The notes under the pieces: model-generated
The model's database searches: none
What the model was told of the DNA's origin: nothing
Seen by the model: only the letters and a program-made list of their open reading frames with translations
Assembly (NCBI RefSeq): GCF_001506075.1
Contig: NZ_KQ947475.1
Coordinates: 723,799 to 787,798 of the forward strand
DNA length: 64,000 nucleotides
Source of the DNA: Vibrio sp. MEBiC08052
GTDB lineage: Bacteria; Pseudomonadota; Gammaproteobacteria; Enterobacterales; Vibrionaceae
Reading direction: 5' to 3'
Made by a program: the position numbers and the translations under genes
In this document: piece after piece, positions 1 to 64,000 of the stretch
Layout: each line of letters starts with the position of its first letter
How positions within the stretch are numbered: the stretch's first letter is position 1

Positions 1-1
1 T

Positions 2-232
2 AACCGTAAACTCGAGCATCGTTTGGTAACTGCACCGGTCGTAATCAGTAACTACGTCGTCGTTGGTGACAGCGAAGGTTACTTATATTGGATTGATCGT
101 AGTAGTGGCGAATTTGTTGCTCAACAGTTTGTCGATAGCAGCGGTTTTGCTGTTTCTCCCATTGCTTTACCAGATAATAGTTATCTGTTGACCACTCGAA
201 ATGGCGATCTGAAGAAACTGACGATCCGCTAA
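2..232 (+). CDS. bamB: BamB, outer membrane assembly factor, 3' end only
   Basis: The last 76 codons of a gene that begins before the window. The reading frame is open from base 2 and stops at TAA 230-232. The peptide has beta-propeller strands such as VVVGDSEGYLYWID and ends in LLTTRNGDLKKLTIR, like the last blades of BamB (YfgL), the lipoprotein beta-propeller of the BAM complex that inserts outer-membrane proteins. Its place directly upstream of der is the usual gammaproteobacterial order. The identification rests on a short fragment plus synteny. Confidence 0.85.
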   Translation, partial: NRKLEHRLVTAPVVISNYVVVGDSEGYLYWIDRSSGEFVAQQFVDSSGFAVSPIALPDNSYLLTTRNGDLKKLTIR

Positions 233-258
233 GAATTCGTGATATAATTTTTATAATC

Positions 259-295
259 GGCTCCCGGCTGGCAACAGTTAGGAGCCATTTTATTG
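259..295 (+). terminator. Possible terminator after bamB
   Basis: GGCTCC at 259-264 can pair with GGAGCC at 281-286 across a 16-base loop, followed by ATTTTATT. The stem is short and the loop long, so this is a weak candidate. It lies between bamB and der, which may still be partly co-transcribed. Confidence 0.35.
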
Positions 296-416
296 TGGTT
301 TTGAACGGCTGCTTGTTCTAAGTAGTCGTGCTTTGTGTCACATTGACCGGACTGATGAAATGAATAAATGCAGTCATATGGTGGTACACATCGCATTGAA
401 CAATTTAGAGGGTGTT

Positions 417-1907
417 ATGGTTCCTGTGGTTGCGCTGGTTGGGCGTCCGAATGTCGGTAAATCTACATTATTCAACCGATTAACCCGTACTCGCGATGCA
501 TTGGTGGCAGACTTTCCCGGTCTGACTCGAGACCGTAAGTATGGTCATGCCAAAGTAGGCGAGCAAGAATTCATCGTCATTGATACCGGTGGTATTGATG
601 GCGGTGAAGAAGGTGTAGAAAGCAAAATGGCACAACAGTCTCTGGCTGCAATTGAAGAAGCTGATGTTGTGCTATTTATGGTCGATGGCCGTGCCGGATT
701 GACACCAGCCGATGAAGGGATTGCATCGTATTTACGGAAAATTGAAAAGACTTCGTTTCTGGTTGTGAATAAAGTCGATGGCATTGATGCCGATGCAGCC
801 AGCGCTGAGTTTTGGCAGTTGGGGATGACACAGATGTTCCAAATTGCAGCTGCCCACGGACGAGGTGTCAGTGCACTGATTGAACGGGTGATGACGCCAA
901 CGATTGAATCGTTAAAAGCGCAGGCTGAGGCTGAAATCGAAGATCTGACCGAAATCGAGACAGCGGAACAACCGGCAATACACGATTATACCGAGGAAGA
1001 GGCGGAAGCTGAGTATCAGCGTCTGCAAGAGCAACCAATCAAGCTGGCAATTATTGGTCGCCCCAATGTGGGTAAGTCAACCCTCACCAACCGTATTCTG
1101 GGTGAAGAACGTGTTGTCGTTTATGACATGCCCGGTACCACTCGCGATTCGATTTACATTCCAATGCAGCGTCATGAGCGTGAATATGTCTTGATCGATA
1201 CTGCCGGTGTCCGACGTCGTAAGCGCATTCATGAGACCGTAGAAAAATTCTCTGTCGTTAAAACACTCAAAGCGATTGAAGATGCCAACGTTGTATTACT
1301 GTTGATCGATGCGCGGGAAAATATTTCAGATCAGGATTTAAGCTTGCTTGGCTTTGCCTTGAATGCCGGACGTTCTATTGTTCTTGCGGTGAACAAGTGG
1401 GATGGCTTAGATACCGATGTCAAAGAACGGGTGAAAAAAGAGCTCGACCGTCGCTTGGGATTTGTTGATTTTGCCCGTATTCACTTCATTTCAGCGTTAC
1501 ATGGTACAGGCGTTGGTCATTTGTTTGAATCTGTTGAAGAGGCCTACAAATCAGCGACAACACGAGTCAGTACATCGATATTGACTCGTATTATGAAAAT
1601 GGCAACGGAAGATCATCAGGCACCGATGGTTCGGGGGCGGCGCGTTAAATTAAAATATGCGCATGCGGGGGGATATAACCCACCGATTATTGTCATTCAC
1701 GGAAACTTGGTCAATGAGCTGCCTGACTCTTACAAACGTTATTTAATGAATTACTATCGTAAATCTTTGGAAATTATGGGTACACCGATCCGGATTCAGT
1801 TCCAGAACAGTGAAAACCCATATGAGAATAAATCTTCTAAGTTAACGTTGTCTCAAGAAAGACAGAAGAAACGCTTGATGTCGATGATGAAGCATCGTAA
1901 GAAATAG
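417..1907 (+). CDS. der: Der (EngA), double-domain GTPase for 50S ribosome assembly
   Basis: 496 residues, the normal Der length. The protein binds GTP in two consecutive G domains and helps mature the large ribosomal subunit in the cytoplasm. Two P-loops GRPNVGKST are visible, near residues 9 and 211, each with a matching DTxG switch motif (DTGGI, DTAGV) and an NKxD motif (NKVD, NKWD). The C-terminal KH-like domain follows, with a basic tail. The frame is open upstream to 333, but ATG 417 is chosen because it gives the family start [17 protein letters not shown] and has AGAGG about six bases upstream. A terminator follows the gene. Confidence 0.97.
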
Positions 1908-1933
1908 GATTTCGCAGTTCAAGACACATGAAG

Positions 1934-1960
1934 AACCCGGCAGATAAGCCGGGTTTTTTA
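1934..1960 (+). terminator. Rho-independent terminator after der
   Basis: AACCCGG (1934-1940) pairs with CCGGGTT (1949-1955) across an eight-base loop, followed by a T run. It lies 26 bases after the der stop codon. Confidence 0.85.
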
Positions 1961-2374
1961 TGTCTGGCGATTGGTCCCAGTAACCAACTATCTAAGGAAA
2001 ATGATCTTTTTATGAAATGCTTCATATGAGTTTTTGATACGGAAATATATTTATAATATATCGTTTAAAATTCAAAAACAGAATATGTAACTTATGCTTT
2101 CGGTGTGTGGTTATATAAATGTTCTTTTTGGCATTGATCGCTGATCAGGGTGAATAAAGCATGAGATCAAGCAAAGATCTTATCCTGTGTTGTCCGGATC
2201 GACTTTATCATCTTTTTTACCAATGAAGGCAAATACTTACATGTATCCGTTTGACTTAGTATACAATCAGGCGACTGATTTCGGATCCGATCCTTTCTGA
2301 TATACAAATCTGGAGATGTGGATCCGATCAACGGTGAGTTAAATCGTTCTATCCCAAAAAAGGAAGGAGAAAGA
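1961..2374. other. AT-rich intergenic region between der and the zinc-ribbon gene
   Basis: About 410 bases without a credible gene. Base composition is AT-rich, and the part next to 2375 carries AAGGAGA, the ribosome binding site of the following gene. A GGATCCGATC stretch occurs twice (near 2282 and 2320). No RNA gene was recognised. Confidence 0.5.
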
Positions 2375-2617
2375 ATGAGCCAGAATCAATGTCCAGCATG
2401 TCATGGGGAACTTGAATGGGATGGGCAGTACTATTGTTCTGAATGTGCCACGCATTACCGCAAAGTGGCGTATTGTCCTGATTGCCAGACCGAATTAGAA
2501 CGACTGCAAGCCTGTGGGGCGGTCAGCTATTTTTGTCCGCAGTGCAGCGAACAGAAGTCAAAACGACACCCTGAATTACGGTTGGTATTTCAGCCGGTAG
2601 AAGATCATTTGGGTTGA
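2375..2617 (+). CDS. Small zinc-ribbon protein (YfgJ-like)
   Basis: 80 residues with three CxxC-type knuckles (CPACHG, CPDC, CPQC) plus CSEC, so it probably binds two zinc ions as tandem zinc ribbons. It matches the conserved YfgJ-type family found beside der and xseA in enterobacteria and vibrios; the function is unknown. The frame is open from 2318, but ATG 2375 is preferred because AAGGAGA lies just upstream and the first cysteine knuckle then begins five residues in. Its stop is seven bases from the end of the convergent xseA gene. Confidence 0.8.
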   Translation: MSQNQCPACHGELEWDGQYYCSECATHYRKVAYCPDCQTELERLQACGAVSYFCPQCSEQKSKRHPELRLVFQPVEDHLG

Positions 2618-2624
2618 GCGGATA

Positions 2625-3965
2625 TTAGTCTGACTGAGTCACGGTGGAGTGAATCGTCCCATCGGTGAGGCGAGTTGTAATGCATTCTCCGGGTTTGACG
2701 TCGCGCAGACGCCGAATGATCTGACCGGCCTGATTTTGAGTGACGGAGTATCCCCGTCTTAATGTCGAAAGTGGGCTCACTGCTTCTAATGTCTCAGCAG
2801 CAAGAGCCAGTTGATGGCGTGAGTTGAGCAATTTTCTTTCCATCGCATCAATATATCGCTGTTCATATTTTGTCAGCAGATAATGCTGTTGCCGGATCTG
2901 TTGCTCCGGAGAGTGATACCTGAGCTGGTAGGCTGTCCGTTCCATCATTTGCGAATGTCTGTCTAAGTAGCGCTGTATTGCTTGTTGCAAACGAATACTC
3001 AACTCATCCATTTGCTGAATTTGTCGCTCCAGACGGTAAGTCGGATGCTGTTTTTCTAAAGCATACTGGTGTGTCTGACTTTTCTGGCGTTGCGCTGCCA
3101 GATAGTAGCGGATGGCCTGACTCAGACGGTGATGATAATTGAGCAGACCTGTGCGTTTGTAACTACTGTCCCGACTGACGAGCTCCGCTGCAGCCGAAGG
3201 TGTCGGAGCGCGAACGTCGGCAACAAAATCTGCGATTGTAATATCAATCTCGTGACCGACCGCACTGACAATCGGAATCTGGCTGGCAGCAATCGTCCGG
3301 GCGACAATTTCATGGTTAAAGCACCACAAGTCTTCCAGCGAACCGCCTCCGCGTCCGACGATTAACACATCACATTCCTGACGGGCATTGGCCCGGCCAA
3401 TCGCTTGAGCAATTCGAATCGCTGCATCTTCTCCCTGTACGATCGTTGGATAAATAATGACGGGAAGTGTTGGGTCGCGACGCTTTAATACATCGAGAAT
3501 ATCAAACAGTGCAGCACCGGTTTTGGAGGTAATGATACCGATACATTGTGGGTGCTCAGGCAGAGGTTTTTTATTATCGGGAGCAAAAAGCCCTTCAGCG
3601 GTGAGCTTTTGTTTCAGTTGTTCAAATTCTTGCTGTAGCCGTCCGTCACCTTCAGCTTGCATACTTTCAATGATTAACTGATAGTCGCCGCGCGGTTCGT
3701 ACAATGAAAGACGAGCTCTGACCAAAACCTGCTGTCCGTTTTGGGGCTTAAAAGAGACAAAACGATTGTTGCCTTTAAACATCGCACATTTGACTTGTGC
3801 CCGGGCGTCTTTCAGCGATAAGTACCAATGCCCTGAAACAGGCATAGAAAAGTTGGAAACTTCACCGAGCAGCCAGATGATGCCCATCTCATTTTCGAGG
3901 AGCAGACGAACTTCTGCATTCAGGCGGGATACCGTGTAAATGTTTTGATTGTTTGCAGATAGCAC
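2625..3965 (-). CDS. xseA: Exodeoxyribonuclease VII large subunit
   Basis: 446 residues. This is the catalytic large subunit of ExoVII, which degrades single-stranded DNA to oligonucleotides together with XseB. The N-terminal OB fold ([17 protein letters not shown]) is followed by the catalytic region with [14 protein letters not shown] and [14 protein letters not shown], then a long glutamine/arginine-rich coiled coil and a C-terminal strand domain (LRRGYSVTQ). The start is GTG at 3963-3965, giving [16 protein letters not shown], which aligns with the E. coli start; the Shine-Dalgarno signal is weak. It is divergent from guaB. Confidence 0.95.
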
Positions 3966-4054
3966 AGGCGAATGTCGTGGCCGTAGGAATGGAAATTAGC
4001 CGCAATATAATACATATCAAGGGGGTAATTGCAAATAAAAATTGAATAAATGTG

Positions 4055-4083
4055 TAGTAAAACGATTAATCGCTCGGTATAAT
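4055..4083 (+). promoter_or_regulatory. Possible guaB promoter
   Basis: A perfect -10 hexamer TATAAT lies at 4078-4083, about 90 bases before guaB. The matching -35 position (TAGTAA, 4055-4060) is poor, so an activator or an extended element would be needed. The call comes from position and the -10 match only. Confidence 0.4.
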
Positions 4084-4175
4084 CCCTCCGCAATATCAAA
4101 TCCAATTCACTTTGATGAAAAATGCTTAAGGGATTGGGTTCTTTCTTTTAACACCCAAGCTGTGAGATATTGCAA

Positions 4176-5642
4176 ATGCTACGAATCGCCAAAGAAGCCC
4201 TGACTTTTGATGACGTATTGCTCGTCCCCGCCCATTCAACTGTTCTCCCGAATACTGCTGACCTGAAAACTCGGCTGACCAAAAATATCACGCTAAACAT
4301 TCCGATGATTTCTGCGTCCATGGATACAGTCACTGAGGCTCGTCTCGCAATTGCTCTGGCTCAGGAAGGTGGGATTGGCTTTATTCATAAAAATATGTCA
4401 ATCGAGCAACAAGCGGCTCAGGTTCGTCAGGTAAAAATCTACGAAGCCGGGGTTGTTACTTCTCCTGTGACCGTTCAGCCGGATCAAACTATCGCCGATG
4501 TGATGGCTCTGACAGAGAAACATGGCTTTGCCGGATTCCCTGTTGTGACAGAAAGTAACGAGTTGGTTGGGATTATCACTGGTCGTGATGTCCGTTTCGT
4601 GACGGATTTGACCAAAAAAGTCTCAGAGGTGATGACGCCAAAAGAACGCTTGGCAGCGGTAAAAGAAGGTGCCTCTCGTGCAGAAGTGCAGGAAAAAATG
4701 CACCAAGCCCGGGTTGAAAAAGTGCTGGTTGTGAATGATGAATTCCAACTGACAGGCATGATCACCGCCAAAGATTTCCATAAAGCAGAACTCGCCCCGA
4801 ATGCTTGTAAAGATGAGCAGGGACGTTTACGTGTCGGTGCTGCTGTCGGTGCCGGTGCGGGTAATGAAGAGCGTGTCAAAGCCTTGGTTGAAGCAGGTGT
4901 TGATGTACTGCTGATTGATTCTTCTCACGGTCACTCTGAAGGGGTCTTACAACGGATTCGTGAAACGCGGGCTGCTTTCCCTGATTTAGATATTGTCGGC
5001 GGGAACGTCGCAACAGCCGAAGGTGCACGTGCGTTGATTGAAGCTGGTGTGAGTGCGGTAAAAGTCGGGATTGGCCCAGGTTCTATCTGTACCACTCGCA
5101 TTGTAACAGGTGTTGGTGTACCTCAAATTTCAGCTATCGGTGATGCGGCATCGGTTGCCAATGAATACGACATTCCGGTGATTGGTGACGGTGGTATCCG
5201 TTTCTCTGGTGATATCTGTAAAGCCATCGCAGCCGGTGCATCTTGCGTCATGGTTGGCTCGATGTTTGCCGGAACAGAAGAAGCACCGGGTGAAGTCATC
5301 CTGTATCAAGGTCGTTCTTATAAAGCTTATCGTGGTATGGGTTCACTGGGAGCGATGTCCAAAGGCTCTTCTGACCGTTATTTCCAGTCAGATAATGCGG
5401 CTGATAAGTTAGTCCCAGAAGGCATTGAAGGGCGCATTGCATACAAAGGCCTGTTAAAAGAAATCGTTCACCAGCAAATGGGTGGTCTGCGTTCTTGTAT
5501 GGGACTGACCGGCTCAGCAACCATTGAAGATCTGCGTACCAAAGCTGAATTTGTCCGGATTTCCGGTGCCGGTATTCAAGAATCCCATGTCCATGATGTT
5601 CAAATTACCAAAGAAGCACCAAACTATCGTTTAGGGTCATAA
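4176..5642 (+). CDS. guaB: IMP dehydrogenase
   Basis: 488 residues. It oxidises IMP to XMP with NAD+, the committed step of GMP synthesis. The (beta/alpha)8 barrel is interrupted by a CBS-domain pair (about residues 95-205). The active-site loop GPGSICTT carries the catalytic cysteine near residue 305, and the flap SDRYFQ and C-terminal YRLGS match E. coli closely. The frame opens at a TTG (4170), but ATG 4176 gives the standard [20 protein letters not shown]. It is followed by guaA after 97 bases with only a modest hairpin (GAGGCG / CGCCTC, 5686-5705), so the two genes probably form one operon. Confidence 0.98.
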
Positions 5643-5739
5643 TCCCACGACGAAAACGTTTGCTTTTTGCTTGATGATGACATGAGAGGCGGGTAAACTC
5701 GCCTCCGTTCCATAAACTTTTCTTTGAAGACGACTCAAC

Positions 5740-7317
5740 ATGACCAAAAACATTCATGACCAACGGATCCTTATTCTAGATTTTGGTTCACAATACACAC
5801 AGCTTGTTGCACGCCGTGTCCGTGAAATTGGCGTATATTGCGAACTATGGAGCTGGGATGTCGATGAAGCCGACATTCGAGAATTTAATCCGAATGGCAT
5901 CATATTATCAGGTGGCCCTGAAAGTGTGACGGAGGAAAACTCTCCTCGCGCCCCGCAATATGTCTTTGATTGTGGCGTGCCTGTTTTGGGTGTTTGCTAC
6001 GGTATGCAGACCATGGCAGAACAATTGGGCGGAAAAGTCTCCGGTTCGACTGAGCGTGAATTTGGCTACGCTCAGGTTAAAGTGGTTCAAGAGTCGAAGC
6101 TGTTTGAGGGGTTACGTGATAGTTTGACCGAGGACAACAGCGCTTTATTAGATGTCTGGATGAGCCACGGTGATAAAGTTGTCGAAATCCCAATGGGATT
6201 TACTCAAGTTGCGCAAACGGATACATGTCCATACGCAGCCATGGCCAATGAAGAGAAAAAATACTACGGCGTACAGTTCCACCCTGAAGTGACTCACACG
6301 AAACAGGGGCTACAAATGCTAGAGAACTTCGTTCTTGGTGCATGTGGCTGTGAACGCCTATGGACACCGAGTTCAATTATTGAAGATGCTATTGCAAGAA
6401 TCAAAGAAACCGTCGGTGACGACGAAGTGATTCTGGCGCTTTCCGGTGGTGTTGATTCCTCGGTTGTTGCGATGCTGGTTCAGCGGGCCATCGGTGACAA
6501 ACTGACCTGTGTCTTTGTCGATAACGGCCTGTTGCGTCTGAATGAAGGTCAGCAGGTGATGGAAATGTTCGGTGACCATTTCGGGCTGAATATTATCAAA
6601 GTTGAAGCTGAAGAACGCTTCCTCAAAGCATTGGCCGGCAAATCGGATCCGGAAGAAAAACGGAAAGTAATCGGGCACGAGTTCATCGAAGTCTTTGATG
6701 AAGAAGCCAGCAAACTGAAGAATGCCAAATGGCTGGCTCAGGGAACCATCTATCCTGATGTGATTGAGTCCGCTGCTTCTAAAACGGGTAAAGCACATGT
6801 GATCAAATCGCACCACAATGTGGGCGGATTACCGGAAGATATGGAAATGGGCTTGGTTGAACCGTTACGTGAATTGTTTAAAGATGAAGTGCGTAAAATT
6901 GGTTTAGAACTCGGTCTGCCATACGACATGCTCTACCGTCATCCATTCCCGGGGCCGGGGCTGGGAGTGCGGGTTTTAGGCGAAATCAAGAAAGAATATT
7001 GTGATTTACTGCGTCGCGCTGATGCAATCTTCATTGAAGAGCTCCGCGCTGCGGACTTGTACAACCAAGTCTCACAAGCATTCACCGTATTCCTTCCGGT
7101 TCGTTCTGTGGGCGTGATGGGTGATGGCCGTAAATACGACTGGGTTGTATCGCTACGTGCTGTAGAAACCATCGACTTTATGACCGCACACTGGGCACAC
7201 CTGCCTTACGAATTCTTAGGCCGGGTATCAAACCGCATCATTAATGAGGTCGATGGGATCTCACGTGTGGTTTACGATATCTCAGGCAAGCCACCGGCAA
7301 CGATTGAGTGGGAATGA
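5740..7317 (+). CDS. guaA: GMP synthase (glutamine-hydrolysing)
   Basis: 525 residues, the usual length. It aminates XMP to GMP using ATP and glutamine. The N-terminal class I glutamine amidotransferase carries GVCYGMQ (nucleophilic Cys) and FHPEVTHT (His/Glu). The central ATP pyrophosphatase has the PP-loop SGGVDSS, and the C-terminal dimerisation domain ends in PATIEWE. The last codons are the attachment site of the genomic island that follows; the island restores the sequence, so the gene remains intact. Confidence 0.98.
7306..7317 (+). other. attL, guaA-end attachment core
   Basis: GAGTGGGAATGA, the last codons and stop of guaA. The first ten bases recur at 24936 (GAGTGGGAATAA). guaA 3' ends are a known integration target for tyrosine-integrase islands, and the integrase gene begins 308 bases inside this boundary. 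Confidence 0.8.
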
Positions 7318-7625
7318 TCACACGTTAGGCATTAGCTGGTACTAACTAGCATTAAATGATACCTAAGCCCATGTTTTCATGGGCTTTTTTGTTTTTATGT
7401 CTGGCAGTGTTTGGCAACTGATGGCAGCGGGAAGCACCGCTTGAGCGTGGTATCCAAGGTGGTATTATCGAGACATGATGCCATGAGTGATAGCCGATAC
7501 CATGCTGCTTGATCTTGTGTGTTCATGGTATCGAAATTATTTAATTAACTGTTTTTATTGAATTTATGGCCTGATTTTCGGGTGATCTTCCAGCATGGTA
7601 TTGGAATCGAAGAAGGATAAGACTC
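7318..7625 (+). other. Left end of island: terminator and integrase leader
   Basis: Contains a strong hairpin with AAGCCCATG (7365-7373) pairing with CATGGGCTT (7378-7386) and a T run to about 7395. It terminates guaA transcription and shields the integrase gene. The rest, with repeated tGGCAg/aCT words and GATACCATGCTG near 7495, is similar to the region after 24948, so it is the inherited left end of this island family and probably carries integrase arm sites and the int promoter. Confidence 0.65.
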
Positions 7626-8813
7626 TTGCTGACCGATACCAAGCTGCGCAACCTCAAGCCGAGGGATAAACTCTACAAAGTGAATGACCGGGATGGCCTC
7701 TACGTGGCCGTCACTCCTGCCGGTTCTATCTCATTCCGTTACAACTACTCGATCAATGGCAGGCAAGAGACAATCACCTTTGGCCGCTATGGCGTTGGGG
7801 GTATCACTCTGGCAGAAGCCCGTGAGCGTCTCAATGAAGCGAAGCGGATGGTCGCCGATGGGAAGTCGCCAGCGAAGGAGAAGGCCCGAGACAAGGCGCG
7901 TGTTAAAGGGGCTGAAACCTTTGGTGCCTGGGCGGAAAAGTGGCTACGTGGCTATCAGATGGCCGATTCTACCCGTGATATGCGCCGCTCGGTTTATACG
8001 AGAGAGCTGGAAACGAAATTCGGCAATCAGAAGCTGACCGAAATCACCCACGAGGACTTGCGAGCACTAACCGACGCCATCGTAGAGCGCGGTGCACCTG
8101 CTACGGCGGTTCATGCGCGTGAGATTGTACTCCAGGTATACCGCTGGGCGACTGAGCGAGGCCAGAAGGTTGAGAACCCGGCAGACCTGGTTAGGCCCGC
8201 AAGCATTGCCAGGTTTGAGCCGAGAGATCGAACCCTTACGCCCGAAGAAATCAGGATTATGTACCAGTACATGGGGCGTATTGGTACATCGCCATCGATC
8301 CGGGCAGCGGTAAAGCTACTGTTGTTGACGATGGTGCGTAAAAGCGAGCTGACGAATGCCACCTGGAGTGAGATCAACTTCAGCGAAGCGCTCTGGACGA
8401 TCCCCAAAGAACGGATGAAGCGGCGAAACCCTCACCTGGTGTTTCTATCCAGGCAGGCCATGGATATCTTCATCGCTTTGAAGACGTTCTCCGGTGGATC
8501 GGATTATGTTCTGCCATCACGCTACGATTCTGACGTCCCGATGAGCAGTGCCACGCTGAACCGGGTGATGACGATGACTTACAAGCTGGCTCAGAAAGAG
8601 GGACAACCGCTTGCCAAATTCGGCCCGCACGACCTGAGGCGAACAGCCAGTACCTTGCTCCATGAAGCCGGTTACAACACCGATTGGATAGAGAAATGCC
8701 TGGCACATGAGCAAAAAGGTGTGAGGGCGATATATAACAAAGCCGAGTATCGTGATCAGCGTACATCTATGTTGCAGGACTGGGCTGATATGATTGATGA
8801 GTGGGTTGTTTAG
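7626..8813 (+). CDS. int: Tyrosine recombinase integrase of the island
   Basis: 395 residues, P4-like integrase architecture: an N-terminal arm-binding domain of the DUF4102 type (LTDTKLRNLKPRDKLYKVND), a core-binding domain, and a C-terminal catalytic domain. Catalytic residues seen are Arg in TMVRKSEL (near 238), HDLRR (near 335) and the tyrosine of RAIYNKAEY (near 370). The start is TTG 7626, with AAGGA about eight bases upstream; the diverged copy at 25133 has ATG at the same place, which supports this start. It acts at the guaA end to integrate and excise the island. Confidence 0.93.
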   Translation: MLTDTKLRNLKPRDKLYKVNDRDGLYVAVTPAGSISFRYNYSINGRQETITFGRYGVGGITLAEARERLNEAKRMVADGKSPAKEKARDKARVKGAETFGAWAEKWLRGYQMADSTRDMRRSVYTRELETKFGNQKLTEITHEDLRALTDAIVERGAPATAVHAREIVLQVYRWATERGQKVENPADLVRPASIARFEPRDRTLTPEEIRIMYQYMGRIGTSPSIRAAVKLLLLTMVRKSELTNATWSEINFSEALWTIPKERMKRRNPHLVFLSRQAMDIFIALKTFSGGSDYVLPSRYDSDVPMSSATLNRVMTMTYKLAQKEGQPLAKFGPHDLRRTASTLLHEAGYNTDWIEKCLAHEQKGVRAIYNKAEYRDQRTSMLQDWADMIDEWVV

Positions 8814-8860
8814 GGGCTCGCTAACTTTTAAAGGCATCTCTTACAAAAAGGTAATCAGGG

Positions 8861-10822
8861 ATGAAAATAGAGAAGATAAAGCTACAGAATTTTCGTTGTT
8901 TCGGGCATGAGGTGGTCGAGCTAAATTTCGAGGAAGAGCTGACAATACTTGTCGGCGGAAACGGCTCCGGAAAGACCGCGGTGCTGCAAGCTGTGTCCAG
9001 GTTGTTTGGTACATCATCATCGCAACGGTCGGTACAGCGTCGGGATTTTCACATACCTATTGACCGGCAGGAGCTGCAGTCTGGCGATAGTTTGTTTATC
9101 GAAGCGGTACTTGCCTTCCCTGAACTGGAAGAGCAAGACGCTTCTCCTCTTGATGCCGTTCCGGAGTTCTTTAATCAGATGGCGGCTTCCGGTGAGGGAG
9201 AGCCCCTTAAGGCCCGGATACGACTAAAAGCAACATGGACGGATGACGGTACGCCGGAAGGAGCAATTGAAGAGGATATACGCTGGATAAGAACCCTGGA
9301 TGATAATTTTGAATGGGATGACTGTTCCAGGGTTCAGGCTGTAGAGCGCTCTTCAATCCAGTTTATTTACTTACCGGCAAATCGTGATGCGACGACTCAG
9401 GTGACCGCCCTTCTAAAAGGGCGGTTATGGCAGGCTGCCAAGTGGTCGACAGCATTTAGGGATGCAAGCTCTGATAATGCCGGTCAGATCCAGAGCAGTT
9501 TTGAGGAGGAGGAGCCGTTAAGGGTCTTGCTGGGGCGTCTTTCAAGACGGTGGCAACAGGTCCATGAAGCCGATACAGACAGTCAGCCGCGTTTAAGGCT
9601 TATCGAAAACCGTTTTGAGGAGCTTGTTCGTAAAGCCGAATTTACCTTTACGCCTGATGAAGAAGGTCAGGAGCGCCGTTTGTCCGAGCTGAGTGACGGT
9701 CAGCGCTCTTTGTTCCATATTGCCCTTACAGCGGCAACGCTCGAAACCGAGCGGGAAGCTTTTTCTTTGCCTGCTGATGATAGCTCATTTGAACAGGATA
9801 AGTTACGCCGTATTCACCTGACGATTCTTGCCATCGAAGAACCAGAAAACAGTCTGTCACCATTCTTTTTGTCTCGCATCATCAAGCAGGCGAGAGAGAT
9901 CGGCGCACTGCCTTCCGCCCAGGTTCTGCTATCCAGCCATTCCCCGGCTATCCTGAGCCGGATAGAGCCGGAGGAAGTGAGATATTTTCGTATGGACCGG
10001 AGCACCCGGTGCTCATCAATCCGAGAACTGATCCTGCCTGAGGATGATGTTGAGGCCAGCGTGTATGTCAGACTGGCCGTAAAGGCATATCCCGAACTTT
10101 ATTTTGCGCGATTTGTAATCCTGGGTGAGGGAGACTCTGAGCGAGTCGTTATTCCGAAAATTGCGGAGGAAATGGGTGTTCCCCTTGATCCATCATTCGT
10201 TCCCGTCGTTCCGCTCGGTGGGCGATTCGTAGCGCATTTTTGGCGGCTGCTTAATAATCTTGAGATTCCACATGCCACATTGCTCGATCTTGATCTGGGG
10301 CGCAGGCATGGTGGGGCGAACGCCATGAGGAGTTGTCTTCAGAATCTAGCAGATATTGGGAACGATTGGGGGAACAGAAGTCGTGCGAATGCTGTTCAGC
10401 TTACCGACCAACAGCTTTATAACGAAGGTTCGCAAGGTCAATGGCTTCAAGCTTTCAATGAGCAGGGTGTTTTCTTTTCCGCTCCCATTGATCTCGACTT
10501 TGCCATGTTGCTCGCCTTTCCAACCGCTTATCAGGTTGCCAATCCAGGTGGTAATGGACCCCAGAGTAGTGCTGCTGCTATTCAAGCCAAAAAGGTCAGC
10601 ACGCTGAAAACAGGTGGTAATCCTGCCTTGTATACTGCTCATTTTGATGATGCATTCAAATGGTATCCCTATCTGTTCCTGAGTCGCAGTAAGCCCGAAA
10701 CTCACCTAGCGGCTTTTTCCCGCATCGCGGACGGCGGTGTTGCTGCATCCGCTCCAGCAGAGCTTAGGGCGCTCATTGAGTACGTTACGGATAAGCTCCA
10801 TCTGTCAGGAGAGAATGAATGA
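8861..10822 (+). CDS. OLD-family ATPase/TOPRIM nuclease, Gabija GajA-like
   Basis: 653 residues. N-terminal SMC/ABC-like ATPase: MKIEKIKLQNFRCFG, Walker A GGNGSGKT (32-39), signature LSDGQRSLFH, Walker B with IEEPENSLS near 325. A TOPRIM nuclease domain follows, with FVILGEGDSE (near 419) and the acidic LDLDLG (near 475). It overlaps the next gene, a UvrD-like helicase, by four bases (ATGA). A class 2 OLD nuclease next to a UvrD-type helicase is the Gabija anti-phage arrangement, in which the nuclease cuts DNA when nucleotides are depleted. It is longer than the founding GajA (about 578 residues, from memory), so I call it Gabija-like. Confidence 0.8.
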   Translation: MKIEKIKLQNFRCFGHEVVELNFEEELTILVGGNGSGKTAVLQAVSRLFGTSSSQRSVQRRDFHIPIDRQELQSGDSLFIEAVLAFPELEEQDASPLDAVPEFFNQMAASGEGEPLKARIRLKATWTDDGTPEGAIEEDIRWIRTLDDNFEWDDCSRVQAVERSSIQFIYLPANRDATTQVTALLKGRLWQAAKWSTAFRDASSDNAGQIQSSFEEEEPLRVLLGRLSRRWQQVHEADTDSQPRLRLIENRFEELVRKAEFTFTPDEEGQERRLSELSDGQRSLFHIALTAATLETEREAFSLPADDSSFEQDKLRRIHLTILAIEEPENSLSPFFLSRIIKQAREIGALPSAQVLLSSHSPAILSRIEPEEVRYFRMDRSTRCSSIRELILPEDDVEASVYVRLAVKAYPELYFARFVILGEGDSERVVIPKIAEEMGVPLDPSFVPVVPLGGRFVAHFWRLLNNLEIPHATLLDLDLGRRHGGANAMRSCLQNLADIGNDWGNRSRANAVQLTDQQLYNEGSQGQWLQAFNEQGVFFSAPIDLDFAMLLAFPTAYQVANPGGNGPQSSAAAIQAKKVSTLKTGGNPALYTAHFDDAFKWYPYLFLSRSKPETHLAAFSRIADGGVAASAPAELRALIEYVTDKLHLSGENE

Positions 10823-12684
10823 CCCGTGTAAGCAGAGACGAATGGGTACCTCTGGGTGTCGGTGGTCTGGAAGGCAGAGCGTGGGAGGCCTTACGTGAAA
10901 CCGATAGCAGCATCCTTGTGACCGCTGGTGCTGGTGCCGGAAAAACTGAGTTTCTGGCACAGAAGGCGACCTATCTTCTGCAGACAGGTATTTGTCCGGC
11001 ACCCAAACGTATTCTTGCCATCAGCTTTAAAAAAGATGCCGCCCGAAACATCGCCGAAAGGGTTGCAAAGCGTTGCCCGAGAGATCAGGCGCGGCGCTTT
11101 GATTCGATGACTTTTGATGCCTTTACCAAGGGGCTTCTGGACCGGTTTCGTCCGGCTTTACCTGAGCCGTTCAATGCGCCCGGTACGTATCAGATTGTTA
11201 ATCCGTTTCGCAGGGATTATGACGATTTTATTGAGCGACATGGCTATCACGAAGTGGGTGCTCAACAGCTTGAGAGAAGACTGCTTCTGACAGACCTGCC
11301 AATTGACTTGTCAAATGGATCTGAAGTACATCGTGCGTTAGCAGATTACTGGCATGAACAATTCTTCGGGGGCGACGAGATATCCCTGTCCTTCCCGATG
11401 ATAAACAGGCTTGTAAAACTGTTGCTTCAGGAAAATTCATATATCCGCCGGGCCTTACAGGCAACATATCCCATCGTCTTTCTTGATGAATATCAGGATA
11501 CCACCTATGCCCAGTACGACATGCTGCTAACGGCATTTGATGGCAGTGACGCTGTCTTTACGGCAGTCGGCGATGATAAGCAGCGCATCATGGGATGGGC
11601 GGGAGCCATGGATGACGCCTTCGACCAGTTTGAAAACGACTTTGGTGCGAGGCGCATCACATTGCTTTCAAACTGGCGGTCACATGCGGATCTGGTTCGT
11701 ATTCAGCACGAGATTGCCCGCCGGATAGACGGCAATGTGGAAGCGGTGCAGGCACAAGGGACCCGTGAAATTGAAGGTGAGGTTTCTGCTATCTGGCAAT
11801 TCCGGAACGCAGATGACGAGAACAATTATCTAGCAGAATGGGTGAGCCGTGAGGTTCAGTCAGGGCGTGTTGCGCCACATGATGTAGCAATTCTGATCAG
11901 AATGCGGGCAGATCAGGTGGAGGGTGAGATAGCCCCTGCTTTTGCGGCACGAGGTCTCAGGATCAGAAATGCGGCCCGGTCAGTCGGTGAAATTCAGATA
12001 CAGGATCTGCTTGGTGAAGAGCTGACCAGCATATTCGTTCCTTTGCTCCGCCTGGGAGCGACGGACCGAAGCCCAGAAAACTGGGAGCAGGCCCAGCAGA
12101 ACTATCTGTTTCTGGAGGCTGCCGATCCGGATAACGATCTCACGCAGGAACGGTTACTGGTTAAGCTTGAAGCATTCGTCCGTCAATTAAGAGCAGAGTT
12201 GGCGCGTCGCCAGCCTGATCCGGATGCAGCGGAAGAGATTGCAGAGATGCTTCTTGAATTTGTAGGGACCCCTAGGCTTCGGCAATCCTTTCCCGCTTAC
12301 CTGCGTGCAAGGGATTTTGAGAGGGTGTGGAGTGGATTTGTCACTCTCCTGAAAGAGTGTGCAGAACACAGCAGCAGCTGGACGGAAGCGCTGGATGAGT
12401 TCGAAGGTCTTGGCCAGGTAGCTCTGATGACCATCCATAAAAGCAAAGGTCTTGAGTTCCATACGATGATATTTTATGGGCTCGACAATCAGACTTGGTG
12501 GAGCCTTACGCCGCAACGGGGTGAAGAGCTAAACACTTTTTTTGTTGCCTTTACCAGAGCAAAGCAGCGTGCGTTTTTCTCCCAGTGCGTTGAGCGAGGG
12601 CATGCTATTGGCTGGATACAGCAATTATTGGCCCCGGCGGGAGTCGAAACCATAGATGGTACGACTATATTGGGTACTACGTGA
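10819..12684 (+). CDS. UvrD/Rep-type superfamily 1 helicase, Gabija GajB-like
   Basis: 621 residues. Motifs in order: Walker A AGAGAGKT (about 36-43), DEYQDTT (near 222), GDDKQRIMGW (near 249), NWRSH, TIHKSKGLEF (near 537) and FVAFTRAKQ (near 574), so all core SF1A helicase motifs are present. It is translationally coupled to the OLD nuclease gene (ATGA at 10819-10822), as in Gabija operons. It is longer than the founding GajB (about 494 residues, from memory). No third gene follows on this strand. Confidence 0.8.
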   Translation: MTRVSRDEWVPLGVGGLEGRAWEALRETDSSILVTAGAGAGKTEFLAQKATYLLQTGICPAPKRILAISFKKDAARNIAERVAKRCPRDQARRFDSMTFDAFTKGLLDRFRPALPEPFNAPGTYQIVNPFRRDYDDFIERHGYHEVGAQQLERRLLLTDLPIDLSNGSEVHRALADYWHEQFFGGDEISLSFPMINRLVKLLLQENSYIRRALQATYPIVFLDEYQDTTYAQYDMLLTAFDGSDAVFTAVGDDKQRIMGWAGAMDDAFDQFENDFGARRITLLSNWRSHADLVRIQHEIARRIDGNVEAVQAQGTREIEGEVSAIWQFRNADDENNYLAEWVSREVQSGRVAPHDVAILIRMRADQVEGEIAPAFAARGLRIRNAARSVGEIQIQDLLGEELTSIFVPLLRLGATDRSPENWEQAQQNYLFLEAADPDNDLTQERLLVKLEAFVRQLRAELARRQPDPDAAEEIAEMLLEFVGTPRLRQSFPAYLRARDFERVWSGFVTLLKECAEHSSSWTEALDEFEGLGQVALMTIHKSKGLEFHTMIFYGLDNQTWWSLTPQRGEELNTFFVAFTRAKQRAFFSQCVERGHAIGWIQQLLAPAGVETIDGTTILGTT

Positions 12685-12799
12685 GCATACTTAAGGTAAT
12701 GCTCTCCAAGTTCATCTAATAGAAGTTTCATGTCTCCTTGGGCCGTTGTTTTCTTCCAATTCGGAAAGAGAGTATCGGCTCAAGCCTGGGTTGGTATAT

Positions 12800-12812
12800 T
12801 TTAGCCGCTAAA
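12800..12812. promoter_or_regulatory. IncP KorB operator match, site 1
   Basis: TTTAGCCGCTAAA, an exact match to the 13-bp palindrome TTTAGCSGCTAAA bound by KorB, the partition protein and global repressor of IncP plasmids. It spans the stop codon of the minus-strand gene at 12808, in the convergent gap after the helicase gene. It may mark the boundary of the cargo insertion or act over a distance, since KorB can spread or loop along DNA. Confidence 0.75.
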
Positions 12813-13851
12813 ATTTCTGTTGGCTTTTTCCCGGCCTGTTAGCAGGAAGCAAAAAATCTTTGCGAACTGCTGCTAATGCTTTAGATACTGCTTGAGGTGT
12901 CATTGGTTGTTGTTTTCTGCTTAGTAGCTTTGTGCCTATTTGAGATTGAGTGTAGCCATAATGCTGAAGTACCAGCATTTTCTTCTTATTGTCTGAAAGT
13001 TTAGAGTCGACCATCTTTCGAGCCAGATTGCGAAGCTCCGCTACGTCTGCTGGCTGTAATGTTAAATTCAACATGAATAGGAAGAAATAGTCATCGATCA
13101 GTTTGTCTCCTGACATAGCATGAGGCTTAGCGCGATGTGCAGATTGATGAGCTAACCTAGAAAGTTCGATATTGAATTGTGCGAGGGAGCGCTTTGCCTG
13201 TTTGTAACTTGGATTCCACTCGTCATTGGCAAGTTTGGGGCGATGCTCTTTGCAGTAATTGTGGCTAAGTTCTAGTTTCTTGTGGTCTATAAGTTCAACC
13301 TCATTTGTTTGTCTCTGCTCTACTGTGAGCATGAATTTTGAGTACTCCGTAAGGTTCCCACAGAATTCGCAGAAACTATGTTTTCGTTGTACGTTTAGGT
13401 TGACGCCTTTGGTCGCTGTTGATTTCTTCGGACGCTTACAGGCGCAATCCCAGGTTAATTCAATTAACGATTCAATGGTTGCGACGAAGCACTGATCTCT
13501 TTGGGTTTGTTCATCACTTGTCTTTATGAACTGACGTAGCAGTTGGCGCTGCATGCGCACCATTGCTTCCAGCCCTATCAGCCGGATGATTTCGCTAAAT
13601 CCAACTCCTGAGCCAATACCCGCAACATGGTTTTTATAGCTGTTTGGGAGGGAATCCATGTACTCAGCTATGGCAGGATCGATCAGTTCTTGTATCAGGC
13701 GAAGAATGGGATAGCGCCGAGAGAAGGCAGAGTAAGGTCCCCAGCGCGTTCTAAATTTGGCGATAGCAAGAGAAACAGGCTGGGCGCAGCCTGGAAGGAT
13801 GGCTATGTAGTCTTGCCCTAGGTCTAGTCTAGCTTGGTGTTCGATATTCAT
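12808..13851 (-). CDS. Unknown island protein with cysteine/histidine cluster and HTH-like C terminus
   Basis: 347 residues; not recognised. A cluster CEFC (near 170) and, about 50 residues later, HNYCKEH suggests a zinc finger. Near the C terminus, YGYTQSQIGTKLL followed by MTPQAVSKALAAVRKDF looks like a helix-turn-helix, so DNA binding is plausible. ATG 13849-13851 is chosen; an in-frame TTG lies six codons upstream and neither has a clear ribosome binding site. The gene is divergent from alpA and shares its 86-base promoter region, so it may regulate or be co-regulated with alpA. A KorB operator overlaps its stop codon. Confidence 0.6.
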   Translation of the reverse strand: MNIEHQARLDLGQDYIAILPGCAQPVSLAIAKFRTRWGPYSAFSRRYPILRLIQELIDPAIAEYMDSLPNSYKNHVAGIGSGVGFSEIIRLIGLEAMVRMQRQLLRQFIKTSDEQTQRDQCFVATIESLIELTWDCACKRPKKSTATKGVNLNVQRKHSFCEFCGNLTEYSKFMLTVEQRQTNEVELIDHKKLELSHNYCKEHRPKLANDEWNPSYKQAKRSLAQFNIELSRLAHQSAHRAKPHAMSGDKLIDDYFFLFMLNLTLQPADVAELRNLARKMVDSKLSDNKKKMLVLQHYGYTQSQIGTKLLSRKQQPMTPQAVSKALAAVRKDFLLPANRPGKSQQKF

Positions 13852-13937
13852 AACAACTTTATAGTCCAAAAATAAAGCTTAATCAAGTTGCATTGCTTGG
13901 CACGATGAAGCCTCAACAGGTAAATGGAGGTTCAAGC

Positions 13938-14168
13938 ATGCAAACAATGGTAAATAAAGTTCTCATCAACAGGAAACAGCTCCTGGAGATGATTCCACTT
14001 TCAACGCGCACAATTTATAACCTGGAACAGCGTGGGGAGTTTCCGAAGCGCATAGCGCTTACAAGCAGAAATGTTGCTTGGGACTTATCGGAAGTCGAAG
14101 AATGGATAGAGACGCGTAAAGCGTCTGGAATCCAGGCTGCTCGACCTGGCAACACCATAGAGGCCTAA
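13938..14168 (+). CDS. alpA: AlpA-family excisionase/regulator
   Basis: 76 residues with a MerR-like winged helix: VLINRKQLLEMIPLSTRTIY, then the wing with GEFPKRIAL and the closing WDLSEVEEWIETRK. This is the AlpA/phage-type DNA-binding protein that usually activates integrase or directs excision. The frame opens at 13893, but ATG 13938 has TGGAGG seven bases upstream and gives the family length. Its stop lies four bases before repA, so it likely heads an alpA-repA-repC operon linking excision to replication. Confidence 0.88.
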   Translation: MQTMVNKVLINRKQLLEMIPLSTRTIYNLEQRGEFPKRIALTSRNVAWDLSEVEEWIETRKASGIQAARPGNTIEA

Positions 14169-14172
14169 TCGT

Positions 14173-15027
14173 ATGGCCCTTGATCTTATGGCGGCCTTTT
14201 CGGAAACGCCGCCGCCTCTTGATTATGTTTTACCTAACATGGTTGCCGGTACAGTGGGAGCTTTGGTTTCACCAGGTGGTGCCGGAAAATCCATGCTGGC
14301 CTTACAGCTTGCCTCGCAGATCGCTGGAGGCCCGGACTTGCTGGAAGTCGGAGAATTTCCTGTTGGGCCAGTTATCTATCTTCCCGCAGAGGATCCTCCT
14401 GCTGCTATCCATCACCGATTACATGCGCTTGGGGCACATCTCACTGCCGAGCAGCGGCAAGCTGTTGCTGAAGGTTTGCTGATTGAGCCGCTGATAGGAA
14501 GGTGCCCCAACATCATGTGTCTCGATTGGTTCGATGGCCTTAAGCGAGCGGCTGAAGGCCGTCGCCTGATGATCTTGGACACCTTACGCCGTTTCCACAT
14601 CGAAGATGAAAACGTTAGCGGTCCAATGGCACAAGTGATCGGACGTATGGAGGCCATCGCCGCCGATACGGGGTGCTCTATCGTATTTTTGCACCATGCC
14701 AGTAAGAGCGCCGCTATGATTGGTGCGGGTGACCAGCAACAGGCCAGCCGTGGGTCGTCTGTTCTGGTCGATAACATTCGCTGGCAATCGTACCTGTCTG
14801 GTATGACGCAAACCGAGGCTGTGGAATGGGGTGTTGATGATAGTCAGCGTGGGTACTTCGTTCGCTATGGCGTGAGCAAGGCGAATTATGGCTCTCCTTT
14901 CGCAGAGCGTTGGTTCCGGCGTCACGAGGGCGGTGTGCTGAAACCTGCCGTGCTGGAGAGGCAGCGCGTAGCCAGTGGCGTGCTGCCATTCAAGAAATCT
15001 AAGGTGAGATCACGTGATGAGCTTTGA
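14173..15027 (+). CDS. repA: RepA, IncQ (RSF1010)-type replicative helicase
   Basis: 284 residues, very close to RSF1010 RepA (about 279): PPPLDYVLPNMVAGTVGALV, Walker A SPGGAGKS (near residue 37), RRLMILDTLRRFHIE (Walker B) and SIVFLHHASKSAAM. RepA forms a hexameric 5'-3' helicase that opens the IncQ origin after RepC binding. It overlaps repC by 11 bases. An IncQ helicase inside a chromosomal island points to a circular replicating stage after excision. The DnaG-like RepB primase of IncQ plasmids is not found in the island. Confidence 0.95.
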   Translation: MALDLMAAFSETPPPLDYVLPNMVAGTVGALVSPGGAGKSMLALQLASQIAGGPDLLEVGEFPVGPVIYLPAEDPPAAIHHRLHALGAHLTAEQRQAVAEGLLIEPLIGRCPNIMCLDWFDGLKRAAEGRRLMILDTLRRFHIEDENVSGPMAQVIGRMEAIAADTGCSIVFLHHASKSAAMIGAGDQQQASRGSSVLVDNIRWQSYLSGMTQTEAVEWGVDDSQRGYFVRYGVSKANYGSPFAERWFRRHEGGVLKPAVLERQRVASGVLPFKKSKVRSRDEL

Positions 15028-15925
15028 TCTTACCCATGTTCGACATGATCCAGCTCACTGCCTGGCTCCTGGCTTGTTCCGTAGCCTGAAGCGTGGAGAG
15101 CGCAAGCGGCTCAAGCTGGACGTAACCTATACCCATGGCGAGGATTCGATACGTTTCTGGGGGCCCGAGCCTCTAGGTGTTGATGATCTTCGCATCTTAC
15201 AAGGGCTTGTGGCTATGGCCGCAATTTCTGGTGATAGGGGACGCGGGATTGTGCTGCGAAACGAAACAGAGTCAGAAGTTGGGCAGCAATTGCGTCTCTT
15301 GCTAGACCTGAAGTGGGACGCGGTTGAGAAGGATGCAATGGTTGCCAAGGGCAGCTTCCGACAATTGGCGCGAGAACTTGGGTATGCCGACGATGGAGGC
15401 AGCCAGTTCAAAACTATCCGCGATAGCATCGAGCGCCTATGGGCAGTATCGGTCATTGTGGAGCGTAAGGGGCAGCGTCAGGGATTCCGCATATTGTCCG
15501 ATTACGTCAGCGACGACCGGGAAGGTAAACTGTTTGTCAGCCTTAACCCTCGATTGGCAGAGGCTGTAATGGGAGAGCGTCCACATACTCGGCTCGACAT
15601 GACTGAGGTTCGGGCGCTACAGACCGATCCTGCTCGATTAATACATCAGCGATTATCGGGGTGGATTGATGTCGGTAAATCTGGACGGGTAGAACTGGAT
15701 ACTCTTTGCAACTACGTTTGGCCGGACGAAACGAAGAACCCCAACACCTTGAAAAAGCGCCGTCAGACGGCCCGGAAAGCGTTGACTGAACTTATTTCAG
15801 TGGGTTGGACTGTACATGAATACGCCAAGGGGAAATGGGAAATTAGGCGGCCAGGGGCCAACCTGGCCACCCCCCGGCGTGACAGCACCCATCCCCGGCA
15901 TAATAGTACCCGTGCCCCGGCATAA
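15017..15925 (+). CDS. repC: RepC, IncQ-type origin-binding initiator
   Basis: 302 residues, matching RSF1010 RepC (about 283) over HVRHDPAHCLAPGLF, GERKRLKLDVTY, DDLRILQGLVAMA, RLIHQRLSGWIDVGKSG and a C-terminal KRRQTARKAL segment. RepC binds iterons and recruits RepA. ATG 15017 follows AAGGTGAG by eight bases; an in-frame GTG at 15014 is possible. The last 18 or so residues (repeats of PRRDST, PRHNST) are encoded by the iteron-like repeats themselves, so the origin overlaps the 3' end of the gene. That tail is absent from RSF1010 RepC as I recall it. Confidence 0.93.
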   Translation: MSFDLTHVRHDPAHCLAPGLFRSLKRGERKRLKLDVTYTHGEDSIRFWGPEPLGVDDLRILQGLVAMAAISGDRGRGIVLRNETESEVGQQLRLLLDLKWDAVEKDAMVAKGSFRQLARELGYADDGGSQFKTIRDSIERLWAVSVIVERKGQRQGFRILSDYVSDDREGKLFVSLNPRLAEAVMGERPHTRLDMTEVRALQTDPARLIHQRLSGWIDVGKSGRVELDTLCNYVWPDETKNPNTLKKRRQTARKALTELISVGWTVHEYAKGKWEIRRPGANLATPRRDSTHPRHNSTRAPA

Positions 15926-15957
15926 CAGTATCCCATCCCCGGCATAACAGTACCCGC
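15872..15957 (+). repeat. Four 21-22 bp direct repeats, candidate oriV iterons for RepC
   Basis: Copies of CCCCGGCATAACAGTACCCGC start at 15872, 15893, 15915 and 15937, so they are phased by 21-22 bases (two helical turns). The first is the most diverged. IncQ origins carry similar-length tandem iterons bound by RepC. The first two copies lie inside repC, and the gene's stop codon is formed in the third copy. Confidence 0.75.
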
Positions 15958-16090
15958 TTCAATCGCGCAAACGCTTGCAGGGCAATGCTTTCCGGCCTGT
16001 TTTGGAAATCGATCCAAGATATTCCAAAGAATATCCATCATGCGCGGCATAGCCCGCGCCTGAATGGCGCGTTCATGCCTTGCCAACTCA

Positions 16091-16175
16091 ATCGGCCTCC
16101 GGCCGATGTTTTAACGCCAAGAGGGTGGCCGATTCTGCTTCCTCGCCAAGGGCTATCACCTCTTCTTGGCGTTAA
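16091..16175. other. Hairpin pair next to candidate iterons, possible single-strand initiation site
   Basis: ATCGGCC (16091-16097) pairs with GGCCGAT (16101-16107). Directly after it, TTTAACGCCAAGA (16110-16122) pairs perfectly with TCTTGGCGTTAAA (16163-16175) around a 40-base loop. IncQ origins have two hairpin ssi sites used for priming beside the iterons; position suggests that role, but sequence identity with known ssi sites was not established. Confidence 0.45.
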
Positions 16176-16361
16176 ATCCGTCCGAAGGACGACCAAAGCC
16201 GCCTTATAAGCTCCAGGAGCGTCGTTCAGAGGCCAACTAGGGGGTTAGTGGAGGGGGATGCCTAAAGCGCCTCTCTGGGCGGCTCAGGAAGCCGTATTCC
16301 ATACATCAAGATGAATAGCCACTTAAGCCGGTAGTAGGCTGAAAATGTGTGCGGTTTGTAG

Positions 16362-16418
16362 GTTGTAGTATGTAGTAGCACCATACAACATACTACAACA
16401 CTACATTTCCTATCCACA
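16362..16418. other. 12-bp inverted repeat and DnaA-box-like sequence
   Basis: GTTGTAGTATGT (16362-16373) is the exact reverse complement of ACATACTACAAC (16388-16399). CTATCCACA (16410-16418), one base from a DnaA box, follows. The 15926-17082 stretch otherwise holds no convincing gene, so these are likely parts of a regulatory or origin region. Confidence 0.45.
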
Positions 16419-16628
16419 CTGACGTTGTGCTCAAAAATCTGTCCGAAATTGGGCGCTAGCGGCTCGACACGCACAGAGTGTTGGTAGCGATCCTTCCTGA
16501 CCTGATGACCCAACCGATACCAATCTGAAACCGTCAAAGAAAAGGCCAACGAGAGTGTCTAGTGGGTTTGAAAATCCATGTGATACAGCGATTTACATTC
16601 GATGTGTTGCTAGCACTCGTACGTTTCA

Positions 16629-16644
16629 TTGACACTTGAGGGGC
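16629..16644 (+). repeat. Single IncP (RK2) TrfA iteron
   Basis: TTGACACTTGAGGGGC is identical to iterons of the RK2 vegetative origin, the sites bound by the initiator TrfA. Only one copy was found on either strand of the island. It lies about 200 bases before the IncP-type oriT. A single site would not normally form an origin, but could recruit TrfA or titrate it. Confidence 0.75.
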
Positions 16645-16850
16645 GCTATCCCTCCTGAATTGGTAAAGCTGTGTATTTCTGTGTTTGTTTGCTGTGTAAA
16701 CCCCCGCGTTAGCGTAGTAATTGCCTGATATTACGTGTTTATTTCGTGCTTCTGTTCTAGCAAGAAGGGGAACAAGCGATTTTATATGGTTTGCACTAAA
16801 AAACAGATTTTCGCTGCAACACTTTCCTTGGCGTAAACAACGCTGAAAAG

Positions 16851-16975
16851 CGGGCAAGATAGGTGAAGTAGGCCCACCGACAAGTCGGCGGTTCCTATTT
16901 CACTCCCCTTTATTCGCACCGGAGGTGCTCAACGGGAATCTTGCTCTTCGAGGCTACCGGCTGCCGCCGTAGGAG
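16851..16975. other. oriT: oriT of the IncP/RP4 type
   Basis: The block starting CGGGCAAGATAGGTGAAGT matches the RP4 origin of transfer, including GTAGGCCCACC, a TraJ-site inverted repeat CCGAC-AA-GTCGG (16877-16888), TTATTCGCACC, GGTGCTCAACGGGAATC and GGCTACCGGCTGCCGCCG. On the minus strand the nick region reads CACCTATCTTG/CCCG (RP4: CACCTATCCTG/CCCG), so the nick would fall between 16855 and 16854 and the repC/repA side would enter the recipient first. In RP4 traJ follows oriT directly; here trbJKL and two small genes intervene. No relaxase gene is present. Confidence 0.92.
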
Positions 16976-17082
16976 TTATTGGCTTAAATTTCTTCATGTC
17001 AACTTTTATGTCCAATTATTGAGCTTATACGTTATGCATTGAAAGGCACGATAAAGCATTCATTGGTAATGGAGATCAACGT

Positions 17083-17859
17083 ATGCAAAAAGTTAGAAGA
17101 AAAAATTTAGCCGCTAAAATTGCTCTGGCCGTCGTTATGACGACCTGCACTTTGCAGCCCGTCTACGCCGGTATTCCAGTAGTTGATGGCACCAATCTGA
17201 CGCAAAACATCATGTCTGCTTTGGAAGCGGTCGCGCAGACGGCCAAGCAGATTCAGGAATACCAAACCCAACTCCAGCAGTACGAAAACCAACTGCAAAA
17301 CACGATGGCCCCGGCGGCCCATATTTGGGACCAGGCGCAGCGCACCATCAACGATCTGAACCAGGCGACCAACACGCTCGCCTATTACCAGAACCAGCTT
17401 GGCAGCCTCGATGCCTACCTGGGCAAGTTCCAGGACGTGGCCTATTACCGCAGCTCGCCTTGTTTCTCGGCGGCGGGATGCAGTGATGCCGAACGAGCCG
17501 CGATGGCCGAGAACCGTCGCCTGGCGTCTGAATCGCAGAAGAAGGCCAACGACGCGCTGTTTAAGGGCCTGGAGCAGCAGCAAGTCAATCTTGAAGCCGA
17601 CGCCCGACAGCTTAACCGCCTGCAATCTGCCGCCCAGGGCGCAGACGGCCAACTGGCCGCCATTGGCTACGCCAATCAGCTCGCCAGCAACCAGGCTAAC
17701 CAGCTCCTGCAAATCCGTAGCCTGCTGATTGCTCAGCAGAATGCCGTTGGCACTCGAATGCAGGCGGATGCTGACCGCGAAGCTCAATATCAAGCGTCCC
17801 GTGAAAGGTTGTTCGATATGGGAGAGCCAACCGACCGTTCAGAAAACAGGGGGTTCTAA
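17083..17859 (+). CDS. trbJ: TrbJ, IncP-type mating-pair protein
   Basis: 258 residues with an N-terminal signal peptide (AAKIALAVVMTTCTLQPVYA) and a long glutamine-rich coiled coil (AKQIQEYQTQLQQYENQLQN), as in TrbJ/VirB5-like periplasmic proteins of P-type conjugation systems. ATG 17083 has GGAG about eight bases upstream. It is the first gene after oriT and is followed after two bases by the TrbK-like gene. Its C terminus, DMGEPTDRSENRGF, recurs almost unchanged in that neighbour. A KorB operator lies within its first codons. Confidence 0.88.
   Translation: MQKVRRKNLAAKIALAVVMTTCTLQPVYAGIPVVDGTNLTQNIMSALEAVAQTAKQIQEYQTQLQQYENQLQNTMAPAAHIWDQAQRTINDLNQATNTLAYYQNQLGSLDAYLGKFQDVAYYRSSPCFSAAGCSDAERAAMAENRRLASESQKKANDALFKGLEQQQVNLEADARQLNRLQSAAQGADGQLAAIGYANQLASNQANQLLQIRSLLIAQQNAVGTRMQADADREAQYQASRERLFDMGEPTDRSENRGF
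17106..17118. promoter_or_regulatory. IncP KorB operator match, site 2 (inside trbJ)
   Basis: TTTAGCCGCTAAA, exact operator consensus, encoding the residues LAAK of the TrbJ signal peptide, 24 bases after its start codon. It is well placed for KorB bound here to silence the trb operon of the island. Confidence 0.75.
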
Positions 17860-17861
17860 TC

Positions 17862-18059
17862 ATGAAGAATATCACCCGAGTTTTTATCGTTAGCGCGTTG
17901 GCCTCTTTCGTTCTGGTGGGGTGCGGTGAAGATGACGGGCCTAAGCCTGCAACGATCAACTGTGACAACCCAAACCTGACGAAAGAGCAGAGGGAAGAAG
18001 GGAACTGTCTTTGGGATATGGGCGAACCCACTGATCGCTCCAAGAACAAGGGGTTCTAA
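17862..18059 (+). CDS. TrbK-like entry-exclusion lipoprotein
   Basis: 65 residues with a lipoprotein signal, FVLVGCGED (lipid-modified Cys near residue 21), and a short Cys-containing mature part (INCDNPNL, EEGNC). In IncP plasmids the gene between trbJ and trbL is trbK, which blocks entry of related plasmids, so position and type agree; sequence identity to RP4 TrbK is not clear to me. The last 14 residues, DMGEPTDRSKNKGF, nearly duplicate the TrbJ C terminus. Start ATG 17862 follows the TrbJ stop by two bases. Confidence 0.7.
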   Translation: MKNITRVFIVSALASFVLVGCGEDDGPKPATINCDNPNLTKEQREEGNCLWDMGEPTDRSKNKGF

Positions 18060-18061
18060 CC

Positions 18062-19357
18062 ATGAGCAAGATATTCATTCGACTTGTGATGCTCCTGGCA
18101 GTTTTACTGACTTCGCAAACTGCGTCAGCGGCCATTGAGCCTAATGGTGTCTTGGATGAAGTGGCCGTGCGTTTCATGACGGCCAGTGCTACTTGGGGCA
18201 CGGTAATTACAAACTATGCCGCCTGGCTGTTCTGGACGCTGGGCACTATATCCCTTGTTTGGACTGGCGGGACCTTAATCCTTAAACAAGCGGATATAAG
18301 GGAGTTCTTTGCCGAGTTCGTGCGCTTCATCCTGACGTTTGGTTTCTTTCTCTGGTTGCTCAGAAACGGCCCAGACTTTGCGACGTCAATCATCGACTCG
18401 TTGAGAATGATCGGTGCTCAAGCCGGTGGCCTTCCGAGAGATCTAACCCCGTCAGAGCCTATTAGTATTGCGTTCGACATTATTGTGAAAGCTGGTGAGT
18501 CCTACAGCATCACAAGCCCGATAGATAACTTGTCTATCTTCTTAATCACGCTGGCAATTTTGGCCTGTATGGCGGTAGTGGCGGCCAATGTGTTGTTGGC
18601 CTTAGTGACGGCTTGGATATTGATCTATGCCGGTGTCTTCGTGCTGGGGTTTGGTGGTTCGCGTTGGACTTCAGATATAGCAATCAACTACTTCAAAAGC
18701 GTATTGGGCGTTGCTTTGAAGTTGATGACAATGACGTTGCTCATTGGCATTGCCATGTCGATCATGGACGGTTTCTATGCCGATCTATCCAATGATGCCC
18801 CTATGCGTGAACTGCTGGTGATCTTTGTCGTTTCACTGGTTCTTGTGATGCTCATTCACTCGGTTCCCAATGTGGTCGCCAGCCTGGTTCCTGGAGGCGG
18901 CGCGGCGGCAGGTGCTGGCAGTATCAGTGCCGGAGCGATGGCCGGAGCGGCTGTTGCCACTGGCGGTATGGCTGCCGGTGCAGCAATGGCTACCGCCGGC
19001 GGTGCGTCTGCTATTCAGGCTGCATTTGCAAAAGCAGGTGAGAACGTAGCGAACAATACTGACGTTATGTCGAGCCTGGGCGGAGCATTTAGCGGTGGCG
19101 GCGACTCTGATGAAGCTGGCTCATTTTCCCAAGCGTCCGGCCAATCTTCTAGCGGTGGCGAATCCTCTGGCGGCGGCTTTAAAGGCAGCGCTGTAAAAGC
19201 TGGTCGTATTGCAGCGGATACCGGTGCAAATTTGATGAAGGGTATGGGTGATATGGCCGGGGATCGGATTGGCCGAACTGCTGGAGGTCGTCTAGCCAGC
19301 TCGATCCGAAACAGTACGAAAGATAACGGGGATGACGACGACAAGGAGGGCGACTGA
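18062..19357 (+). CDS. trbL: TrbL, inner-membrane mating-pair channel protein
   Basis: 431 residues. Signal-like N terminus (LMLLAVLLTSQTASA is similar), then several membrane spans (AAWLFWTLGTISLVW, FILTFGFFLWLL, LAILACMAVVAANVLLALVTAWILIYAGVFVLGFGG), typical of the TrbL/VirB6 family of P-type T4SS. The C-terminal part is low-complexity Gly/Ala/Ser. RP4 TrbL is longer (about 528, from memory). The stop UGA (19355-19357) is followed by C and preceded by AGGAGG (19344-19349); the +1 frame continues with a tail-like sequence that would bring the length to about 515, so a frameshift or split is possible. Confidence 0.88.
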   Translation: MSKIFIRLVMLLAVLLTSQTASAAIEPNGVLDEVAVRFMTASATWGTVITNYAAWLFWTLGTISLVWTGGTLILKQADIREFFAEFVRFILTFGFFLWLLRNGPDFATSIIDSLRMIGAQAGGLPRDLTPSEPISIAFDIIVKAGESYSITSPIDNLSIFLITLAILACMAVVAANVLLALVTAWILIYAGVFVLGFGGSRWTSDIAINYFKSVLGVALKLMTMTLLIGIAMSIMDGFYADLSNDAPMRELLVIFVVSLVLVMLIHSVPNVVASLVPGGGAAAGAGSISAGAMAGAAVATGGMAAGAAMATAGGASAIQAAFAKAGENVANNTDVMSSLGGAFSGGGDSDEAGSFSQASGQSSSGGESSGGGFKGSAVKAGRIAADTGANLMKGMGDMAGDRIGRTAGGRLASSIRNSTKDNGDDDDKEGD

Positions 19358-19610
19358 CGACGCTTCCCCTGCATTTGACAACGATAGCTTAGGCGGTGGC
19401 GGCACTGGCTGGATGAATCAAACCGGCGGTTTTGATGGCCTATCCAGTGAGGACCAGGAAGAAGCCCGCCAAGCACACGCAGAATGGCAAGAGCGCGACC
19501 CGGAAAAGCACACCTTCGACGTTGAGGATTACGTTTCGTATGCCCAGGAACGTCAGCAGGAACGAAATAGTGAGATTGCCAGCTTTGTTAAAAAAGGCCG
19601 CATGGCCTAA
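19332..19610 (+). CDS. Overlapping reading frame, possible TrbL C-terminal tail
   Basis: Up to 92 residues in the +1 frame relative to trbL, overlapping it by 26 bases. Hydrophilic; GGGGTGWMNQTGGF, then acidic/glutamine-rich helix (EEARQAHAEWQERDP, VEDYVSYAQERQQE). ATG 19332 has no properly spaced ribosome binding site: GGGG abuts it. Skipping the T of the trbL stop context (GAC-T-GAC) would fuse the two as ...EGD-DDASPAF. So this may be the distal part of TrbL, either by programmed +1 shift or after a mutation, or a coupled small gene. Not recognised by itself. Confidence 0.5.
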   Translation: MTTTRRATDDASPAFDNDSLGGGGTGWMNQTGGFDGLSSEDQEEARQAHAEWQERDPEKHTFDVEDYVSYAQERQQERNSEIASFVKKGRMA

Positions 19611-19630
19611 CTAGATAAGGATTACTGATT

Positions 19631-19885
19631 ATGGAGTTTAACTTTCCACCCCAAAACCTTGCGGAGGTATTTGGTTTCTTCGCAGTGATGTTCATTGTGA
19701 TGCTGGCCTTCTATTTTTTGGGGCAGTGGCTGCACAACACCGGACACGGCTCGAAGATGAAAGCCATTGCCGACAAAATGGAGGTATTCCAAAACAGGTT
19801 GGCCGGGCGTGCTTACAAGGACATGACGAGATCGGTCGATCAAATCGACAAAATGAGACGCTGGCCGTTTGGCCGACGCAAGTAG
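19631..19885 (+). CDS. Small single-span membrane protein of the island
   Basis: 84 residues, not recognised. One membrane helix (VFGFFAVMFIVMLAFYFLGQWL) followed by a basic cytoplasmic tail ending in WPFGRRK. It sits 20 bases after the preceding frame in the trb operon, so it may belong to the conjugation set. AAGGATTACTGATT precedes ATG 19631. A hairpin follows directly. Confidence 0.65.
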   Translation: MEFNFPPQNLAEVFGFFAVMFIVMLAFYFLGQWLHNTGHGSKMKAIADKMEVFQNRLAGRAYKDMTRSVDQIDKMRRWPFGRRK

Positions 19886-19886
19886 T

Positions 19887-19928
19887 TAGAAAGCACACGG
19901 GCCGGTGATGGTGCACCGGCCCGCATTT
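19887..19928 (+). terminator. Hairpin at end of trb operon, repeated at 27204
   Basis: GGGCCGGTG (19899-19907) pairs with CACCGGCCC (19914-19922) around a six-base loop, followed by GCATTT. The T run is short, so termination may be partial. The 42-base block 19887-19928 recurs with three differences at 27204-27245, beyond the right end of the island. Confidence 0.6.
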
Positions 19929-19957
19929 CCACATACCACCTGACAGAGAGGTGACAC

Positions 19958-20185
19958 ATGACAACCACACATAATATCGAAGTTCAGAACGTAATTCATC
20001 AGGCCGCGACCAAGTTGGCTGCCTTGGAGTTCATCGACCAGGAAACCGCCCGGCAGATTTCGCCCGTTGCGGAAGCCGTCGCCAATATGTTCACGATCCT
20101 GTACTACCAGGCTGAAACTGGTCGAGCGACGCCGGAGGACTTCCAGGAGGGGTTGGACACTATCCGCCAGGTAACAAGGAGGTAA
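19958..20185 (+). CDS. Hypothetical small island protein
   Basis: 75 residues, helical, not recognised (VIHQAATKLAALEFIDQETA, VAEAVANMFTILYYQAE). AGAGAGGTG lies upstream of ATG 19958. It ends 11 bases before traJ, so it is probably in the same transcript and may be a relaxosome accessory or a regulator. Confidence 0.6.
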   Translation: MTTTHNIEVQNVIHQAATKLAALEFIDQETARQISPVAEAVANMFTILYYQAETGRATPEDFQEGLDTIRQVTRR

Positions 20186-20196
20186 GGCAAAAGGTG

Positions 20197-20571
20197 ATGA
20201 ACGATAAGGCAAAACGAATAACGAGGAAGAGCAGTACGCCTATCAAGGTGTACTGCTTACCCGAGGAAAAGGAGCATATCGAGGCGCAAGCAAAGCGAGC
20301 AGGCATGAGCGCTGCGCGTTATCTGCGTGAGGTTGGCCAGGGCTACAAGATCAAGGGTGTGGTCGATTGTGAGCAGGTACGGGAGTTGGCTCGAATCAAC
20401 GGCGATCTTGGCCGTTTGGGTGGCCTATTGAAGCTATGGCTGACCGATGACGTGCGAACTGCCCAGTTCGGCCAGTCAACAATCCTTGCTGTTCTCAGTA
20501 AGATCGAGGCGACGCAGGAGGAAATCGGTAAGGTCATGACCAAGGTTGTTATGCCGAGGTCTGAATCATGA
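20197..20571 (+). CDS. traJ: TraJ, IncP-type relaxosome accessory protein binding oriT
   Basis: 124 residues, like RP4 TraJ (about 123). Shared blocks include PIKVYCLPEE, VGQGYKIKGVVD and ARINGDLGRLGGLLKLWLTDD. The N-terminal ribbon-helix-helix region binds the inverted repeat in oriT and recruits the TraI relaxase. Its binding site is the oriT at 16851. A strong AAGGAGGT lies 13 bases before ATG 20197, with GTG 20194 also in frame. Having TraJ but no TraI fits recruitment of the relaxase of a co-resident IncP plasmid. Confidence 0.92.
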   Translation: MNDKAKRITRKSSTPIKVYCLPEEKEHIEAQAKRAGMSAARYLREVGQGYKIKGVVDCEQVRELARINGDLGRLGGLLKLWLTDDVRTAQFGQSTILAVLSKIEATQEEIGKVMTKVVMPRSES

Positions 20572-20594
20572 CAATATCGTACGCTAGGGATATG

Positions 20595-20614
20595 GGGCGA
20601 CCAATTGGTCGCCC
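20595..20614 (+). terminator. Perfect palindrome after traJ
   Basis: GGGCGACCAATTGGTCGCCC is a 20-base perfect palindrome, followed by TATTATTTTAG. It is likely a terminator for traJ, and could also be an operator. A KorB site begins six bases later. Confidence 0.6.
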
Positions 20615-20620
20615 TATTAT

Positions 20621-20633
20621 TTTAGCGGCTAAA
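20621..20633. promoter_or_regulatory. IncP KorB operator match, site 3
   Basis: TTTAGCGGCTAAA, exact operator consensus with the alternative central base. It lies about 125 bases upstream of the resolvase gene and about 90 upstream of a possible -10 (TAATAT, near 20721), a distance over which KorB is known to act in IncP plasmids. Confidence 0.75.
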
Positions 20634-20757
20634 TTTTTCTTCACGGTGTTCACTAAACGGTAGTTTTCTGGACAGAGAGAGCCGCCGCATTTTTTCATTT
20701 TTCTGGCTATTCTTCTCTGTTAATATACCCGTTAAGTTTTCAATGTTGAGAATGTCC

Positions 20758-21324
20758 ATGAATCAACGCATTGGATACGCCCGTGTTTCGACGGACGACC
20801 AGCACCTAGACCTGCAGCGTGATGCGCTCACGCAGGCAGGGTGCAGTGTGATCTACGAAGAAGCGGTCAGCGGCAAGAATGCAGCTCGCCCAGAGCTTAA
20901 TCAGTGTCGCAAGGCGCTTCGGGAAGGGGATACTCTCGTAGTGTGGCGACTGGATCGGCTCGGACGTAGCCTACCTGACTTGGTAACGATTGTTGCAGAC
21001 TTAGAGCAGCGTGGTGTGCATTTTGAGAGCCTGACCGAGCAGATAGAGACTGGTAGTGCTGCGGGCAAGCTGCAGTTTCACGTTTTTGCGGCGCTTGCGG
21101 AGTTCGAGCGTAGCTTGATCCGGGAGCGGACCCAGGCCGGGCTGGCAGCAGCTCGTGCTCGTGGGCGACTCGGGGGGCGCAAGCCAAAGTTAGACGACCG
21201 GCAAGTGCGAGAAATCAAGGCGTTGTTACGCGATCCAGATATTCAGGTGGCTGAGGTTGCCCGCCGTTATGGCGTGTCGCGAACTACCCTGTACAAGTAC
21301 GTCGGTGTCGTCACGCCGCGTTAA
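20758..21324 (+). CDS. Serine recombinase, resolvase type (ResG-like)
   Basis: 188 residues. Catalytic domain starts RIGYARVSTDDQ, with the nucleophilic serine in ARVS, then VVWRLDRLGRSLPDLV, FAALAEFERSLIRERT and a C-terminal HTH (AEVARRYGVSRTTLYKYV). This is the small Tn3-resolvase/invertase family. In GIsul2-type islands a resolvase sits here and probably resolves multimers of the replicating circle. ATG 20758 gives the family start MNQRIGYARVS; an in-frame ATG at 20743 is possible. The 170 bases upstream may contain its res sites. Confidence 0.88.
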   Translation: MNQRIGYARVSTDDQHLDLQRDALTQAGCSVIYEEAVSGKNAARPELNQCRKALREGDTLVVWRLDRLGRSLPDLVTIVADLEQRGVHFESLTEQIETGSAAGKLQFHVFAALAEFERSLIRERTQAGLAAARARGRLGGRKPKLDDRQVREIKALLRDPDIQVAEVARRYGVSRTTLYKYVGVVTPR

Positions 21325-21336
21325 TGAGGAATTTTA

Positions 21337-23085
21337 ATGCTCCAACAATCATTAGAGGTTGGCTCTACCAAAAAGATACAACAGTCTGTTCAGGAGTCTG
21401 AGCCTAGTTGTCCTGTTATGGCCGCGAGTGAAGCAATGGCGATAGGAGGGGGACATGAAGCCCGTGGAGCGATTTTTACGCGCCCAGAAGTGGTTGATTT
21501 CATTTTGGATCTATCTGGATACACGGAAGATCAACCCCTCCATAAAAAGCGGCTTTTAGAACCATCCTTCGGCGGAGGAGATTTTCTGCTGCCGATCATA
21601 GATCGACTCTTATGCACATGGCGGGCAGCCAGGCCGAACGGTTCTGCATTCGATGAGCTGGCTGATGCGATTCGAGCGGTGGAGTTGCATCACGAAACCT
21701 TTCGTAGCACTTATACCGCCGTTGTCGCGTTGCTCAATCGCCACGGGATCGCTGAGGATGCTTCGACTGCTTTGGCTGACTGCTGGCTGTCACAGGGTGA
21801 TTTCCTGCTGGCACCACTCGAAGGGCAGTTTGATTTCGTGGTAGGCAACCCGCCCTATGTCCGTCAGGAGTTGATCCCGGCACCGCTGCTTGCCGAATAC
21901 CGCAGTCGTTATCTGACAATGTTCGACCGGGCCGATATTTATATTCCCTTTATCGAACGGTCGTTATCGGTATTGTCAGATGGTGGCAACTTGGGCTTCA
22001 TCTGCGCGGATCGCTGGATGAAGAACCGCTATGGTGGGCCGTTGCGCAGCCTTGTAGCTGAGGGTTTCCATCTAAAACTTTATGTCGACATGGTGGACAC
22101 ACCGGCTTTCCACTCTGCTGTGATCGCCTATCCTGCCATCACTATTATCAGCCGTGAAACTCCGGGAGCAACGCGCATCGCTCACCGTCCGGACATTGAC
22201 CGGGCGACGCTCAGCACGTTGGCTGGTTTGCTTACAGCCCCTACATTGCCGAAAGGACCCAGCCAAGTACGCGAACTTGCTCGCGTGACTAACGGCGCGG
22301 AGCCGTGGCTGCTGGAGTCATCCGACCAGATGGCGCTTATTCGCCGCCTGGAGAGTGTTTTTCCTCTGCTAGAAGATGTGGGATGTAAGGTTGGGATCGG
22401 TGTTGCGACTGGTGCTGATAAGGCGTTCATAGGGGAGTTCGAGACGCTTGATGTAGAGCTAGACCGTAAGCTACCGCTGGTGACAACAAAGGACATCATG
22501 AGTGGTGAAGTGCACTGGCGTGGGCAAGGTGTAGTCAATCCCTTTGCCGAGTCCGCCGGACTGGTTGATCTCGACGAATACCCGCGTTTACGGCGCTATC
22601 TTGAGGCTAGACGAGAGGTAATTGCAGGGCGGCACTGTGCGAAAAAAGCACCTGCTAGGTGGTATCGTACGATTGACCGCATTAATCCGGCACTAGCCAC
22701 AAGGCCGAAGCTACTGATTCCAGACATCAAGGGGGAGGCTCATATTGTTTATGAAGGCGGTGAGTTATATCCACATCACAACCTCTATTACGTTACGTCC
22801 GATGACTGGGATTTGAGAGCCTTGCAGGCAGTGCTGCTGTCCGCCGTCACACGTCTATTCGTGGCGACCTATTCAACGAAAATGCGGGGAGGATTCTTGC
22901 GCTTCCAAGCGCAGTACCTGCGCCGGATTCGTATCCCAAGGTGGGAGGATGTGTCTGAACCGATGCGTCGTGAGCTGGCCGAAGCAGCCATCAAGAGAGA
23001 CGTACAAGCATGTAATTTGGCAGTATTCAAGCTTTACGGCTTGAGCCGCGAAGAACGATCATCCCTCGGGGGTAATGGAGAATAA
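21337..23085 (+). CDS. N6-adenine DNA methyltransferase, PaeR7I/XhoI-type system
   Basis: 582 residues. SAM-binding motif [15 protein letters not shown] (near 76), catalytic motif IV NPPY (near 171), then a target recognition region ([25 protein letters not shown]). This layout is that of gamma-class adenine methyltransferases of the Eco57I/PaeR7I type. The partner gene starts at the base after its stop. It should protect the PaeR7I/XhoI site (CTCGAG), an inference from the partner. GAGGA precedes ATG 21337. Confidence 0.85.
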
Positions 23086-23829
23086 ATGGCACTTGATCTC
23101 GTCAACTACGAAGAAAAAGCCCGAGAGGCAGTGAAAGCATTTTGGGGTAACCGTGAAGCAGCAAGACAGAAACAGATAGAGTCAGGTAATGCCGACCAAG
23201 GTGAGCGGGCAGGCGTAACTGCTGGAAAGAACATGGATGGTTTTTTGGCCTTGATACTCGATGTCGTCAGGGCTAATGGACTCTCACATGCTGAAATACA
23301 CCAGAGCAGCAGAATGCTGACATTGCCTGGTTATTTTCGACCAACAAAATTGTGGGATTTGTTGGTGCTCTACAAAGGGGAGCTGATTGCCGCTGTCGAA
23401 CTGAAAAGTCAGGTTGGCCCCTCATTCGGAAATAATTTCAACAATAGAACCGAGGAGGCTATCGGGACAGCCCATGATCTTTGGACAGCTTTTCGTGAAG
23501 AGGCTTTTGGTAAGCAGCCACGCCCCTTTGTTGGCTGGTTGATGGTGGTCGAGGATGCACCGGCGTCGCGCAAGCCTGTCCGCAATGCATCACCACATTT
23601 CCCAGTGTTTGAGGAGTTCAATGGTGCATCTTATCTCAAGAGGTATGACCTCCTATGTCAGCGGCTGGTTCAGGAGCGGTTGTACACAACAGCAGCCGTC
23701 TTAACTGCAGAGCGGAGTGCGCTGGATACGGGCGAATTTGCTGAGCTGTCATCAATGACCAGCCTTAAGACGTTTGTTACTGCTTTGGCGGGTCATGTCG
23801 CTGCTGAAGCCGCACGTCTCGGAGAGTAA
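23086..23829 (+). CDS. PaeR7I/XhoI-family type II restriction endonuclease
   Basis: 247 residues, the size of PaeR7I (about 246). Blocks [36 protein letters not shown] and [18 protein letters not shown] match the XhoI/PaeR7I family. The PD-(D/E)xK-like catalytic site is probably WD near 90 and ExK in VELKS near 104. It should cleave CTCGAG. It starts directly after the methyltransferase stop, so the two are coupled. Host sites such as those near 12 and 525 would need to be methylated. Confidence 0.85.
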
Positions 23830-23832
23830 TGA

Positions 23833-24654
23833 ATGGCAGACCTGAGCGCATTCGAACGGCGTAAGCTCGAAAAGCTGCTTGGAATGGGCAGCGGGTATGT
23901 ACTGAACTTCTCTGATCGTACCTATTCCGAGTTCTTCTTGGACTATCGCGTTGAAATCGATGCGGCCATGTATCGAACGGGTGGGGACTCAAAGGCCAAG
24001 CGGATGCGTACCTTCTGGGATATTGCTCCTAATCACACCGCCGGCAGGGTAATTGATGGTTTGATCACCTACGGCGTTCAAGAAGACTGCTTTGGAGATA
24101 GCAATCCTCTGCTGACCGATGATTGCCGGAAAATCTCTCAGCGGCTTCTTAGCGACCAGCCGGTGGCAGAGTTGGATGCGTTGACTGCTATCGCTGATGA
24201 GCGAGACTTCGAGGTAGTGGCGGAACACGTCCGTGAAGCCATTGAGAAAAATCAGCCCGAAGGCGGGCTAGATCGCTTGCATACCTTTGTTAACAAGTTT
24301 GTCCGTGTGACGTGTGAGCCGCACGGCATCACAATCACTCGTGACAAACCGCTACATAGTGTGTTTGGAGAGTATGTGAAGGCGTTACGCGCTGGTAATC
24401 ATCTTGAGTCTGCGATGACTGAGCGTATCTTGAAGTCCAGTATTTCTGTGCTGGAAGCTTTCAACGATGTGCGTAATAACAAAAGTCTTGCTCACGACAA
24501 TCCGATATTGAACTATGAAGAAAGCTTGCTGATTTTCAATCACGTGGCAGCCTCTATCCGTTTCATCAAGAGCTTGGAGACAAAGATAAAAACTAAGGTG
24601 GTGATCTGCGAGAAGGCTCAGAAGACGAGCTTGGATGACAGCATCCCTTTCTGA
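23833..24654 (+). CDS. HEPN/Abi-C-like protein next to restriction system
   Basis: 273 residues, not firmly recognised. The C-terminal third resembles the abortive-infection C-terminal family, with FNDVRNNKSLAHDNPIL near 210-225: the RNNKSLAH pattern fits the R-x4-6-H catalytic motif of HEPN ribonucleases. It follows the endonuclease gene by three bases, in the same operon. Plausible roles are a back-up abortive response if restriction fails, or a toxin held by the small downstream protein. The rest of the protein has no motif I can name. Confidence 0.6.
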   Translation: MADLSAFERRKLEKLLGMGSGYVLNFSDRTYSEFFLDYRVEIDAAMYRTGGDSKAKRMRTFWDIAPNHTAGRVIDGLITYGVQEDCFGDSNPLLTDDCRKISQRLLSDQPVAELDALTAIADERDFEVVAEHVREAIEKNQPEGGLDRLHTFVNKFVRVTCEPHGITITRDKPLHSVFGEYVKALRAGNHLESAMTERILKSSISVLEAFNDVRNNKSLAHDNPILNYEESLLIFNHVAASIRFIKSLETKIKTKVVICEKAQKTSLDDSIPF

Positions 24655-24670
24655 CTCTAAAGGTGCTTTT

Positions 24671-24853
24671 ATGGCCGATATCTCAAAAAAATCCGCCTCT
24701 CTAGACGATGACAGCCCGAGTGATACTGAGGCTAATGTGCGTCGGTTGACCCCTGAGGAGCTAGTAGAGTTACGGCGAGACATGGCAGAATCGTCAGCTT
24801 GGGCCAAAGCTGAACTAAAGCGTCGACGAGCAGAAAGAATCAAAAAAATCTGA
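24671..24853 (+). CDS. Small charged protein at right end of island
   Basis: 60 residues, very hydrophilic, with helix-forming VRRLTPEELVELRRDMAESSAW and a basic end (LKRRRAERIKKI). Not recognised. It starts 16 bases after the HEPN-like gene. Size, charge and position would fit an antitoxin, but nothing in the sequence shows this. The frame is open upstream to 24635; ATG 24671 avoids overlap. Confidence 0.45.
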   Translation: MADISKKSASLDDDSPSDTEANVRRLTPEELVELRRDMAESSAWAKAELKRRRAERIKKI

Positions 24854-24935
24854 ACATGGCATAGATAATGGTATTGATAGCAAGTGATTTTATAAATATC
24901 TGTTACTTAAGGGTATTTTCTTCTTGTTGATGTTA

Positions 24936-24947
24936 GAGTGGGAATAA
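24936..24947 (+). other. Internal attachment site between complete island and remnant
   Basis: GAGTGGGAATAA, sharing ten bases with the guaA end at 7306. Downstream sequence resembles the left end of the island (for example AACAGGCACTAAATCATACTTAAGTCC versus 7340-7370, then a hairpin with a T run near 25000-25023). So this is both the right end of the first island and the left end of a second one. Confidence 0.75.
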
Positions 24948-25132
24948 TGCTCCTTTAAGAAACGTCTGGCACTAACAGGCACTAAATCATACTTAAGTCC
25001 GCGTAATAGCGGACTTTTTTTGTTTTTGGCTTAGTCATTGTTGGCAATGTCTGGCAACGCCAAGCACGGTTTGACCGTGGTATTTTTGATGGGTATGATT
25101 CATCGGTAATGTCATGGATTACGCCCGATACC

Positions 25133-25416
25133 ATGCTGACTGATACCAAGCTACGCAATCTCAAACCCAAAGATAAACTTTATAAAGTCAATGACCGTGA
25201 TGGCCTCTATGTTGCTGTCACTACCGCAGGCTCTATCTCTTTTCGCTACAACTACTCGATCAATGGCAGACAAGAAACCATTACCTCAGAAAGTTGAGAA
25301 CCCAGCAGACCTGATTCGGTCTGCATGAACTACGTCGAACGGTGAGCACATTGTTACATGAAGCAGGCTACAATACGGATTGGATAGAAAAATGCCTGGC
25401 ACACGAACAGAAAGGA
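25133..25416 (+). pseudogene. Integrase remnant with two internal deletions
   Basis: The first 52 or so codons match the complete integrase (MLTDTKLRNLKPKDKLYKVND to SINGRQETIT). The sequence then jumps out of frame to VENPADLIR (near 25290) and again to HELRRTVSTLLHEAG...EKCLAHEQKG (25330-25416). The N-terminal codons differ mostly at silent positions, so this came from a diverged relative, not a recent duplication. Catalytic arginine and tyrosine are lost. Confidence 0.88.
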
Positions 25417-25454
25417 AAGGGTGAGGGGCTATTTGTTGAGGAGGAGATAATAAT

Positions 25455-26312
25455 CTAATACCTTTTTGTTAATTCCATCATTAATGTTGCTGGTCGAGAT
25501 GTTGAATGTTTTGATACCATCATGCCAAATTGCCGACACATGGGGGGATTTAGCGGCAGCACTCGTAAACCTTTACGATTTTCTGGTAAGTTTGATTCCG
25601 GAACTAGGCTGATACCTTCCCCCGCTCGTACAAGGGCAACCGCGCTGACCCAATCACGTACCTCAATTCTCACGTCCGATAGCGATAAACCAGCATCAGC
25701 CATAATTGAGGCCGCGTGCACATGGCATCCCCCCGTAGCTAATACAAATGGCTCGTTGGTCAATTCGACCAATGACAGTTCTTTGTGTTGTGCTAGATGA
25801 TGCCATATGGGTAAAACGGCTACCCAGGCGTCCTCGCCAATTAACACGGCATCACTCTCTGAAGTAGGGTTTAGGACAACGCCAAGGTCAATGGTTCCGG
25901 ACTCCAACCAAAGCTCAACTTCTCGGTCATCGGTTTCAAGGGCGATAACCTCAATATCGGGATAAAGCGATCGAAAGCGGCGCAGTAATGGTGGTAAGAC
26001 CGTTGCAAAAACGCTGGGAAAAGCAGCCAATCGTATTGAGCCGGCTTGATCTCCTGCTATCGCCGCAGCCTTGTGACGGATGGACTCCAGATGGGCGAAG
26101 GCCGAGCGGGCATGATCCAGAGCTTGCTCCCCAAATGCCGTCAGCGTCACTCCATGTCGTTCACGTACCAGTAATTTAATACCCAGACTTTCTTCCAATG
26201 CCGTAATAGCCTGGCTCATCCCTGACTGGGTAACCCCCACATTCTCGGCAGCAGCGGTGAAGCTTCCTGCTTCGGCGACTGCGATTAGGCTTTTTAGTTG
26301 GGTTAGATTCAT
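25455..26312 (-). CDS. LysR-type regulator divergent from a glutathione transferase
   Basis: 285 residues. N-terminal winged helix MNLTQLKSLIAVAEAGSFTAAAENVGVTQSGMSQ is a textbook LysR start (helix-turn-helix about 18-37), followed by an effector domain. The divergent promoter region (26313-26411) with GST-gene start at 26412 suggests it controls the GST gene. The 3' end runs to 40 bases from the integrase remnant, so the pair probably was cargo of the decayed island. Confidence 0.9.
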   Translation of the reverse strand: MNLTQLKSLIAVAEAGSFTAAAENVGVTQSGMSQAITALEESLGIKLLVRERHGVTLTAFGEQALDHARSAFAHLESIRHKAAAIAGDQAGSIRLAAFPSVFATVLPPLLRRFRSLYPDIEVIALETDDREVELWLESGTIDLGVVLNPTSESDAVLIGEDAWVAVLPIWHHLAQHKELSLVELTNEPFVLATGGCHVHAASIMADAGLSLSDVRIEVRDWVSAVALVRAGEGISLVPESNLPENRKGLRVLPLNPPMCRQFGMMVSKHSTSRPATLMMELTKRY

Positions 26313-26411
26313 ATTAGTAAAACTTATACCTGAAATTTATATAATTAAATTTACTTAATTTTAGTGCAAGGTCAATATTGGTGTTGACCTCAACCCATTG
26401 GAGAAATAACT

Positions 26412-27026
26412 ATGAAACTGTATTTTGCGTCTAATACCTGTTCCTTATCCCCACATATTGTTATGCAAGAGTTAGGAATTGAGTATGACCTGATTCGGGT
26501 GAACAACGCTACTAAACGGACTTCTGATGGCAAGGATTTTCTAACCATCAACCCGAAAGGTTATGTCGCGGCACTGCAACTCGATTCCGGTGAGGTACTC
26601 ACTGAAGGACCTGTGCTACTTCAGTACCTTGCGGATTTGAAACCGGAAGCCCACCTAGCACCGAAGCAGCATACTCTTGCACGACTAAGGCTTCAGGAAT
26701 GGCTCAACTTTATTACCAGCGAATTACATGCTGGTTCCGCACCACTGTTTAACGCTGAATTACCGGAGTCAGTACGTGAACTATTCAGAGCAAAATTGCG
26801 CAAGCGACTGAATGTCATTGAATTAGAGTTATCACAGAAAAACTATCTAATGGGTAGCGAATTCTGCGTAGCAGATGCTTACTTGTATACCGTCCTGACC
26901 TGGATGCAATGGTTTTCGATTGACCTTGAAGACTGGCCTTGTATCGTGGAGTATAAGTATAAAATTGAAGCTAGAGAGTCAGTAATAGCAGCGTTAAAAA
27001 GGGAAGCGATAGTTCCTGCTGCGTAA
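26412..27026 (+). CDS. Glutathione S-transferase, beta-class-like
   Basis: 204 residues. Thioredoxin-like N-terminal domain MKLYFASNTCSLSPHIVMQELG with Cys10 in the position used by beta-class bacterial GSTs, TINPKGYVAALQL (the cis-proline region would be expected here) and LTEGPVLLQYLAD (glutathione gamma-Glu site). The C-terminal helical domain has FCVADAYLYTVL, the N-capping box. It probably conjugates or reduces electrophiles in the cytoplasm. GGAGAAATAACT precedes the ATG. Confidence 0.88.
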   Translation: MKLYFASNTCSLSPHIVMQELGIEYDLIRVNNATKRTSDGKDFLTINPKGYVAALQLDSGEVLTEGPVLLQYLADLKPEAHLAPKQHTLARLRLQEWLNFITSELHAGSAPLFNAELPESVRELFRAKLRKRLNVIELELSQKNYLMGSEFCVADAYLYTVLTWMQWFSIDLEDWPCIVEYKYKIEARESVIAALKREAIVPAA

Positions 27027-27391
27027 TGGTTTATGAGAAATTTACGCATTATTAAGGTCTTCTAATCGTTGGGTGAAATCAGCGCTGAAGTTGCAAAAAT
27101 CAATTGTTTTTTGTCCTTAACTAATTTTTTGTTTGGTATTTTAAAACCCAATACTTTGGCGATACACATAATCGCCAACTCAGTTTCAACCACTGATGCG
27201 CTATAGAAAGCACACGGGCCGGTGATGGTGCGCCGGCTTGCATTTCATATACATCAAACCGATTCTGCTGAAGATGTAACTTGTCCTTGGAGAAAAGTTT
27301 GCTGGTGACATTTGCTAATGTAGTTATTCATGGATTAATTTAGGTATAGCAAAGTCACTCGTAGTTTGTTAACACAACCGGACCGACTAAA
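27027..27391. other. Gene-free stretch with a copied island fragment
   Basis: 365 bases without a credible gene. 27204-27245 matches 19887-19928 of the island in 39 of 42 bases, including half of its hairpin. A GTATTTTAAAAC/CCAATAC inverted arrangement lies near 27136. The rest is AT-rich, and shows nothing further. Confidence 0.6.
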
Positions 27392-28312
27392 TTATTCATC
27401 AGCCTTTCTATCCGCTAAACTCAGTAGTTTTGCTGCGACAAATAGATCCTGAATGGCAATGCCAGAACTATCAAAAACTGTGATTTCTTTATCCGTCGTT
27501 CTCCCTTGAATATTTCCAGTTATGACATGACCAATCTCAGTAATGAGTGGATTTACCGCATGTTGAAACTCACCTATAGCAACCGATTGCATTGTATAGT
27601 CGCAAAATAGCCTTGCCGTATTATATAGTTCTGGTGGAAGCTCTTGCTTACCAGTTTTATCCGCGCCCATAGCAGAAATATGGGTTCCATCTTTTACCCA
27701 TTGAGCATCAAATAAAGGCGCTTGGGCTGTTGTCGCTGTTACAATTATATCAGCTTGCTCACAACCCGTTTGTGCACTGGCGCTTTGTGCATTAATACCT
27801 TGTTGCTTTAATTTTTCAGTGAATGCTTCGGTATTGCTTCTTCCTACGACCAAAACTTTTTCAATCTTACGAATTTCACAAATTGCTAAGACCTCGAATT
27901 CAGCTTGGTGTCCAGTGCCAAATACAGTCAGAACCTTTGAATCTTTTCGGGCTAGGTAGTCAACAGCCACAGCATCAGCTGCCGCTGTTCGATAGGCATT
28001 GACCTTACTTGCTGCAATTGCTGCCTGCAATTCACCTGTATCTGGCTTTAGTAAAAAAACAGTAGTTCCATGGCATGGCATATTTAGTGCCCGATTATTG
28101 GGCCAATATGTCCCTGTTTTCCAACCGACTAAGGTGGATGTACAAGCTGACTTTAAAGAAAACATGGAACCTTCTTGCGAACCAGCAGCATTGACTACAG
28201 GAAAGAGCGTTGCATCATCACTCACTGCTGCTATAAATGCTTCTTTTACAGCATCATAAGCAAGCTGATGAGAAATAAGTTGTGATGTTTGTTGCTCATT
28301 TAGATAAATCAT
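27392..28312 (-). CDS. Ornithine cyclodeaminase/mu-crystallin family dehydrogenase
   Basis: 306 residues, the family length. Rossmann fold with VLTVFGTGHQAEFEVLAI, substrate part KTGTYWPNN and RTAAADAVAVDYLAR, and the closing FDSSGIAIQDL. Members reduce cyclic or linear imines (proline, iminosuccinate, 2-aminomalonate type) with NAD(P)H. It begins one base after the end of the D-serine dehydratase-like gene, so the two act together, as iminosuccinate reductase does with hydroxyaspartate enzymes in some bacteria. The substrate cannot be read from the sequence. Confidence 0.85.
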   Translation of the reverse strand: MIYLNEQQTSQLISHQLAYDAVKEAFIAAVSDDATLFPVVNAAGSQEGSMFSLKSACTSTLVGWKTGTYWPNNRALNMPCHGTTVFLLKPDTGELQAAIAASKVNAYRTAAADAVAVDYLARKDSKVLTVFGTGHQAEFEVLAICEIRKIEKVLVVGRSNTEAFTEKLKQQGINAQSASAQTGCEQADIIVTATTAQAPLFDAQWVKDGTHISAMGADKTGKQELPPELYNTARLFCDYTMQSVAIGEFQHAVNPLITEIGHVITGNIQGRTTDKEITVFDSSGIAIQDLFVAAKLLSLADRKADE

Positions 28313-29476
28313 TTACCACCCCTGAACTCGATTCCAAATTTCATAAGTTTCGTTTTTAATATCAAATACATGGTATTGCTTATGCATCGATGCCATGGCA
28401 CAGGCATGGTTAGGCAACACATGTATACGGCTACCAATTGGAAAATCAAAAAAGTCGATGCTTTCACCATTTACCGCTTCAATAATACCGTGCTCCTGAT
28501 TGACACTGGTAACTTGCATATTAGACATTGGGGCACCGTTATTTTTTGTCACTAAGCCATATCCGCAATCAGTAGGTTGGTCAGCAGTGCCACGATCTGC
28601 TGACAACGCCATCCATCCGGCATCAATTAAAACCCAACCTTTTGCTTTATTATGTCCAATGACAGTTGCAACAACGCTGGCGGCAATATCGCTATACTGA
28701 CAAACACCTATTCCTGCCATAACCAAGTCAAAAAAGGAATAGACTCCCGCTCTTACCTCTGTAATACCCGTAAGATTTTGATAATGGTGTGCCGTTGGTG
28801 TTGAGCCAATACTCACGATATCGCAGGGAATACCATGCTCTTTCAATATATCAACAGCCTGTAGTGCAGCCTTAACCTCATTAGTTGCACTGTTTTGTAA
28901 TGAGAGTGTGTCAAAACAGTGATATGACTCCCCTGCGTGACAAAGTATGCCCGCAAAATGAGCCTTTCCATCACAAAGTAACTGTGCAATATCTAATAAT
29001 TTAGGGTCTTCAGGAAAAACGCCACCTCGATGTCCATCACAGTCCACCTCGATTAAAGCAGCAATAGTGCACTGATTTTTTAGACAAAACTCATTGAGTT
29101 CGACGGCTTGCTCCACACTATCCAGCAGGACTGCAATATCAATTCCTTTCGCAATGAGTTCAGATATTCTGTATAACTTTTGAGCTGAAATACCGACCGC
29201 ATAAACAATGTTGTTATACCCGATACCAGCGAGTTCTTCTGCTTCTTTCACCGTTGAAACGGTAACGGGAGAAGCGTTATCTGGTAATAAGTATTGAGCC
29301 GCTTCAAGCGAACGAAGCGTTTTGAAATGCGGTCTCAAGTTTGCCCCTTGTGATTCTATTTTACTTCTCATTCGGGTTAGGTTTTTAAGAAACGTACACT
29401 TATCAACATACATAAATGGCGTGTCAATTTTTTCATATTGAGCCAGCAATGTAGAAGATTGATTCAAGCTAAACAT
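28313..29476 (-). CDS. D-serine dehydratase/D-threonine aldolase-like PLP enzyme
   Basis: 387 residues. Fold type III (alanine racemase-like) PLP barrel: DTPFMYVDK, LRPHFKTLRS (the PLP lysine in HFKT), EVDCDGHRGG and SIGSTPT (phosphate site). The C-terminal beta domain has the metal-binding pair LPNHAC typical of zinc/manganese-dependent DSD1 and D-threonine aldolases. It probably acts on a D-3-hydroxy amino acid such as D-serine or hydroxyaspartate. First gene of a two-gene operon, divergent from a LysR regulator. Confidence 0.82.
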   Translation of the reverse strand: MFSLNQSSTLLAQYEKIDTPFMYVDKCTFLKNLTRMRSKIESQGANLRPHFKTLRSLEAAQYLLPDNASPVTVSTVKEAEELAGIGYNNIVYAVGISAQKLYRISELIAKGIDIAVLLDSVEQAVELNEFCLKNQCTIAALIEVDCDGHRGGVFPEDPKLLDIAQLLCDGKAHFAGILCHAGESYHCFDTLSLQNSATNEVKAALQAVDILKEHGIPCDIVSIGSTPTAHHYQNLTGITEVRAGVYSFFDLVMAGIGVCQYSDIAASVVATVIGHNKAKGWVLIDAGWMALSADRGTADQPTDCGYGLVTKNNGAPMSNMQVTSVNQEHGIIEAVNGESIDFFDFPIGSRIHVLPNHACAMASMHKQYHVFDIKNETYEIWNRVQGW

Positions 29477-29582
29477 GCTTTCTTACCTCAGCGATTAGAT
29501 CCAAGTAATAAGCTCTAGTATCCATCAATTAGGTTTTATCGTACATTAACAACAATTAACTTATAGATTAGGTTTAAACCAA

Positions 29583-30491
29583 ATGATTACGACTGAAGAT
29601 CTGAAGTTTATTGTGACAATAGCGGAGAGTCGTACACTGGCTGAAGCAGCAAGATCACTGAATATCACACCTCCGTCAGTAACTCTTCGGCTTCAGCATA
29701 TTGAAAAGAAGCTAGCTGTAAAATTAATTCAGCGGCCATCTAGAATCGTTACTTTAACTGAGGAAGGTCAACTTTTACTCGACAAAGGACGTTTGCTCCT
29801 CCAAGGCTTAGATGACTTGCAAGAGCAGATTAACGAAAGGAAAGAACAAGTTTGTGGCAAGCTAAGAGTCCTGGCGCCTCTAGGATTTGGTAACGACTAC
29901 ATAGCCCCTTTGCTTGGTGAGTATAAAACCATGCATCCGCAATTAGATATTGAACTTGAACTCTCTGATAACCCTAATTGGGTCAAGCATCATAAGTGGG
30001 ACATTATTATCTATATTGGCGAATTAAATGATTCATCTCTCAAAATGATCACACTGGCTAAAAATCAACGCTTTATTTGTGCATCCCCCAAATACATCCA
30101 AAGAAGAGGAATCCCAAAAACACCAAATGAATTGACCAAGCATGAATGTATTGTCCTTCGAGAAAATAATGAAGACGTAACATTATGGCAATTTGCAGAT
30201 GAAAAAGGGCAACCTGATATGATTCGAATTTCCCCTACACTTGCGAGCAATGAAGGTCGGGTCATCAAAGACTGGGCAATATCAGGACTTGGCATTATCA
30301 TGCGATCAGAATGGGATGTTCAGCCTCAAATTAATAGTGGTGATTTAATACGTCTGTTACCGACGTATTCGTTACCCAATGCTGATATCGTTGCATTGTT
30401 AAGCAGTCCATCTAAAGAACGCTCAGCTAGAATATCTGGTTTTATCTCACTTTTGAAAGAAAGAATTACACCAATGCCATGGAAGCAATAA
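29583..30491 (+). CDS. LysR-type regulator of the D-amino-acid pair
   Basis: 302 residues. N-terminal HTH (FIVTIAESRTLAEAARSLNITPPSVTLRLQ in segments; helix-turn-helix about 18-37) and an effector-binding domain. It is divergent from the dehydratase/cyclodeaminase operon across a 106-base gap, the usual LysR arrangement for the gene it controls. It belongs to the CrgA-like subgroup by general look (TPPSVTLRL, GLGIIMRSEWDV). Confidence 0.88.
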   Translation: MITTEDLKFIVTIAESRTLAEAARSLNITPPSVTLRLQHIEKKLAVKLIQRPSRIVTLTEEGQLLLDKGRLLLQGLDDLQEQINERKEQVCGKLRVLAPLGFGNDYIAPLLGEYKTMHPQLDIELELSDNPNWVKHHKWDIIIYIGELNDSSLKMITLAKNQRFICASPKYIQRRGIPKTPNELTKHECIVLRENNEDVTLWQFADEKGQPDMIRISPTLASNEGRVIKDWAISGLGIIMRSEWDVQPQINSGDLIRLLPTYSLPNADIVALLSSPSKERSARISGFISLLKERITPMPWKQ

Positions 30492-30627
30492 CATGACATA
30501 ACAGATAGCATTTAGATTTTTATAGCTCAATATGATATCGACGAAATCACCTAAGTTGCAGGGGAATCATAGAAGATAGCCCCTGTGTTAATGGTTTAAA
30601 ATTCCTTTTTGAAGTATTTCGACGGTC

Positions 30628-30876
30628 TTATTCGTTTCCTTCAACAAGTACAAAGGTGCCTGTGGCTGCCTTGGTGCGTAACTTCTTGGCTGTTTGATAG
30701 CTGTCACTGTGATAAAAGCGCTGAGCCTCGGCAAAAGAGGAAAATTCAAAAATCATATGCTCTTGATGAGTTTCTCCTTCGAGGTTTTCATACTGCCCAG
30801 ACCAAGCCACAATTTTGGGGTTGAATGGCCTCACGGCTTCTTCAGCTGCTTTGCCGGGGGCGGTACAGGTAAACAA
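30628..30876 (-). pseudogene. DUF1330-type small protein, 5' end missing
   Basis: 82 codons that match the latter three quarters of the DUF1330 family: KIVAWSGQYENLEG, HMIFEFSSFAEAQRFYHSDSYQ and ATGTFVLVEGNE. The family normally has about 95 residues beginning with a beta strand; here the reading frame begins at a TTG within MFTCTAPGKAA, and no family-like N terminus is found upstream on the same frame. It is therefore probably truncated. Function of the family is unknown. Confidence 0.55.
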
Positions 30877-31035
30877 TGTTCAAGCTTACCATGAGTGCGA
30901 ATTGGCTGGGGTTGGACTGATTCAGGCCGTCTACACCAGCAATAAAAATGTCCATGTTTGACGATATCAAAGAGTAAACATGAACCTTAAATTATGCTAC
31001 CGTAAAACCGATATTCAACTTGATGGAGATAAATT

Positions 31036-31287
31036 ATGAACGACGGCAGCTGGGCTGACTTCTTTCCGTACTTTGCTGGTGCCTTTAAGATTATTGTATT
31101 AGGGATTGTGGCCTACTTAGCCATTAAATGGCATTTTGATGAAGAGCGGCGGGTGAGAGAAGCAGAAGGTGCGGTATTTGATACACCAAGCGCCATGAAA
31201 AAGTTGTCAATGATATTTGCCTTTATCGCCTTTTTCGTTGTGCTGATCGTTCTGGTGGTTTATGCGACAAACTGGGTACTTTACTGA
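31036..31287 (+). CDS. Small two-span membrane protein
   Basis: 83 residues with two hydrophobic helices (FAGAFKIIVLGIVAYLAI and MIFAFIAFFVVLIVLVVYA) joined by a charged loop (WHFDEERRVREAEG). Not recognised. TGGAG precedes ATG 31036 at good spacing. Neighbours are unrelated, so no function is inferred. Confidence 0.75.
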   Translation: MNDGSWADFFPYFAGAFKIIVLGIVAYLAIKWHFDEERRVREAEGAVFDTPSAMKKLSMIFAFIAFFVVLIVLVVYATNWVLY

Positions 31288-31404
31288 TGGGGTTTGTTGG
31301 CCACTACAACCACTGACTCTGACTCGATATTAGGAGTTGTGTTACTTGGTCGAGGATTTACTCGGCCTTAAGCCCAGCGTGTTTCCCGGCGTTTTTATTT
31401 GTCA

Positions 31405-31971
31405 CTATACGTTCGACCGACGCTCTAAAACCATCATTGCACATGTCCCTTCCTGTAAGGCTTCGAAGATGTGCGGTAAATCTCCAGGGTAGCAAATATA
31501 ATCACCTTCATTAAGTTCATAGCTTTCAGACTCTGATCCAATCCGCGCCTTTCCTTTGGTAATAATTACATGTTCGATGACACCTTGATGATGTGGCTCC
31601 GAGTGATGGGTCTCACCAGGATCAGCTTCAATCAAATATATATCTCGACTGACATTTGGTGGGCAAGCGGCAAGCAAAGTTGCTTGGTAGTTTTTACGCT
31701 TTGACGCTATCGTGACGCCTTCCCCATAACGAATAATTTTCGTCTTCTGTTTAGGCAACTCCAGCAAACGTGATACAGGAATATCAAGGACGCCACATAT
31801 CGACCACAGTGTCTCGATACTCGGATTACCCACACCATTCTCGAGTTGAGATAGGGTGGATTTCGCGATTTTCGCCTGTCTAGCAACTTCAGCAATACTC
31901 AGCCCAGAGCGCTTCCTCTCCGAAGTGAGTGTCGCTGCAATCTGAGCGATAGGGGGTTCATGTCTATTCAT
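31405..31971 (-). CDS. XRE-family regulator with cupin domain
   Basis: 188 residues. N-terminal helix-turn-helix (KRSGLSIAEVARQAKIAKST LSQLENG in outline, about residues 16-45) followed by a C-terminal cupin (GETHHSEPHHQGVIEHVIITKG as the metal-binding strand region; YICYPGDLPHIFEA). It is divergent from a LysE-type exporter gene, whose transcription it likely controls in response to an amino acid bound by the cupin. A perfect-arm palindrome lies in the gap. Confidence 0.88.
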   Translation of the reverse strand: MNRHEPPIAQIAATLTSERKRSGLSIAEVARQAKIAKSTLSQLENGVGNPSIETLWSICGVLDIPVSRLLELPKQKTKIIRYGEGVTIASKRKNYQATLLAACPPNVSRDIYLIEADPGETHHSEPHHQGVIEHVIITKGKARIGSESESYELNEGDYICYPGDLPHIFEALQEGTCAMMVLERRSNV

Positions 31972-32007
31972 AGGAAAGTTACTTGTCTAAATAAACGTTC
32001 ATTTTAA

Positions 32008-32021
32008 CAAACGTATGTTTG
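32008..32021. promoter_or_regulatory. Palindromic operator between XRE-cupin gene and lysE
   Basis: CAAACGTATGTTTG, arms CAAAC and GTTTG. A related word TAAACGTTCATTTT lies just beside it at 31992. Position in the divergent gap suggests binding by the XRE-cupin regulator. Confidence 0.5.
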
Positions 32022-32138
32022 ATTTGACAGTTATATGTCTGTCGTTCATTATAAAAAACAATTGTTCGATAAAATATTTGCCGGATTCTATCGTGCGCAG
32101 AGAGTCGGAATGAAAAACACAATCAAGAGGAATGACAA

Positions 32139-32750
32139 TTGGAATACATCATGTCTATGGCGTTATTTGCTATAACGACTTCCGTTACACCAGGTCCCAA
32201 TAACATTTTGGTTATGACATCGGGATTAAACTTTGGCGTACGAAAGAGCTTACCTTTACTGACTGGTATATGTGTCGGATTTACGCTCATGCTCTTATTG
32301 GTCGGATTGGGATTCGGCCATATTTTTAACCTGTATCCTCATTTAAGCCTGCTCATCAAAATAACAGGAACAGTCTATCTAGTTTACTTAGCCTATCTTA
32401 TCGCCAAGAGTCGTTCGGTTGAAAATGGCCATAAACAAGCGATCCCATTAGGGTTCTTAAAGGGGGCTCTCTTTCAGTGGGTCAATGCAAAGGCTTGGGT
32501 TGTTGCTATTGGTGCGATTACGGCTTTCACAACTGCGGGCGAACAGAACACAATCCAGAACCTGGCAGTCGCGACAACTTTTTTTCTTCTTTCGTTTCCA
32601 TGCGTCGGGGTGTGGTTGATATTTGGTACATTACTTCGTCAGAAACTGGAAAATGATGTCTATCTACGCAGATTGAATATGTCTATGGCCTTTTTGCTAT
32701 TGCTTTCAGTCTTTCCTGTGATTAGAGATATCTGGCAACAGCTCAGCTAA
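32139..32750 (+). CDS. LysE/RhtB-family amino-acid exporter
   Basis: 203 residues with about six membrane spans. The first motif ITTSVTPGPNNILVMTSG is the LysE/RhtB signature. Hydrophobic stretches include LPLLTGICVGFTLMLLLVGLG and MAFLLLLSVFPVI. It probably exports an amino acid or related compound. The start is TTG 32139, which gives MEYIMSMALFAITTSVTPGP as in relatives and is preceded by AGAGGA. It is divergent from the XRE-cupin regulator. Confidence 0.88.
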   Translation: MEYIMSMALFAITTSVTPGPNNILVMTSGLNFGVRKSLPLLTGICVGFTLMLLLVGLGFGHIFNLYPHLSLLIKITGTVYLVYLAYLIAKSRSVENGHKQAIPLGFLKGALFQWVNAKAWVVAIGAITAFTTAGEQNTIQNLAVATTFFLLSFPCVGVWLIFGTLLRQKLENDVYLRRLNMSMAFLLLLSVFPVIRDIWQQLS

Positions 32751-32863
32751 TCGCAATTGGGTAGAAAATCGTCATCTAAAGGGGGCTGTGAGTGTTCACG
32801 TCCCCCGAGACCTCATGGTTTTTATATTCGCTAGGTTATTTGGTATTCGTTTGCCGTGAAAGC

Positions 32864-33355
32864 TCACCCCCGGGCCACATATCCTACTGCATAAAGCTCT
32901 CGCCCTTGGTAGGCACTGAGTTCAGTGTCGCAAATCCATGTGACGCTCAGTGTTTGCCATGCATGGTAATTGATGCCTTGAATATCCGTTTCCGCTTGTT
33001 GATTGGCATCATGAGCAATAGATGCAAAGTGATGCTGCTCAGCGGGTGGTGTCGGCACCGCATCAAGAAACCAAGTTTCGACTTTGGGCCGGCCAAATTG
33101 CTGACACAGCGCTTTGAATCCGTCACTGTTGAGAAAGGCCATCATCGCCTGATGATCTTCCCACACATACAAGGGCGCATAGCAATTCACAGGGCTGTGA
33201 TATTGCGTTGCATCCTGACGTGCATATAAGTAAGCCTTGAACACTAACCCCGGCCAGCCATCTAATAAATATCCCTTATCTTTGATCCTGCGTTCTATCA
33301 GTTCCATGTCGTAATCAGCAGGGAGTACGAATTTGTATTGCATTGCTATCATCAT
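32864..33355 (-). CDS. DUF4865-family protein
   Basis: 163 residues. MIAMQYKFVLPADYDM, WPGLVFKAYLYARQD and YAPLYVWEDHQAMMAFL are characteristic of the DUF4865 family, whose role is unknown. AGGAG sits five bases before the ATG at 33355. It follows the carboxymuconolactone decarboxylase-like gene after 44 bases and is transcribed with it, under a divergent LysR gene; this trio recurs in other proteobacteria as I recall, perhaps in oxidation or detoxification of an aromatic. Confidence 0.75.
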   Translation of the reverse strand: MMIAMQYKFVLPADYDMELIERRIKDKGYLLDGWPGLVFKAYLYARQDATQYHSPVNCYAPLYVWEDHQAMMAFLNSDGFKALCQQFGRPKVETWFLDAVPTPPAEQHHFASIAHDANQQAETDIQGINYHAWQTLSVTWICDTELSAYQGRELYAVGYVARG

Positions 33356-33399
33356 GATTTCTCCTGTAAATCTGTGGCTGGAATACCACAAGTAAAAGA

Positions 33400-33735
33400 T
33401 CAGTCTGCCGTCTGATTGCATTGAGACGGGGTTGCATCTAAACGTTCGAAAGCTGAGGCGGCGACAGGCCATCCGGCATAAAAGGCTAAGTGGGTGATCG
33501 CTGCGCTAAGCTCTTCGGTACGCAAGCCATTGCTCAATGCACGCGTCAGGTGGCCGGGTAATTGTTCCATTCGGTTGAGCACCACAAGCGCGGTAACCGT
33601 GATTAAACTCCGGTCTCTTTGGCTGAGTGTGTCATCCTGCCAAACTTGTCCGAAGAGCACCTCTGAAGTGAGCTGGTGGAACTGAGGCGCAAGCCGGGCA
33701 ATCATTGCCATGAGTTCGGTTTCCTGAGTCGTCAT
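33400..33735 (-). CDS. Carboxymuconolactone decarboxylase/AhpD-like protein
   Basis: 111 residues with the family core RDRSLITVTALVVLNRMEQLPGHL and GLRTEELSAAITHLAFYAGWP. The redox pair CxxC of AhpD is absent, so it is of the decarboxylase-like type. First gene of a two-gene operon facing away from a LysR gene. Confidence 0.85.
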   Translation of the reverse strand: MTTQETELMAMIARLAPQFHQLTSEVLFGQVWQDDTLSQRDRSLITVTALVVLNRMEQLPGHLTRALSNGLRTEELSAAITHLAFYAGWPVAASAFERLDATPSQCNQTAD

Positions 33736-33782
33736 CTGTTTTCCTCGCCTGATTGAAGTGACAGGGAAATCATAAGTTGAAA

Positions 33783-33803
33783 TTTTGATTCAAAAAATCA
33801 AAA
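33783..33803. promoter_or_regulatory. LysR-type operator
   Basis: TTTTGATT-CAAAA-AATCAAAA, an inverted repeat with T...A spacing typical of LysR binding boxes, in the 105-base gap between the decarboxylase-like operon and its divergent LysR gene. Confidence 0.6.
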
Positions 33804-33840
33804 CTATTGGTATTGACTGTTTTGTTTTTCGGGATGATTG

Positions 33841-34713
33841 ATGATGCGTAGCCTTGATTTAGATGCTTTGCGATGTTTTGTGTTAGGGATTGAACTGGGC
33901 AGTTTTGCACTTGCCGCCGAGCGGCTGAGCCGTTCTCCGTCTGCCGCCAGCGCACAGTTAAAGAAGCTCGAACAGCAGTGTCAAACACCGTTAGCCGTGA
34001 AAGTGGGGCGGAATCTTGAACCGACGGAGGCCGGGGAAGTGGTGCTGGGATACGCCCGGCGAATGTTGCAGTTAAATGATGAATTGCTGAACCGTTTGAG
34101 CGGCAGCCGACTGGCAGGTAAAGTCACCTTTGGCTTACAAGAAGATTTTAGTGATGTGCTATTACCGCAATTGTTAGGTGCATTTTCACGCAGCCATCCA
34201 CAAATACAATTGCAGTCGATTGTCGGACGTCATCAAGAGCTGCTGCGTGATCTTGTCTCTGGTGAGTTAGACTTCTCACTGGGATGGATGGGTGAAAAAA
34301 GTGCGCCTTACAGTGAGTTTTTAGCGGAATTACCCATGCAATGGTATGGCCCGGCCAGTAAACACCTCAGAGAATCCGTGCTGATGGCGAAGCCTTTGCC
34401 GTTAGTGATGCTGGACGGTTCATGTCTGATCCGTCAACAAGCCACCGAAGCGTTAGATCATTACGGTATCCCGTGGAAAATTAACTTTGTTGGCAGAAGC
34501 TTAAGTAATTTATGGCGTGCCGTTGAAGCCGGATTAGGGATTACCGTACGTTCCTCTTTCAGCCACCCGGAGAGCATAACCAAACTGAGCGGTTTACCAC
34601 CGCTGGGGAAACTCAAACTGTGTCTGGACAGAAGCCAATATCAGCTCGATGACGTTCAGGCTCAGTTGTATGCAGAATTGAAACAGCAGCTATTGCAGTA
34701 TCTGGAAATGTAA
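33841..34713 (+). CDS. LysR-type regulator
   Basis: 290 residues. HTH segment LDALRCFVLGIELGSFALAAERLSRSPSAASAQLKKLE in outline, then a substrate-binding effector fold (GKVTFGLQEDFSD, LGWMG, GLGITVRSSF). Divergent from the decarboxylase-like/DUF4865 operon, which it probably controls. ATG 33841 chosen; another ATG is three bases later and a TTG three bases before. Confidence 0.88.
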   Translation: MMRSLDLDALRCFVLGIELGSFALAAERLSRSPSAASAQLKKLEQQCQTPLAVKVGRNLEPTEAGEVVLGYARRMLQLNDELLNRLSGSRLAGKVTFGLQEDFSDVLLPQLLGAFSRSHPQIQLQSIVGRHQELLRDLVSGELDFSLGWMGEKSAPYSEFLAELPMQWYGPASKHLRESVLMAKPLPLVMLDGSCLIRQQATEALDHYGIPWKINFVGRSLSNLWRAVEAGLGITVRSSFSHPESITKLSGLPPLGKLKLCLDRSQYQLDDVQAQLYAELKQQLLQYLEM

Positions 34714-35112
34714 GGGGAGGAGAGCCAAGCTTGCGCTCTATTCTCAAAATATCGGTTCAGTATCGGTGAGGGAGAGTTAATTTCATCACCATCTGAATGA
34801 GGGCAATCTCGTCATCGCCTCAGTTCCTGAAGGCTGGATGAATCATTCCGGTTGCGGCAAATATCCGGGATTTATCTTCTTATTTTGGATTTATTCATAT
34901 TTTATCCATCTCTAAAAGCGACTTAGCATGTAAGCCATTACAACAATGACACGAAGCTAGGGAATCGCATGTCTCAACAATATCTGACACCGGAACATCA
35001 TCAGCCCGAACATGCTCCCGGCATCATTGAATGGCATTGAACGGGTGCCAAGTGACACGGAGCCAACGTAAAAAGCTCGCATTAAAGTGAGCTTCATTCA
35101 TTGAGGGAAGTT
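34714..35112. other. Gene-poor gap before the second lysE gene
   Basis: About 400 bases without a convincing gene. A short frame of 23 codons at 34969 (ATG TCT CAA CAA TAT to GAA TGG CAT TGA) lacks a clear ribosome binding site and could be a leader peptide or a fragment. Nothing else stands out. Confidence 0.5.
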
Positions 35113-35763
35113 ATGGATTTCACGACCGCATTATTGTCTATTTTGACCATTCATTTAATGGCCTCCATTTCACCGGGGCCGGACTTTGTGGTGGTTTCTC
35201 AACAAACACTCCGTCAAGGGCGCAAAGCCGGCATTGTTTGCGGGATGGGGGTTTGTGTCGGTTTATTGGTTCACATTAGCTATTCCGTTGCCGGTTTAAC
35301 CACGGCATTAGGGCATTCGGATTATATTACCCAAGGGATAGGTATTTTTGGGGGAAGTTATCTGGTGTTCTTGGCATATAAATCCATCAAAGGGTCGTTT
35401 GCCAAGCCAACGCAAGAGCCCATTCAAGCGGAAGTGCCGATTCCAGCGGAAAAGAAAACGGAAAATAAATCTGCTTTTTGGAGCGGCTTGATCGTTAATA
35501 TCTTCAACCCGAAGGCCGCAATATATTTCATCTCTTTATTTTCCATTATTATTTCTCCTGCATTGGAGACAGAAAAGCTCTTATTGGTCATTATCTCGAT
35601 CATTGCCGTACAAATGGCATGGTATCTGACATTTATTTTCATTGTGACCATCCCAAGCGTCAGAGTAAAGTTTGACCGTAAAGTCTATTTGATTGACCGA
35701 TTCTTGGGGATGCTCATGGCCGCGATGGGTATTTATATGATAACCACGTATGCCTTTATTTAG
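35113..35763 (+). CDS. LysE/RhtB-family exporter, second
   Basis: 216 residues. MDFTTALLSILTIHLMASISPGPDFVVVSQQ carries the LysE/RhtB signature (SPGPDF), with further spans VCGMGVCVGLLVHISYSVAGL, IYFISLFSIIISPAL and MLMAAMGIYMITTYA in segments. Charged loop between helices 3 and 4 (KKTENKSAFW). ATG 35113 has GAGGGA seven bases upstream; the frame also opens at a TTG in 35101. It probably exports threonine- or homoserine-like substrates. Confidence 0.85.
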   Translation: MDFTTALLSILTIHLMASISPGPDFVVVSQQTLRQGRKAGIVCGMGVCVGLLVHISYSVAGLTTALGHSDYITQGIGIFGGSYLVFLAYKSIKGSFAKPTQEPIQAEVPIPAEKKTENKSAFWSGLIVNIFNPKAAIYFISLFSIIISPALETEKLLLVIISIIAVQMAWYLTFIFIVTIPSVRVKFDRKVYLIDRFLGMLMAAMGIYMITTYAFI

Positions 35764-35837
35764 ATAAATTGACGGTTTTCGTATACCGCAATTTGAGTCG
35801 ATCACTACAAATGCAATTATTCTGTGCCCTTGTTGTT

Positions 35838-36593
35838 TCACTCAAGGAAGGCAAGGGCTTGTTTTATCTGGCGGAGCAGCAGGTGAAGTTCATTTTTATA
35901 GTCTGATCTGAATTTTTCGTCACTCAGGTTATCGCCGACACGCCAGTAGATAGTATAAAGCAGCACCTTAGTAATTTTTTCTCTTAATTCAAACAGTTCG
36001 ATACTATTCCCCGGGGCTGAATAGTGGCTTAAGAAGTGATGATAGCAATCATTGATGCGTCGAAAATGGTTCAAGACAGTCTCTTGATCCGGTTTGATGA
36101 AAGATAATCCGCTCTTATCCTGCGTGATATTGACGGACTCGGTATACGCAATGCTGTCTTCAATAATGGCTGTGATTTCCTTTAAAAAGGCATGTTTATT
36201 TTGTCCATCCTCTTTATCTGCCAACAGTGGTAACCATTTGCCGGAAACTTTATATCCCAGCCCCCGAACGGTCACAATAAAATCATCGATCATCAGATTT
36301 TTTAAAATTGACCGGACCTTAAAAACATATTTATTGGCGATGATATTGTCGGGGCAATCTTCCATATGAAATGTTGACTTTTGTTCTCTGACAATACAAC
36401 CGATATCGTGATAACTGAGCACCGCCGCCTCGTGGGTGAAAAAGTGGTGAAGAAGCACGAATACCGCAGTATCCTGGAGAAAGACTTCTCGTCCGGAAGA
36501 CTTCAATATTTTCAGATTAGCGTCAAGTGTGACAAGCTTTGCGGTTTCTCTATTTTTGAAAGTCAATATATTTTTGAACGTGAACTGGCTCAT
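35838..36593 (-). CDS. OmpR/ToxR-type winged-helix regulator without receiver
   Basis: 251 residues. The N-terminal 110 form a winged helix of the OmpR/ToxR class (LKILKSSGREVFLQDTAVFVLLHHFF in outline, then NKYVFKVRSILKNL and FIVTVRGLGYKVSGKW), but no receiver domain precedes and no membrane helix follows. The C-terminal half is helical and unknown. So it is a cytoplasmic, ToxR-like DNA-binding protein with an unassigned sensor part. ATG 36593 has CAGGAA upstream. Target unknown; convergent lysE and the divergent-side palindrome at 36798 are neighbours. Confidence 0.7.
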   Translation of the reverse strand: MSQFTFKNILTFKNRETAKLVTLDANLKILKSSGREVFLQDTAVFVLLHHFFTHEAAVLSYHDIGCIVREQKSTFHMEDCPDNIIANKYVFKVRSILKNLMIDDFIVTVRGLGYKVSGKWLPLLADKEDGQNKHAFLKEITAIIEDSIAYTESVNITQDKSGLSFIKPDQETVLNHFRRINDCYHHFLSHYSAPGNSIELFELREKITKVLLYTIYWRVGDNLSDEKFRSDYKNELHLLLRQIKQALAFLE

Positions 36594-36797
36594 TGTGATT
36601 CCTGACTGCTGTTGAGCTCCGATATACATATTATCGACATTGATTCCCAATACGTTGATTGCTCTGCAAATTGGAGGCCGAATTTATATCGCATCATACT
36701 CTATGCACTATTTTACCGAGCATAACTATAACGATAGTTTTTGTGAAAGGGAAAATATGCAGAGATAAACGATCACAGTCGGTAATCATGGGCACGT

Positions 36798-36826
36798 CAT
36801 ATCACTGAACAATGTTCAGTGATATG
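36798..36826. promoter_or_regulatory. 29-base perfect palindrome
   Basis: CATATCACTGAAC (36798-36810) and GTTCAGTGATATG (36814-36826) are exact reverse complements around AAT. No T run follows on either strand, so an operator or recombination-type site is more likely than a terminator. The gap 36594-36924 otherwise holds nothing recognisable. Confidence 0.55.
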
Positions 36827-36924
36827 TGAAACAGGAGGAATTTTCGCGCGCTCTCAATGACGGCAGACATCATTTTCTGCACTGAAACACGCCTCAAAGT
36901 TCGTCCTGAGAGTCAGCCGATTTC

Positions 36925-38517
36925 TTACACGCCAAAGCGTTGGATTTGCAGCTTTAACGCATCGACTTGCGCTAACAATTGCTCTTTGACCGCGACGCTG
37001 GCACGGGTTAAATCTGCATTTTCACTGGCGTTACTGGCGATACTTTCGATTTGCTGATTCAAATGCAGCGACGATTGACTTTGCTCATGAGTTCGCGCGG
37101 TTATCTCTTGATTAGAGCGACTAAAATCATTAATCGCGGAGATAATTTCATCAAATAGTACCATGGCGCTTTGGGCTTCGGATGACACTTTACCGGTTAG
37201 CTCTTGCGAGTCTCGCATCGCATTCGCTGCGCTACTTGAACCTTTTTGAATCCGTTCAACTACGGTTTGGATTTCAATTGTGGAGGCATGGGTACGATTT
37301 GCCAAGTTGCGAACTTCATCTGCAACCACCGCAAAGCCACGTCCTGATTCTCCGGCTCGCGCAGCTTCAATCGCCGCATTGAGCGCCAGCAAATTGGTCT
37401 GCTCTGCAATACTGCGAATCACCTCCAGCACCGAACCAATGTTTTGTCCATCCTCCTCGAGTGTACGGATTACACCAGAGGCCTGCGTCATTGAGCTAAC
37501 GACCTCATCGAGAGATTTCACGGTACTTTCCAGCGTTCTCTGCCCCGTTGCCGAACGCTCCTGTACCTGCGTTGCGCTGAGCAGCGTCTGACTGGCTGAC
37601 TCGGCGACTTCATTCAGTGACAGGCTCATGTCTTGGATGGATGATGCAACCTCATTGGTATCATGATTCTGTCTGCGTGCCCGCTCATCGATTTGTTGCA
37701 GGTTATCACCGATTGAATCAGCGAGTCGGGTGGTATTTTGCATCGTGTCACCAACCTGATTGACGATCTTGAAAACCACATCGATAAAGTGATTGATATG
37801 ACCGGCTAGCTGTCCAATCTCATCGTTACTCTTCACATCGAGCTTCATATTTAGGTTGCCGTTTGAACTCCCCAGTGAAGCAATACGTGTAATCATTAAA
37901 TGGAGTGGCTTAAGCACTAATGTTTTAACGGTTGTCACCACTGCGATCGCAATTAAAATGGCAGCGATTAAAACGGCAAGAGAGTAGTTTTTAATACTGG
38001 CTATGGTGCTTTCGAGCGCGACGGCTGTTTTCTCAACTTTTTCATCGCCGGATTCCTCGAGTTGCCCGATAAATTCTTGCATCGCGTCAAACTGAGTCAG
38101 TAATGCACTTAAAGCCCTGAGCCTACTTTCATCATTTGCGTTGAGTAAAGACCGTTTACTGGTTTCAAACTCGGTCAGGTAGATATCTAACTGCTTGATT
38201 TTGTTTTGTTCGATTAATCCGGCTTCTTTTAACCGCTGGAAAGATTCGGTGGCAAAAGTTGTGGGCTCGCTTAATGCCGCTAACGTCTTCGCTTTGGTGA
38301 TTTCACCGGATGCGAAGCGCTGTAACTGGATCAACTGCCCCTGTAACCCAATCGTGCCTTCCATCGCGCCATCAGCGGTTGACCATGCAGGCCCGGTCAC
38401 AAACTCGATCGCATTAATTAATTTGCTTATGCCTGAGTAACTTATCCAATAATTAATCACAACCAGCGAGATAAGCACGCTAATACTAAGATAGAGCTTC
38501 GAGCTAATTTTCATCAT
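36925..38517 (-). CDS. Methyl-accepting chemotaxis protein
   Basis: 530 residues. N-terminal membrane helix ([19 protein letters not shown]), a periplasmic four-helix sensor of about 150 residues, second helix ([20 protein letters not shown]), HAMP region ([16 protein letters not shown]), then the long cytoplasmic signalling hairpin whose tip [19 protein letters not shown] binds CheA/CheW. No C-terminal NWETF tether is present. It senses an unknown ligand. Confidence 0.93.
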
Positions 38518-38626
38518 CCATTCTCAAATGCCTTCAATATTACATAACTATAGAATTAATTATGGTTTCTGCTACTCAAGGACATCATTAGCTCGATGGT
38601 GCTTTGTGACAACATGTTGCAAAGTC

Positions 38627-39076
38627 TTACTGACTCATCAGATGCGGACCTGCACCTTTTTCGCCTAATTTATCGTAGGGATTGAGAAGCCGGCATCTTT
38701 CAAGAGACAGACAGCCGCAGCCGATGCAATCGGTTATCATGTCTCTTAACTCAGTCAACTGCGTTATTTTTTTATCGAGTTCTGTTTTCCATCGGGAGCC
38801 CAATGCTTCCCAATCCTCAAGTGTGACACGGGTACTGTTCGGCAGGCCTTCAAGCTCTGATAATATGTCGTCCAAAGAAAAGCCGGTCCGCTGTGCCACT
38901 TGGATCAGCGAGACAATCCGAATGACATGTTTGGGATACTGTCTGTGGTTAGCTGCGTTTCTCTGACTCTTGATTAAGCCTTTTTTCTCATAGAAATGTA
39001 ACGCTGATACTGCAACACCGGTTCTTTCACTCAGCACCCCGACGGAGATCCACTCTGGGATGATTTTCTTCTGCAT
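38627..39076 (-). CDS. soxR: SoxR, redox-sensitive MerR-type activator
   Basis: 149 residues. MerR-type HTH with WISVGVLSERTGVAVSALHFYEKKGLI in outline, dimerisation helix, and the SoxR cluster CIGCGCLSLERC that holds a [2Fe-2S] centre activated by superoxide or redox-cycling drugs. No soxS is adjacent; in vibrios SoxR often activates oxidoreductase or efflux genes directly. The nearest efflux operon begins 741 bases beyond the gene, so a link is possible but unproven. Confidence 0.9.
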   Translation of the reverse strand: MQKKIIPEWISVGVLSERTGVAVSALHFYEKKGLIKSQRNAANHRQYPKHVIRIVSLIQVAQRTGFSLDDILSELEGLPNSTRVTLEDWEALGSRWKTELDKKITQLTELRDMITDCIGCGCLSLERCRLLNPYDKLGEKGAGPHLMSQ

Positions 39077-39183
39077 TCGTCTGTTGACCTCAACTTAAAT
39101 TTAGGGCTTATGATAAGCATCAACCGAGTATTGCTCAAGTTTTGTTCTTCACATCCTACTGAAGAGCCGCGTGTTGCTGAATA

Positions 39184-39756
39184 TCAATTTGATTTCAATT
39201 GTTCGTCAGTTGGCGGCGTCATCACTTTCTCAAAGATGAAGTATTCATATTCATATAAATCCGTCAGGTTGTAATCGCGGAGACCGGCAGGGAAGTGCGT
39301 ATCCGGATGATAGCGATTGTAAAATTCAGTAATGTGGAAGCCACACTTGTTGAGATAAAAGTGGACGTTTCTTTTTTCAAAGTAGGGCGTTCCGGTTTGC
39401 CAGACCTTGGTTGCCGGATAGGTCGCTTCTATCGCCTGCCATGCAGCAAGGCCGAGCCCTTGGTTATGATTGCCTGAGTCAATGAAAAACCATTCGAGTT
39501 CATGATGTTGCGTCTCTTCGTTGATCTGCAGAACCGCGCCGCCAACGGGGTTATCATTGGATAAGATATGGTAGAGAACCGTATTCTCCTCATCAAATGA
39601 CGACTCGATATCTTCATCAGAGGGAATGGGTTTACCATGATACTGACCAAACTCTTTGATTACTGCATCGGTGAATGCCGTCTTTAATTTTTGTTTGAAT
39701 TCGAGCCGGTCTTCTTGTTGAACCGGTATTAATGTGACATGTTTTTCTTGCATCAT
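39184..39756 (-). CDS. GNAT-family acetyltransferase
   Basis: 190 residues. Acetyl-CoA-binding motif [19 protein letters not shown] (near 93-112) and the following [22 protein letters not shown] are GNAT-like. The C-terminal region contains a tyrosine/glutamate-rich end. Substrate unknown. It ends 108 bases from SoxR. Confidence 0.8.
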
Positions 39757-39816
39757 GGAAATACCTTTTACTGAATATAAATGTTGCTGATTGAGTATGC
39801 TGAGCGAGTCGGACCG

Positions 39817-41229
39817 CTAACGCGATGCTGATGAGGCAGCCAATCCGCCGCCTAACGCTTTGTATAAAAACACCGCATTACTTAATTCTTGCTGCTTGAG
39901 TTCCAGCCATGTTTGTTGTGCCGCGTAGAGTTGCCTTTGCGCATCCAGTAACGTCAAATGCCTTTCAACACCGGCCTGATAGCGCAGTTTAGACAGTTTT
40001 GTTCTGCGTTGTTCTGCGGCGACAACGTTCATTTGTGCCGCTATTTGTTGTTGATATGTTTCACTGCCTGATAAACCATCCGCAACTTCTTTAAACGCGG
40101 TCTGAATGGTTTTTTCATATTGCGCGATGGCACTGGAGCGGTTGACTTTTGCCAGCTGTAACGATGCATCAAGTTTTCCCGCTTGGAATATGGGCAGCTC
40201 GATTTGTGGTGACAATGACCATATGGAATGCCCTGAACCGACCAGATGGCGGATATCCGAACTGGCATAACCAATGGCGCTGGTCAGAGAGAGACGAGGA
40301 AAATAAGCGGCTCGTGCTGCGCCAATATCTTCATTGGCTGCGATGAGGTTTTGCTCTGCCTGCAAAATATCCGGCCGATACAGTAATAAATCCGAAGGCA
40401 GCCCTGCGGGAAGCCGGGTCATGACACCTTGATCTGCCAGTGCCCGGGGCGCCGGGAGATCGGCTGGTAAGCTCGAACCGACAAGTAACCGCAGTGAGTT
40501 TCCGGCTTGTGTCAATGCGCGTATTTTGGCCGCTCGGTTGGCCTGCGCACTGGCGACCTGACTTTCCGCCTGGGCGACATCAAGTGCACTGGTTTGATTG
40601 CCCATTCTGAGCTTTTGCGTCAAGTCGAGCGACTTCTGCCAGTCAGTTAACGTCTCTTCGGTCAAGCTGAGTTGTTCTGCGGCCAGACGTTCAGAAAAAT
40701 AAGCGTCAGCAATCGAACTGATGAGCGCAATTTGTGCGGCCTTACGGCCATAATCACTGGCTAAGTAACGTGAAAAAGCGGCATCTGACAGTGAACGCAT
40801 ACGGCCGAATAAGTCAATTTCAAATGCGCTGAAGCCAATATTCAGATTGTTCTGTTGTTGGATTTCCGATGTTGTGACACCGCTGTCGTTTGTTCGGGTT
40901 CGTTGGCGACTGGCACTCATGGTTAAATCCAGATGAGGGATTCGTGCCGAACGCTGAATCCCATATTGGGCTTTCACCGCTTCAACATTGAGGATCGCAA
41001 TCCTTAAATCGCGGTTATTGGCCAATGCCAACTCGATGATCTTTTGTAAGCGCTCATCACTGAACATGCTTCTCCAGCCAAGCTCAGCGATTGGCGTTGA
41101 AGCCGTCCCTGCCTGACTGTCGTGGGGCGGAAAAGTCGCCGGTACGGGGAGCGCTGGTTTGGTCAGTTCGGGCGTCAGAGAACAGGCCGAAAGTAAACCC
41201 GTCAGACAAAAAATAAATAAACGCATCAT
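39817..41229 (-). CDS. Outer-membrane efflux channel lipoprotein, AdeC/OprM-like
   Basis: 470 residues. Signal peptide with lipobox (CLTGLLSACSLTP, Cys near 16) and two OEP repeats (LAEQLSLTEETLTDWQ and QQLYAAQQTWLELKQQELS), as in the NodT/OprM class of outer-membrane factors that complete RND pumps. Third gene of the adeABC-like operon, six bases after the pump gene. Confidence 0.88.
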   Translation of the reverse strand: MMRLFIFCLTGLLSACSLTPELTKPALPVPATFPPHDSQAGTASTPIAELGWRSMFSDERLQKIIELALANNRDLRIAILNVEAVKAQYGIQRSARIPHLDLTMSASRQRTRTNDSGVTTSEIQQQNNLNIGFSAFEIDLFGRMRSLSDAAFSRYLASDYGRKAAQIALISSIADAYFSERLAAEQLSLTEETLTDWQKSLDLTQKLRMGNQTSALDVAQAESQVASAQANRAAKIRALTQAGNSLRLLVGSSLPADLPAPRALADQGVMTRLPAGLPSDLLLYRPDILQAEQNLIAANEDIGAARAAYFPRLSLTSAIGYASSDIRHLVGSGHSIWSLSPQIELPIFQAGKLDASLQLAKVNRSSAIAQYEKTIQTAFKEVADGLSGSETYQQQIAAQMNVVAAEQRRTKLSKLRYQAGVERHLTLLDAQRQLYAAQQTWLELKQQELSNAVFLYKALGGGLAASSASR

Positions 41230-41235
41230 ATTAAC

Positions 41236-44200
41236 TTAACCTTTGGGCTGTGCCGATGATTTTTGATTCGCTGTTCGCCAGTTGGTGAGGCGTTCTTGAA
41301 AATGCGTCACGAATACAAAGAATGTCGGAACAAAGTAGATAGCAAGGACAGTCGCACTGACCATGCCGCCAAATACACCCGTCCCAATCGCATGCTGTGT
41401 TTCGTGACTCGCACCGCTTGCCAGCATCAGCGGTACAACGCCCAGACCAAATGCCAGTGAGGTCATCAAGATCGGCCGTAAGCGTAATTGTGCGGCTTGC
41501 GTGGCAGACTCAATTAATCCGTGGCCTTGTTCGCGTAGTTGTTTGGCAAATTCAACGATCAGAATGGCATTTTTCGCTGACAAGCCAATCACGGTAATCA
41601 GGCCAACTTTAAAAAACACATCATCAGGCAGGCCGCGTAACGTCACGGCAATCACCGCGCCCAGCAAACCTAGCGGAACCACCAACATCACGGACAGTGG
41701 AATCGACCAGCTTTCATAGAGGGCGGCCAGCACTAAAAATACCACCAGCATGGAGAGCGCCATCAGCAATGGTGCCTGTGAAGCCGATTGACGTTCTTGT
41801 AAAGATTGTCCTGTCCACGCAATGGTAAATCCGGAAGGAAGTTGTTTTGCGAGTCGTTCAACTTCGGCCATTGCTTCGCCACTGGAGACGCCGGACGCGG
41901 CACTGCCGGAAATGCGTAACGCCGGATAGCCCTGAAAACGAACAAACTGCGGTGAAGTTTCACGCCAGCTTGGCGTGATGAATTCTGACAGTGCCACCAT
42001 ACCGTTATTTTGATTGCGCACATAAAGTTGCAGGACATCATCGATCTGCATCCTTGCCGGAGCATCCGCCTGCATGATGACTTGCTGCATTCGTCCGGCA
42101 TTGGGGAAATCGTTGATGTATAACGAGCCCATTGCGGTTGATAGTGTGTCACTGATATCTGTATATGAGACGCCTAATGTTGCTGCTTTCTGACGATCAA
42201 TCTCTAAATGAATGCTTGTTCCCGAGGGAAGCCCGTCTGAGTATACCTCGGTCAGTTTCGGACTTTTTTCAGCGAGCGCCAATAGTTGCGCTTCCGCCTC
42301 TTTGAGCGCTTGCTCACTATGACCACTCCGATCCTGTAAAAAGAAACTGATCCCCGAGCTGGTGCCGAGTTCTTCAATCGCGGGAGGCATCATATGCATG
42401 ACGGTGCCTTCCGGTACATCAGCCATCGCTTGCTGAGCCAGTAATAATTCTTGACGTGTTGAAGTGTCATCGCGGGTTTCCCAATCTCGTAAAGTGGTAA
42501 AGGTTTGGGCGGTATTGGTGCCTGAACCGGAAAAACCAAATCCGATCACCGTCATGGTGGACTGTACCGCAGGCCGGGAGAGGATATAGTCTTCAAACTT
42601 TTTGACGATGGTTAAGGTTCGCTCAGCCGTGGCATCCGCAGGCAACTGGATGTTGGTCATAAAATATCCCTGATCTTCTTCGGGCAGAAACGAAGTGGGT
42701 AACTGGCGGAATATGACAACCAGTAGCGCACTCAGCAGAATAAAGAGCACCATCATGCGTCCTTTGCGCCGGATACAGCCTTGTACATGAACCGCATAGC
42801 GCTGGTTGAGATGCTCAAAGCCGCGGTTGAACCCCTGAAAGAATCTGCGTTTTTCGTGTGTCGCTTTGACCGGCTTGAGTAGCGTTGCACACAAGGCCGG
42901 TGTCAGGGTGAGGGCTAAAAATGCAGAGAACAGAATAGAGACCGCCATAGAGAGGGCGAACTGTCGATAGATTACGCCCACCGAATCGCCGGATAGTCCC
43001 ATCGGAATAAATACTGCGGTGAGAACCAGCGTAATACCGATGATCGCGCCCGTGATCTCTTTCATGGCGATCGCGGTGGCGGCTGGTGGTGAGAGCCCTT
43101 TTTCTGACATCAGGCGCTCGACATTCTCGACGACAACAATGGCATCATCAACGATGATCCCGATCGCGAGCACCATACCGAACATGGTCAGTACGTTGAT
43201 TGAAAAGCCTGCGATCAACATGATGCTAAATGTCCCCAGCAGCGCAATCGGGGCGACGATCGCCGGGATGAAGGTATAGCGAATGTTCTGCAAAAATAAG
43301 AACATCACGCAAAACACCAATACCATCGCTTCAATTAACGTCTGGATCACTTTGTAGATCGAGACTTTGACGAAAGGAGCGGTATTAAACGGGATCGAAT
43401 CTTTCATCCCTGCCGGCAGGCTGTGCCTTAATTCCGGGAGCCGTTGTTCGACGGCCTCCGCTGTGCTGAGTGCATTCGCCCCGGGTCTCAGGAGGATCGC
43501 GGCTGCCGTGGCATTTTTACCATTTTCCCGGTTTAAGAAACCATAGGATTGCGACCCGATCTCCACGCGAGCCACGTCACCTAACACCACTTTTGCACCA
43601 TTGGTATTGGTCCGCAGAATAATATTGGCAAATTGTTCCGGGGTCGTTAACTGACTTTGTACCGTTAATGGCACAGTTACTCGCTGTCCGGATATGGTTG
43701 GCGCAGCCCCGACGCTGCCGGGAGCGATTTGGGCATTTTGTTGCGTCACGGCCTGACTGATATCCGCCATGGTTAAGCCCCGAGCATTGAGTTGATCCGG
43801 TTTGACCCAGATACGCATCGCTTTTTCTGCACCGAATGACTGTACCCGTCCGACCCCGTCAATACGGCGGAGTTCTTCAACAATATTACGGGACAGATAG
43901 TCGTTGAGGGCGACTTCATCGAAGCGGCCGTCATCCGATCTTAATCCGACAATCATGAGAAAGTTCGAGGTGGCTGACTCAACGGTTAAGCCATTCTGAC
44001 GGACAGCCTGCGGCAGTCGTGACTCAATTGTTTTAAGCTGATTCTGAATATCAACCTGAGCAATATCGGGATCGGTTCCGGGTTTGAACGTAGCGGTGAT
44101 TGAGGCTGAGCCGGAGGTATCCGCGGATGATTCGAAGTACATCAGGTTCTTTACATTGGATAATTCGCTCTCGATGAGACTTAAAACCCCATCGTTCATC

Positions 44201-44367
44201 GCTTTGGGCGTTGCCCCCGGATAAGTAGCCATAATACTGACGGTTGGCGGTGCCACCGATGGATAGCGGGAGACCGGCAATTTCGGAATCGCCAGACAGC
44301 CGAATAAGATAATAAATAGTGCAATCACCCACGCAAAGACCGGGCGCTGTATGAAAAACTGAGACAT
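41236..44367 (-). CDS. RND multidrug efflux pump of the HAE1 family, AdeB-like
   Basis: 1043 residues, the usual RND length. N terminus MSQFFIQRPVFAWVIALFII, 12 membrane spans, two large periplasmic loops, and the proton relay region AIGIIVDDAIVVVENVER (Asp-Asp in the fourth helix) with GLSAKNAILIVEFAK in the tenth. It exports drugs and detergents with the periplasmic adaptor and outer channel. The adjacent AdeR/AdeS-like regulators make this an AdeABC-type locus, in contrast to the AcrAB set. Confidence 0.95.
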   Translation of the reverse strand: MSQFFIQRPVFAWVIALFIILFGCLAIPKLPVSRYPSVAPPTVSIMATYPGATPKAMNDGVLSLIESELSNVKNLMYFESSADTSGSASITATFKPGTDPDIAQVDIQNQLKTIESRLPQAVRQNGLTVESATSNFLMIVGLRSDDGRFDEVALNDYLSRNIVEELRRIDGVGRVQSFGAEKAMRIWVKPDQLNARGLTMADISQAVTQQNAQIAPGSVGAAPTISGQRVTVPLTVQSQLTTPEQFANIILRTNTNGAKVVLGDVARVEIGSQSYGFLNRENGKNATAAAILLRPGANALSTAEAVEQRLPELRHSLPAGMKDSIPFNTAPFVKVSIYKVIQTLIEAMVLVFCVMFLFLQNIRYTFIPAIVAPIALLGTFSIMLIAGFSINVLTMFGMVLAIGIIVDDAIVVVENVERLMSEKGLSPPAATAIAMKEITGAIIGITLVLTAVFIPMGLSGDSVGVIYRQFALSMAVSILFSAFLALTLTPALCATLLKPVKATHEKRRFFQGFNRGFEHLNQRYAVHVQGCIRRKGRMMVLFILLSALLVVIFRQLPTSFLPEEDQGYFMTNIQLPADATAERTLTIVKKFEDYILSRPAVQSTMTVIGFGFSGSGTNTAQTFTTLRDWETRDDTSTRQELLLAQQAMADVPEGTVMHMMPPAIEELGTSSGISFFLQDRSGHSEQALKEAEAQLLALAEKSPKLTEVYSDGLPSGTSIHLEIDRQKAATLGVSYTDISDTLSTAMGSLYINDFPNAGRMQQVIMQADAPARMQIDDVLQLYVRNQNNGMVALSEFITPSWRETSPQFVRFQGYPALRISGSAASGVSSGEAMAEVERLAKQLPSGFTIAWTGQSLQERQSASQAPLLMALSMLVVFLVLAALYESWSIPLSVMLVVPLGLLGAVIAVTLRGLPDDVFFKVGLITVIGLSAKNAILIVEFAKQLREQGHGLIESATQAAQLRLRPILMTSLAFGLGVVPLMLASGASHETQHAIGTGVFGGMVSATVLAIYFVPTFFVFVTHFQERLTNWRTANQKSSAQPKG

Positions 44368-44420
44368 AAGAGGACACTCTCACCTAAATCATGGATTGTG
44401 GATGTGTTGACTGTGAATAT

Positions 44421-45578
44421 TTAAAGGGGCGTTGACGTTTGCCACGGCCGCTGATGAACTGTCATACCGTCTTGCAGTCTTTCTTTGCCTTCAACCACAA
44501 CATGATCTCCGGCATGCAGACCGGATTTGATATGGTATTGGCCTTGCACCAACGCACCGAGTGAGACGGCTTTCAGTGCTGCTTTGTCTTGGGAGTCGAT
44601 GACCCAGATATGGGGCACACCGCCGATGTGGGTGATGGCTTGCTGCGGCACGGTCAGGGCGTTGGCATAACGCGAGCGTAAAACACGGGCTTTGACAAAC
44701 ATCCCCGGTAGCAACAGGCGCTGCTGGTTATCAACCAACACCCGCAATAAAACATCTCCGGTGCTGGTATCAATATTGATCCCTGAAAATAGCAATTGCC
44801 CTTGCAGCGGATAAGGCTGCCCGTTCGAGCGTAATATACTGATATTGGTTGGCGTTGCAGCGGTTGGTTCAGCCGTATCTGCTGCGAACGTATCACGGAG
44901 TGATTCAAGCGATGATGACGGACGGCGAATATCAACAAAAACTTGGTCAATCTGTTCAATGCGTGTCATCGGGGTGTTATCCGATCGGCTGACGAGTGCC
45001 CCCTCGCTGACCAGCGTTTGATCAATGCGCCCAGCGATCGGGGCGGTGACACTGGCATACTTTAAATCCAGCAACCGGCGAGCAAGCGTCGCTTTGGCTT
45101 GGGCAACGTCTGCACTGGCTTGGTCACGTTGTAAAACGGCATCATCATATTCTTGGCGACTAATCGCGTCTGCCTCAACCAGCGGTTTTAGATATGAGGC
45201 TTTTTCTAAAGCGCGTTTTAAGGTTACTTCGGCTTTCAGTAAATTGGCTTTGGCCGTATCGACATCCGCTTGAAAGGGCATCGGGTCAATCTGAAATAAA
45301 GGTTGACCGGCTTTGACTTCGGCCCCTTGTTTGAAGAGGCGATGTTGGACGATGCCGCTCACTTGTGGACGGATCTCTGCGACGCGGACAGCCGCGACTC
45401 TTGCCGGCAGTTCTTCAAAGACCTCCAGTTGTGCTGGCTTCATCGTCATGGTTGAAACGAAAGGTACGACTGCTTGCGACTCTGTTTCTTTATCGATCTC
45501 GGATTGATTACAAGCGACTAAAAAGAGAAGGGTCAATATATGTAAGTGACAACGGACACATATATTTATCTTTTTCAC
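44421..45578 (-). CDS. Periplasmic adaptor of RND pump, AdeA-like lipoprotein
   Basis: 385 residues. Signal with lipobox FLVACNQ (Cys near 22), lipoyl/barrel-sandwich halves (VAAVRVAEIRPQVSGIV and YASVTAPIAGRI), alpha hairpin between, and a C-terminal barrel (LLPGMFVKARVL). The frame is open upstream to 45881, into the divergent regulator gene, but GTG 45576-45578 gives a proper lipoprotein signal and has AAGGAT upstream, so this start is used. First gene of the efflux operon. Confidence 0.9.
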   Translation of the reverse strand: MKKINICVRCHLHILTLLFLVACNQSEIDKETESQAVVPFVSTMTMKPAQLEVFEELPARVAAVRVAEIRPQVSGIVQHRLFKQGAEVKAGQPLFQIDPMPFQADVDTAKANLLKAEVTLKRALEKASYLKPLVEADAISRQEYDDAVLQRDQASADVAQAKATLARRLLDLKYASVTAPIAGRIDQTLVSEGALVSRSDNTPMTRIEQIDQVFVDIRRPSSSLESLRDTFAADTAEPTAATPTNISILRSNGQPYPLQGQLLFSGINIDTSTGDVLLRVLVDNQQRLLLPGMFVKARVLRSRYANALTVPQQAITHIGGVPHIWVIDSQDKAALKAVSLGALVQGQYHIKSGLHAGDHVVVEGKERLQDGMTVHQRPWQTSTPL

Positions 45579-45679
45579 TGAGGTATCCTTTTGGCAATGA
45601 TTGAAGTGCTGGTGCTGTAGAGATGGGTTAAGTCTACCACCCATATGTGGAGGTTCCGCCGAATAAATGTGGAGATTTG

Positions 45680-46450
45680 ATGGAGATGAACGATTTACGC
45701 TTTGACGCGCAGAAATTGAGCGCTGATTCAGAACAAGACGCAGGAGCAAACCATCAGGCCTTGATTCTGATCGCAGAGGACGAGCCTGAAATTGCGGATA
45801 TACTAGGTGCTTATTTAGCACGGAGTGGTATGCGTACTGTGCACGCAACTGACGGGGTGAAAACACTGGCGCTTCATTCATCGCTGAAACCTGATCTCAT
45901 ACTGCTCGATATTCAGATGCCGAAGATGGACGGATGGAAAGTTTTGACTGAGCTGCGTCAGCACAGTCATACCCCCGTCATCATGTTGACGGCGATGGAT
46001 CAGGATGTCGATAAACTGGTGGCGCTGAGAATTGGTGCCGATGATTATGTGATTAAACCGTTCAATCCGGCAGAGGTGGTGGCGAGGGTACAAGCCGTGC
46101 TTAGACGGACAATGGACAGTCCTCAACACCATGCGCAGCGGATATTGCGTGTTGCTCCGTTTGAAGTTGACTTAGACAGTCATGAAATCTCGGTCAATCA
46201 AGACGGGCAGCGCTATTTGCTCTCTTTAACACTGACTGAATTTAAGTTACTGACCCATTTTATTCGCTCACCGAAGCGGGTCTTTACCCGAGGCGAGTTA
46301 TTGAGTGCGTGTTTACCGGAGGGCGACACGCTGGAGCGTACGATTGATAGCCACATCAGTAAGATCCGCAAAAAACTCGAAGTGGTCGGTATTTATGGTA
46401 TTCCTGCCGGAGTACGTGGGGTCGGGTATCGTTTCCGGGGAGAGTCATGA
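45680..46450 (+). CDS. Response regulator, AdeR/BaeR-like
   Basis: 256 residues. Receiver domain LILIAEDEPEIADILGAYL, phosphoacceptor in LILLDIQMPKMDGW, PVIMLTAMDQDVDKLVALRIGADDYVIKPFNP, then an OmpR-type winged helix (LTLTEFKLLTHFI, FTRGELLSACLP, GVRGVGYRF). It closely resembles Acinetobacter AdeR over the receiver. ATG 45680 has GGAG five bases upstream. It is divergent from the adaptor gene and overlaps the sensor kinase gene by four bases (ATGA). Confidence 0.92.
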   Translation: MEMNDLRFDAQKLSADSEQDAGANHQALILIAEDEPEIADILGAYLARSGMRTVHATDGVKTLALHSSLKPDLILLDIQMPKMDGWKVLTELRQHSHTPVIMLTAMDQDVDKLVALRIGADDYVIKPFNPAEVVARVQAVLRRTMDSPQHHAQRILRVAPFEVDLDSHEISVNQDGQRYLLSLTLTEFKLLTHFIRSPKRVFTRGELLSACLPEGDTLERTIDSHISKIRKKLEVVGIYGIPAGVRGVGYRFRGES

Positions 46451-47520
46451 AATTAGCGGGGTTGAGTCGCCAGATTGCATTATCGATGATGAAAATTGCG
46501 ATGGGGTCGGCGTTACTCGTGCTTTTCGGCTCATTTGTGTTTTATTACTTGTGGGAAAAGTATTGGCCGAATGAAATCCCCAGTGAGAGTGATATCACGC
46601 CTTCCTTCCCGGAATGGGTTTGGATTCTGTGTACCTTTGCTTTTGTGATTTGGTTTGCTGTCCATGTGGCGATTAAGCTATCCAGACGAATTTTAGAACC
46701 TTTAAACTCCGTTGCGCAAGGGATACGAACCATTGCCAAAGGGGATTTGGATGTGCGGGTATCCGTCGGGGATCGTTCGTTAGGAGAGGCAGCGCTGCTG
46801 GTAGAGGATTTCAATCTTTTAGCCGAGAAATTACGACAGATGTCTGAAGCGCAAAACTTTTGGAATGCGGCGATTGCCCATGAATTAAGAACCCCGGTGA
46901 CTATCTTACGGGGGCGATTACAGGGATTAGCCGAGGGTATTTTCACCCCGGACAAAGCACAGTTTCTGAAGTTATTAACTCAAGTCGAAGGCTTATCTCA
47001 CTTAATCGAAGATTTAAGAGTCGTGAGCTTAATGAATAGCGGCGAGCTGAACATCAATATTGAAGCGGTCGAGCTCGCTGCGGAAATCAAGTCGGTGACA
47101 GATATGGCTGAGAATATGCTGCAGGCCGCAGGGCAATCAGTCAGACTGGACTTACATACTCAGCCCGTTATCTGTGATTCAATGCGGATCCGGCAAGCAT
47201 TACTGGCAATACTTGAAAATACCAGCAAATATGCTGTGCCGGGAACCGTGACGATTCATTCAAGGGAACAAGACGGGCGTTATTTTGTCAGTGTTGCCGA
47301 TCAAGGCCCCGGTATTGAACCGGAATTATTGCCGAATGTGTTTACGGCATTTCACCGGGCAAAAGATACTTCACAGCGAGGGAGCGGGCTAGGCTTAGCC
47401 GTCGTTGCAGCGATTGCTCATGCTCATAAGGGCGAAGTGAGCTGTGTGCTCAATGAAGCCGGCGGGACGACTATTGAGTTATGCTGGCCTGCACCAGTGA
47501 GCAATACAACGGAGCAGTGA
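46447..47520 (+). CDS. Sensor histidine kinase, AdeS/BaeS-like
   Basis: 357 residues. Two membrane helices (GSALLVLFGSFVFYYLW, WVWILCTFAFVIWFAVHVAI) flanking a short periplasmic loop, HAMP, H-box NAAIAHELRTPVTILRGRLQG (His near 145), N-box region ENTSKYAVPG, G1 VADQGPGIEP and G2 GSGLGLAVV. It should phosphorylate the adjacent regulator. The short periplasmic loop suggests sensing within the membrane. Coupled to the regulator by an ATGA overlap. Confidence 0.92.
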   Translation: MKLAGLSRQIALSMMKIAMGSALLVLFGSFVFYYLWEKYWPNEIPSESDITPSFPEWVWILCTFAFVIWFAVHVAIKLSRRILEPLNSVAQGIRTIAKGDLDVRVSVGDRSLGEAALLVEDFNLLAEKLRQMSEAQNFWNAAIAHELRTPVTILRGRLQGLAEGIFTPDKAQFLKLLTQVEGLSHLIEDLRVVSLMNSGELNINIEAVELAAEIKSVTDMAENMLQAAGQSVRLDLHTQPVICDSMRIRQALLAILENTSKYAVPGTVTIHSREQDGRYFVSVADQGPGIEPELLPNVFTAFHRAKDTSQRGSGLGLAVVAAIAHAHKGEVSCVLNEAGGTTIELCWPAPVSNTTEQ

Positions 47521-47560
47521 TCACGAGTACCGGGATTCATCGGTGACCAACAACAATGAA

Positions 47561-47584
47561 AAAAGGGAGCCTCGGCTCCCTTTT
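47561..47584. terminator. Bidirectional terminator between adeS-like gene and alanine symporter
   Basis: AAAAGGGAGCC (47561-47571) pairs perfectly with GGCTCCCTTTT (47574-47584). A T run on one side and an A run on the other make it a terminator for both convergent genes. Confidence 0.85.
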
Positions 47585-47602
47585 AACTATTTTGCTCAAC
47601 CG

Positions 47603-49159
47603 TTATGATTCAGCCCGCTCACTCGTCAGGGGCAATACTTCACTGTCAGAGGTCGCAGTCGGTTTCTGACCGGTTTGACGCTCATAGCGACGTTCCCAGT
47701 ACTCTGCGCCTTTAATGCCCAGTTTCACCGGGTTGAAGGTATATTGTTCGACACCGAGTTTCTGTTGTTCTTCATAATCGCTCAGGGCGGACATCGCCGG
47801 TTTATTGAGGAAGAAGATGATCAGAATCCCGATAATATTGAGCCACGCCATCAGACCCACACCGATATCCCCCATTGCCCACGCGAGGTTGGCGGTTTTC
47901 ACCGAACCGTAGAACGTTGCACTGAGCAGGACAATCTTGAGTAAGAAGGTCAGAGCCTCAGAACCAAAACGACGACAAATATAGGCGACGTTTGTTTCGG
48001 CGATATAGTAGTAGGCCAGAATGGTGGTAAATGCGAAGAAGAACAGCGCAATGGCGACAAAGGTTTTTCCGACCCCCGGCATCGCTTTTTCAATCGCAAT
48101 CTGCGTAAATGCCGGGCTGTTTGCCGCCACATCGGCAGCCAGATGTTGCACGAGGAATGTCCCTTCAGCAGCGCCGTGCACGTTGTAAGCACCGGTAATC
48201 AGAATCATAAACGCAGTTGCGGAACAAACCAGCAGCGTATCAATGTAGATGGAAAACGACTGAACCAAACCTTGTTGAGCCGGGTGTTGTACATGCGCAG
48301 CGGCTGCCGCGTGAGGCCCGGTTCCCTGACCCGCTTCATTGGAGTAAACCCCGCGCTTAACCCCCCACCCGATAGCTGCTCCCACTCCAGCCATTGGTGT
48401 AAACGCATCACCGATAATCAGGCTGAAGACATGCGGAACCTGACTGATATTGAGCAGGATAATTACGAAGGCGGTAATAATATATGCAAGTGCCATAAAA
48501 GGGACGACAATCTGAGTGAAACTTGCAATACGTTTAACGCCACCGAAAATGATGAAAGCCATCAGAATAGAAATGATAGTCCCGGTCAGGATCTTCGCCA
48601 TACTGAATGTACCGATTGCAGTCTCAACCATTTCACCGCTGCCGAAAGCTGATTCGATGGCATTGCCGATACTGTTTGATTGAACGCCCGGTAACAGCAC
48701 ACCACACGCAATAATGGTGGCAACCGCAAAAATCATCGCGTACCATTTTTGGCCCATTGCTTTTTCGATGTAGTAAGCCGGGCCACCACGAAACTCACCG
48801 TTATCTTCTTCTTTATAGATTTGAGCCAGTGTTGACTCGGCATAAGCTGTGGCTGCACCGAGGAAAGCGACTACCCACATCCAGAAGACTGCGCCCGGAC
48901 CACCGAAACCGATCGCGGCCGCAACCCCTGCAATGTTCCCGGTTCCGACACGCCCCGAAAGCGACACGGCCAAAGCCTGAAAGGAAGAAATCCCCTTCGT
49001 TGACGTTTTGGCCGAAAAGAGTAAGCGGCACATTTCTGCAAAGTGACGGACCTGAACAAAGCGAGTCAGGATCGAATAGAAAAGTCCGGCACCAAGGCAT
49101 AGATAAATCAGTGCCGGGCTCCAGATGATCCCATTCAAAAAATCAACAAGTGACTGCAT
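47603..49159 (-). CDS. AGCS-family sodium:alanine symporter
   Basis: 518 residues with about ten membrane spans. Family motifs are visible: SGRVGTGNIAGVAAAIGFGGPGAVFWMW in outline, NEAGQGTGPHAAAAA and FFFAFTTILAYYYIAE. Imports alanine or glycine with Na+, fitting a marine vibrio. The frame opens at 49243, but ATG 49159 gives MQSLVDFLNGI and has AGGAAAAATA upstream. Confidence 0.93.
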   Translation of the reverse strand: MQSLVDFLNGIIWSPALIYLCLGAGLFYSILTRFVQVRHFAEMCRLLFSAKTSTKGISSFQALAVSLSGRVGTGNIAGVAAAIGFGGPGAVFWMWVVAFLGAATAYAESTLAQIYKEEDNGEFRGGPAYYIEKAMGQKWYAMIFAVATIIACGVLLPGVQSNSIGNAIESAFGSGEMVETAIGTFSMAKILTGTIISILMAFIIFGGVKRIASFTQIVVPFMALAYIITAFVIILLNISQVPHVFSLIIGDAFTPMAGVGAAIGWGVKRGVYSNEAGQGTGPHAAAAAHVQHPAQQGLVQSFSIYIDTLLVCSATAFMILITGAYNVHGAAEGTFLVQHLAADVAANSPAFTQIAIEKAMPGVGKTFVAIALFFFAFTTILAYYYIAETNVAYICRRFGSEALTFLLKIVLLSATFYGSVKTANLAWAMGDIGVGLMAWLNIIGILIIFFLNKPAMSALSDYEEQQKLGVEQYTFNPVKLGIKGAEYWERRYERQTGQKPTATSDSEVLPLTSERAES

Positions 49160-49629
49160 AGTTATTTTTCCTGTATTTGAGTGTTGTTGTGTGTCATTGA
49201 GGCGGTGTTGTGTTTGCAATATATTCATCTCAATGTAAATCAAATGTTAATATATGTGACTTTCCAATGCTATCTATTTTTAAAACGATGTTAAATTTTG
49301 AATTGTGTCAATAATTTGAATATGTATTTCGGCTGAAAATAAAAAATATAGATAGTTATGTCAGTTTTTGGTTTATTTATAGAATAATAAATAGATGATG
49401 TTTTTTTGGCATTTTAAGCGAGATGTGACTTGTGAATAAAATATATTGATATTTTATTCTGCACCCGGTCGGTATAAAGGTCAGAACTTAGTGGGAGTGG
49501 TTGAATTTTAAACATGTGTGTGGGGTGGGGATGTTTCCGGTGTGGTATTAAACGTGAAACAGTATTTTGGTTAAAAATGCTACAAAGATGGTCAATGGCC
49601 GATTGACCATCTTTGCGAACAATCGTGAT
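49160..49629. other. AT-rich gap with dgt terminator
   Basis: About 470 bases of AT-rich DNA between the symporter and dgt genes. CAAAGATGGTCAAT (49583-49596) pairs with ATTGACCATCTTTG (49602-49615) and, read on the minus strand, is followed by TAGCATTTTTAACC, a good terminator for dgt. The rest upstream of the symporter presumably holds its promoter; no gene seen. Confidence 0.6.
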
Positions 49630-51156
49630 TTATAAGCTATCAATCACACTCAATGCCCGGAACTCATCAAAAGCGAACTGATCGGTCATACCACTGATGT
49701 AATCCTGAATCAGTCGGACCCGAAAGTAATATTCCCAACTGTTCTCATCCAGTGAATACCCTCCCGGGAAATCCCCCCGCTGAATTGCTTTCAGCGCATT
49801 TTCGTAGGCTCGCAAGTGTTTGTTCGGTAACTTTTTATATAAGCGAGCAGGGAGAAGAGGCTTGTTCTCACCGTCCACGATCGCTTCAAACTGCTCTTTG
49901 CTCAGTTCTAATAACGGTTTATAGAATTCGAGCAAGCCAGTGATAATCTGATAGCCTTGCAGTTCACGGGCTTCCACTTCTTTATCACAGAACGCATGTT
50001 TTTTGGCGACGTTTTTCAGCGTCTCGACCAGCACATGTTCGGTGCTGTTGTCTTCAATCAGCGCACGGTCGAGATTGCCGTGGTAAATGGCCTCGATATT
50101 GTGAATAAACTGCTCGGCAGCATGTTTCGGCAGGCGTTTGCTGATTTCGACCCTTAAGGTAATAAAAAAATGGCTCACCGCGCAGTTATTGGCACGAGTG
50201 GCACTAGCGAGTGACGTCTCAACAATGCTATCCATCGTGTCTTGATCAGCATGCGGATAGTCTTCTTTCCGCAGACGTTGATACTCGGCTTTCAGTGCGG
50301 CACTGGTCTGTTCGATATCTATAATGCCTTTCTCGACGGCATCCTCAATATCAGCGACACCATATGAGATATCATCGGCTGCTTCCATAATATAAGAGAA
50401 TGGCGCGCGATTGCCTTTTTCCAGAGAAAGAGAGCGGTACAGTTTATCGATAAAGATCTCTTCACTGAGATAGTAACCGACTTTCTTTTTCAGATATTTC
50501 AGCTCACCGACAGCAAACTGATGACCTTGAGCCTGCAATGTCTTCGGGCTTAATTCATCGCCACGACGGGTATATTTGAGGATCGCTGAGATCTGTGTGT
50601 AGGTGAGGTTCAGGCTGAGAATCGAATGGACCAACCGGACGGCCTGAGCATTGCCTTCAAATTCGGTGAGGTCGCGTTGCAATGGCTCAGACAGCGGGAC
50701 TGTTGCGGCTTTCGAGGGAATATATTGCGCAAACCAATCATTGATTGCCTGCTCACCGAAATGGCCAAAGGGTGGGTTGCCGACATCATGCATCAGGCAC
50801 GCCATTTCCACGATCGATTCAAAGTGGCGTTCCAGCGATTCAAGCCCGTAGCGTTCTGCATCTCGCCCCAGCATCTTATAAATTTGCTGCACAATATGAC
50901 GCCCGACTTGCTGCACTTCCATCGAATGGGTTAGACGACTCCGGACTGAGGAGTTGCGTTCCAGCGGAAAAACCTGCGTTTTTTGTTGCAAGCGCCGAAT
51001 TGCTGCGGAATTGATGATCCGGCCGCGATCACTTTCAAAGCAGGATAACGACGGGATTTTCCCATTGTGGTTATATGGAATGATACTTTCTTCTTTGCCG
51101 TTACTTTGGTCATAAGGGCGGTTGAATCTGAATCTGGCTCTGAAATCGATCGACAT
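49630..51156 (-). CDS. dgt: dGTP triphosphohydrolase
   Basis: 508 residues. HD-domain phosphohydrolase with RSRLTHSMEVQQVGRHI (HxxxR region), ACLMHDVGNPPFGHFGEQAI (metal-binding HD), and later YSYG-like stretch SYGVADIEDAV. It cleaves dGTP to deoxyguanosine and tripolyphosphate. ATG 51156 (MSIDFRARFRFNRPY) preferred to the upstream extension. Length is like that of E. coli Dgt (505). Confidence 0.92.
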   Translation of the reverse strand: MSIDFRARFRFNRPYDQSNGKEESIIPYNHNGKIPSLSCFESDRGRIINSAAIRRLQQKTQVFPLERNSSVRSRLTHSMEVQQVGRHIVQQIYKMLGRDAERYGLESLERHFESIVEMACLMHDVGNPPFGHFGEQAINDWFAQYIPSKAATVPLSEPLQRDLTEFEGNAQAVRLVHSILSLNLTYTQISAILKYTRRGDELSPKTLQAQGHQFAVGELKYLKKKVGYYLSEEIFIDKLYRSLSLEKGNRAPFSYIMEAADDISYGVADIEDAVEKGIIDIEQTSAALKAEYQRLRKEDYPHADQDTMDSIVETSLASATRANNCAVSHFFITLRVEISKRLPKHAAEQFIHNIEAIYHGNLDRALIEDNSTEHVLVETLKNVAKKHAFCDKEVEARELQGYQIITGLLEFYKPLLELSKEQFEAIVDGENKPLLPARLYKKLPNKHLRAYENALKAIQRGDFPGGYSLDENSWEYYFRVRLIQDYISGMTDQFAFDEFRALSVIDSL

Positions 51157-51269
51157 AACTGACTCGTTCCATCTGTGTCGCACGGGTGTTTGCTATTTAA
51201 AACAATTTTTTAACGAATGAAAACTGATTCTTATGATTATCGTGACTGATCCGCATCCGCAAGTGTTGT

Positions 51270-51695
51270 TTATGACTGGGTTTGAATAAATTTACTGTAA
51301 GAACTGAGTTGTCCGTTAATATATTCAATACCGCAGTGAATATTCTGTTCCGCACAACCGACGACTTGATACTCAATAATAAACTCGCCACTGACCACTT
51401 TCATGAATAAGAAACCATTCACCACTTTCCACAGGCCGTGTAGCGCTTTGTCACTGAATAAATCCTGTTCGGTCAATGTTCCGTTCGGCAGCAAACACAG
51501 GCTGGAAGACGCTCCCTCCACATTAACTTTGACCCACGGTTGATGGTGCACCTCATAAGCAAGGATCTTACGACGTTGTCTGAGCCAGTGTTTGAGTTCC
51601 TGTGCTTGAGTCGGTGACAGCGTTGGCAAGTCTTCCATGTCAAGCAGTGTGTGATACTTCTCATACCAGAATAGTTGTAAGTGGATTAATTTCAT
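51270..51695 (-). CDS. Conserved hypothetical protein
   Basis: 141 residues from ATG 51695 (MKLIHLQLFWYEKYHTLLDM). Not recognised. It has LSPTQAQELKHWLRQRRKILAYEVHHQPWVKVNVEG in outline and FLFMKVVSGEFIIEYQVVGCAE. No signal peptide or membrane helix. The frame extends upstream to 51764 without a good start. Transcribed with or before dgt. Confidence 0.6.
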   Translation of the reverse strand: MKLIHLQLFWYEKYHTLLDMEDLPTLSPTQAQELKHWLRQRRKILAYEVHHQPWVKVNVEGASSSLCLLPNGTLTEQDLFSDKALHGLWKVVNGFLFMKVVSGEFIIEYQVVGCAEQNIHCGIEYINGQLSSYSKFIQTQS

Positions 51696-51859
51696 CAAAT
51701 TGCGAGCGAGATCAGCGTTATATGCACAAGCATTCACCTTGCGACAACCCGGGAAAGATGTCAATTTTTCCGGTTAAACTTTTTACTCAGCGTATATGTT
51801 CTTCTCAGGCGTGCTTTGGATTAAGAGATGAATCGGTTTTATGCAGAGGCAGAGAGCAA

Positions 51860-51883
51860 GGACAGACACCGATGTGCCTGTCC
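51860..51883 (-). terminator. GGACAGACAC hairpin near the end of the ula operon
   Basis: GGACAGACAC (51860-51869) can pair with GTGCCTGTCC (51874-51883) with one mismatch, just 15 bases beyond the ulaE stop. It can serve as the operon terminator. The word GGACAGACAC is also the core of the repeats at 63292-63436, so it may be a mobile repeat. Confidence 0.5.
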
Positions 51884-51898
51884 GGACTGTCAAGGGGG

Positions 51899-52798
51899 CT
51901 AATGAACGGCAACTGCCGGTTGTGGAAAGAGCGGTGGCAGGTTTGCCACCATGCAGGCTTGGTTGAGACGTTGCTGGGCGGTGTGAATATTATCTTGCCA
52001 GCGCTCATCCTGAGCCCACATTTCGAGCACTAACGGCACCACGCAGTCAAGCTGTTTAAGGGTGCTGAATACTGCCGAAAAATCAACGTCGCCTTCACCG
52101 ATCACCAGATCGCGGAACTGCCCCGGATAACCCGGTCTGACCGGATGGGTGTCTTTAAGATGAATCTGCGTGATATGCGGTAAGCTCAACGCAAGTTCCG
52201 TGCAGACGTCGTAATTCCAACCACTGATGTTACCGACATCCGGATAAGCAGTGAAATAGGGGGAGTGCACCGCGCGATTCAGCACTTCAAATTTACTCAG
52301 CGCATTGAGATACGGCGTATCCATAATTTCTACCGCCAGCATGACCCCGGCACGTTCTGCCAATTTTGCCGCGCGCTTCATCCCTTCCACAAAATAGGCG
52401 TGAGTTTGTGCACTGGTGGGTTCGTAATAAACATCATATCCCGCGAGTTGAATCACCCGGATGCCCAATTTATAAGCCAGTGTGATGGCTTTTTCCAGAT
52501 GCAGATCCGCTTGTTGACGAACGGTTGGATCCAGCGAACCGAATGGAAACTTTCGGTGGGCACTCAGGCACATCGAATGCAGCGGTACCTGAAGTTGCTC
52601 ACACAAATGACGCAAGCCATAAATGGTGTCGTTATCCCAGTCGAGCCGGCTACGCCGCTCGTCCGATTCATCAATCGAAATTTCAAGAAAATCGAATCCC
52701 AATGCGCGCGTCGTCGTCAGTTTCTCTTCCCATGTCATGTTGGCTGGCAGGGCTTTCTCATACAGGCCGGTCCGGTGACGTTGTACATGTTGGTACAT
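51899..52798 (-). CDS. ulaE: L-xylulose-5-phosphate 3-epimerase
   Basis: 299 residues, slightly longer than E. coli UlaE (284). TIM-barrel of the xylose-isomerase-like family: WEEKLTTTRALGFDFLEISIDESDERRSRLDW in outline, then MLAVEIMDTPYLN, and PHITQIHLKDTHPV. It converts L-xylulose-5-P to L-ribulose-5-P in ascorbate use. Its start follows ulaD by four bases. Confidence 0.92.
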   Translation of the reverse strand: MYQHVQRHRTGLYEKALPANMTWEEKLTTTRALGFDFLEISIDESDERRSRLDWDNDTIYGLRHLCEQLQVPLHSMCLSAHRKFPFGSLDPTVRQQADLHLEKAITLAYKLGIRVIQLAGYDVYYEPTSAQTHAYFVEGMKRAAKLAERAGVMLAVEIMDTPYLNALSKFEVLNRAVHSPYFTAYPDVGNISGWNYDVCTELALSLPHITQIHLKDTHPVRPGYPGQFRDLVIGEGDVDFSAVFSTLKQLDCVVPLVLEMWAQDERWQDNIHTAQQRLNQACMVANLPPLFPQPAVAVH

Positions 52799-52802
52799 CC
52801 GC

Positions 52803-53450
52803 TTACCCCCAGAAACGTTCTATCTGTCCTTTCAGCGCGGCTGCCGTTTCGCGGCCTTGCGCTCCGGCCAGCGCCCGGCCGGCAATGAAGGTCTTCGCTT
52901 TGATTCCCTCAAACAGATAAAGATCATCCGGAACAATGCCACCGGTGATTGAGAGTTCGAGTCCTAGATCTGACAATTGACGCATCTTATCCAGATCGTC
53001 CGGTGTCCAGCCGACACCCGCCAGCTCTGCATCGCGCGAGCGGTGATAAATTGCCTGAGTAATCCCCAAGTCAACCCATGATTTAGCGTCAGCCATTGTC
53101 CAGTTGCCATAGATTTCGATCTGAATTTCACCGTTAAACTCATCGGCGACTTGTTTACAGGCATCGATGGTTGCGATGTGAGCCGCAGCGGAAACGGTGA
53201 TCCAGTTTGCCCCGGCCTCAAATGCCATCCGGGCCAGAATCGCACCGCCATCGGTGGTTTTCATATCGCAAACCAGCAGATGATCCGGATGATTGTGACG
53301 CAGCGTTCTGACGGCATTCATGCCTTCAGCAAAAGCCAGAATGGTGCCGACCTCAATCACATCGACAAAACTTTCGACACGGCGTGCCACTTCAATGGCT
53401 GAGGTCAGGTCGGTCTGGTCTAAAGCAATTTGAATCATGGGTAGGGTCAT
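52803..53450 (-). CDS. ulaD: 3-keto-L-gulonate-6-phosphate decarboxylase
   Basis: 215 residues, the family length. Orotidine decarboxylase superfamily: PMIQIALDQTD, FVDVIEVGTILAFAEGMNAV, VCDMKTTDGGAI (metal and catalytic Asp/Lys) and SITGGIVPDDL (phosphate site). It decarboxylates 3-keto-L-gulonate-6-P to L-xylulose-5-P. The gene lies between the HAD phosphatase gene and ulaE in one operon. Confidence 0.95.
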   Translation of the reverse strand: MTLPMIQIALDQTDLTSAIEVARRVESFVDVIEVGTILAFAEGMNAVRTLRHNHPDHLLVCDMKTTDGGAILARMAFEAGANWITVSAAAHIATIDACKQVADEFNGEIQIEIYGNWTMADAKSWVDLGITQAIYHRSRDAELAGVGWTPDDLDKMRQLSDLGLELSITGGIVPDDLYLFEGIKAKTFIAGRALAGAQGRETAAALKGQIERFWG

Positions 53451-53455
53451 GAGAT

Positions 53456-54277
53456 TTATCCTTGAATTTTCTGTCGTATGAGATGGGCAATGCCATCGCT
53501 GTTATTATCGGTTTGACAGATCTGTTGTGCGTGAGATTTGACGGTGTCGTCAGCATTACCCATTGCCACGCCTAAGCCTGCATAGGTCAGCATTGAGATG
53601 TCATTGTGGTTATCACCGATGGCAATGACGTGATTGGCGTCATATCCCAGATTGGCGACATATTCGGCCAGTCGTTTGCCTTTGCTGTTGCCTTTGGCGG
53701 CGAAATCGATGCGATTTGACCAAGAGAATTCACCGTTGAATGTCTCTTTCACCCAAGGGTGTTCCGAGAGCCGTTCGACCGAGCTTGGCACCCCTTCGAC
53801 AACAAACTTCCACACGTGATCTGCCTGTTCTACTAATTGGTGAAATGAATCAATCCGATGGATCTGAGGACGGATGGATTCCGGGTATTGGTTGGCCCAT
53901 TTTTCGAGTGCTTCCATATACACAATCGGATTATGTTTGGCATAGTTCATCGTATCGGTGACGTACAGAACCATTTTCATTTGGTATTGTGTCGCGAGAT
54001 CGATGAACTTCCGCGCATCGTCTTTGGCAATCGCGTCGTATTGCAGGACGGTGTCGTTCTGATAGTCATAGACATACGTGCCGTTGCAGCAAATGATCGG
54101 TGTATTCAGCCCCAGTTCGAGATAATAGGGTCTTGCTGCGGTATGATGACGACCGGTGACAATCACCACATGGCACTGTTGCTGCGCCGCCTGAATCGCC
54201 TGTTTCACTTCAGGGTGAATGGTGTGGTCGTCCGTGAGTACGGTTCCGTCTAAGTCTAATGCAAGCACTTTATACAT
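53456..54277 (-). CDS. HAD-family sugar phosphatase (Cof/YidA type)
   Basis: 273 residues. HAD motifs: LALDLDGTVLTDD (nucleophile Asp), VVIVTGRH (motif II), KGNSKGKRL (Lys) and IGDNHNDISMLTYAG (motif IV). Type IIB cap between. E. coli ula operons do not include such a gene; here it sits between ulaF and ulaD and probably clears accumulated sugar phosphates formed in the pathway. Confidence 0.85.
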   Translation of the reverse strand: MYKVLALDLDGTVLTDDHTIHPEVKQAIQAAQQQCHVVIVTGRHHTAARPYYLELGLNTPIICCNGTYVYDYQNDTVLQYDAIAKDDARKFIDLATQYQMKMVLYVTDTMNYAKHNPIVYMEALEKWANQYPESIRPQIHRIDSFHQLVEQADHVWKFVVEGVPSSVERLSEHPWVKETFNGEFSWSNRIDFAAKGNSKGKRLAEYVANLGYDANHVIAIGDNHNDISMLTYAGLGVAMGNADDTVKSHAQQICQTDNNSDGIAHLIRQKIQG

Positions 54278-54283
54278 GTAAGA

Positions 54284-54994
54284 TTACCTTTGTCCGTAGT
54301 AAGCATTTACACCGTGTTTACGCAGGTAATGTTTGTCGGAGAGTTCCTGTTGGATGGTGATCCCTTGATTCAAGGAGCGTGTCGCAATCGCCATCGCCGC
54401 AACTTCTTCTAACACCACCGCGTGATGTACGGCGTCGTTTGCATCGGCCCCCCATGAAAATGGTGCATGTCCTGCGACAATCACACTGGGGACAGACATC
54501 GGTTCAATATGGCGCATGTGAAACGTTTCGACAATCACCAATCCGGTATTCTTTTCATACCTATTGATGATTTCATCACCGGACAGCCGACGAGTGCAGG
54601 GGATGTCGCCATAAAAATAATCGGCATGAGTCGTTCCGAGAGCCGGAATATCCCGTTCAGCCTGCGCCCAGATCGTGGCATGGCGTGAGTGGGTATGCAC
54701 TATCCCGCCAACTTGCGGAAAAGCCTGATAAATTTCCAGATGTGTGGCGGTATCACTCGACGGATTGAGGGTGCCTTCGACCCGATTCCCGGCCAGATCG
54801 ACAATCACAATGTCATCAACGGTCATCGCTTCGTATGCCACACCGGATGGTTTGATTGCCACCACACCGGCAGCGCGATCAATCTGAGAAACATTGCCCC
54901 AGGTAAATGTCACCAGCCCATAACGTGGCAGTTGCAGGTTGTCGTCCAGCACTTGCTGTTTTAACGATTGGAATGAGTCTGACGGTACTGACAT
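54284..54994 (-). CDS. ulaF: L-ribulose-5-phosphate 4-epimerase
   Basis: 236 residues. Class II aldolase fold: [27 protein letters not shown] and [16 protein letters not shown] (zinc His pair), [14 protein letters not shown] [10 protein letters not shown]. It converts L-ribulose-5-P to D-xylulose-5-P, which enters the pentose phosphate path. Named ulaF from context; AraD homologues look alike. Confidence 0.9.
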
Positions 54995-55003
54995 GTTGGT
55001 TCC

Positions 55004-55489
55004 TTAAGCTGACGCTTTCGCCAGTGCTGTATCAATGACTTGCAGCACGTCTTCCTGACAACGGCAACGACGGAGTTTGTCGAGATCCACACCGGTTTCG
55101 CTCTCGTCGTCATCTAATATCTGAGTGACTTCCATCAGCCCTTCCATATGTTCGTCAGAACTACTGCCGGCCAGCGTGATCAGCACATCAACCGGCTCAT
55201 CTTCTCCGGTAAAGTAGATGGGTTTTTCCAGCGTGACTAATGCAAAAGCAGTGCGTACCACGCCATTTTCCGGCCGGGCATGTGGCATTGCCAGCTGAGG
55301 GGCAATCACAATATAAGGGCCAAGTGTTTCGACACTGCTGATAATGGCGTCATGGTAAGACGGCAGGATCGCCCCAGATTCGATCAGCAGGTCGGTGCCG
55401 ATTTTGATCGCTGCACGCCAGTCTGAAGCCGATGCCTGTAGCCGGATTGAATTGTTCTCAATCAGTGACTGTTTCAGTCCCATAATCAT
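55004..55489 (-). CDS. ulaC: PTS ascorbate EIIA component
   Basis: 161 residues, as in UlaC. EIIA type 2 fold: IIKIGTDLLIESGAILPSYHDAII in outline, LAMPHARPENGVV with the phosphorylated His, and TLEKPIYFTGEDEPVDVLITLAG. It passes phosphate from HPr to the IIB domain of the fused transporter next to it. Confidence 0.92.
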   Translation of the reverse strand: MIMGLKQSLIENNSIRLQASASDWRAAIKIGTDLLIESGAILPSYHDAIISSVETLGPYIVIAPQLAMPHARPENGVVRTAFALVTLEKPIYFTGEDEPVDVLITLAGSSSDEHMEGLMEVTQILDDDESETGVDLDKLRRCRCQEDVLQVIDTALAKASA

Positions 55490-55584
55490 CTCCGTGAGGG
55501 GGCCGTCCTTTGACTGAGATAGGTGAAAAGGACGGGCCCGTAGTCATAGTAAAATGTTCAATGTTTTATGTGGTCGATGTCACC

Positions 55585-57345
55585 TTACCGATGAGCGGCA
55601 AAGTTGTTATTGATGATCTCCAGCAGCTCATCACCGAAAGAATTGGGATTGAGCATGTTCTGTACGCCAAGGACAAACTTCCCTTCTCCCGGATCCATTT
55701 CAGAGGACAGGTGTCTGGATGAAACGATAATATCGGTGGTCGCCAGTTTGGATTTGTAGTCAGACACGGCACAGGAGTCCATGACATGCGGAATGCCTTT
55801 TTTCTCCAGATATTTGCCGATCTTCATTTTCATCATCATTGATGACCCCTGACCGTTACCGCACACTGCGAGAATGCTGACCGGACGCTGTCCGTCATGT
55901 GTTTTCAGGGCTTGTTCTACGGCTTCGAGGACTTCGGGTTCTTCACTGATTTCAACCATACCCTGAGCATCTTCTTCAGCACGCAGCCGTTTGGCCGCGA
56001 AAAACATATAGAGGGCAGCCAACCCGATCAGTGCGAAGAAGAACAGTTTCGACATCGACAGACCTTGCATTATCGGAGGGAAAACCAAGGCCCAGTCGGC
56101 CATGCCCATCCAGCCGTTGAATGCGACACCATGTTGACTGAATAAGTGGATTGCCCATGCCGACCCGACCACTTCAATGATGCCCATCACAAAGCAGATC
56201 TTCATCACCGCACGCCAGCCACCGAAATGGTTGGCAAAAACCCCGATTGTGGCGTTGGAGAAGAACATCGGGATAAAGCCGGGAATAATCATGATTGGCG
56301 CATTGAAAGCGAGCATCGCCAGCACCGCGGTAAACTGGCCGATAGCACCCCACATAAAACCGAATACCATCGCATTGGGAGAAAAGGCATAGATAGCAGC
56401 ACAGTCAATGGCGAGGACTGCATTGGGAATCACGCGTTCCGAAATACCTTTGAAGGCCTCAGACAGTTCAGCAACGAACATCCGCACCCCGGCGACAATC
56501 ACCTGAATGGCAACTGCGAATTTCAAACCGGTTTCAAGAATATAAATCGTCCAATGGGTTTTCCCGGCCATCGCTTGGAGGTTATCAAGGCCGAAAGAGA
56601 GCAGGATAATGCCGAAGAAAACCGTCATAACAATGGCTGTTGCGGCGATACTGTCGTGAAAAATGTGGAGCCAGCCGGGCAGTTTCAAGTGATCGACACT
56701 GTCATTCTTATCCCCGAGTTTGGGGGCAACTTTGGTGGCAATCCAAGAGGCGACTTGCTGTTGGTGACCAATCGAGAATCCGGCACCACCGGTGACCGCT
56801 TCTGTCGGCTTAAACATAATATTGGATGAGATACCCCAGTACAGCGCCATCAATACCGCTGAACAGAGGATGGTTTCCCACATACCGGCACCGGTGATCA
56901 GGTAAAAGACAGCGATCAGACCGGCCTGTTGGAACATAATATGCCCGGTCAGCATGATGGTGCGAATACCGGTATAACGGCGAAATAGCACCAACACAAT
57001 ATTAATCGCCAGTGCCAGTAATACTGCATAACCGACCCATGAATACCGTTCGCCCATGACCTCCATCGTGGCCATCATCGTTGTATATGGATCAATCACC
57101 GAACCTGTCAGTCCGTGGTATTCCGAGAGTTTCGCGATCACTGGCTTAAAGCCTGCGACCAGTGTACCTGCACCGACCTGAACCAGCATAAAACCAACGA
57201 TGGTTTTAATCGATCCTTTCAAAATGGTCGTTGCATCTCTTTTTAGCAACCAGTAACCGATGAGAGTAACCAAACCGAGGAGTAGCGGGGCTTTGGTCAT
57301 CACTTGGCTGTAAAAAATATAGAAGATGTTATACAAGAACTCCAT
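55585..57345 (-). CDS. ulaA: PTS L-ascorbate EIIC-EIIB fusion
   Basis: 586 residues, one polypeptide where E. coli has UlaA (465) and UlaB (101). Residues 1 to about 455 form the ascorbate channel with about 11 spans ([36 protein letters not shown]). After a linker rich in Glu, IIB begins near 490: [19 protein letters not shown] with the phospho-Cys. It imports and phosphorylates L-ascorbate. Last in the divergent arrangement with ulaR. Confidence 0.93.
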
Positions 57346-57724
57346 ATCCTTACCCCTAGATATATTTGTATTTGTCGTTAGATGTAGGTCAGAGGGATTC
57401 CGTCATGTGATATGCAGGAATCGATGTGTTTTGCTCACGGAATAGACTTTAAAAAATCATTTGTAATCATTCAATGATTGTTTTTGATTGAATTGATTTA
57501 TATCAATTTTACATGGCATCCGGTGTTACAAATGCTACGCTGATCACTTGATATAATTTATTTTGTTTAAAAACAATGATTTATTATTTTATGCGATTGG
57601 GCATTTAATTTTTCATCTGAATCATTTGACATCAATCGGGATGATTAATAGAATCAAAACAAATCAAATATAATCACAAGTAATCACTCAGTGATGACGC
57701 TCAGTGATAAATAGGATGATGCTT
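57346..57724. promoter_or_regulatory. Divergent ula control region with candidate UlaR operators
   Basis: AATCATTCAATGATT (57465-57479) is a 15-base palindrome, and ATCACTCAGTGAT (57683-57695) is a 13-base palindrome followed by a half-site CTCAGTGAT (57700-57708). These lie at the two ends of the AT-rich gap between the transporter and ulaR genes, as expected of paired repressor sites that could form a loop. No gene is present. Confidence 0.6.
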
Positions 57725-58480
57725 ATGAATGAAGTCCAGAGACATCATGGCATTCTGTCTTTGTTAGAAGAGAAACAATCGATCAATGTGTCTCATATTA
57801 TCGACGCCTTTCATGTTTCTCCGGCAACCGCCCGACGCGATATCTCAAAACTTGATGAACTCGGTAAACTGAAGAAAGTACGCAATGGTGCAGAACGGAT
57901 TGTCGGCAAAAAGAAAAAGTGGACACCGCTGAATATTGATAGCACCGAACACTATCGGGAGAAGTCTCTCATTGCGATGCGCGCTGCCGAGCTCTGTCAG
58001 CCGGGGGATAGTGTTGTTATCAACTGTGGTTCGACGGCATTTATGCTGGGGCAACAGCTATGCGGGCAGGATGTCCAAATCGTCACCAATTACTTTCCGT
58101 TGGCGAGCTATCTGATCCATGAGGATCACGAAGATGTCATCATTATCGGTGGTCAATACAATAAAGCGCAGAATATTTTCCTTAATCCGGCACCGGATGC
58201 ATTGGGCGGTTATGCCGGTCACTGGATGTTTACCAGTGGTAAAGGCCTGACGGAAAACGGGTTATACAAGGCTGATATGTTAACCGCTGTCGCAGAGCAA
58301 CAGATGCTGGAACAGATCGACAAACTGGTGGTGGTGGTTGACAGTTCTAAAGTCGGCCAACGGACAGGCATGTTGTTCTGCCCGAGCAGCAAGATCGATA
58401 TGGTGATTACCGGTAAAGATGCGCCGACCCACGTTGTGAGTGCATTAGAAGCGCAGGGGACACAGGTCATTTTGGTCTAG
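57725..58480 (+). CDS. ulaR: DeoR-family repressor of ascorbate genes
   Basis: 251 residues. DeoR-type winged helix (QRHHGILSLLEEKQSINVSHI, FHVSPATARRDISKLDELGKLKKVRNGAE in outline) and a sugar-phosphate-binding domain with VVINCGSTAFMLGQ and AGHWMFTSGKGLTENGLYKADMLT. Both halves match E. coli UlaR, whose ligand is L-ascorbate-6-P. ATG 57725 (MNEVQRHHG) is chosen because AGGA lies eight bases upstream; the frame opens earlier. Confidence 0.93.
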   Translation: MNEVQRHHGILSLLEEKQSINVSHIIDAFHVSPATARRDISKLDELGKLKKVRNGAERIVGKKKKWTPLNIDSTEHYREKSLIAMRAAELCQPGDSVVINCGSTAFMLGQQLCGQDVQIVTNYFPLASYLIHEDHEDVIIIGGQYNKAQNIFLNPAPDALGGYAGHWMFTSGKGLTENGLYKADMLTAVAEQQMLEQIDKLVVVVDSSKVGQRTGMLFCPSSKIDMVITGKDAPTHVVSALEAQGTQVILV

Positions 58481-58513
58481 CCTGATACCGCGCTGAATCG
58501 CGCTCCATTCTGA

Positions 58514-59674
<1,161 letters not shown>

Positions 59675-59687
59675 TTTGCTGAATGAA

Positions 59688-59722
59688 GTCTATTTCCGCC
59701 CTGTTGCAGGGCAGAAATAGAC
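59688..59722 (+). terminator. Hairpin after ulaG
   Basis: GTCTATTTC-C-GCCCTG (59688-59703) pairs with CAGGGC-A-GAAATAGAC (59707-59722) with one mismatch around a three-base loop. No T run follows, so this may be factor-dependent or a processing site. Confidence 0.55.
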
Positions 59723-59904
59723 CATATTCCATCAAATGTTATTCCTGAATTTTCGCATATAAAATTAGTGCGGATAAATGAACCCGGTTACAAGATGAAG
59801 TTGAAATGTTCTTGTGTTCTCTTATATTTAATTTTTGATGATTATTTATAGCATGTGGTTTTTATTGTAAGTCATGAGACTGCATGAGAAGGACATTGAT
59901 TAAA

Positions 59905-60942
59905 ATGGATAGGATTTATCATGCTGCAATTTTGGAAGGAAGCAGCTTTGTCGGCGGAGAATTATATAGAATACTCAGTGATCACCCCAATATAGCGGTT
60001 ACTTTTATCTCTTCGGAGTCACAAGCGGGTGAATTGGTTGAACGGTATAATGACCGGTTTCGTTACCAGCGTGATCAGCCTATGCTCCGTTATTTACCTT
60101 TGGATGAGTTAAATGACCACTATGATCTGATTTTTTCCTGCCTGCCTCAGGAGCAATTATCAGCACACCTACCTTATCTCAACCAACATAGTACATGGAT
60201 ACTGAATCTCAGTGGCGGAGATGGATTTCAGTCGATGGACAGCAATGGCATCTTTACGCTTCAGTCACCGGCCGACTTAGCCGACAATCTCCGCTGCCAG
60301 TTTTTTATCCCGGAACTGACTGCACCGGATCCATCGGTATCGATGATCCAAATCCCCGGGGGGATTGCAGCGGCTGCTATCTACGCATTATATCCGCTGA
60401 TTCACAATCACATGATTTCAGGTGATATTGTGATTGAAGCGAAGCTCGGTTCAACGTTTAATGAAGATATTTCCGCGGCTGTATATGCAGAGCGACTGAA
60501 TAACTTTGGTTTACATGACGCTTTTCATCACGTGCAGTTACCTGAAATAGAAACACTGAAACAATATACCGATGAACCGTTGGAGATTATTTTTTCCGCA
60601 TTTGATCTGGATATTCTGCGTGGTGTGTATATCACGGCCTATAGCACGTTGAATGAAGGATTCACCGTAAGAGATGTGAAGCGCACTTATTTTTCTACCT
60701 ACAAATATTCTCCTTTTATTTATTACCTCATCAATGGCCAGACACCGATGTTAAAAACAGTTTGTGGCACCAATAATGCGGAAGTGTCTACGGTGGTGAA
60801 ACAGAACAAGTGCCTCTCTATCTGCTCTCTTGATAATCTGGTCAAAGGTGCTGCCGGTCAGGCAGTTCAGGCTGCAAATTTATATCTGGGCATCAAGTTG
60901 TCTGCCGGTCTGGACTACCTGAGTTATATGCCGTGGCCGTAA
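59905..60942 (+). CDS. ArgC-like protein lacking the catalytic cysteine
   Basis: 345 residues. Whole-length resemblance to N-acetyl-gamma-glutamyl-phosphate reductase: NAD(P)-binding AAILEGSSFVGGELYRIL, DLIFSCLPQEQLSAHLP, WILNLSGGDGF and the C-terminal DNLVKGAAGQAVQAANL. At the ArgC active site (NPGCY) this protein has IPGGIAA, so the nucleophilic Cys is replaced by Gly and the reductase reaction should be lost. ATG 59905 preferred; another in-frame ATG lies at 59884. It follows ulaG and precedes PTS genes. Function unknown; could be a regulator or bind NAD(P)H. Confidence 0.75.
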   Translation: MDRIYHAAILEGSSFVGGELYRILSDHPNIAVTFISSESQAGELVERYNDRFRYQRDQPMLRYLPLDELNDHYDLIFSCLPQEQLSAHLPYLNQHSTWILNLSGGDGFQSMDSNGIFTLQSPADLADNLRCQFFIPELTAPDPSVSMIQIPGGIAAAAIYALYPLIHNHMISGDIVIEAKLGSTFNEDISAAVYAERLNNFGLHDAFHHVQLPEIETLKQYTDEPLEIIFSAFDLDILRGVYITAYSTLNEGFTVRDVKRTYFSTYKYSPFIYYLINGQTPMLKTVCGTNNAEVSTVVKQNKCLSICSLDNLVKGAAGQAVQAANLYLGIKLSAGLDYLSYMPWP

Positions 60943-61081
60943 CGGTTCTTTTCCGGCTTTAACGCTGAACAAATAAATGCAGCTCTGATGAGTTATTTGT
61001 CAATTGAGTTATACTGGTCAGGAAAACATCTCGGTGATAAGTTGCAACCGATGACTATCAGATAAGGGAAGGAAAGAGATC

Positions 61082-61387
61082 ATGAAGGTGGTTGCCGTAA
61101 CCGCATGTCCGACCGGAATTGCTCATACTTATATGGCAGCAGAGCAACTCCATAAAGCTGCCAGCCAGCGAGGTTTGGCGATTAAAGTTGAGACGCAAGG
61201 AGCGATGGGTATCGAAAATGAGCTGACGGTTGCAGATATTGTTGCTGCCGATATCCGGATGATCGTCTCTGATATCGAAATCGAAGAGAAATCCCGGTTT
61301 AAAGGCTGTCCGGTATTTCATTTCTCCATTGAAGAGGTTCTGCTCCATGCAGGAGCGGTTTTAGAGCGCTGTCTGAAAAAAGTATGA
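61082..61387 (+). CDS. Fructose-type PTS EIIB component
   Basis: 101 residues. [21 protein letters not shown] with the phospho-Cys (residue 9), [14 protein letters not shown] and [18 protein letters not shown] are the fructose-like IIB signature (FrwB/FryB group). AAGGAAAGAGATC precedes the ATG. It overlaps the next gene by four bases (ATGA). A separate transporter gene IIC is not adjacent on this side; it may work with the IIABC gene at 63495 or an unseen partner. Confidence 0.88.
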
Positions 61388-62169
61388 TTACCACCCGGAT
61401 CACTTTTCTACTCAAGGATAAAGGGCTTCCGGCATGGCAGGCGAATGCGCTGAAACAGCTTTGTCGCTATTTTCGTTCGATTTTTGTCTTCTATAATCTG
61501 AGCCGGGGAACGTATACCCCGCTCAGTCAGCCGCTCAATGTTCTGAGCTTGAACAACAGTGCCGATCAGTTGTGTCAGATCGCGATAGAGGGGTTGGATG
61601 CCGAACTGGCCTGCATGGTTTTCACCGAATACTTAAGTGAACACGCGATTATGCTTTCAACTTCACACCGTAAGAATCACGCTGCGGAGCAACTCTTTGC
61701 CTCCCATCCGGCATTTTCTCTGCCGTTTGCGTACCGCTGGGATTATGAATGCCATGCCGGATTTGCCGATAAGCGTTCAGCACTGGATTATCTTGCCGCC
61801 CGAATTGCACCCGGGCGGGTAGACAAACTACTGACACAGTTCTGCCAGCGAGAGGATATCTCGACAACCGCACTCCCGAACCGGGTGGCATTGCCGCATG
61901 TGATGAGTGAGGTGGTCGATATACCGGTACTGATGGTGATGCCCCTGACACAGCCTCTGGACTGGCAGTCGGTGTGCGCACCGGTCTCATTACTGATTGG
62001 TCTGGTTCTGCCTCAGTCGCTGAACCGGGATATTGTGATGGCGATGACCCGGCTGACCCGCTGGCTGATCGACGATCTGAATACACAGCTTCTGCTTGAT
62101 GCCAAACGGGAGGAGACACTCAAAGGCATTCTGCTCCATGTGATGGCGAACGGTAATGCAGCACGCTGA
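61384..62169 (+). CDS. Degenerate HPr-like domain fused to fructose-type EIIA
   Basis: 261 residues. Residues 1-95 follow the HPr pattern ([21 protein letters not shown], then [22 protein letters not shown] and VFTEYLSEH), but the phospho-His site GLHARPA reads GLPAWQA, so His is Pro and the conserved Arg is Trp. Residues 140 to the end are an EIIA type 2 domain with [11 protein letters not shown] (phospho-His). So it cannot act as HPr but can act as EIIA; the first domain may now bind HPr-dependent partners. Translationally coupled to the IIB gene. Confidence 0.75.
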
Positions 62170-62225
62170 GCCTGCCATGCTATCTTTGAGTGATCTTAAG
62201 AGTCCCCGGGGATAAATAAAGCGCT

Positions 62226-63077
62226 TTAATCAAAGCGTGTCCGGTACTCGGAAGGGGTCATGCCGGTTTTGGTTTTAAACACCCGACAAAAGTAATTCAC
62301 ATCCTGAAAACCGCAACGCTCGGCAACCTCGTGAAGGCGGAACCGGTATTTTTTCAGCATGAACTTCGCCCGATCAATTCTGACCCAGGCAATGTAGTCA
62401 GCCAGTGTCATGTGCCCCTGCTGATGAAACAGCCGGGAGAGGTGATTGGCAGACAGACTGAACCGTGAAGCAATCGAGTCTCGGGTGATGCCGCGGTGAA
62501 AGTTTTCCTGAATATAAATACAGATCCCCTGATAGAGATCTTCACTACGGCTTTTGGCTGAACGTTCCGGCTGACGGAGAATACTTTGGGTGTAGCTGAG
62601 CAGCGCGCAAAGCAGGTGTTCGTCCATCGGTGATTTTTGTGCTTCTCTCGCCAGTGCATTGAGGCTTTCCAGAATATTATCGATCGCATAACCGGTGCGC
62701 ATTTGCACACTATGCTTCTGGACATCATAAAATCCGTCGGTTCCTTTGCGCTTGGCGACAAAGCTGAACCCAATCTGACGGCGGCCATACAACAGACTGA
62801 GCACCGAACACTCATTTTCCCAGTCCGGCTTATTCCAGCAATTGGGGGGAATATACAGCGCACTCCCGGCCTGAATCTCAACGGTAGTGATGCCATGCAA
62901 CGCATCTTCGATATGATTGCTGTAATCACCTTTGAGCGCAATTTCCAGACGAGGAAAGTTGACCTGATAACTAAATGGCGGCGGTGTCTGTTGATCACCG
63001 GCAAACCAGATGCGCTGACAACTGTCCCGTTCATCAATAATCGCTTCAATCAGATTGTGAAATACCTGGCTCATCAT
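62226..63077 (-). CDS. AraC-family regulator
   Basis: 283 residues. N-terminal cupin-like effector part (SALYIPPNCWNKPDWENEC) and C-terminal double HTH: ITRDSIASRFSLSANHLSRLFHQQGHMT in outline and FRLHEVAERCGFQDVNYFCRVFKTKTGMTPSEYR in outline. Convergent with the IIB/EIIA-like pair. Start MMSQ with AGGAA right upstream. Probably controls the neighbouring PTS genes. Confidence 0.88.
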   Translation of the reverse strand: MMSQVFHNLIEAIIDERDSCQRIWFAGDQQTPPPFSYQVNFPRLEIALKGDYSNHIEDALHGITTVEIQAGSALYIPPNCWNKPDWENECSVLSLLYGRRQIGFSFVAKRKGTDGFYDVQKHSVQMRTGYAIDNILESLNALAREAQKSPMDEHLLCALLSYTQSILRQPERSAKSRSEDLYQGICIYIQENFHRGITRDSIASRFSLSANHLSRLFHQQGHMTLADYIAWVRIDRAKFMLKKYRFRLHEVAERCGFQDVNYFCRVFKTKTGMTPSEYRTRFD

Positions 63078-63291
63078 TTCCTGCCGTCACTCATTCATGC
63101 AGAATTGTATGACAAGTCATGTTGTTATCATCATACATTTTTCTCTGTTCCTGAACCGCTGTGTGATTTATTGATATAAATATTATTCATGATTCAAGCA
63201 TAGAACTTAAGTACCACAGACCGATACAGATCACATTTGAATCATGATGATACAATCCTCCAGTAAATGCATTTTTGTTTCACTATTAACT

Positions 63292-63436
63292 AACGGGGAC
63301 AGTCACCACAATATTAGCGATGGGAACAGGCAGTTACGGGGACAGACACCCCAGCGGTCAACGTTCGTTACCTGTTACAGGAATAGTTACAGGGACAGAC
63401 GCCGTAAAATGCCCGGTTTCTTACGGGGACAGACAC
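63292..63436 (+). repeat. Four GGGACAGACACC-type repeats
   Basis: AACGGGGACAGTCACC (63292), TTACGGGGACAGACACC (63334), TTACAGGGACAGACGC (63387) and TTACGGGGACAGACAC (63421). They lie in the 417-base gap between the AraC gene and the PTS gene, which contains no other feature apart from a 76-codon frame that I reject. Words of this type are known as flanks of REP-associated tyrosine transposase genes, but no such gene is present here. A hairpin at 51860 shares the core. Confidence 0.6.
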
Positions 63437-63494
63437 TTTTTTCTTCTTTTCTCCCACCAAGAAATGATGACTGACAGAATGAACGGGGAACGAA

Positions 63495-64000
63495 AATGAT
63501 TACTCAACTTATCTCATCGCGATTGATTCGGCTGAATCTCTCGTCAACCACCAAAGATGACGTGCTTGCCGAGCTGGCTGAAATGCTGGCCGCGGAAGGA
63601 CGCATCACCGATCAACAACAATTTTTAGCGGATATTTATGCCAGGGAAGCGCTCGGCAATACCGGTTTTGACGATGGTGTTGCGATTCCTCATGCCAAAA
63701 GTACAGCGGTGAGCGAGCCTGCCGTTGTGGTCGGGATCAGCCGTCAGGGCATTGATTACGGTGCTGAAGACGGACAGCCATCGAAACTCTTTTTTATGAT
63801 TGCTTCTCCCGATGGCAATGCAAATCATCATGTCGAAGTACTGGCGGAGCTTTCTGCCAAACTGATTGAAGAAGGATTTATTGCGCAGTTGTTTGCCGCG
63901 CAGACTGAAGAGGATGCGTTGGCGCTGTTGCTGGCGAAGTCAGAACCGACCCCGCAGTCATCCGGAGAAAACGGCTTTCTGATCGGGGTGACCGGATGTC
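63495..64000 (+). CDS. Fructose-type PTS EIIABC, 5' part
   Basis: The first 168 codons of a gene cut by the window end. EIIA type 2 domain: MITQLISSRLIRLNLSS, FDDGVAIPHAKST (phospho-His near 63), then a linker and the start of IIB at ENGFLIGVTGC (Cys of the GVTGCPTG-like site at the window end). Resembles MngA/FruA-like IIABC permeases. ATG 63495 is used with weak GGGGAACGA upstream. Substrate unknown (fructose or mannosyl-glycerate type). Confidence 0.85.

Follow-up and report, generated by a model that had tools for sequence, protein, structure and literature searches.

The guaA island and its KorB operators

Why does a probable Vibrio chromosome carry operators of the IncP plasmid protein KorB, when the genome encodes no recognizable KorB? 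The sequence TTTAGCSGCTAAA is present exactly at positions 12800, 17106 and 20621 of the 64,000-nucleotide stretch analysed here (the window), and in the complete 4,762,049-base assembly these three copies are the only ones. The initial annotation had claimed three exact copies and no fourth in the window, with about 0.002 chance matches expected per 64 kb; the count stands (the other matches listed for the 64-kb window have two mismatches each), simple arithmetic agrees with the expectation, and the pattern read backwards has no match in the assembly. Its claim that the island lacks KorB also holds, as a profile search of the assembly for the KorB family (PF08535) was negative (0 of 1 genome) and no KorB homologue is present in the stretches fetched for any of 74 related island loci. 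A background scan found any operator copy in 28 of 185 Gammaproteobacteria genomes, the present one included. Five operator-bearing stretches from the others were opened: both of those with four operators hold korB, and none of the reference genes was found in the stretches L140 (two operators), L141 and L142 (one each).

The operators lie in a region (about 7306–24945) that is predicted to be a mobile guaA IME of the GIsul2 type. The guaA gene occupies 5740–7317, and GAGTGGGAAT flanks the island at 7306 and 24936, which places the insertion at the guaA 3' end. The features are as follows (strand in parentheses):

7306..7315 (+), attL GAGTGGGAAT, guaA 3' end (direct reading and pattern search)
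7626..8813 (+), tyrosine integrase (Pfam Phage_integrase 3.4e-24, Arm-DNA-bind_3 4.6e-21)
8861..10822 (+), GajA of Gabija, cargo (PADLOC GajA 2e-239)
10819..12684 (+), GajB of Gabija, cargo (PADLOC GajB 5.6e-213)
12800..12812 (no strand), KorB operator 1, TTTAGCCGCTAAA, centre C, between the convergent cargo and 353-aa-protein genes, over the latter's stop codon
12808..13869 (-), 353-aa core protein of the island, in which CxxC and CxxH are conserved
13938..14168 (+), AlpA-family regulator, probable excisionase (Pfam Phage_AlpA 5.2e-14)
14173..15027 (+), RepA-type helicase, AAA_25 (Pfam 5.4e-29; relatives annotated as helicase RepA family)
15014..15925 (+), RepC replication protein (Pfam RepC 6.9e-128)
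15888..15956 (+), three 22-bp direct repeats, iteron-like (repeat search, spacing 22)
16797..16969 (+), IncP-type oriT (aligns with the oriT region of pMHAD031, an IncP plasmid)
16852..16955 (+), traJ-II motif inside oriT (Rfam traJ-II 92.2 bits)
17083..17859 (+), trbJ, VirB5-like (NCBIfam TrbJ equivalog 7.3e-118)
17106..17118 (no strand), KorB operator 2, centre C, trbJ codons 9–12, TTA GCC GCT AAA = LAAK
17862..18059 (+), TrbK-like small protein, entry exclusion candidate (NCBIfam TrbK_RP4 2.6e-4, 20.9 bits, under the cut-off of 23)
18062..19357 (+), trbL, VirB6-like (Pfam TrbL 9.6e-39; NCBIfam TrbL_P 3.7e-76)
19891..19964 (-), PtaRNA1 antisense antitoxin RNA (Rfam RF01811 77.3 bits)
20194..20571 (+), TraJ relaxosome protein (NCBIfam TraJ equivalog 9.7e-60)
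20592..20617 (+), terminator-like hairpin downstream of traJ, directly before operator 3 (sequence scan)
20621..20633 (no strand), KorB operator 3, TTTAGCGGCTAAA, centre G, start of the right-hand cargo
20743..21324 (+), serine resolvase, cargo (Pfam Resolvase 1.7e-47)
21337..23829 (+), XhoI-type restriction-modification, cargo (methylase 21337–23085, Pfam Eco57I 2.7e-22; endonuclease 23086–23829, XhoI 6.1e-104)
23833..24654 (+), Abi_C-domain protein, cargo (Pfam 3.5e-13)
24936..24945 (+), attR GAGTGGGAAT (direct reading and pattern search)

As in GIsul2-type islands, tyrosine integrase, AlpA, RepA and RepC are all present, TrbJ and TrbL are strong matches, the TrbK-like protein is a weak one (with no Pfam match), and there is no relaxase or other T4SS gene; TraI, TraG and TrbB, E, G and I have no match in the 64-kb window. 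Gabija, an IncP-type oriT, TraJ and XhoI-type restriction-modification complete the island's content. The AlpA-family protein is assigned its probable excisionase role from GIsul2 AlpA (PMC9376610), and the 22-bp repeats are likely to be an oriV. The island TrbJ is 83–85% identical to the TrbJ proteins of two IncP plasmids. The 353-aa protein has no match in Pfam, PADLOC, NCBIfam or PHROGs, and its AF2 model (mean pLDDT 78, pTM 0.50) has no PDB match at E<=0.001. The initial annotation placed the operators correctly, and what needed correction was their context: site 1 extends over the stop codon of the leftward 353-aa-protein gene, site 2 is inside trbJ (with roughly 140 bp between it and the 3' end of the oriT alignment), and site 3 stands behind a hairpin. 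A promoter scan of the region 12600–21000 gave four consensus matches versus 7.2 expected in shuffles. All are clear of the operators, and the closest ones lie 129 bp leftward of site 1 and some 90 bp rightward of site 3.

Conservation of the operators among related islands

The conservation set comprised 43 trbJ clusters from the 74 island loci, whose core regions add up to 447 kb; partial stretches of 17 plasmid-like loci served for comparison. The initial annotation had proposed an exact-motif scan of related guaA islands as a check on its reading, with a lack of conservation counting against it; in our scan 42 of the 43 clusters have an exact operator, and the contig of the remaining one (L048) starts at trbJ, so that this objection falls because operators are kept in related guaA islands. 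The motif TTTAGC-S-GCTAAA occurs 89 times in the island core as against once in total for the other 119 permuted half-site palindromes. This bears out the annotation's view that the sites are not accidental, and the permuted-palindrome control and the genome scans together rule out a chance origin. The 89 exact copies are accompanied by four with one mismatch and seven with two, compared to means of 0, 0.2 and 6.5, respectively, for 40 permuted control palindromes. The sites do not appear to be decaying relics, since exact copies so outnumber those with one mismatch while trbJ is only 71% identical at the median among islands, and this mismatch spectrum, set against the divergence of trbJ, points to purifying selection on the operators.

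Island cores carry one to four sites, or about one per 5.0 kb, a density comparable to that of RP1 (10 in 60.1 kb) and pMHAD031 (10 in 42.9 kb). The near-identical loci L081–L088, which we take to be GIsul2 or a close relative, have one site only. The 90 operators are found in trbJ (37), after traJ (15), on the 3' side of the 353-aa-protein gene (15), upstream of repA (7), after repC (3) and in other places (13); site positions turn over between islands, and most are inside or behind genes.

The operator core is identical in the island, RP1 and pMHAD031, and the copy inside trbJ has the same offset (23 nt) in the island and RP1 genes. Its codons, TTA-GCS-GCT-AAA, are identical in 37 of 37 clusters having LAAK, and TTA accounts for 3.9% of the remaining Leu codons in trbJ (these 37 codon rows were first picked for an in-frame operator, but in the unselected list the LAAK clusters are those same 37). 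Six clusters are without LAAK: L048, which is truncated by the end of its contig; L033, L034, L072 and L080, with an operator no more than about 150 bp upstream of trbJ; and L029, with an operator after traJ, about 2 kb upstream of trbJ. Of the 17 plasmid-like loci, 12 have an exact trbJ operator, L070 has one with a single mismatch, and L067, L071, L075 and L076 have none.

Homologues of the 353-aa-protein gene are present in 20 of the 43 clusters, with an operator on the 3' side in 15 of these 20, and neither the partial stretches of the 17 plasmid-like loci nor the complete pMHAD031 gave a match; the site 1 class has been seen in islands only. Its operator stays exact beside copies of this gene that contain internal stops (L010, L015–L017) or are 29–40% identical (L019, L023, L025, L026, L101). 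Site 3 looks independently gained. We considered homology to the IncP traJ/traI operator and dropped it, because site 3 is 53 bp past the traJ match and behind a hairpin, whereas the plasmid and other-island post-traJ copies sit 0–20 bp past that match, and because the eight relatives listed with related traJ have no site there.

The operators might have come with IncP trb/tra genes at a past plasmid integration and now be idle. The trbJ site is indeed shared with RP1 and most plasmid-like loci, an operator follows traJ in both RP1 and pMHAD031, and chromosomal IncP-like stretches, including one in S. flexneri, were read as past integration by Chiu and Thomas in 2004 (cited in PMC7314908 and PMC11952213). 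This explanation is nevertheless disfavoured, and we consider it highly improbable: decayed copies are nearly absent, the trbJ operator codons are invariant at synonymous positions, and the site 1 class adjoins a gene with no homologue found in the plasmid-like stretches or pMHAD031 and remains exact beside a broken or diverged neighbour.

Partition, repression or transfer

Silencing of the island, sensing of the helper plasmid and partition were offered unranked in the initial annotation. We favour partition or maintenance, with silencing kept as the main rival, and put the probability at roughly one half that the sites are KorB loading sites which give the excised island an IncP partition supplied by its helper. 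We infer KorB binding here, helper-linked excision and replication, IncC recruitment and helper disturbance as follows: when an IncP helper plasmid arrives the island would excise and replicate in its presence; the helper's KorB clamp would load at the three operators; and bound KorB would recruit its ParA partner IncC, so that the island would be partitioned and stabilised. Titration or competition by the island sites would then disturb the helper plasmid, and clamps at these operators would probably lower the transcription of trbJ and rep somewhat as well.

Partition is favoured because most sites are inside or behind genes, because unrelated replication families are found alongside them, and because SGI1 gives a precedent, in which two IncC parS sites bind ParB, make an SGI1 replicon more stable and contribute to expulsion of the helper plasmid (PMC10954446). 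The present island has what an SGI1-type hijacker should have, namely exact helper-type sites, no KorB of its own, and its own RepA/RepC and 22-bp repeats (predicted replication). RepA/RepC are encoded in 26 of the 43 clusters; RepA_C was found in three of the other clusters tested, RPA in two and a phage-type initiator in one, so a rep domain is present in 6 of the 17 clusters without RepA/RepC homologues (the domain test covered 11 of these 17). Four further clusters gave no rep domain among the tested ORFs (one to three each), and one more gave KfrA_N only. ChIP work with RP4 KorB reported binding at an operator on the chromosome of P. putida KT2440 (PMC7314908). Not every operator need be a centromere, since RK2 partition is reported to have required operator OB3, without which other operators formed destabilising complexes (Williams 1998). 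Also counted against partition are the single site of L081–L088, the KorA-type operator near a site in 5 of the 43 clusters (a repressor-like arrangement), the finding of a rep domain in 6 of the 17 clusters lacking RepA/RepC, and the stretches L140, L141 and L142 with none of the reference genes.

The main rival holds that the excision/replication and TrbJKL operons are repressed by helper KorB, joined by KorA in some islands, so that their output follows the repression circuit of the helper, and that partition is not the selected function. KorB on its own gives 4–5-fold repression whether its operator is 4 bp or 1.5 kb upstream (PMC11790492). In the window 1.36 kb separate site 1 and repA, with the 353-aa-protein gene between, 5 of the 12 clusters that have repA but not the 353-aa-protein gene have operators 435–593 bp upstream of repA, and operator 2 is just downstream of the oriT/traJ-leader region. 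KorA-type words occur near an operator in 6 of the 74 loci (5 of 43 clusters), being exact GTATAGCTATAC in L060 and L103 and GTTTAGCTTAAC in L045/L050, L073 and L027, 64–336 bp from the operator. GTATAGCTATAC is presumably the KorA operator of pMHAD031, apparently unlike that of RP4. The RP4-form KorA operator, GTTTAGCTAAAC, is not found within two mismatches in the 64-kb window, and within 110 bp of operators, words with at most two mismatches stand beside 3 of 90 (RP4 form) and 1 of 90 (pMHAD031 form). The RK2-type KorA/KorB silencer layout is thus not seen here: the window lacks a close RP4-form word, and its operators have no close pMHAD031-form word next to them. This argument is weakened because the KorA operator of pMHAD031 is apparently GTATAGCTATAC and not the RP4 form, which made the KorA-operator control a weak one for pMHAD031-type helpers, and because words of this kind do occur in a few islands. 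A KorC operator control was empty in islands and plasmids alike and is therefore uninformative. The described repressing operators sit upstream of promoters (PMC11790492), but the site in trbJ is found in the middle of an operon in IncP plasmids and within the gene in islands; moreover, KorB alone has been termed a weak repressor (PMC11790492), and RP4 entry is described as causing no common change in KT2440 chromosomal expression (PMC7314908). We therefore regard repression as the chief selected function as unlikely, though it is the strongest of the rivals.

KorB near oriT might instead help or time relaxosome processing, with neither partition nor repression as its role. In the window 172 bp separate the oriT core word from its nearest operator, and the distance is 165–552 bp in 16 of the 19 clusters having that word; partition-related proteins of the IncP-9 plasmid NAH7 raise conjugation, ParR via oriT binding (PMC12421886). 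Against such a role, operators 1 and 3 are 3.7–4.0 kb from oriT, the core word was found in just 19 of 43 clusters, and IncP KorB is described as a trb operon repressor. A transfer function thus seems quite improbable to us, and helper-supplied partition is still preferred.

Relation to known elements

Like the present island, SGI1 is an integrated mobilizable element with its own replication, some T4SS subunits and copies of a helper ParB-family site (PMC10954446). The two differ in that SGI1 uses IncC and ParB rather than IncP and KorB, element and helper both being unrelated; only for SGI1 have binding and stabilisation been demonstrated; and guaA islands have one to four sites per core, one of them inside the trbJ reading frame and common to the helper. 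We suggest, tentatively, that a guaA-island family unrelated to SGI1 may have come convergently to ride the IncP centromere and expel the IncP plasmid, whatever its replication module.

GIsul2 and other "IncP island" guaA IMEs share the guaA 3' site, the att core GAGTGGGA (PMC9376610, for GIsul2), tyrosine integrase, AlpA, RepA/RepC and TrbJ/K/L (PMC5704250, PMC9376610), to which the present island adds TraJ, Gabija, XhoI-type restriction-modification and three operators. The name KorB occurs in neither paper. The operators of RK2/RP4 have the identical 13-bp core (PMC11790492, PMC7314908); unlike those plasmids the island carries no KorB, and the window has no adjacent KorA operator. Among the remnants of Chiu and Thomas are an operator on the P. 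putida chromosome that KorB binds and stretches of IncP oriT in P. aeruginosa and S. flexneri; these were ascribed to past plasmid integration, and we would read such sites as belonging to a mobile island family under selection. KorB operators on chromosomes and IncP "remnants" had thus already been reported in 2004, and what is new is the apparent selection on operators across an IME family; no description of functional KorB operators in such islands is among the open-access literature matches listed.

If helper-supplied partition is correct, capture of a helper's partition system would be a recurring strategy of mobilizable islands and not an SGI1 oddity, here aimed at the classic broad-host-range IncP plasmids, whose stability the islands should affect. 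Chromosomal "IncP remnants" would become active parasites, and there would be a reason for keeping a KorB site inside trbJ of both plasmid and island. A ParA-like gene followed by a ribbon-helix-helix-like ORF is present in two islands, between two operators in L049 and 5 kb from the nearest operator in L021.

KorB operators in the guaA island

The word TTTAGCSGCTAAA, the operator of KorB (the ParB-family partition protein and repressor of IncP plasmids), was recovered by pattern search as exact copies at 12800, 17106 and 20621, the positions named in the initial annotation; the remaining matches in the window, among those listed, have two mismatches each. A scan of the whole 4.76-Mb assembly gave these same three exact copies, all in the island, so the earlier statement that the window holds no further copy is true of the entire assembly. 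In line with the reported lack of KorB in the island, a search of the genome for the KorB family (PF08535) gave no match. The island, about 17.6 kb as measured from its pair of GAGTGGGAAT words, lies at the 3' end of guaA, a gene that stops at 7317. Its gene order and content agree with those of the GIsul2-type guaA integrative mobilizable elements (IMEs), whose own TrbJKL, in a proposal made in one review, reshape the IncP mating pore (PMC5704250).

Features of the island, left to right
7306 and 24936: GAGTGGGAAT
Integrase, first gene, at the left end
Gabija GajA/GajB, before operator 1
12800-12812: operator 1, between GajB and the core gene
12808-13869, leftward: core gene (353 aa)
AlpA, RepA and RepC, in that order
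Three 22-bp repeats
IncP-type oriT, between the repeats and trbJ
trbJ, with operator 2 (17106-17118) inside
TrbK-like ORF (weak match)
trbL
PtaRNA1 antisense RNA, before traJ
traJ, then a terminator-like hairpin, then operator 3 (20621-20633)
Resolvase, XhoI-type restriction-modification and Abi_C protein, right of operator 3

Operators 1 and 3 form the inner borders of two cargo stretches (8861-12799 and 20634-24935). The left slot holds Gabija here and different genes in a related island (L005), and it is nearly empty in several others, in which the operator lies 16-101 bp past int. The core protein, which is conserved among islands, has CxxC and CxxH motifs, aligned homologues down to 36%, and neither a family nor a fold match. 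Internal stops interrupt its gene in several islands. The PtaRNA1 antitoxin and a small toxin-like ORF lie at 19891-20182, and many islands have such a pair, either in the trbL-traJ gap or beyond trbL. Just past attR, at 25134-25415 and 27204-27246, are integrase-like fragments (84%, 85% and 78% identical to the island integrase gene) and a 93% copy of 19887-19929; they probably derive from a second guaA island that once stood in tandem with this one.

Conservation of the DNA word

TrbJ searches of GTDB genomes found 220 stretches encoding a relative, and the best 80 loci were joined by the window, three E. coli islands (from 71 of 5426 genomes matching some part), the plasmid stretches L007 and L008, and another five stretches. 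These 91 loci were split by presence of trbB/E/G/I into 74 island-like loci (43 clusters at 95% trbJ nucleotide identity) and 17 plasmid-like ones. guaA or an integrase lies within the fetched stretch in 48 of the 74, and the other 26 were classed as islands solely by missing other trb genes in the stretch, so that some could be plasmid fragments. Conservation in related guaA islands had been set beforehand as a test of the operators, and all 48 loci showing guaA or integrase carry an exact copy, 31 of them at least two. At least one is present in 73 of the 74 island-like loci, the exception being L048, whose stretch begins at trbJ; the oriT core word was found in 19 of the 43 clusters.

Island core totalling 447 kb contains 89 copies of the operator, against a single hit for 119 permuted palindromes together; 63 kb of guaA-side chromosome contains no operator. 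The operator set is thus a real, non-chance feature, as was first estimated. Island-core sites with 0, 1 and 2 mismatches number 89, 4 and 7; the means for 40 of the permuted palindromes are 0, 0.2 and 6.5. Pairwise trbJ identity is 61-94% (median 71%), and the LAAK codons of trbJ are invariant except for the central base in all 37 clusters that have LAAK. This invariance and the mismatch spectrum argue that the DNA word itself is kept.

Chiu and Thomas (2004), as cited in PMC7314908 and PMC11952213, described IncP-1 traces in chromosomes, among them oriT in P. aeruginosa and S. flexneri, together with an operator of P. putida KT2440 at which KorB was detected by ChIP; they took these as signs of past integration. 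GIsul2 is reported at guaA in S. flexneri (PMC9376610), so at least one such "remnant" may be a guaA island. New here are the conservation and selection of the operators across a mobile island family, and an operator class not inherited from plasmid genes.

Origins of the three sites

Operator 2 also occurs in IncP plasmids, standing at the start of trbJ in RP1 (RP4/RK2), pB3 and pMHAD031 as well as in an untyped E. coli plasmid and a Nitrincola plasmid; in the plasmid-like loci it is exact in 12 of 17, has one mismatch in one and is missing in four. RP1 and pMHAD031 have a further operator directly after traJ. The operator 1 class lies on the 3' side of the core gene in 15 of the 20 clusters possessing that gene, which matched no homologue in the plasmids searched, or alternatively upstream of repA (five clusters). 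It is exact even where the neighbouring core gene is 29-40% identical or broken, and is missing in L009, L020, L030 and L035, among others. Operator 3, which stands behind a hairpin, is absent from all eight lined-up relatives with a related traJ and so looks independently gained.

Possible partition capture or repression

The KorB proteins encoded by pMHAD031 and the Nitrincola plasmid are 70-71% identical to that of RP1 and retain the operator-contacting residues T211 and R240. To judge from sequence, KorB very likely binds the predicted island sites. Among five operator-bearing stretches from other Gammaproteobacteria, korB is present in both that have four operators, and the other three have none of the reference genes searched.

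We favour capture of partition or maintenance because of the plasmid-like density of the operators, their placement and the replication genes that accompany them; of the single mechanisms considered, partition capture ranks first, with a probability of roughly one half. Operator density in the islands is similar to that in plasmids, and most operators lie within or behind genes. The accompanying replication genes belong to unrelated families: RepA/RepC in 26 of the 43 clusters and, among the 11 of the other 17 from which ORFs were searched, RepA_C, RPA or phage-type initiators in six and KfrA_N only in one; the ORFs searched from the remaining four gave no rep domain. Three islands (L019, L042, L060) share the trb/operator backbone and differ in replication module (RepA_C, RPA, phage O/P-like): the operators persist through exchanges of the replication unit. 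SGI1, an unrelated island, is a worked precedent: the parS sites of its IncC helper, as carried on SGI1, are described as binding ParB, stabilising an SGI1 replicon and helping to expel that helper (PMC10954446). Two points count against partition: OB3 in particular is reported as required for partition of RK2, and only one operator is present in the L081-L088 cluster.

The main rival is repression by KorB at the island operators. KorB, a CTP clamp that slides once loaded at its operator, is reported to repress 4-5-fold on its own over a distance of 1.5 kb (PMC11790492). The exact presumed operator of pMHAD031 KorA, the IncP co-repressor, occurs in two clusters and a KorA-like word in three others, 64-336 bp from a KorB operator; at L045:3964-4050, L103:6592-6681 and L060:4865-5212 a KorB operator and then a KorA-type word stand upstream of replication or mobilization genes, a layout like that of the silenced promoters of RK2. 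Against repression, no KorA operator of the RP4 form was found in the window.

In one island (L049:14326-15347) a small ribbon-helix-helix-like ORF follows a ParA-like gene, and the two lie between two KorB operators; L021 has a comparable pair (10767-11698), with its nearest operator about 5 kb off.
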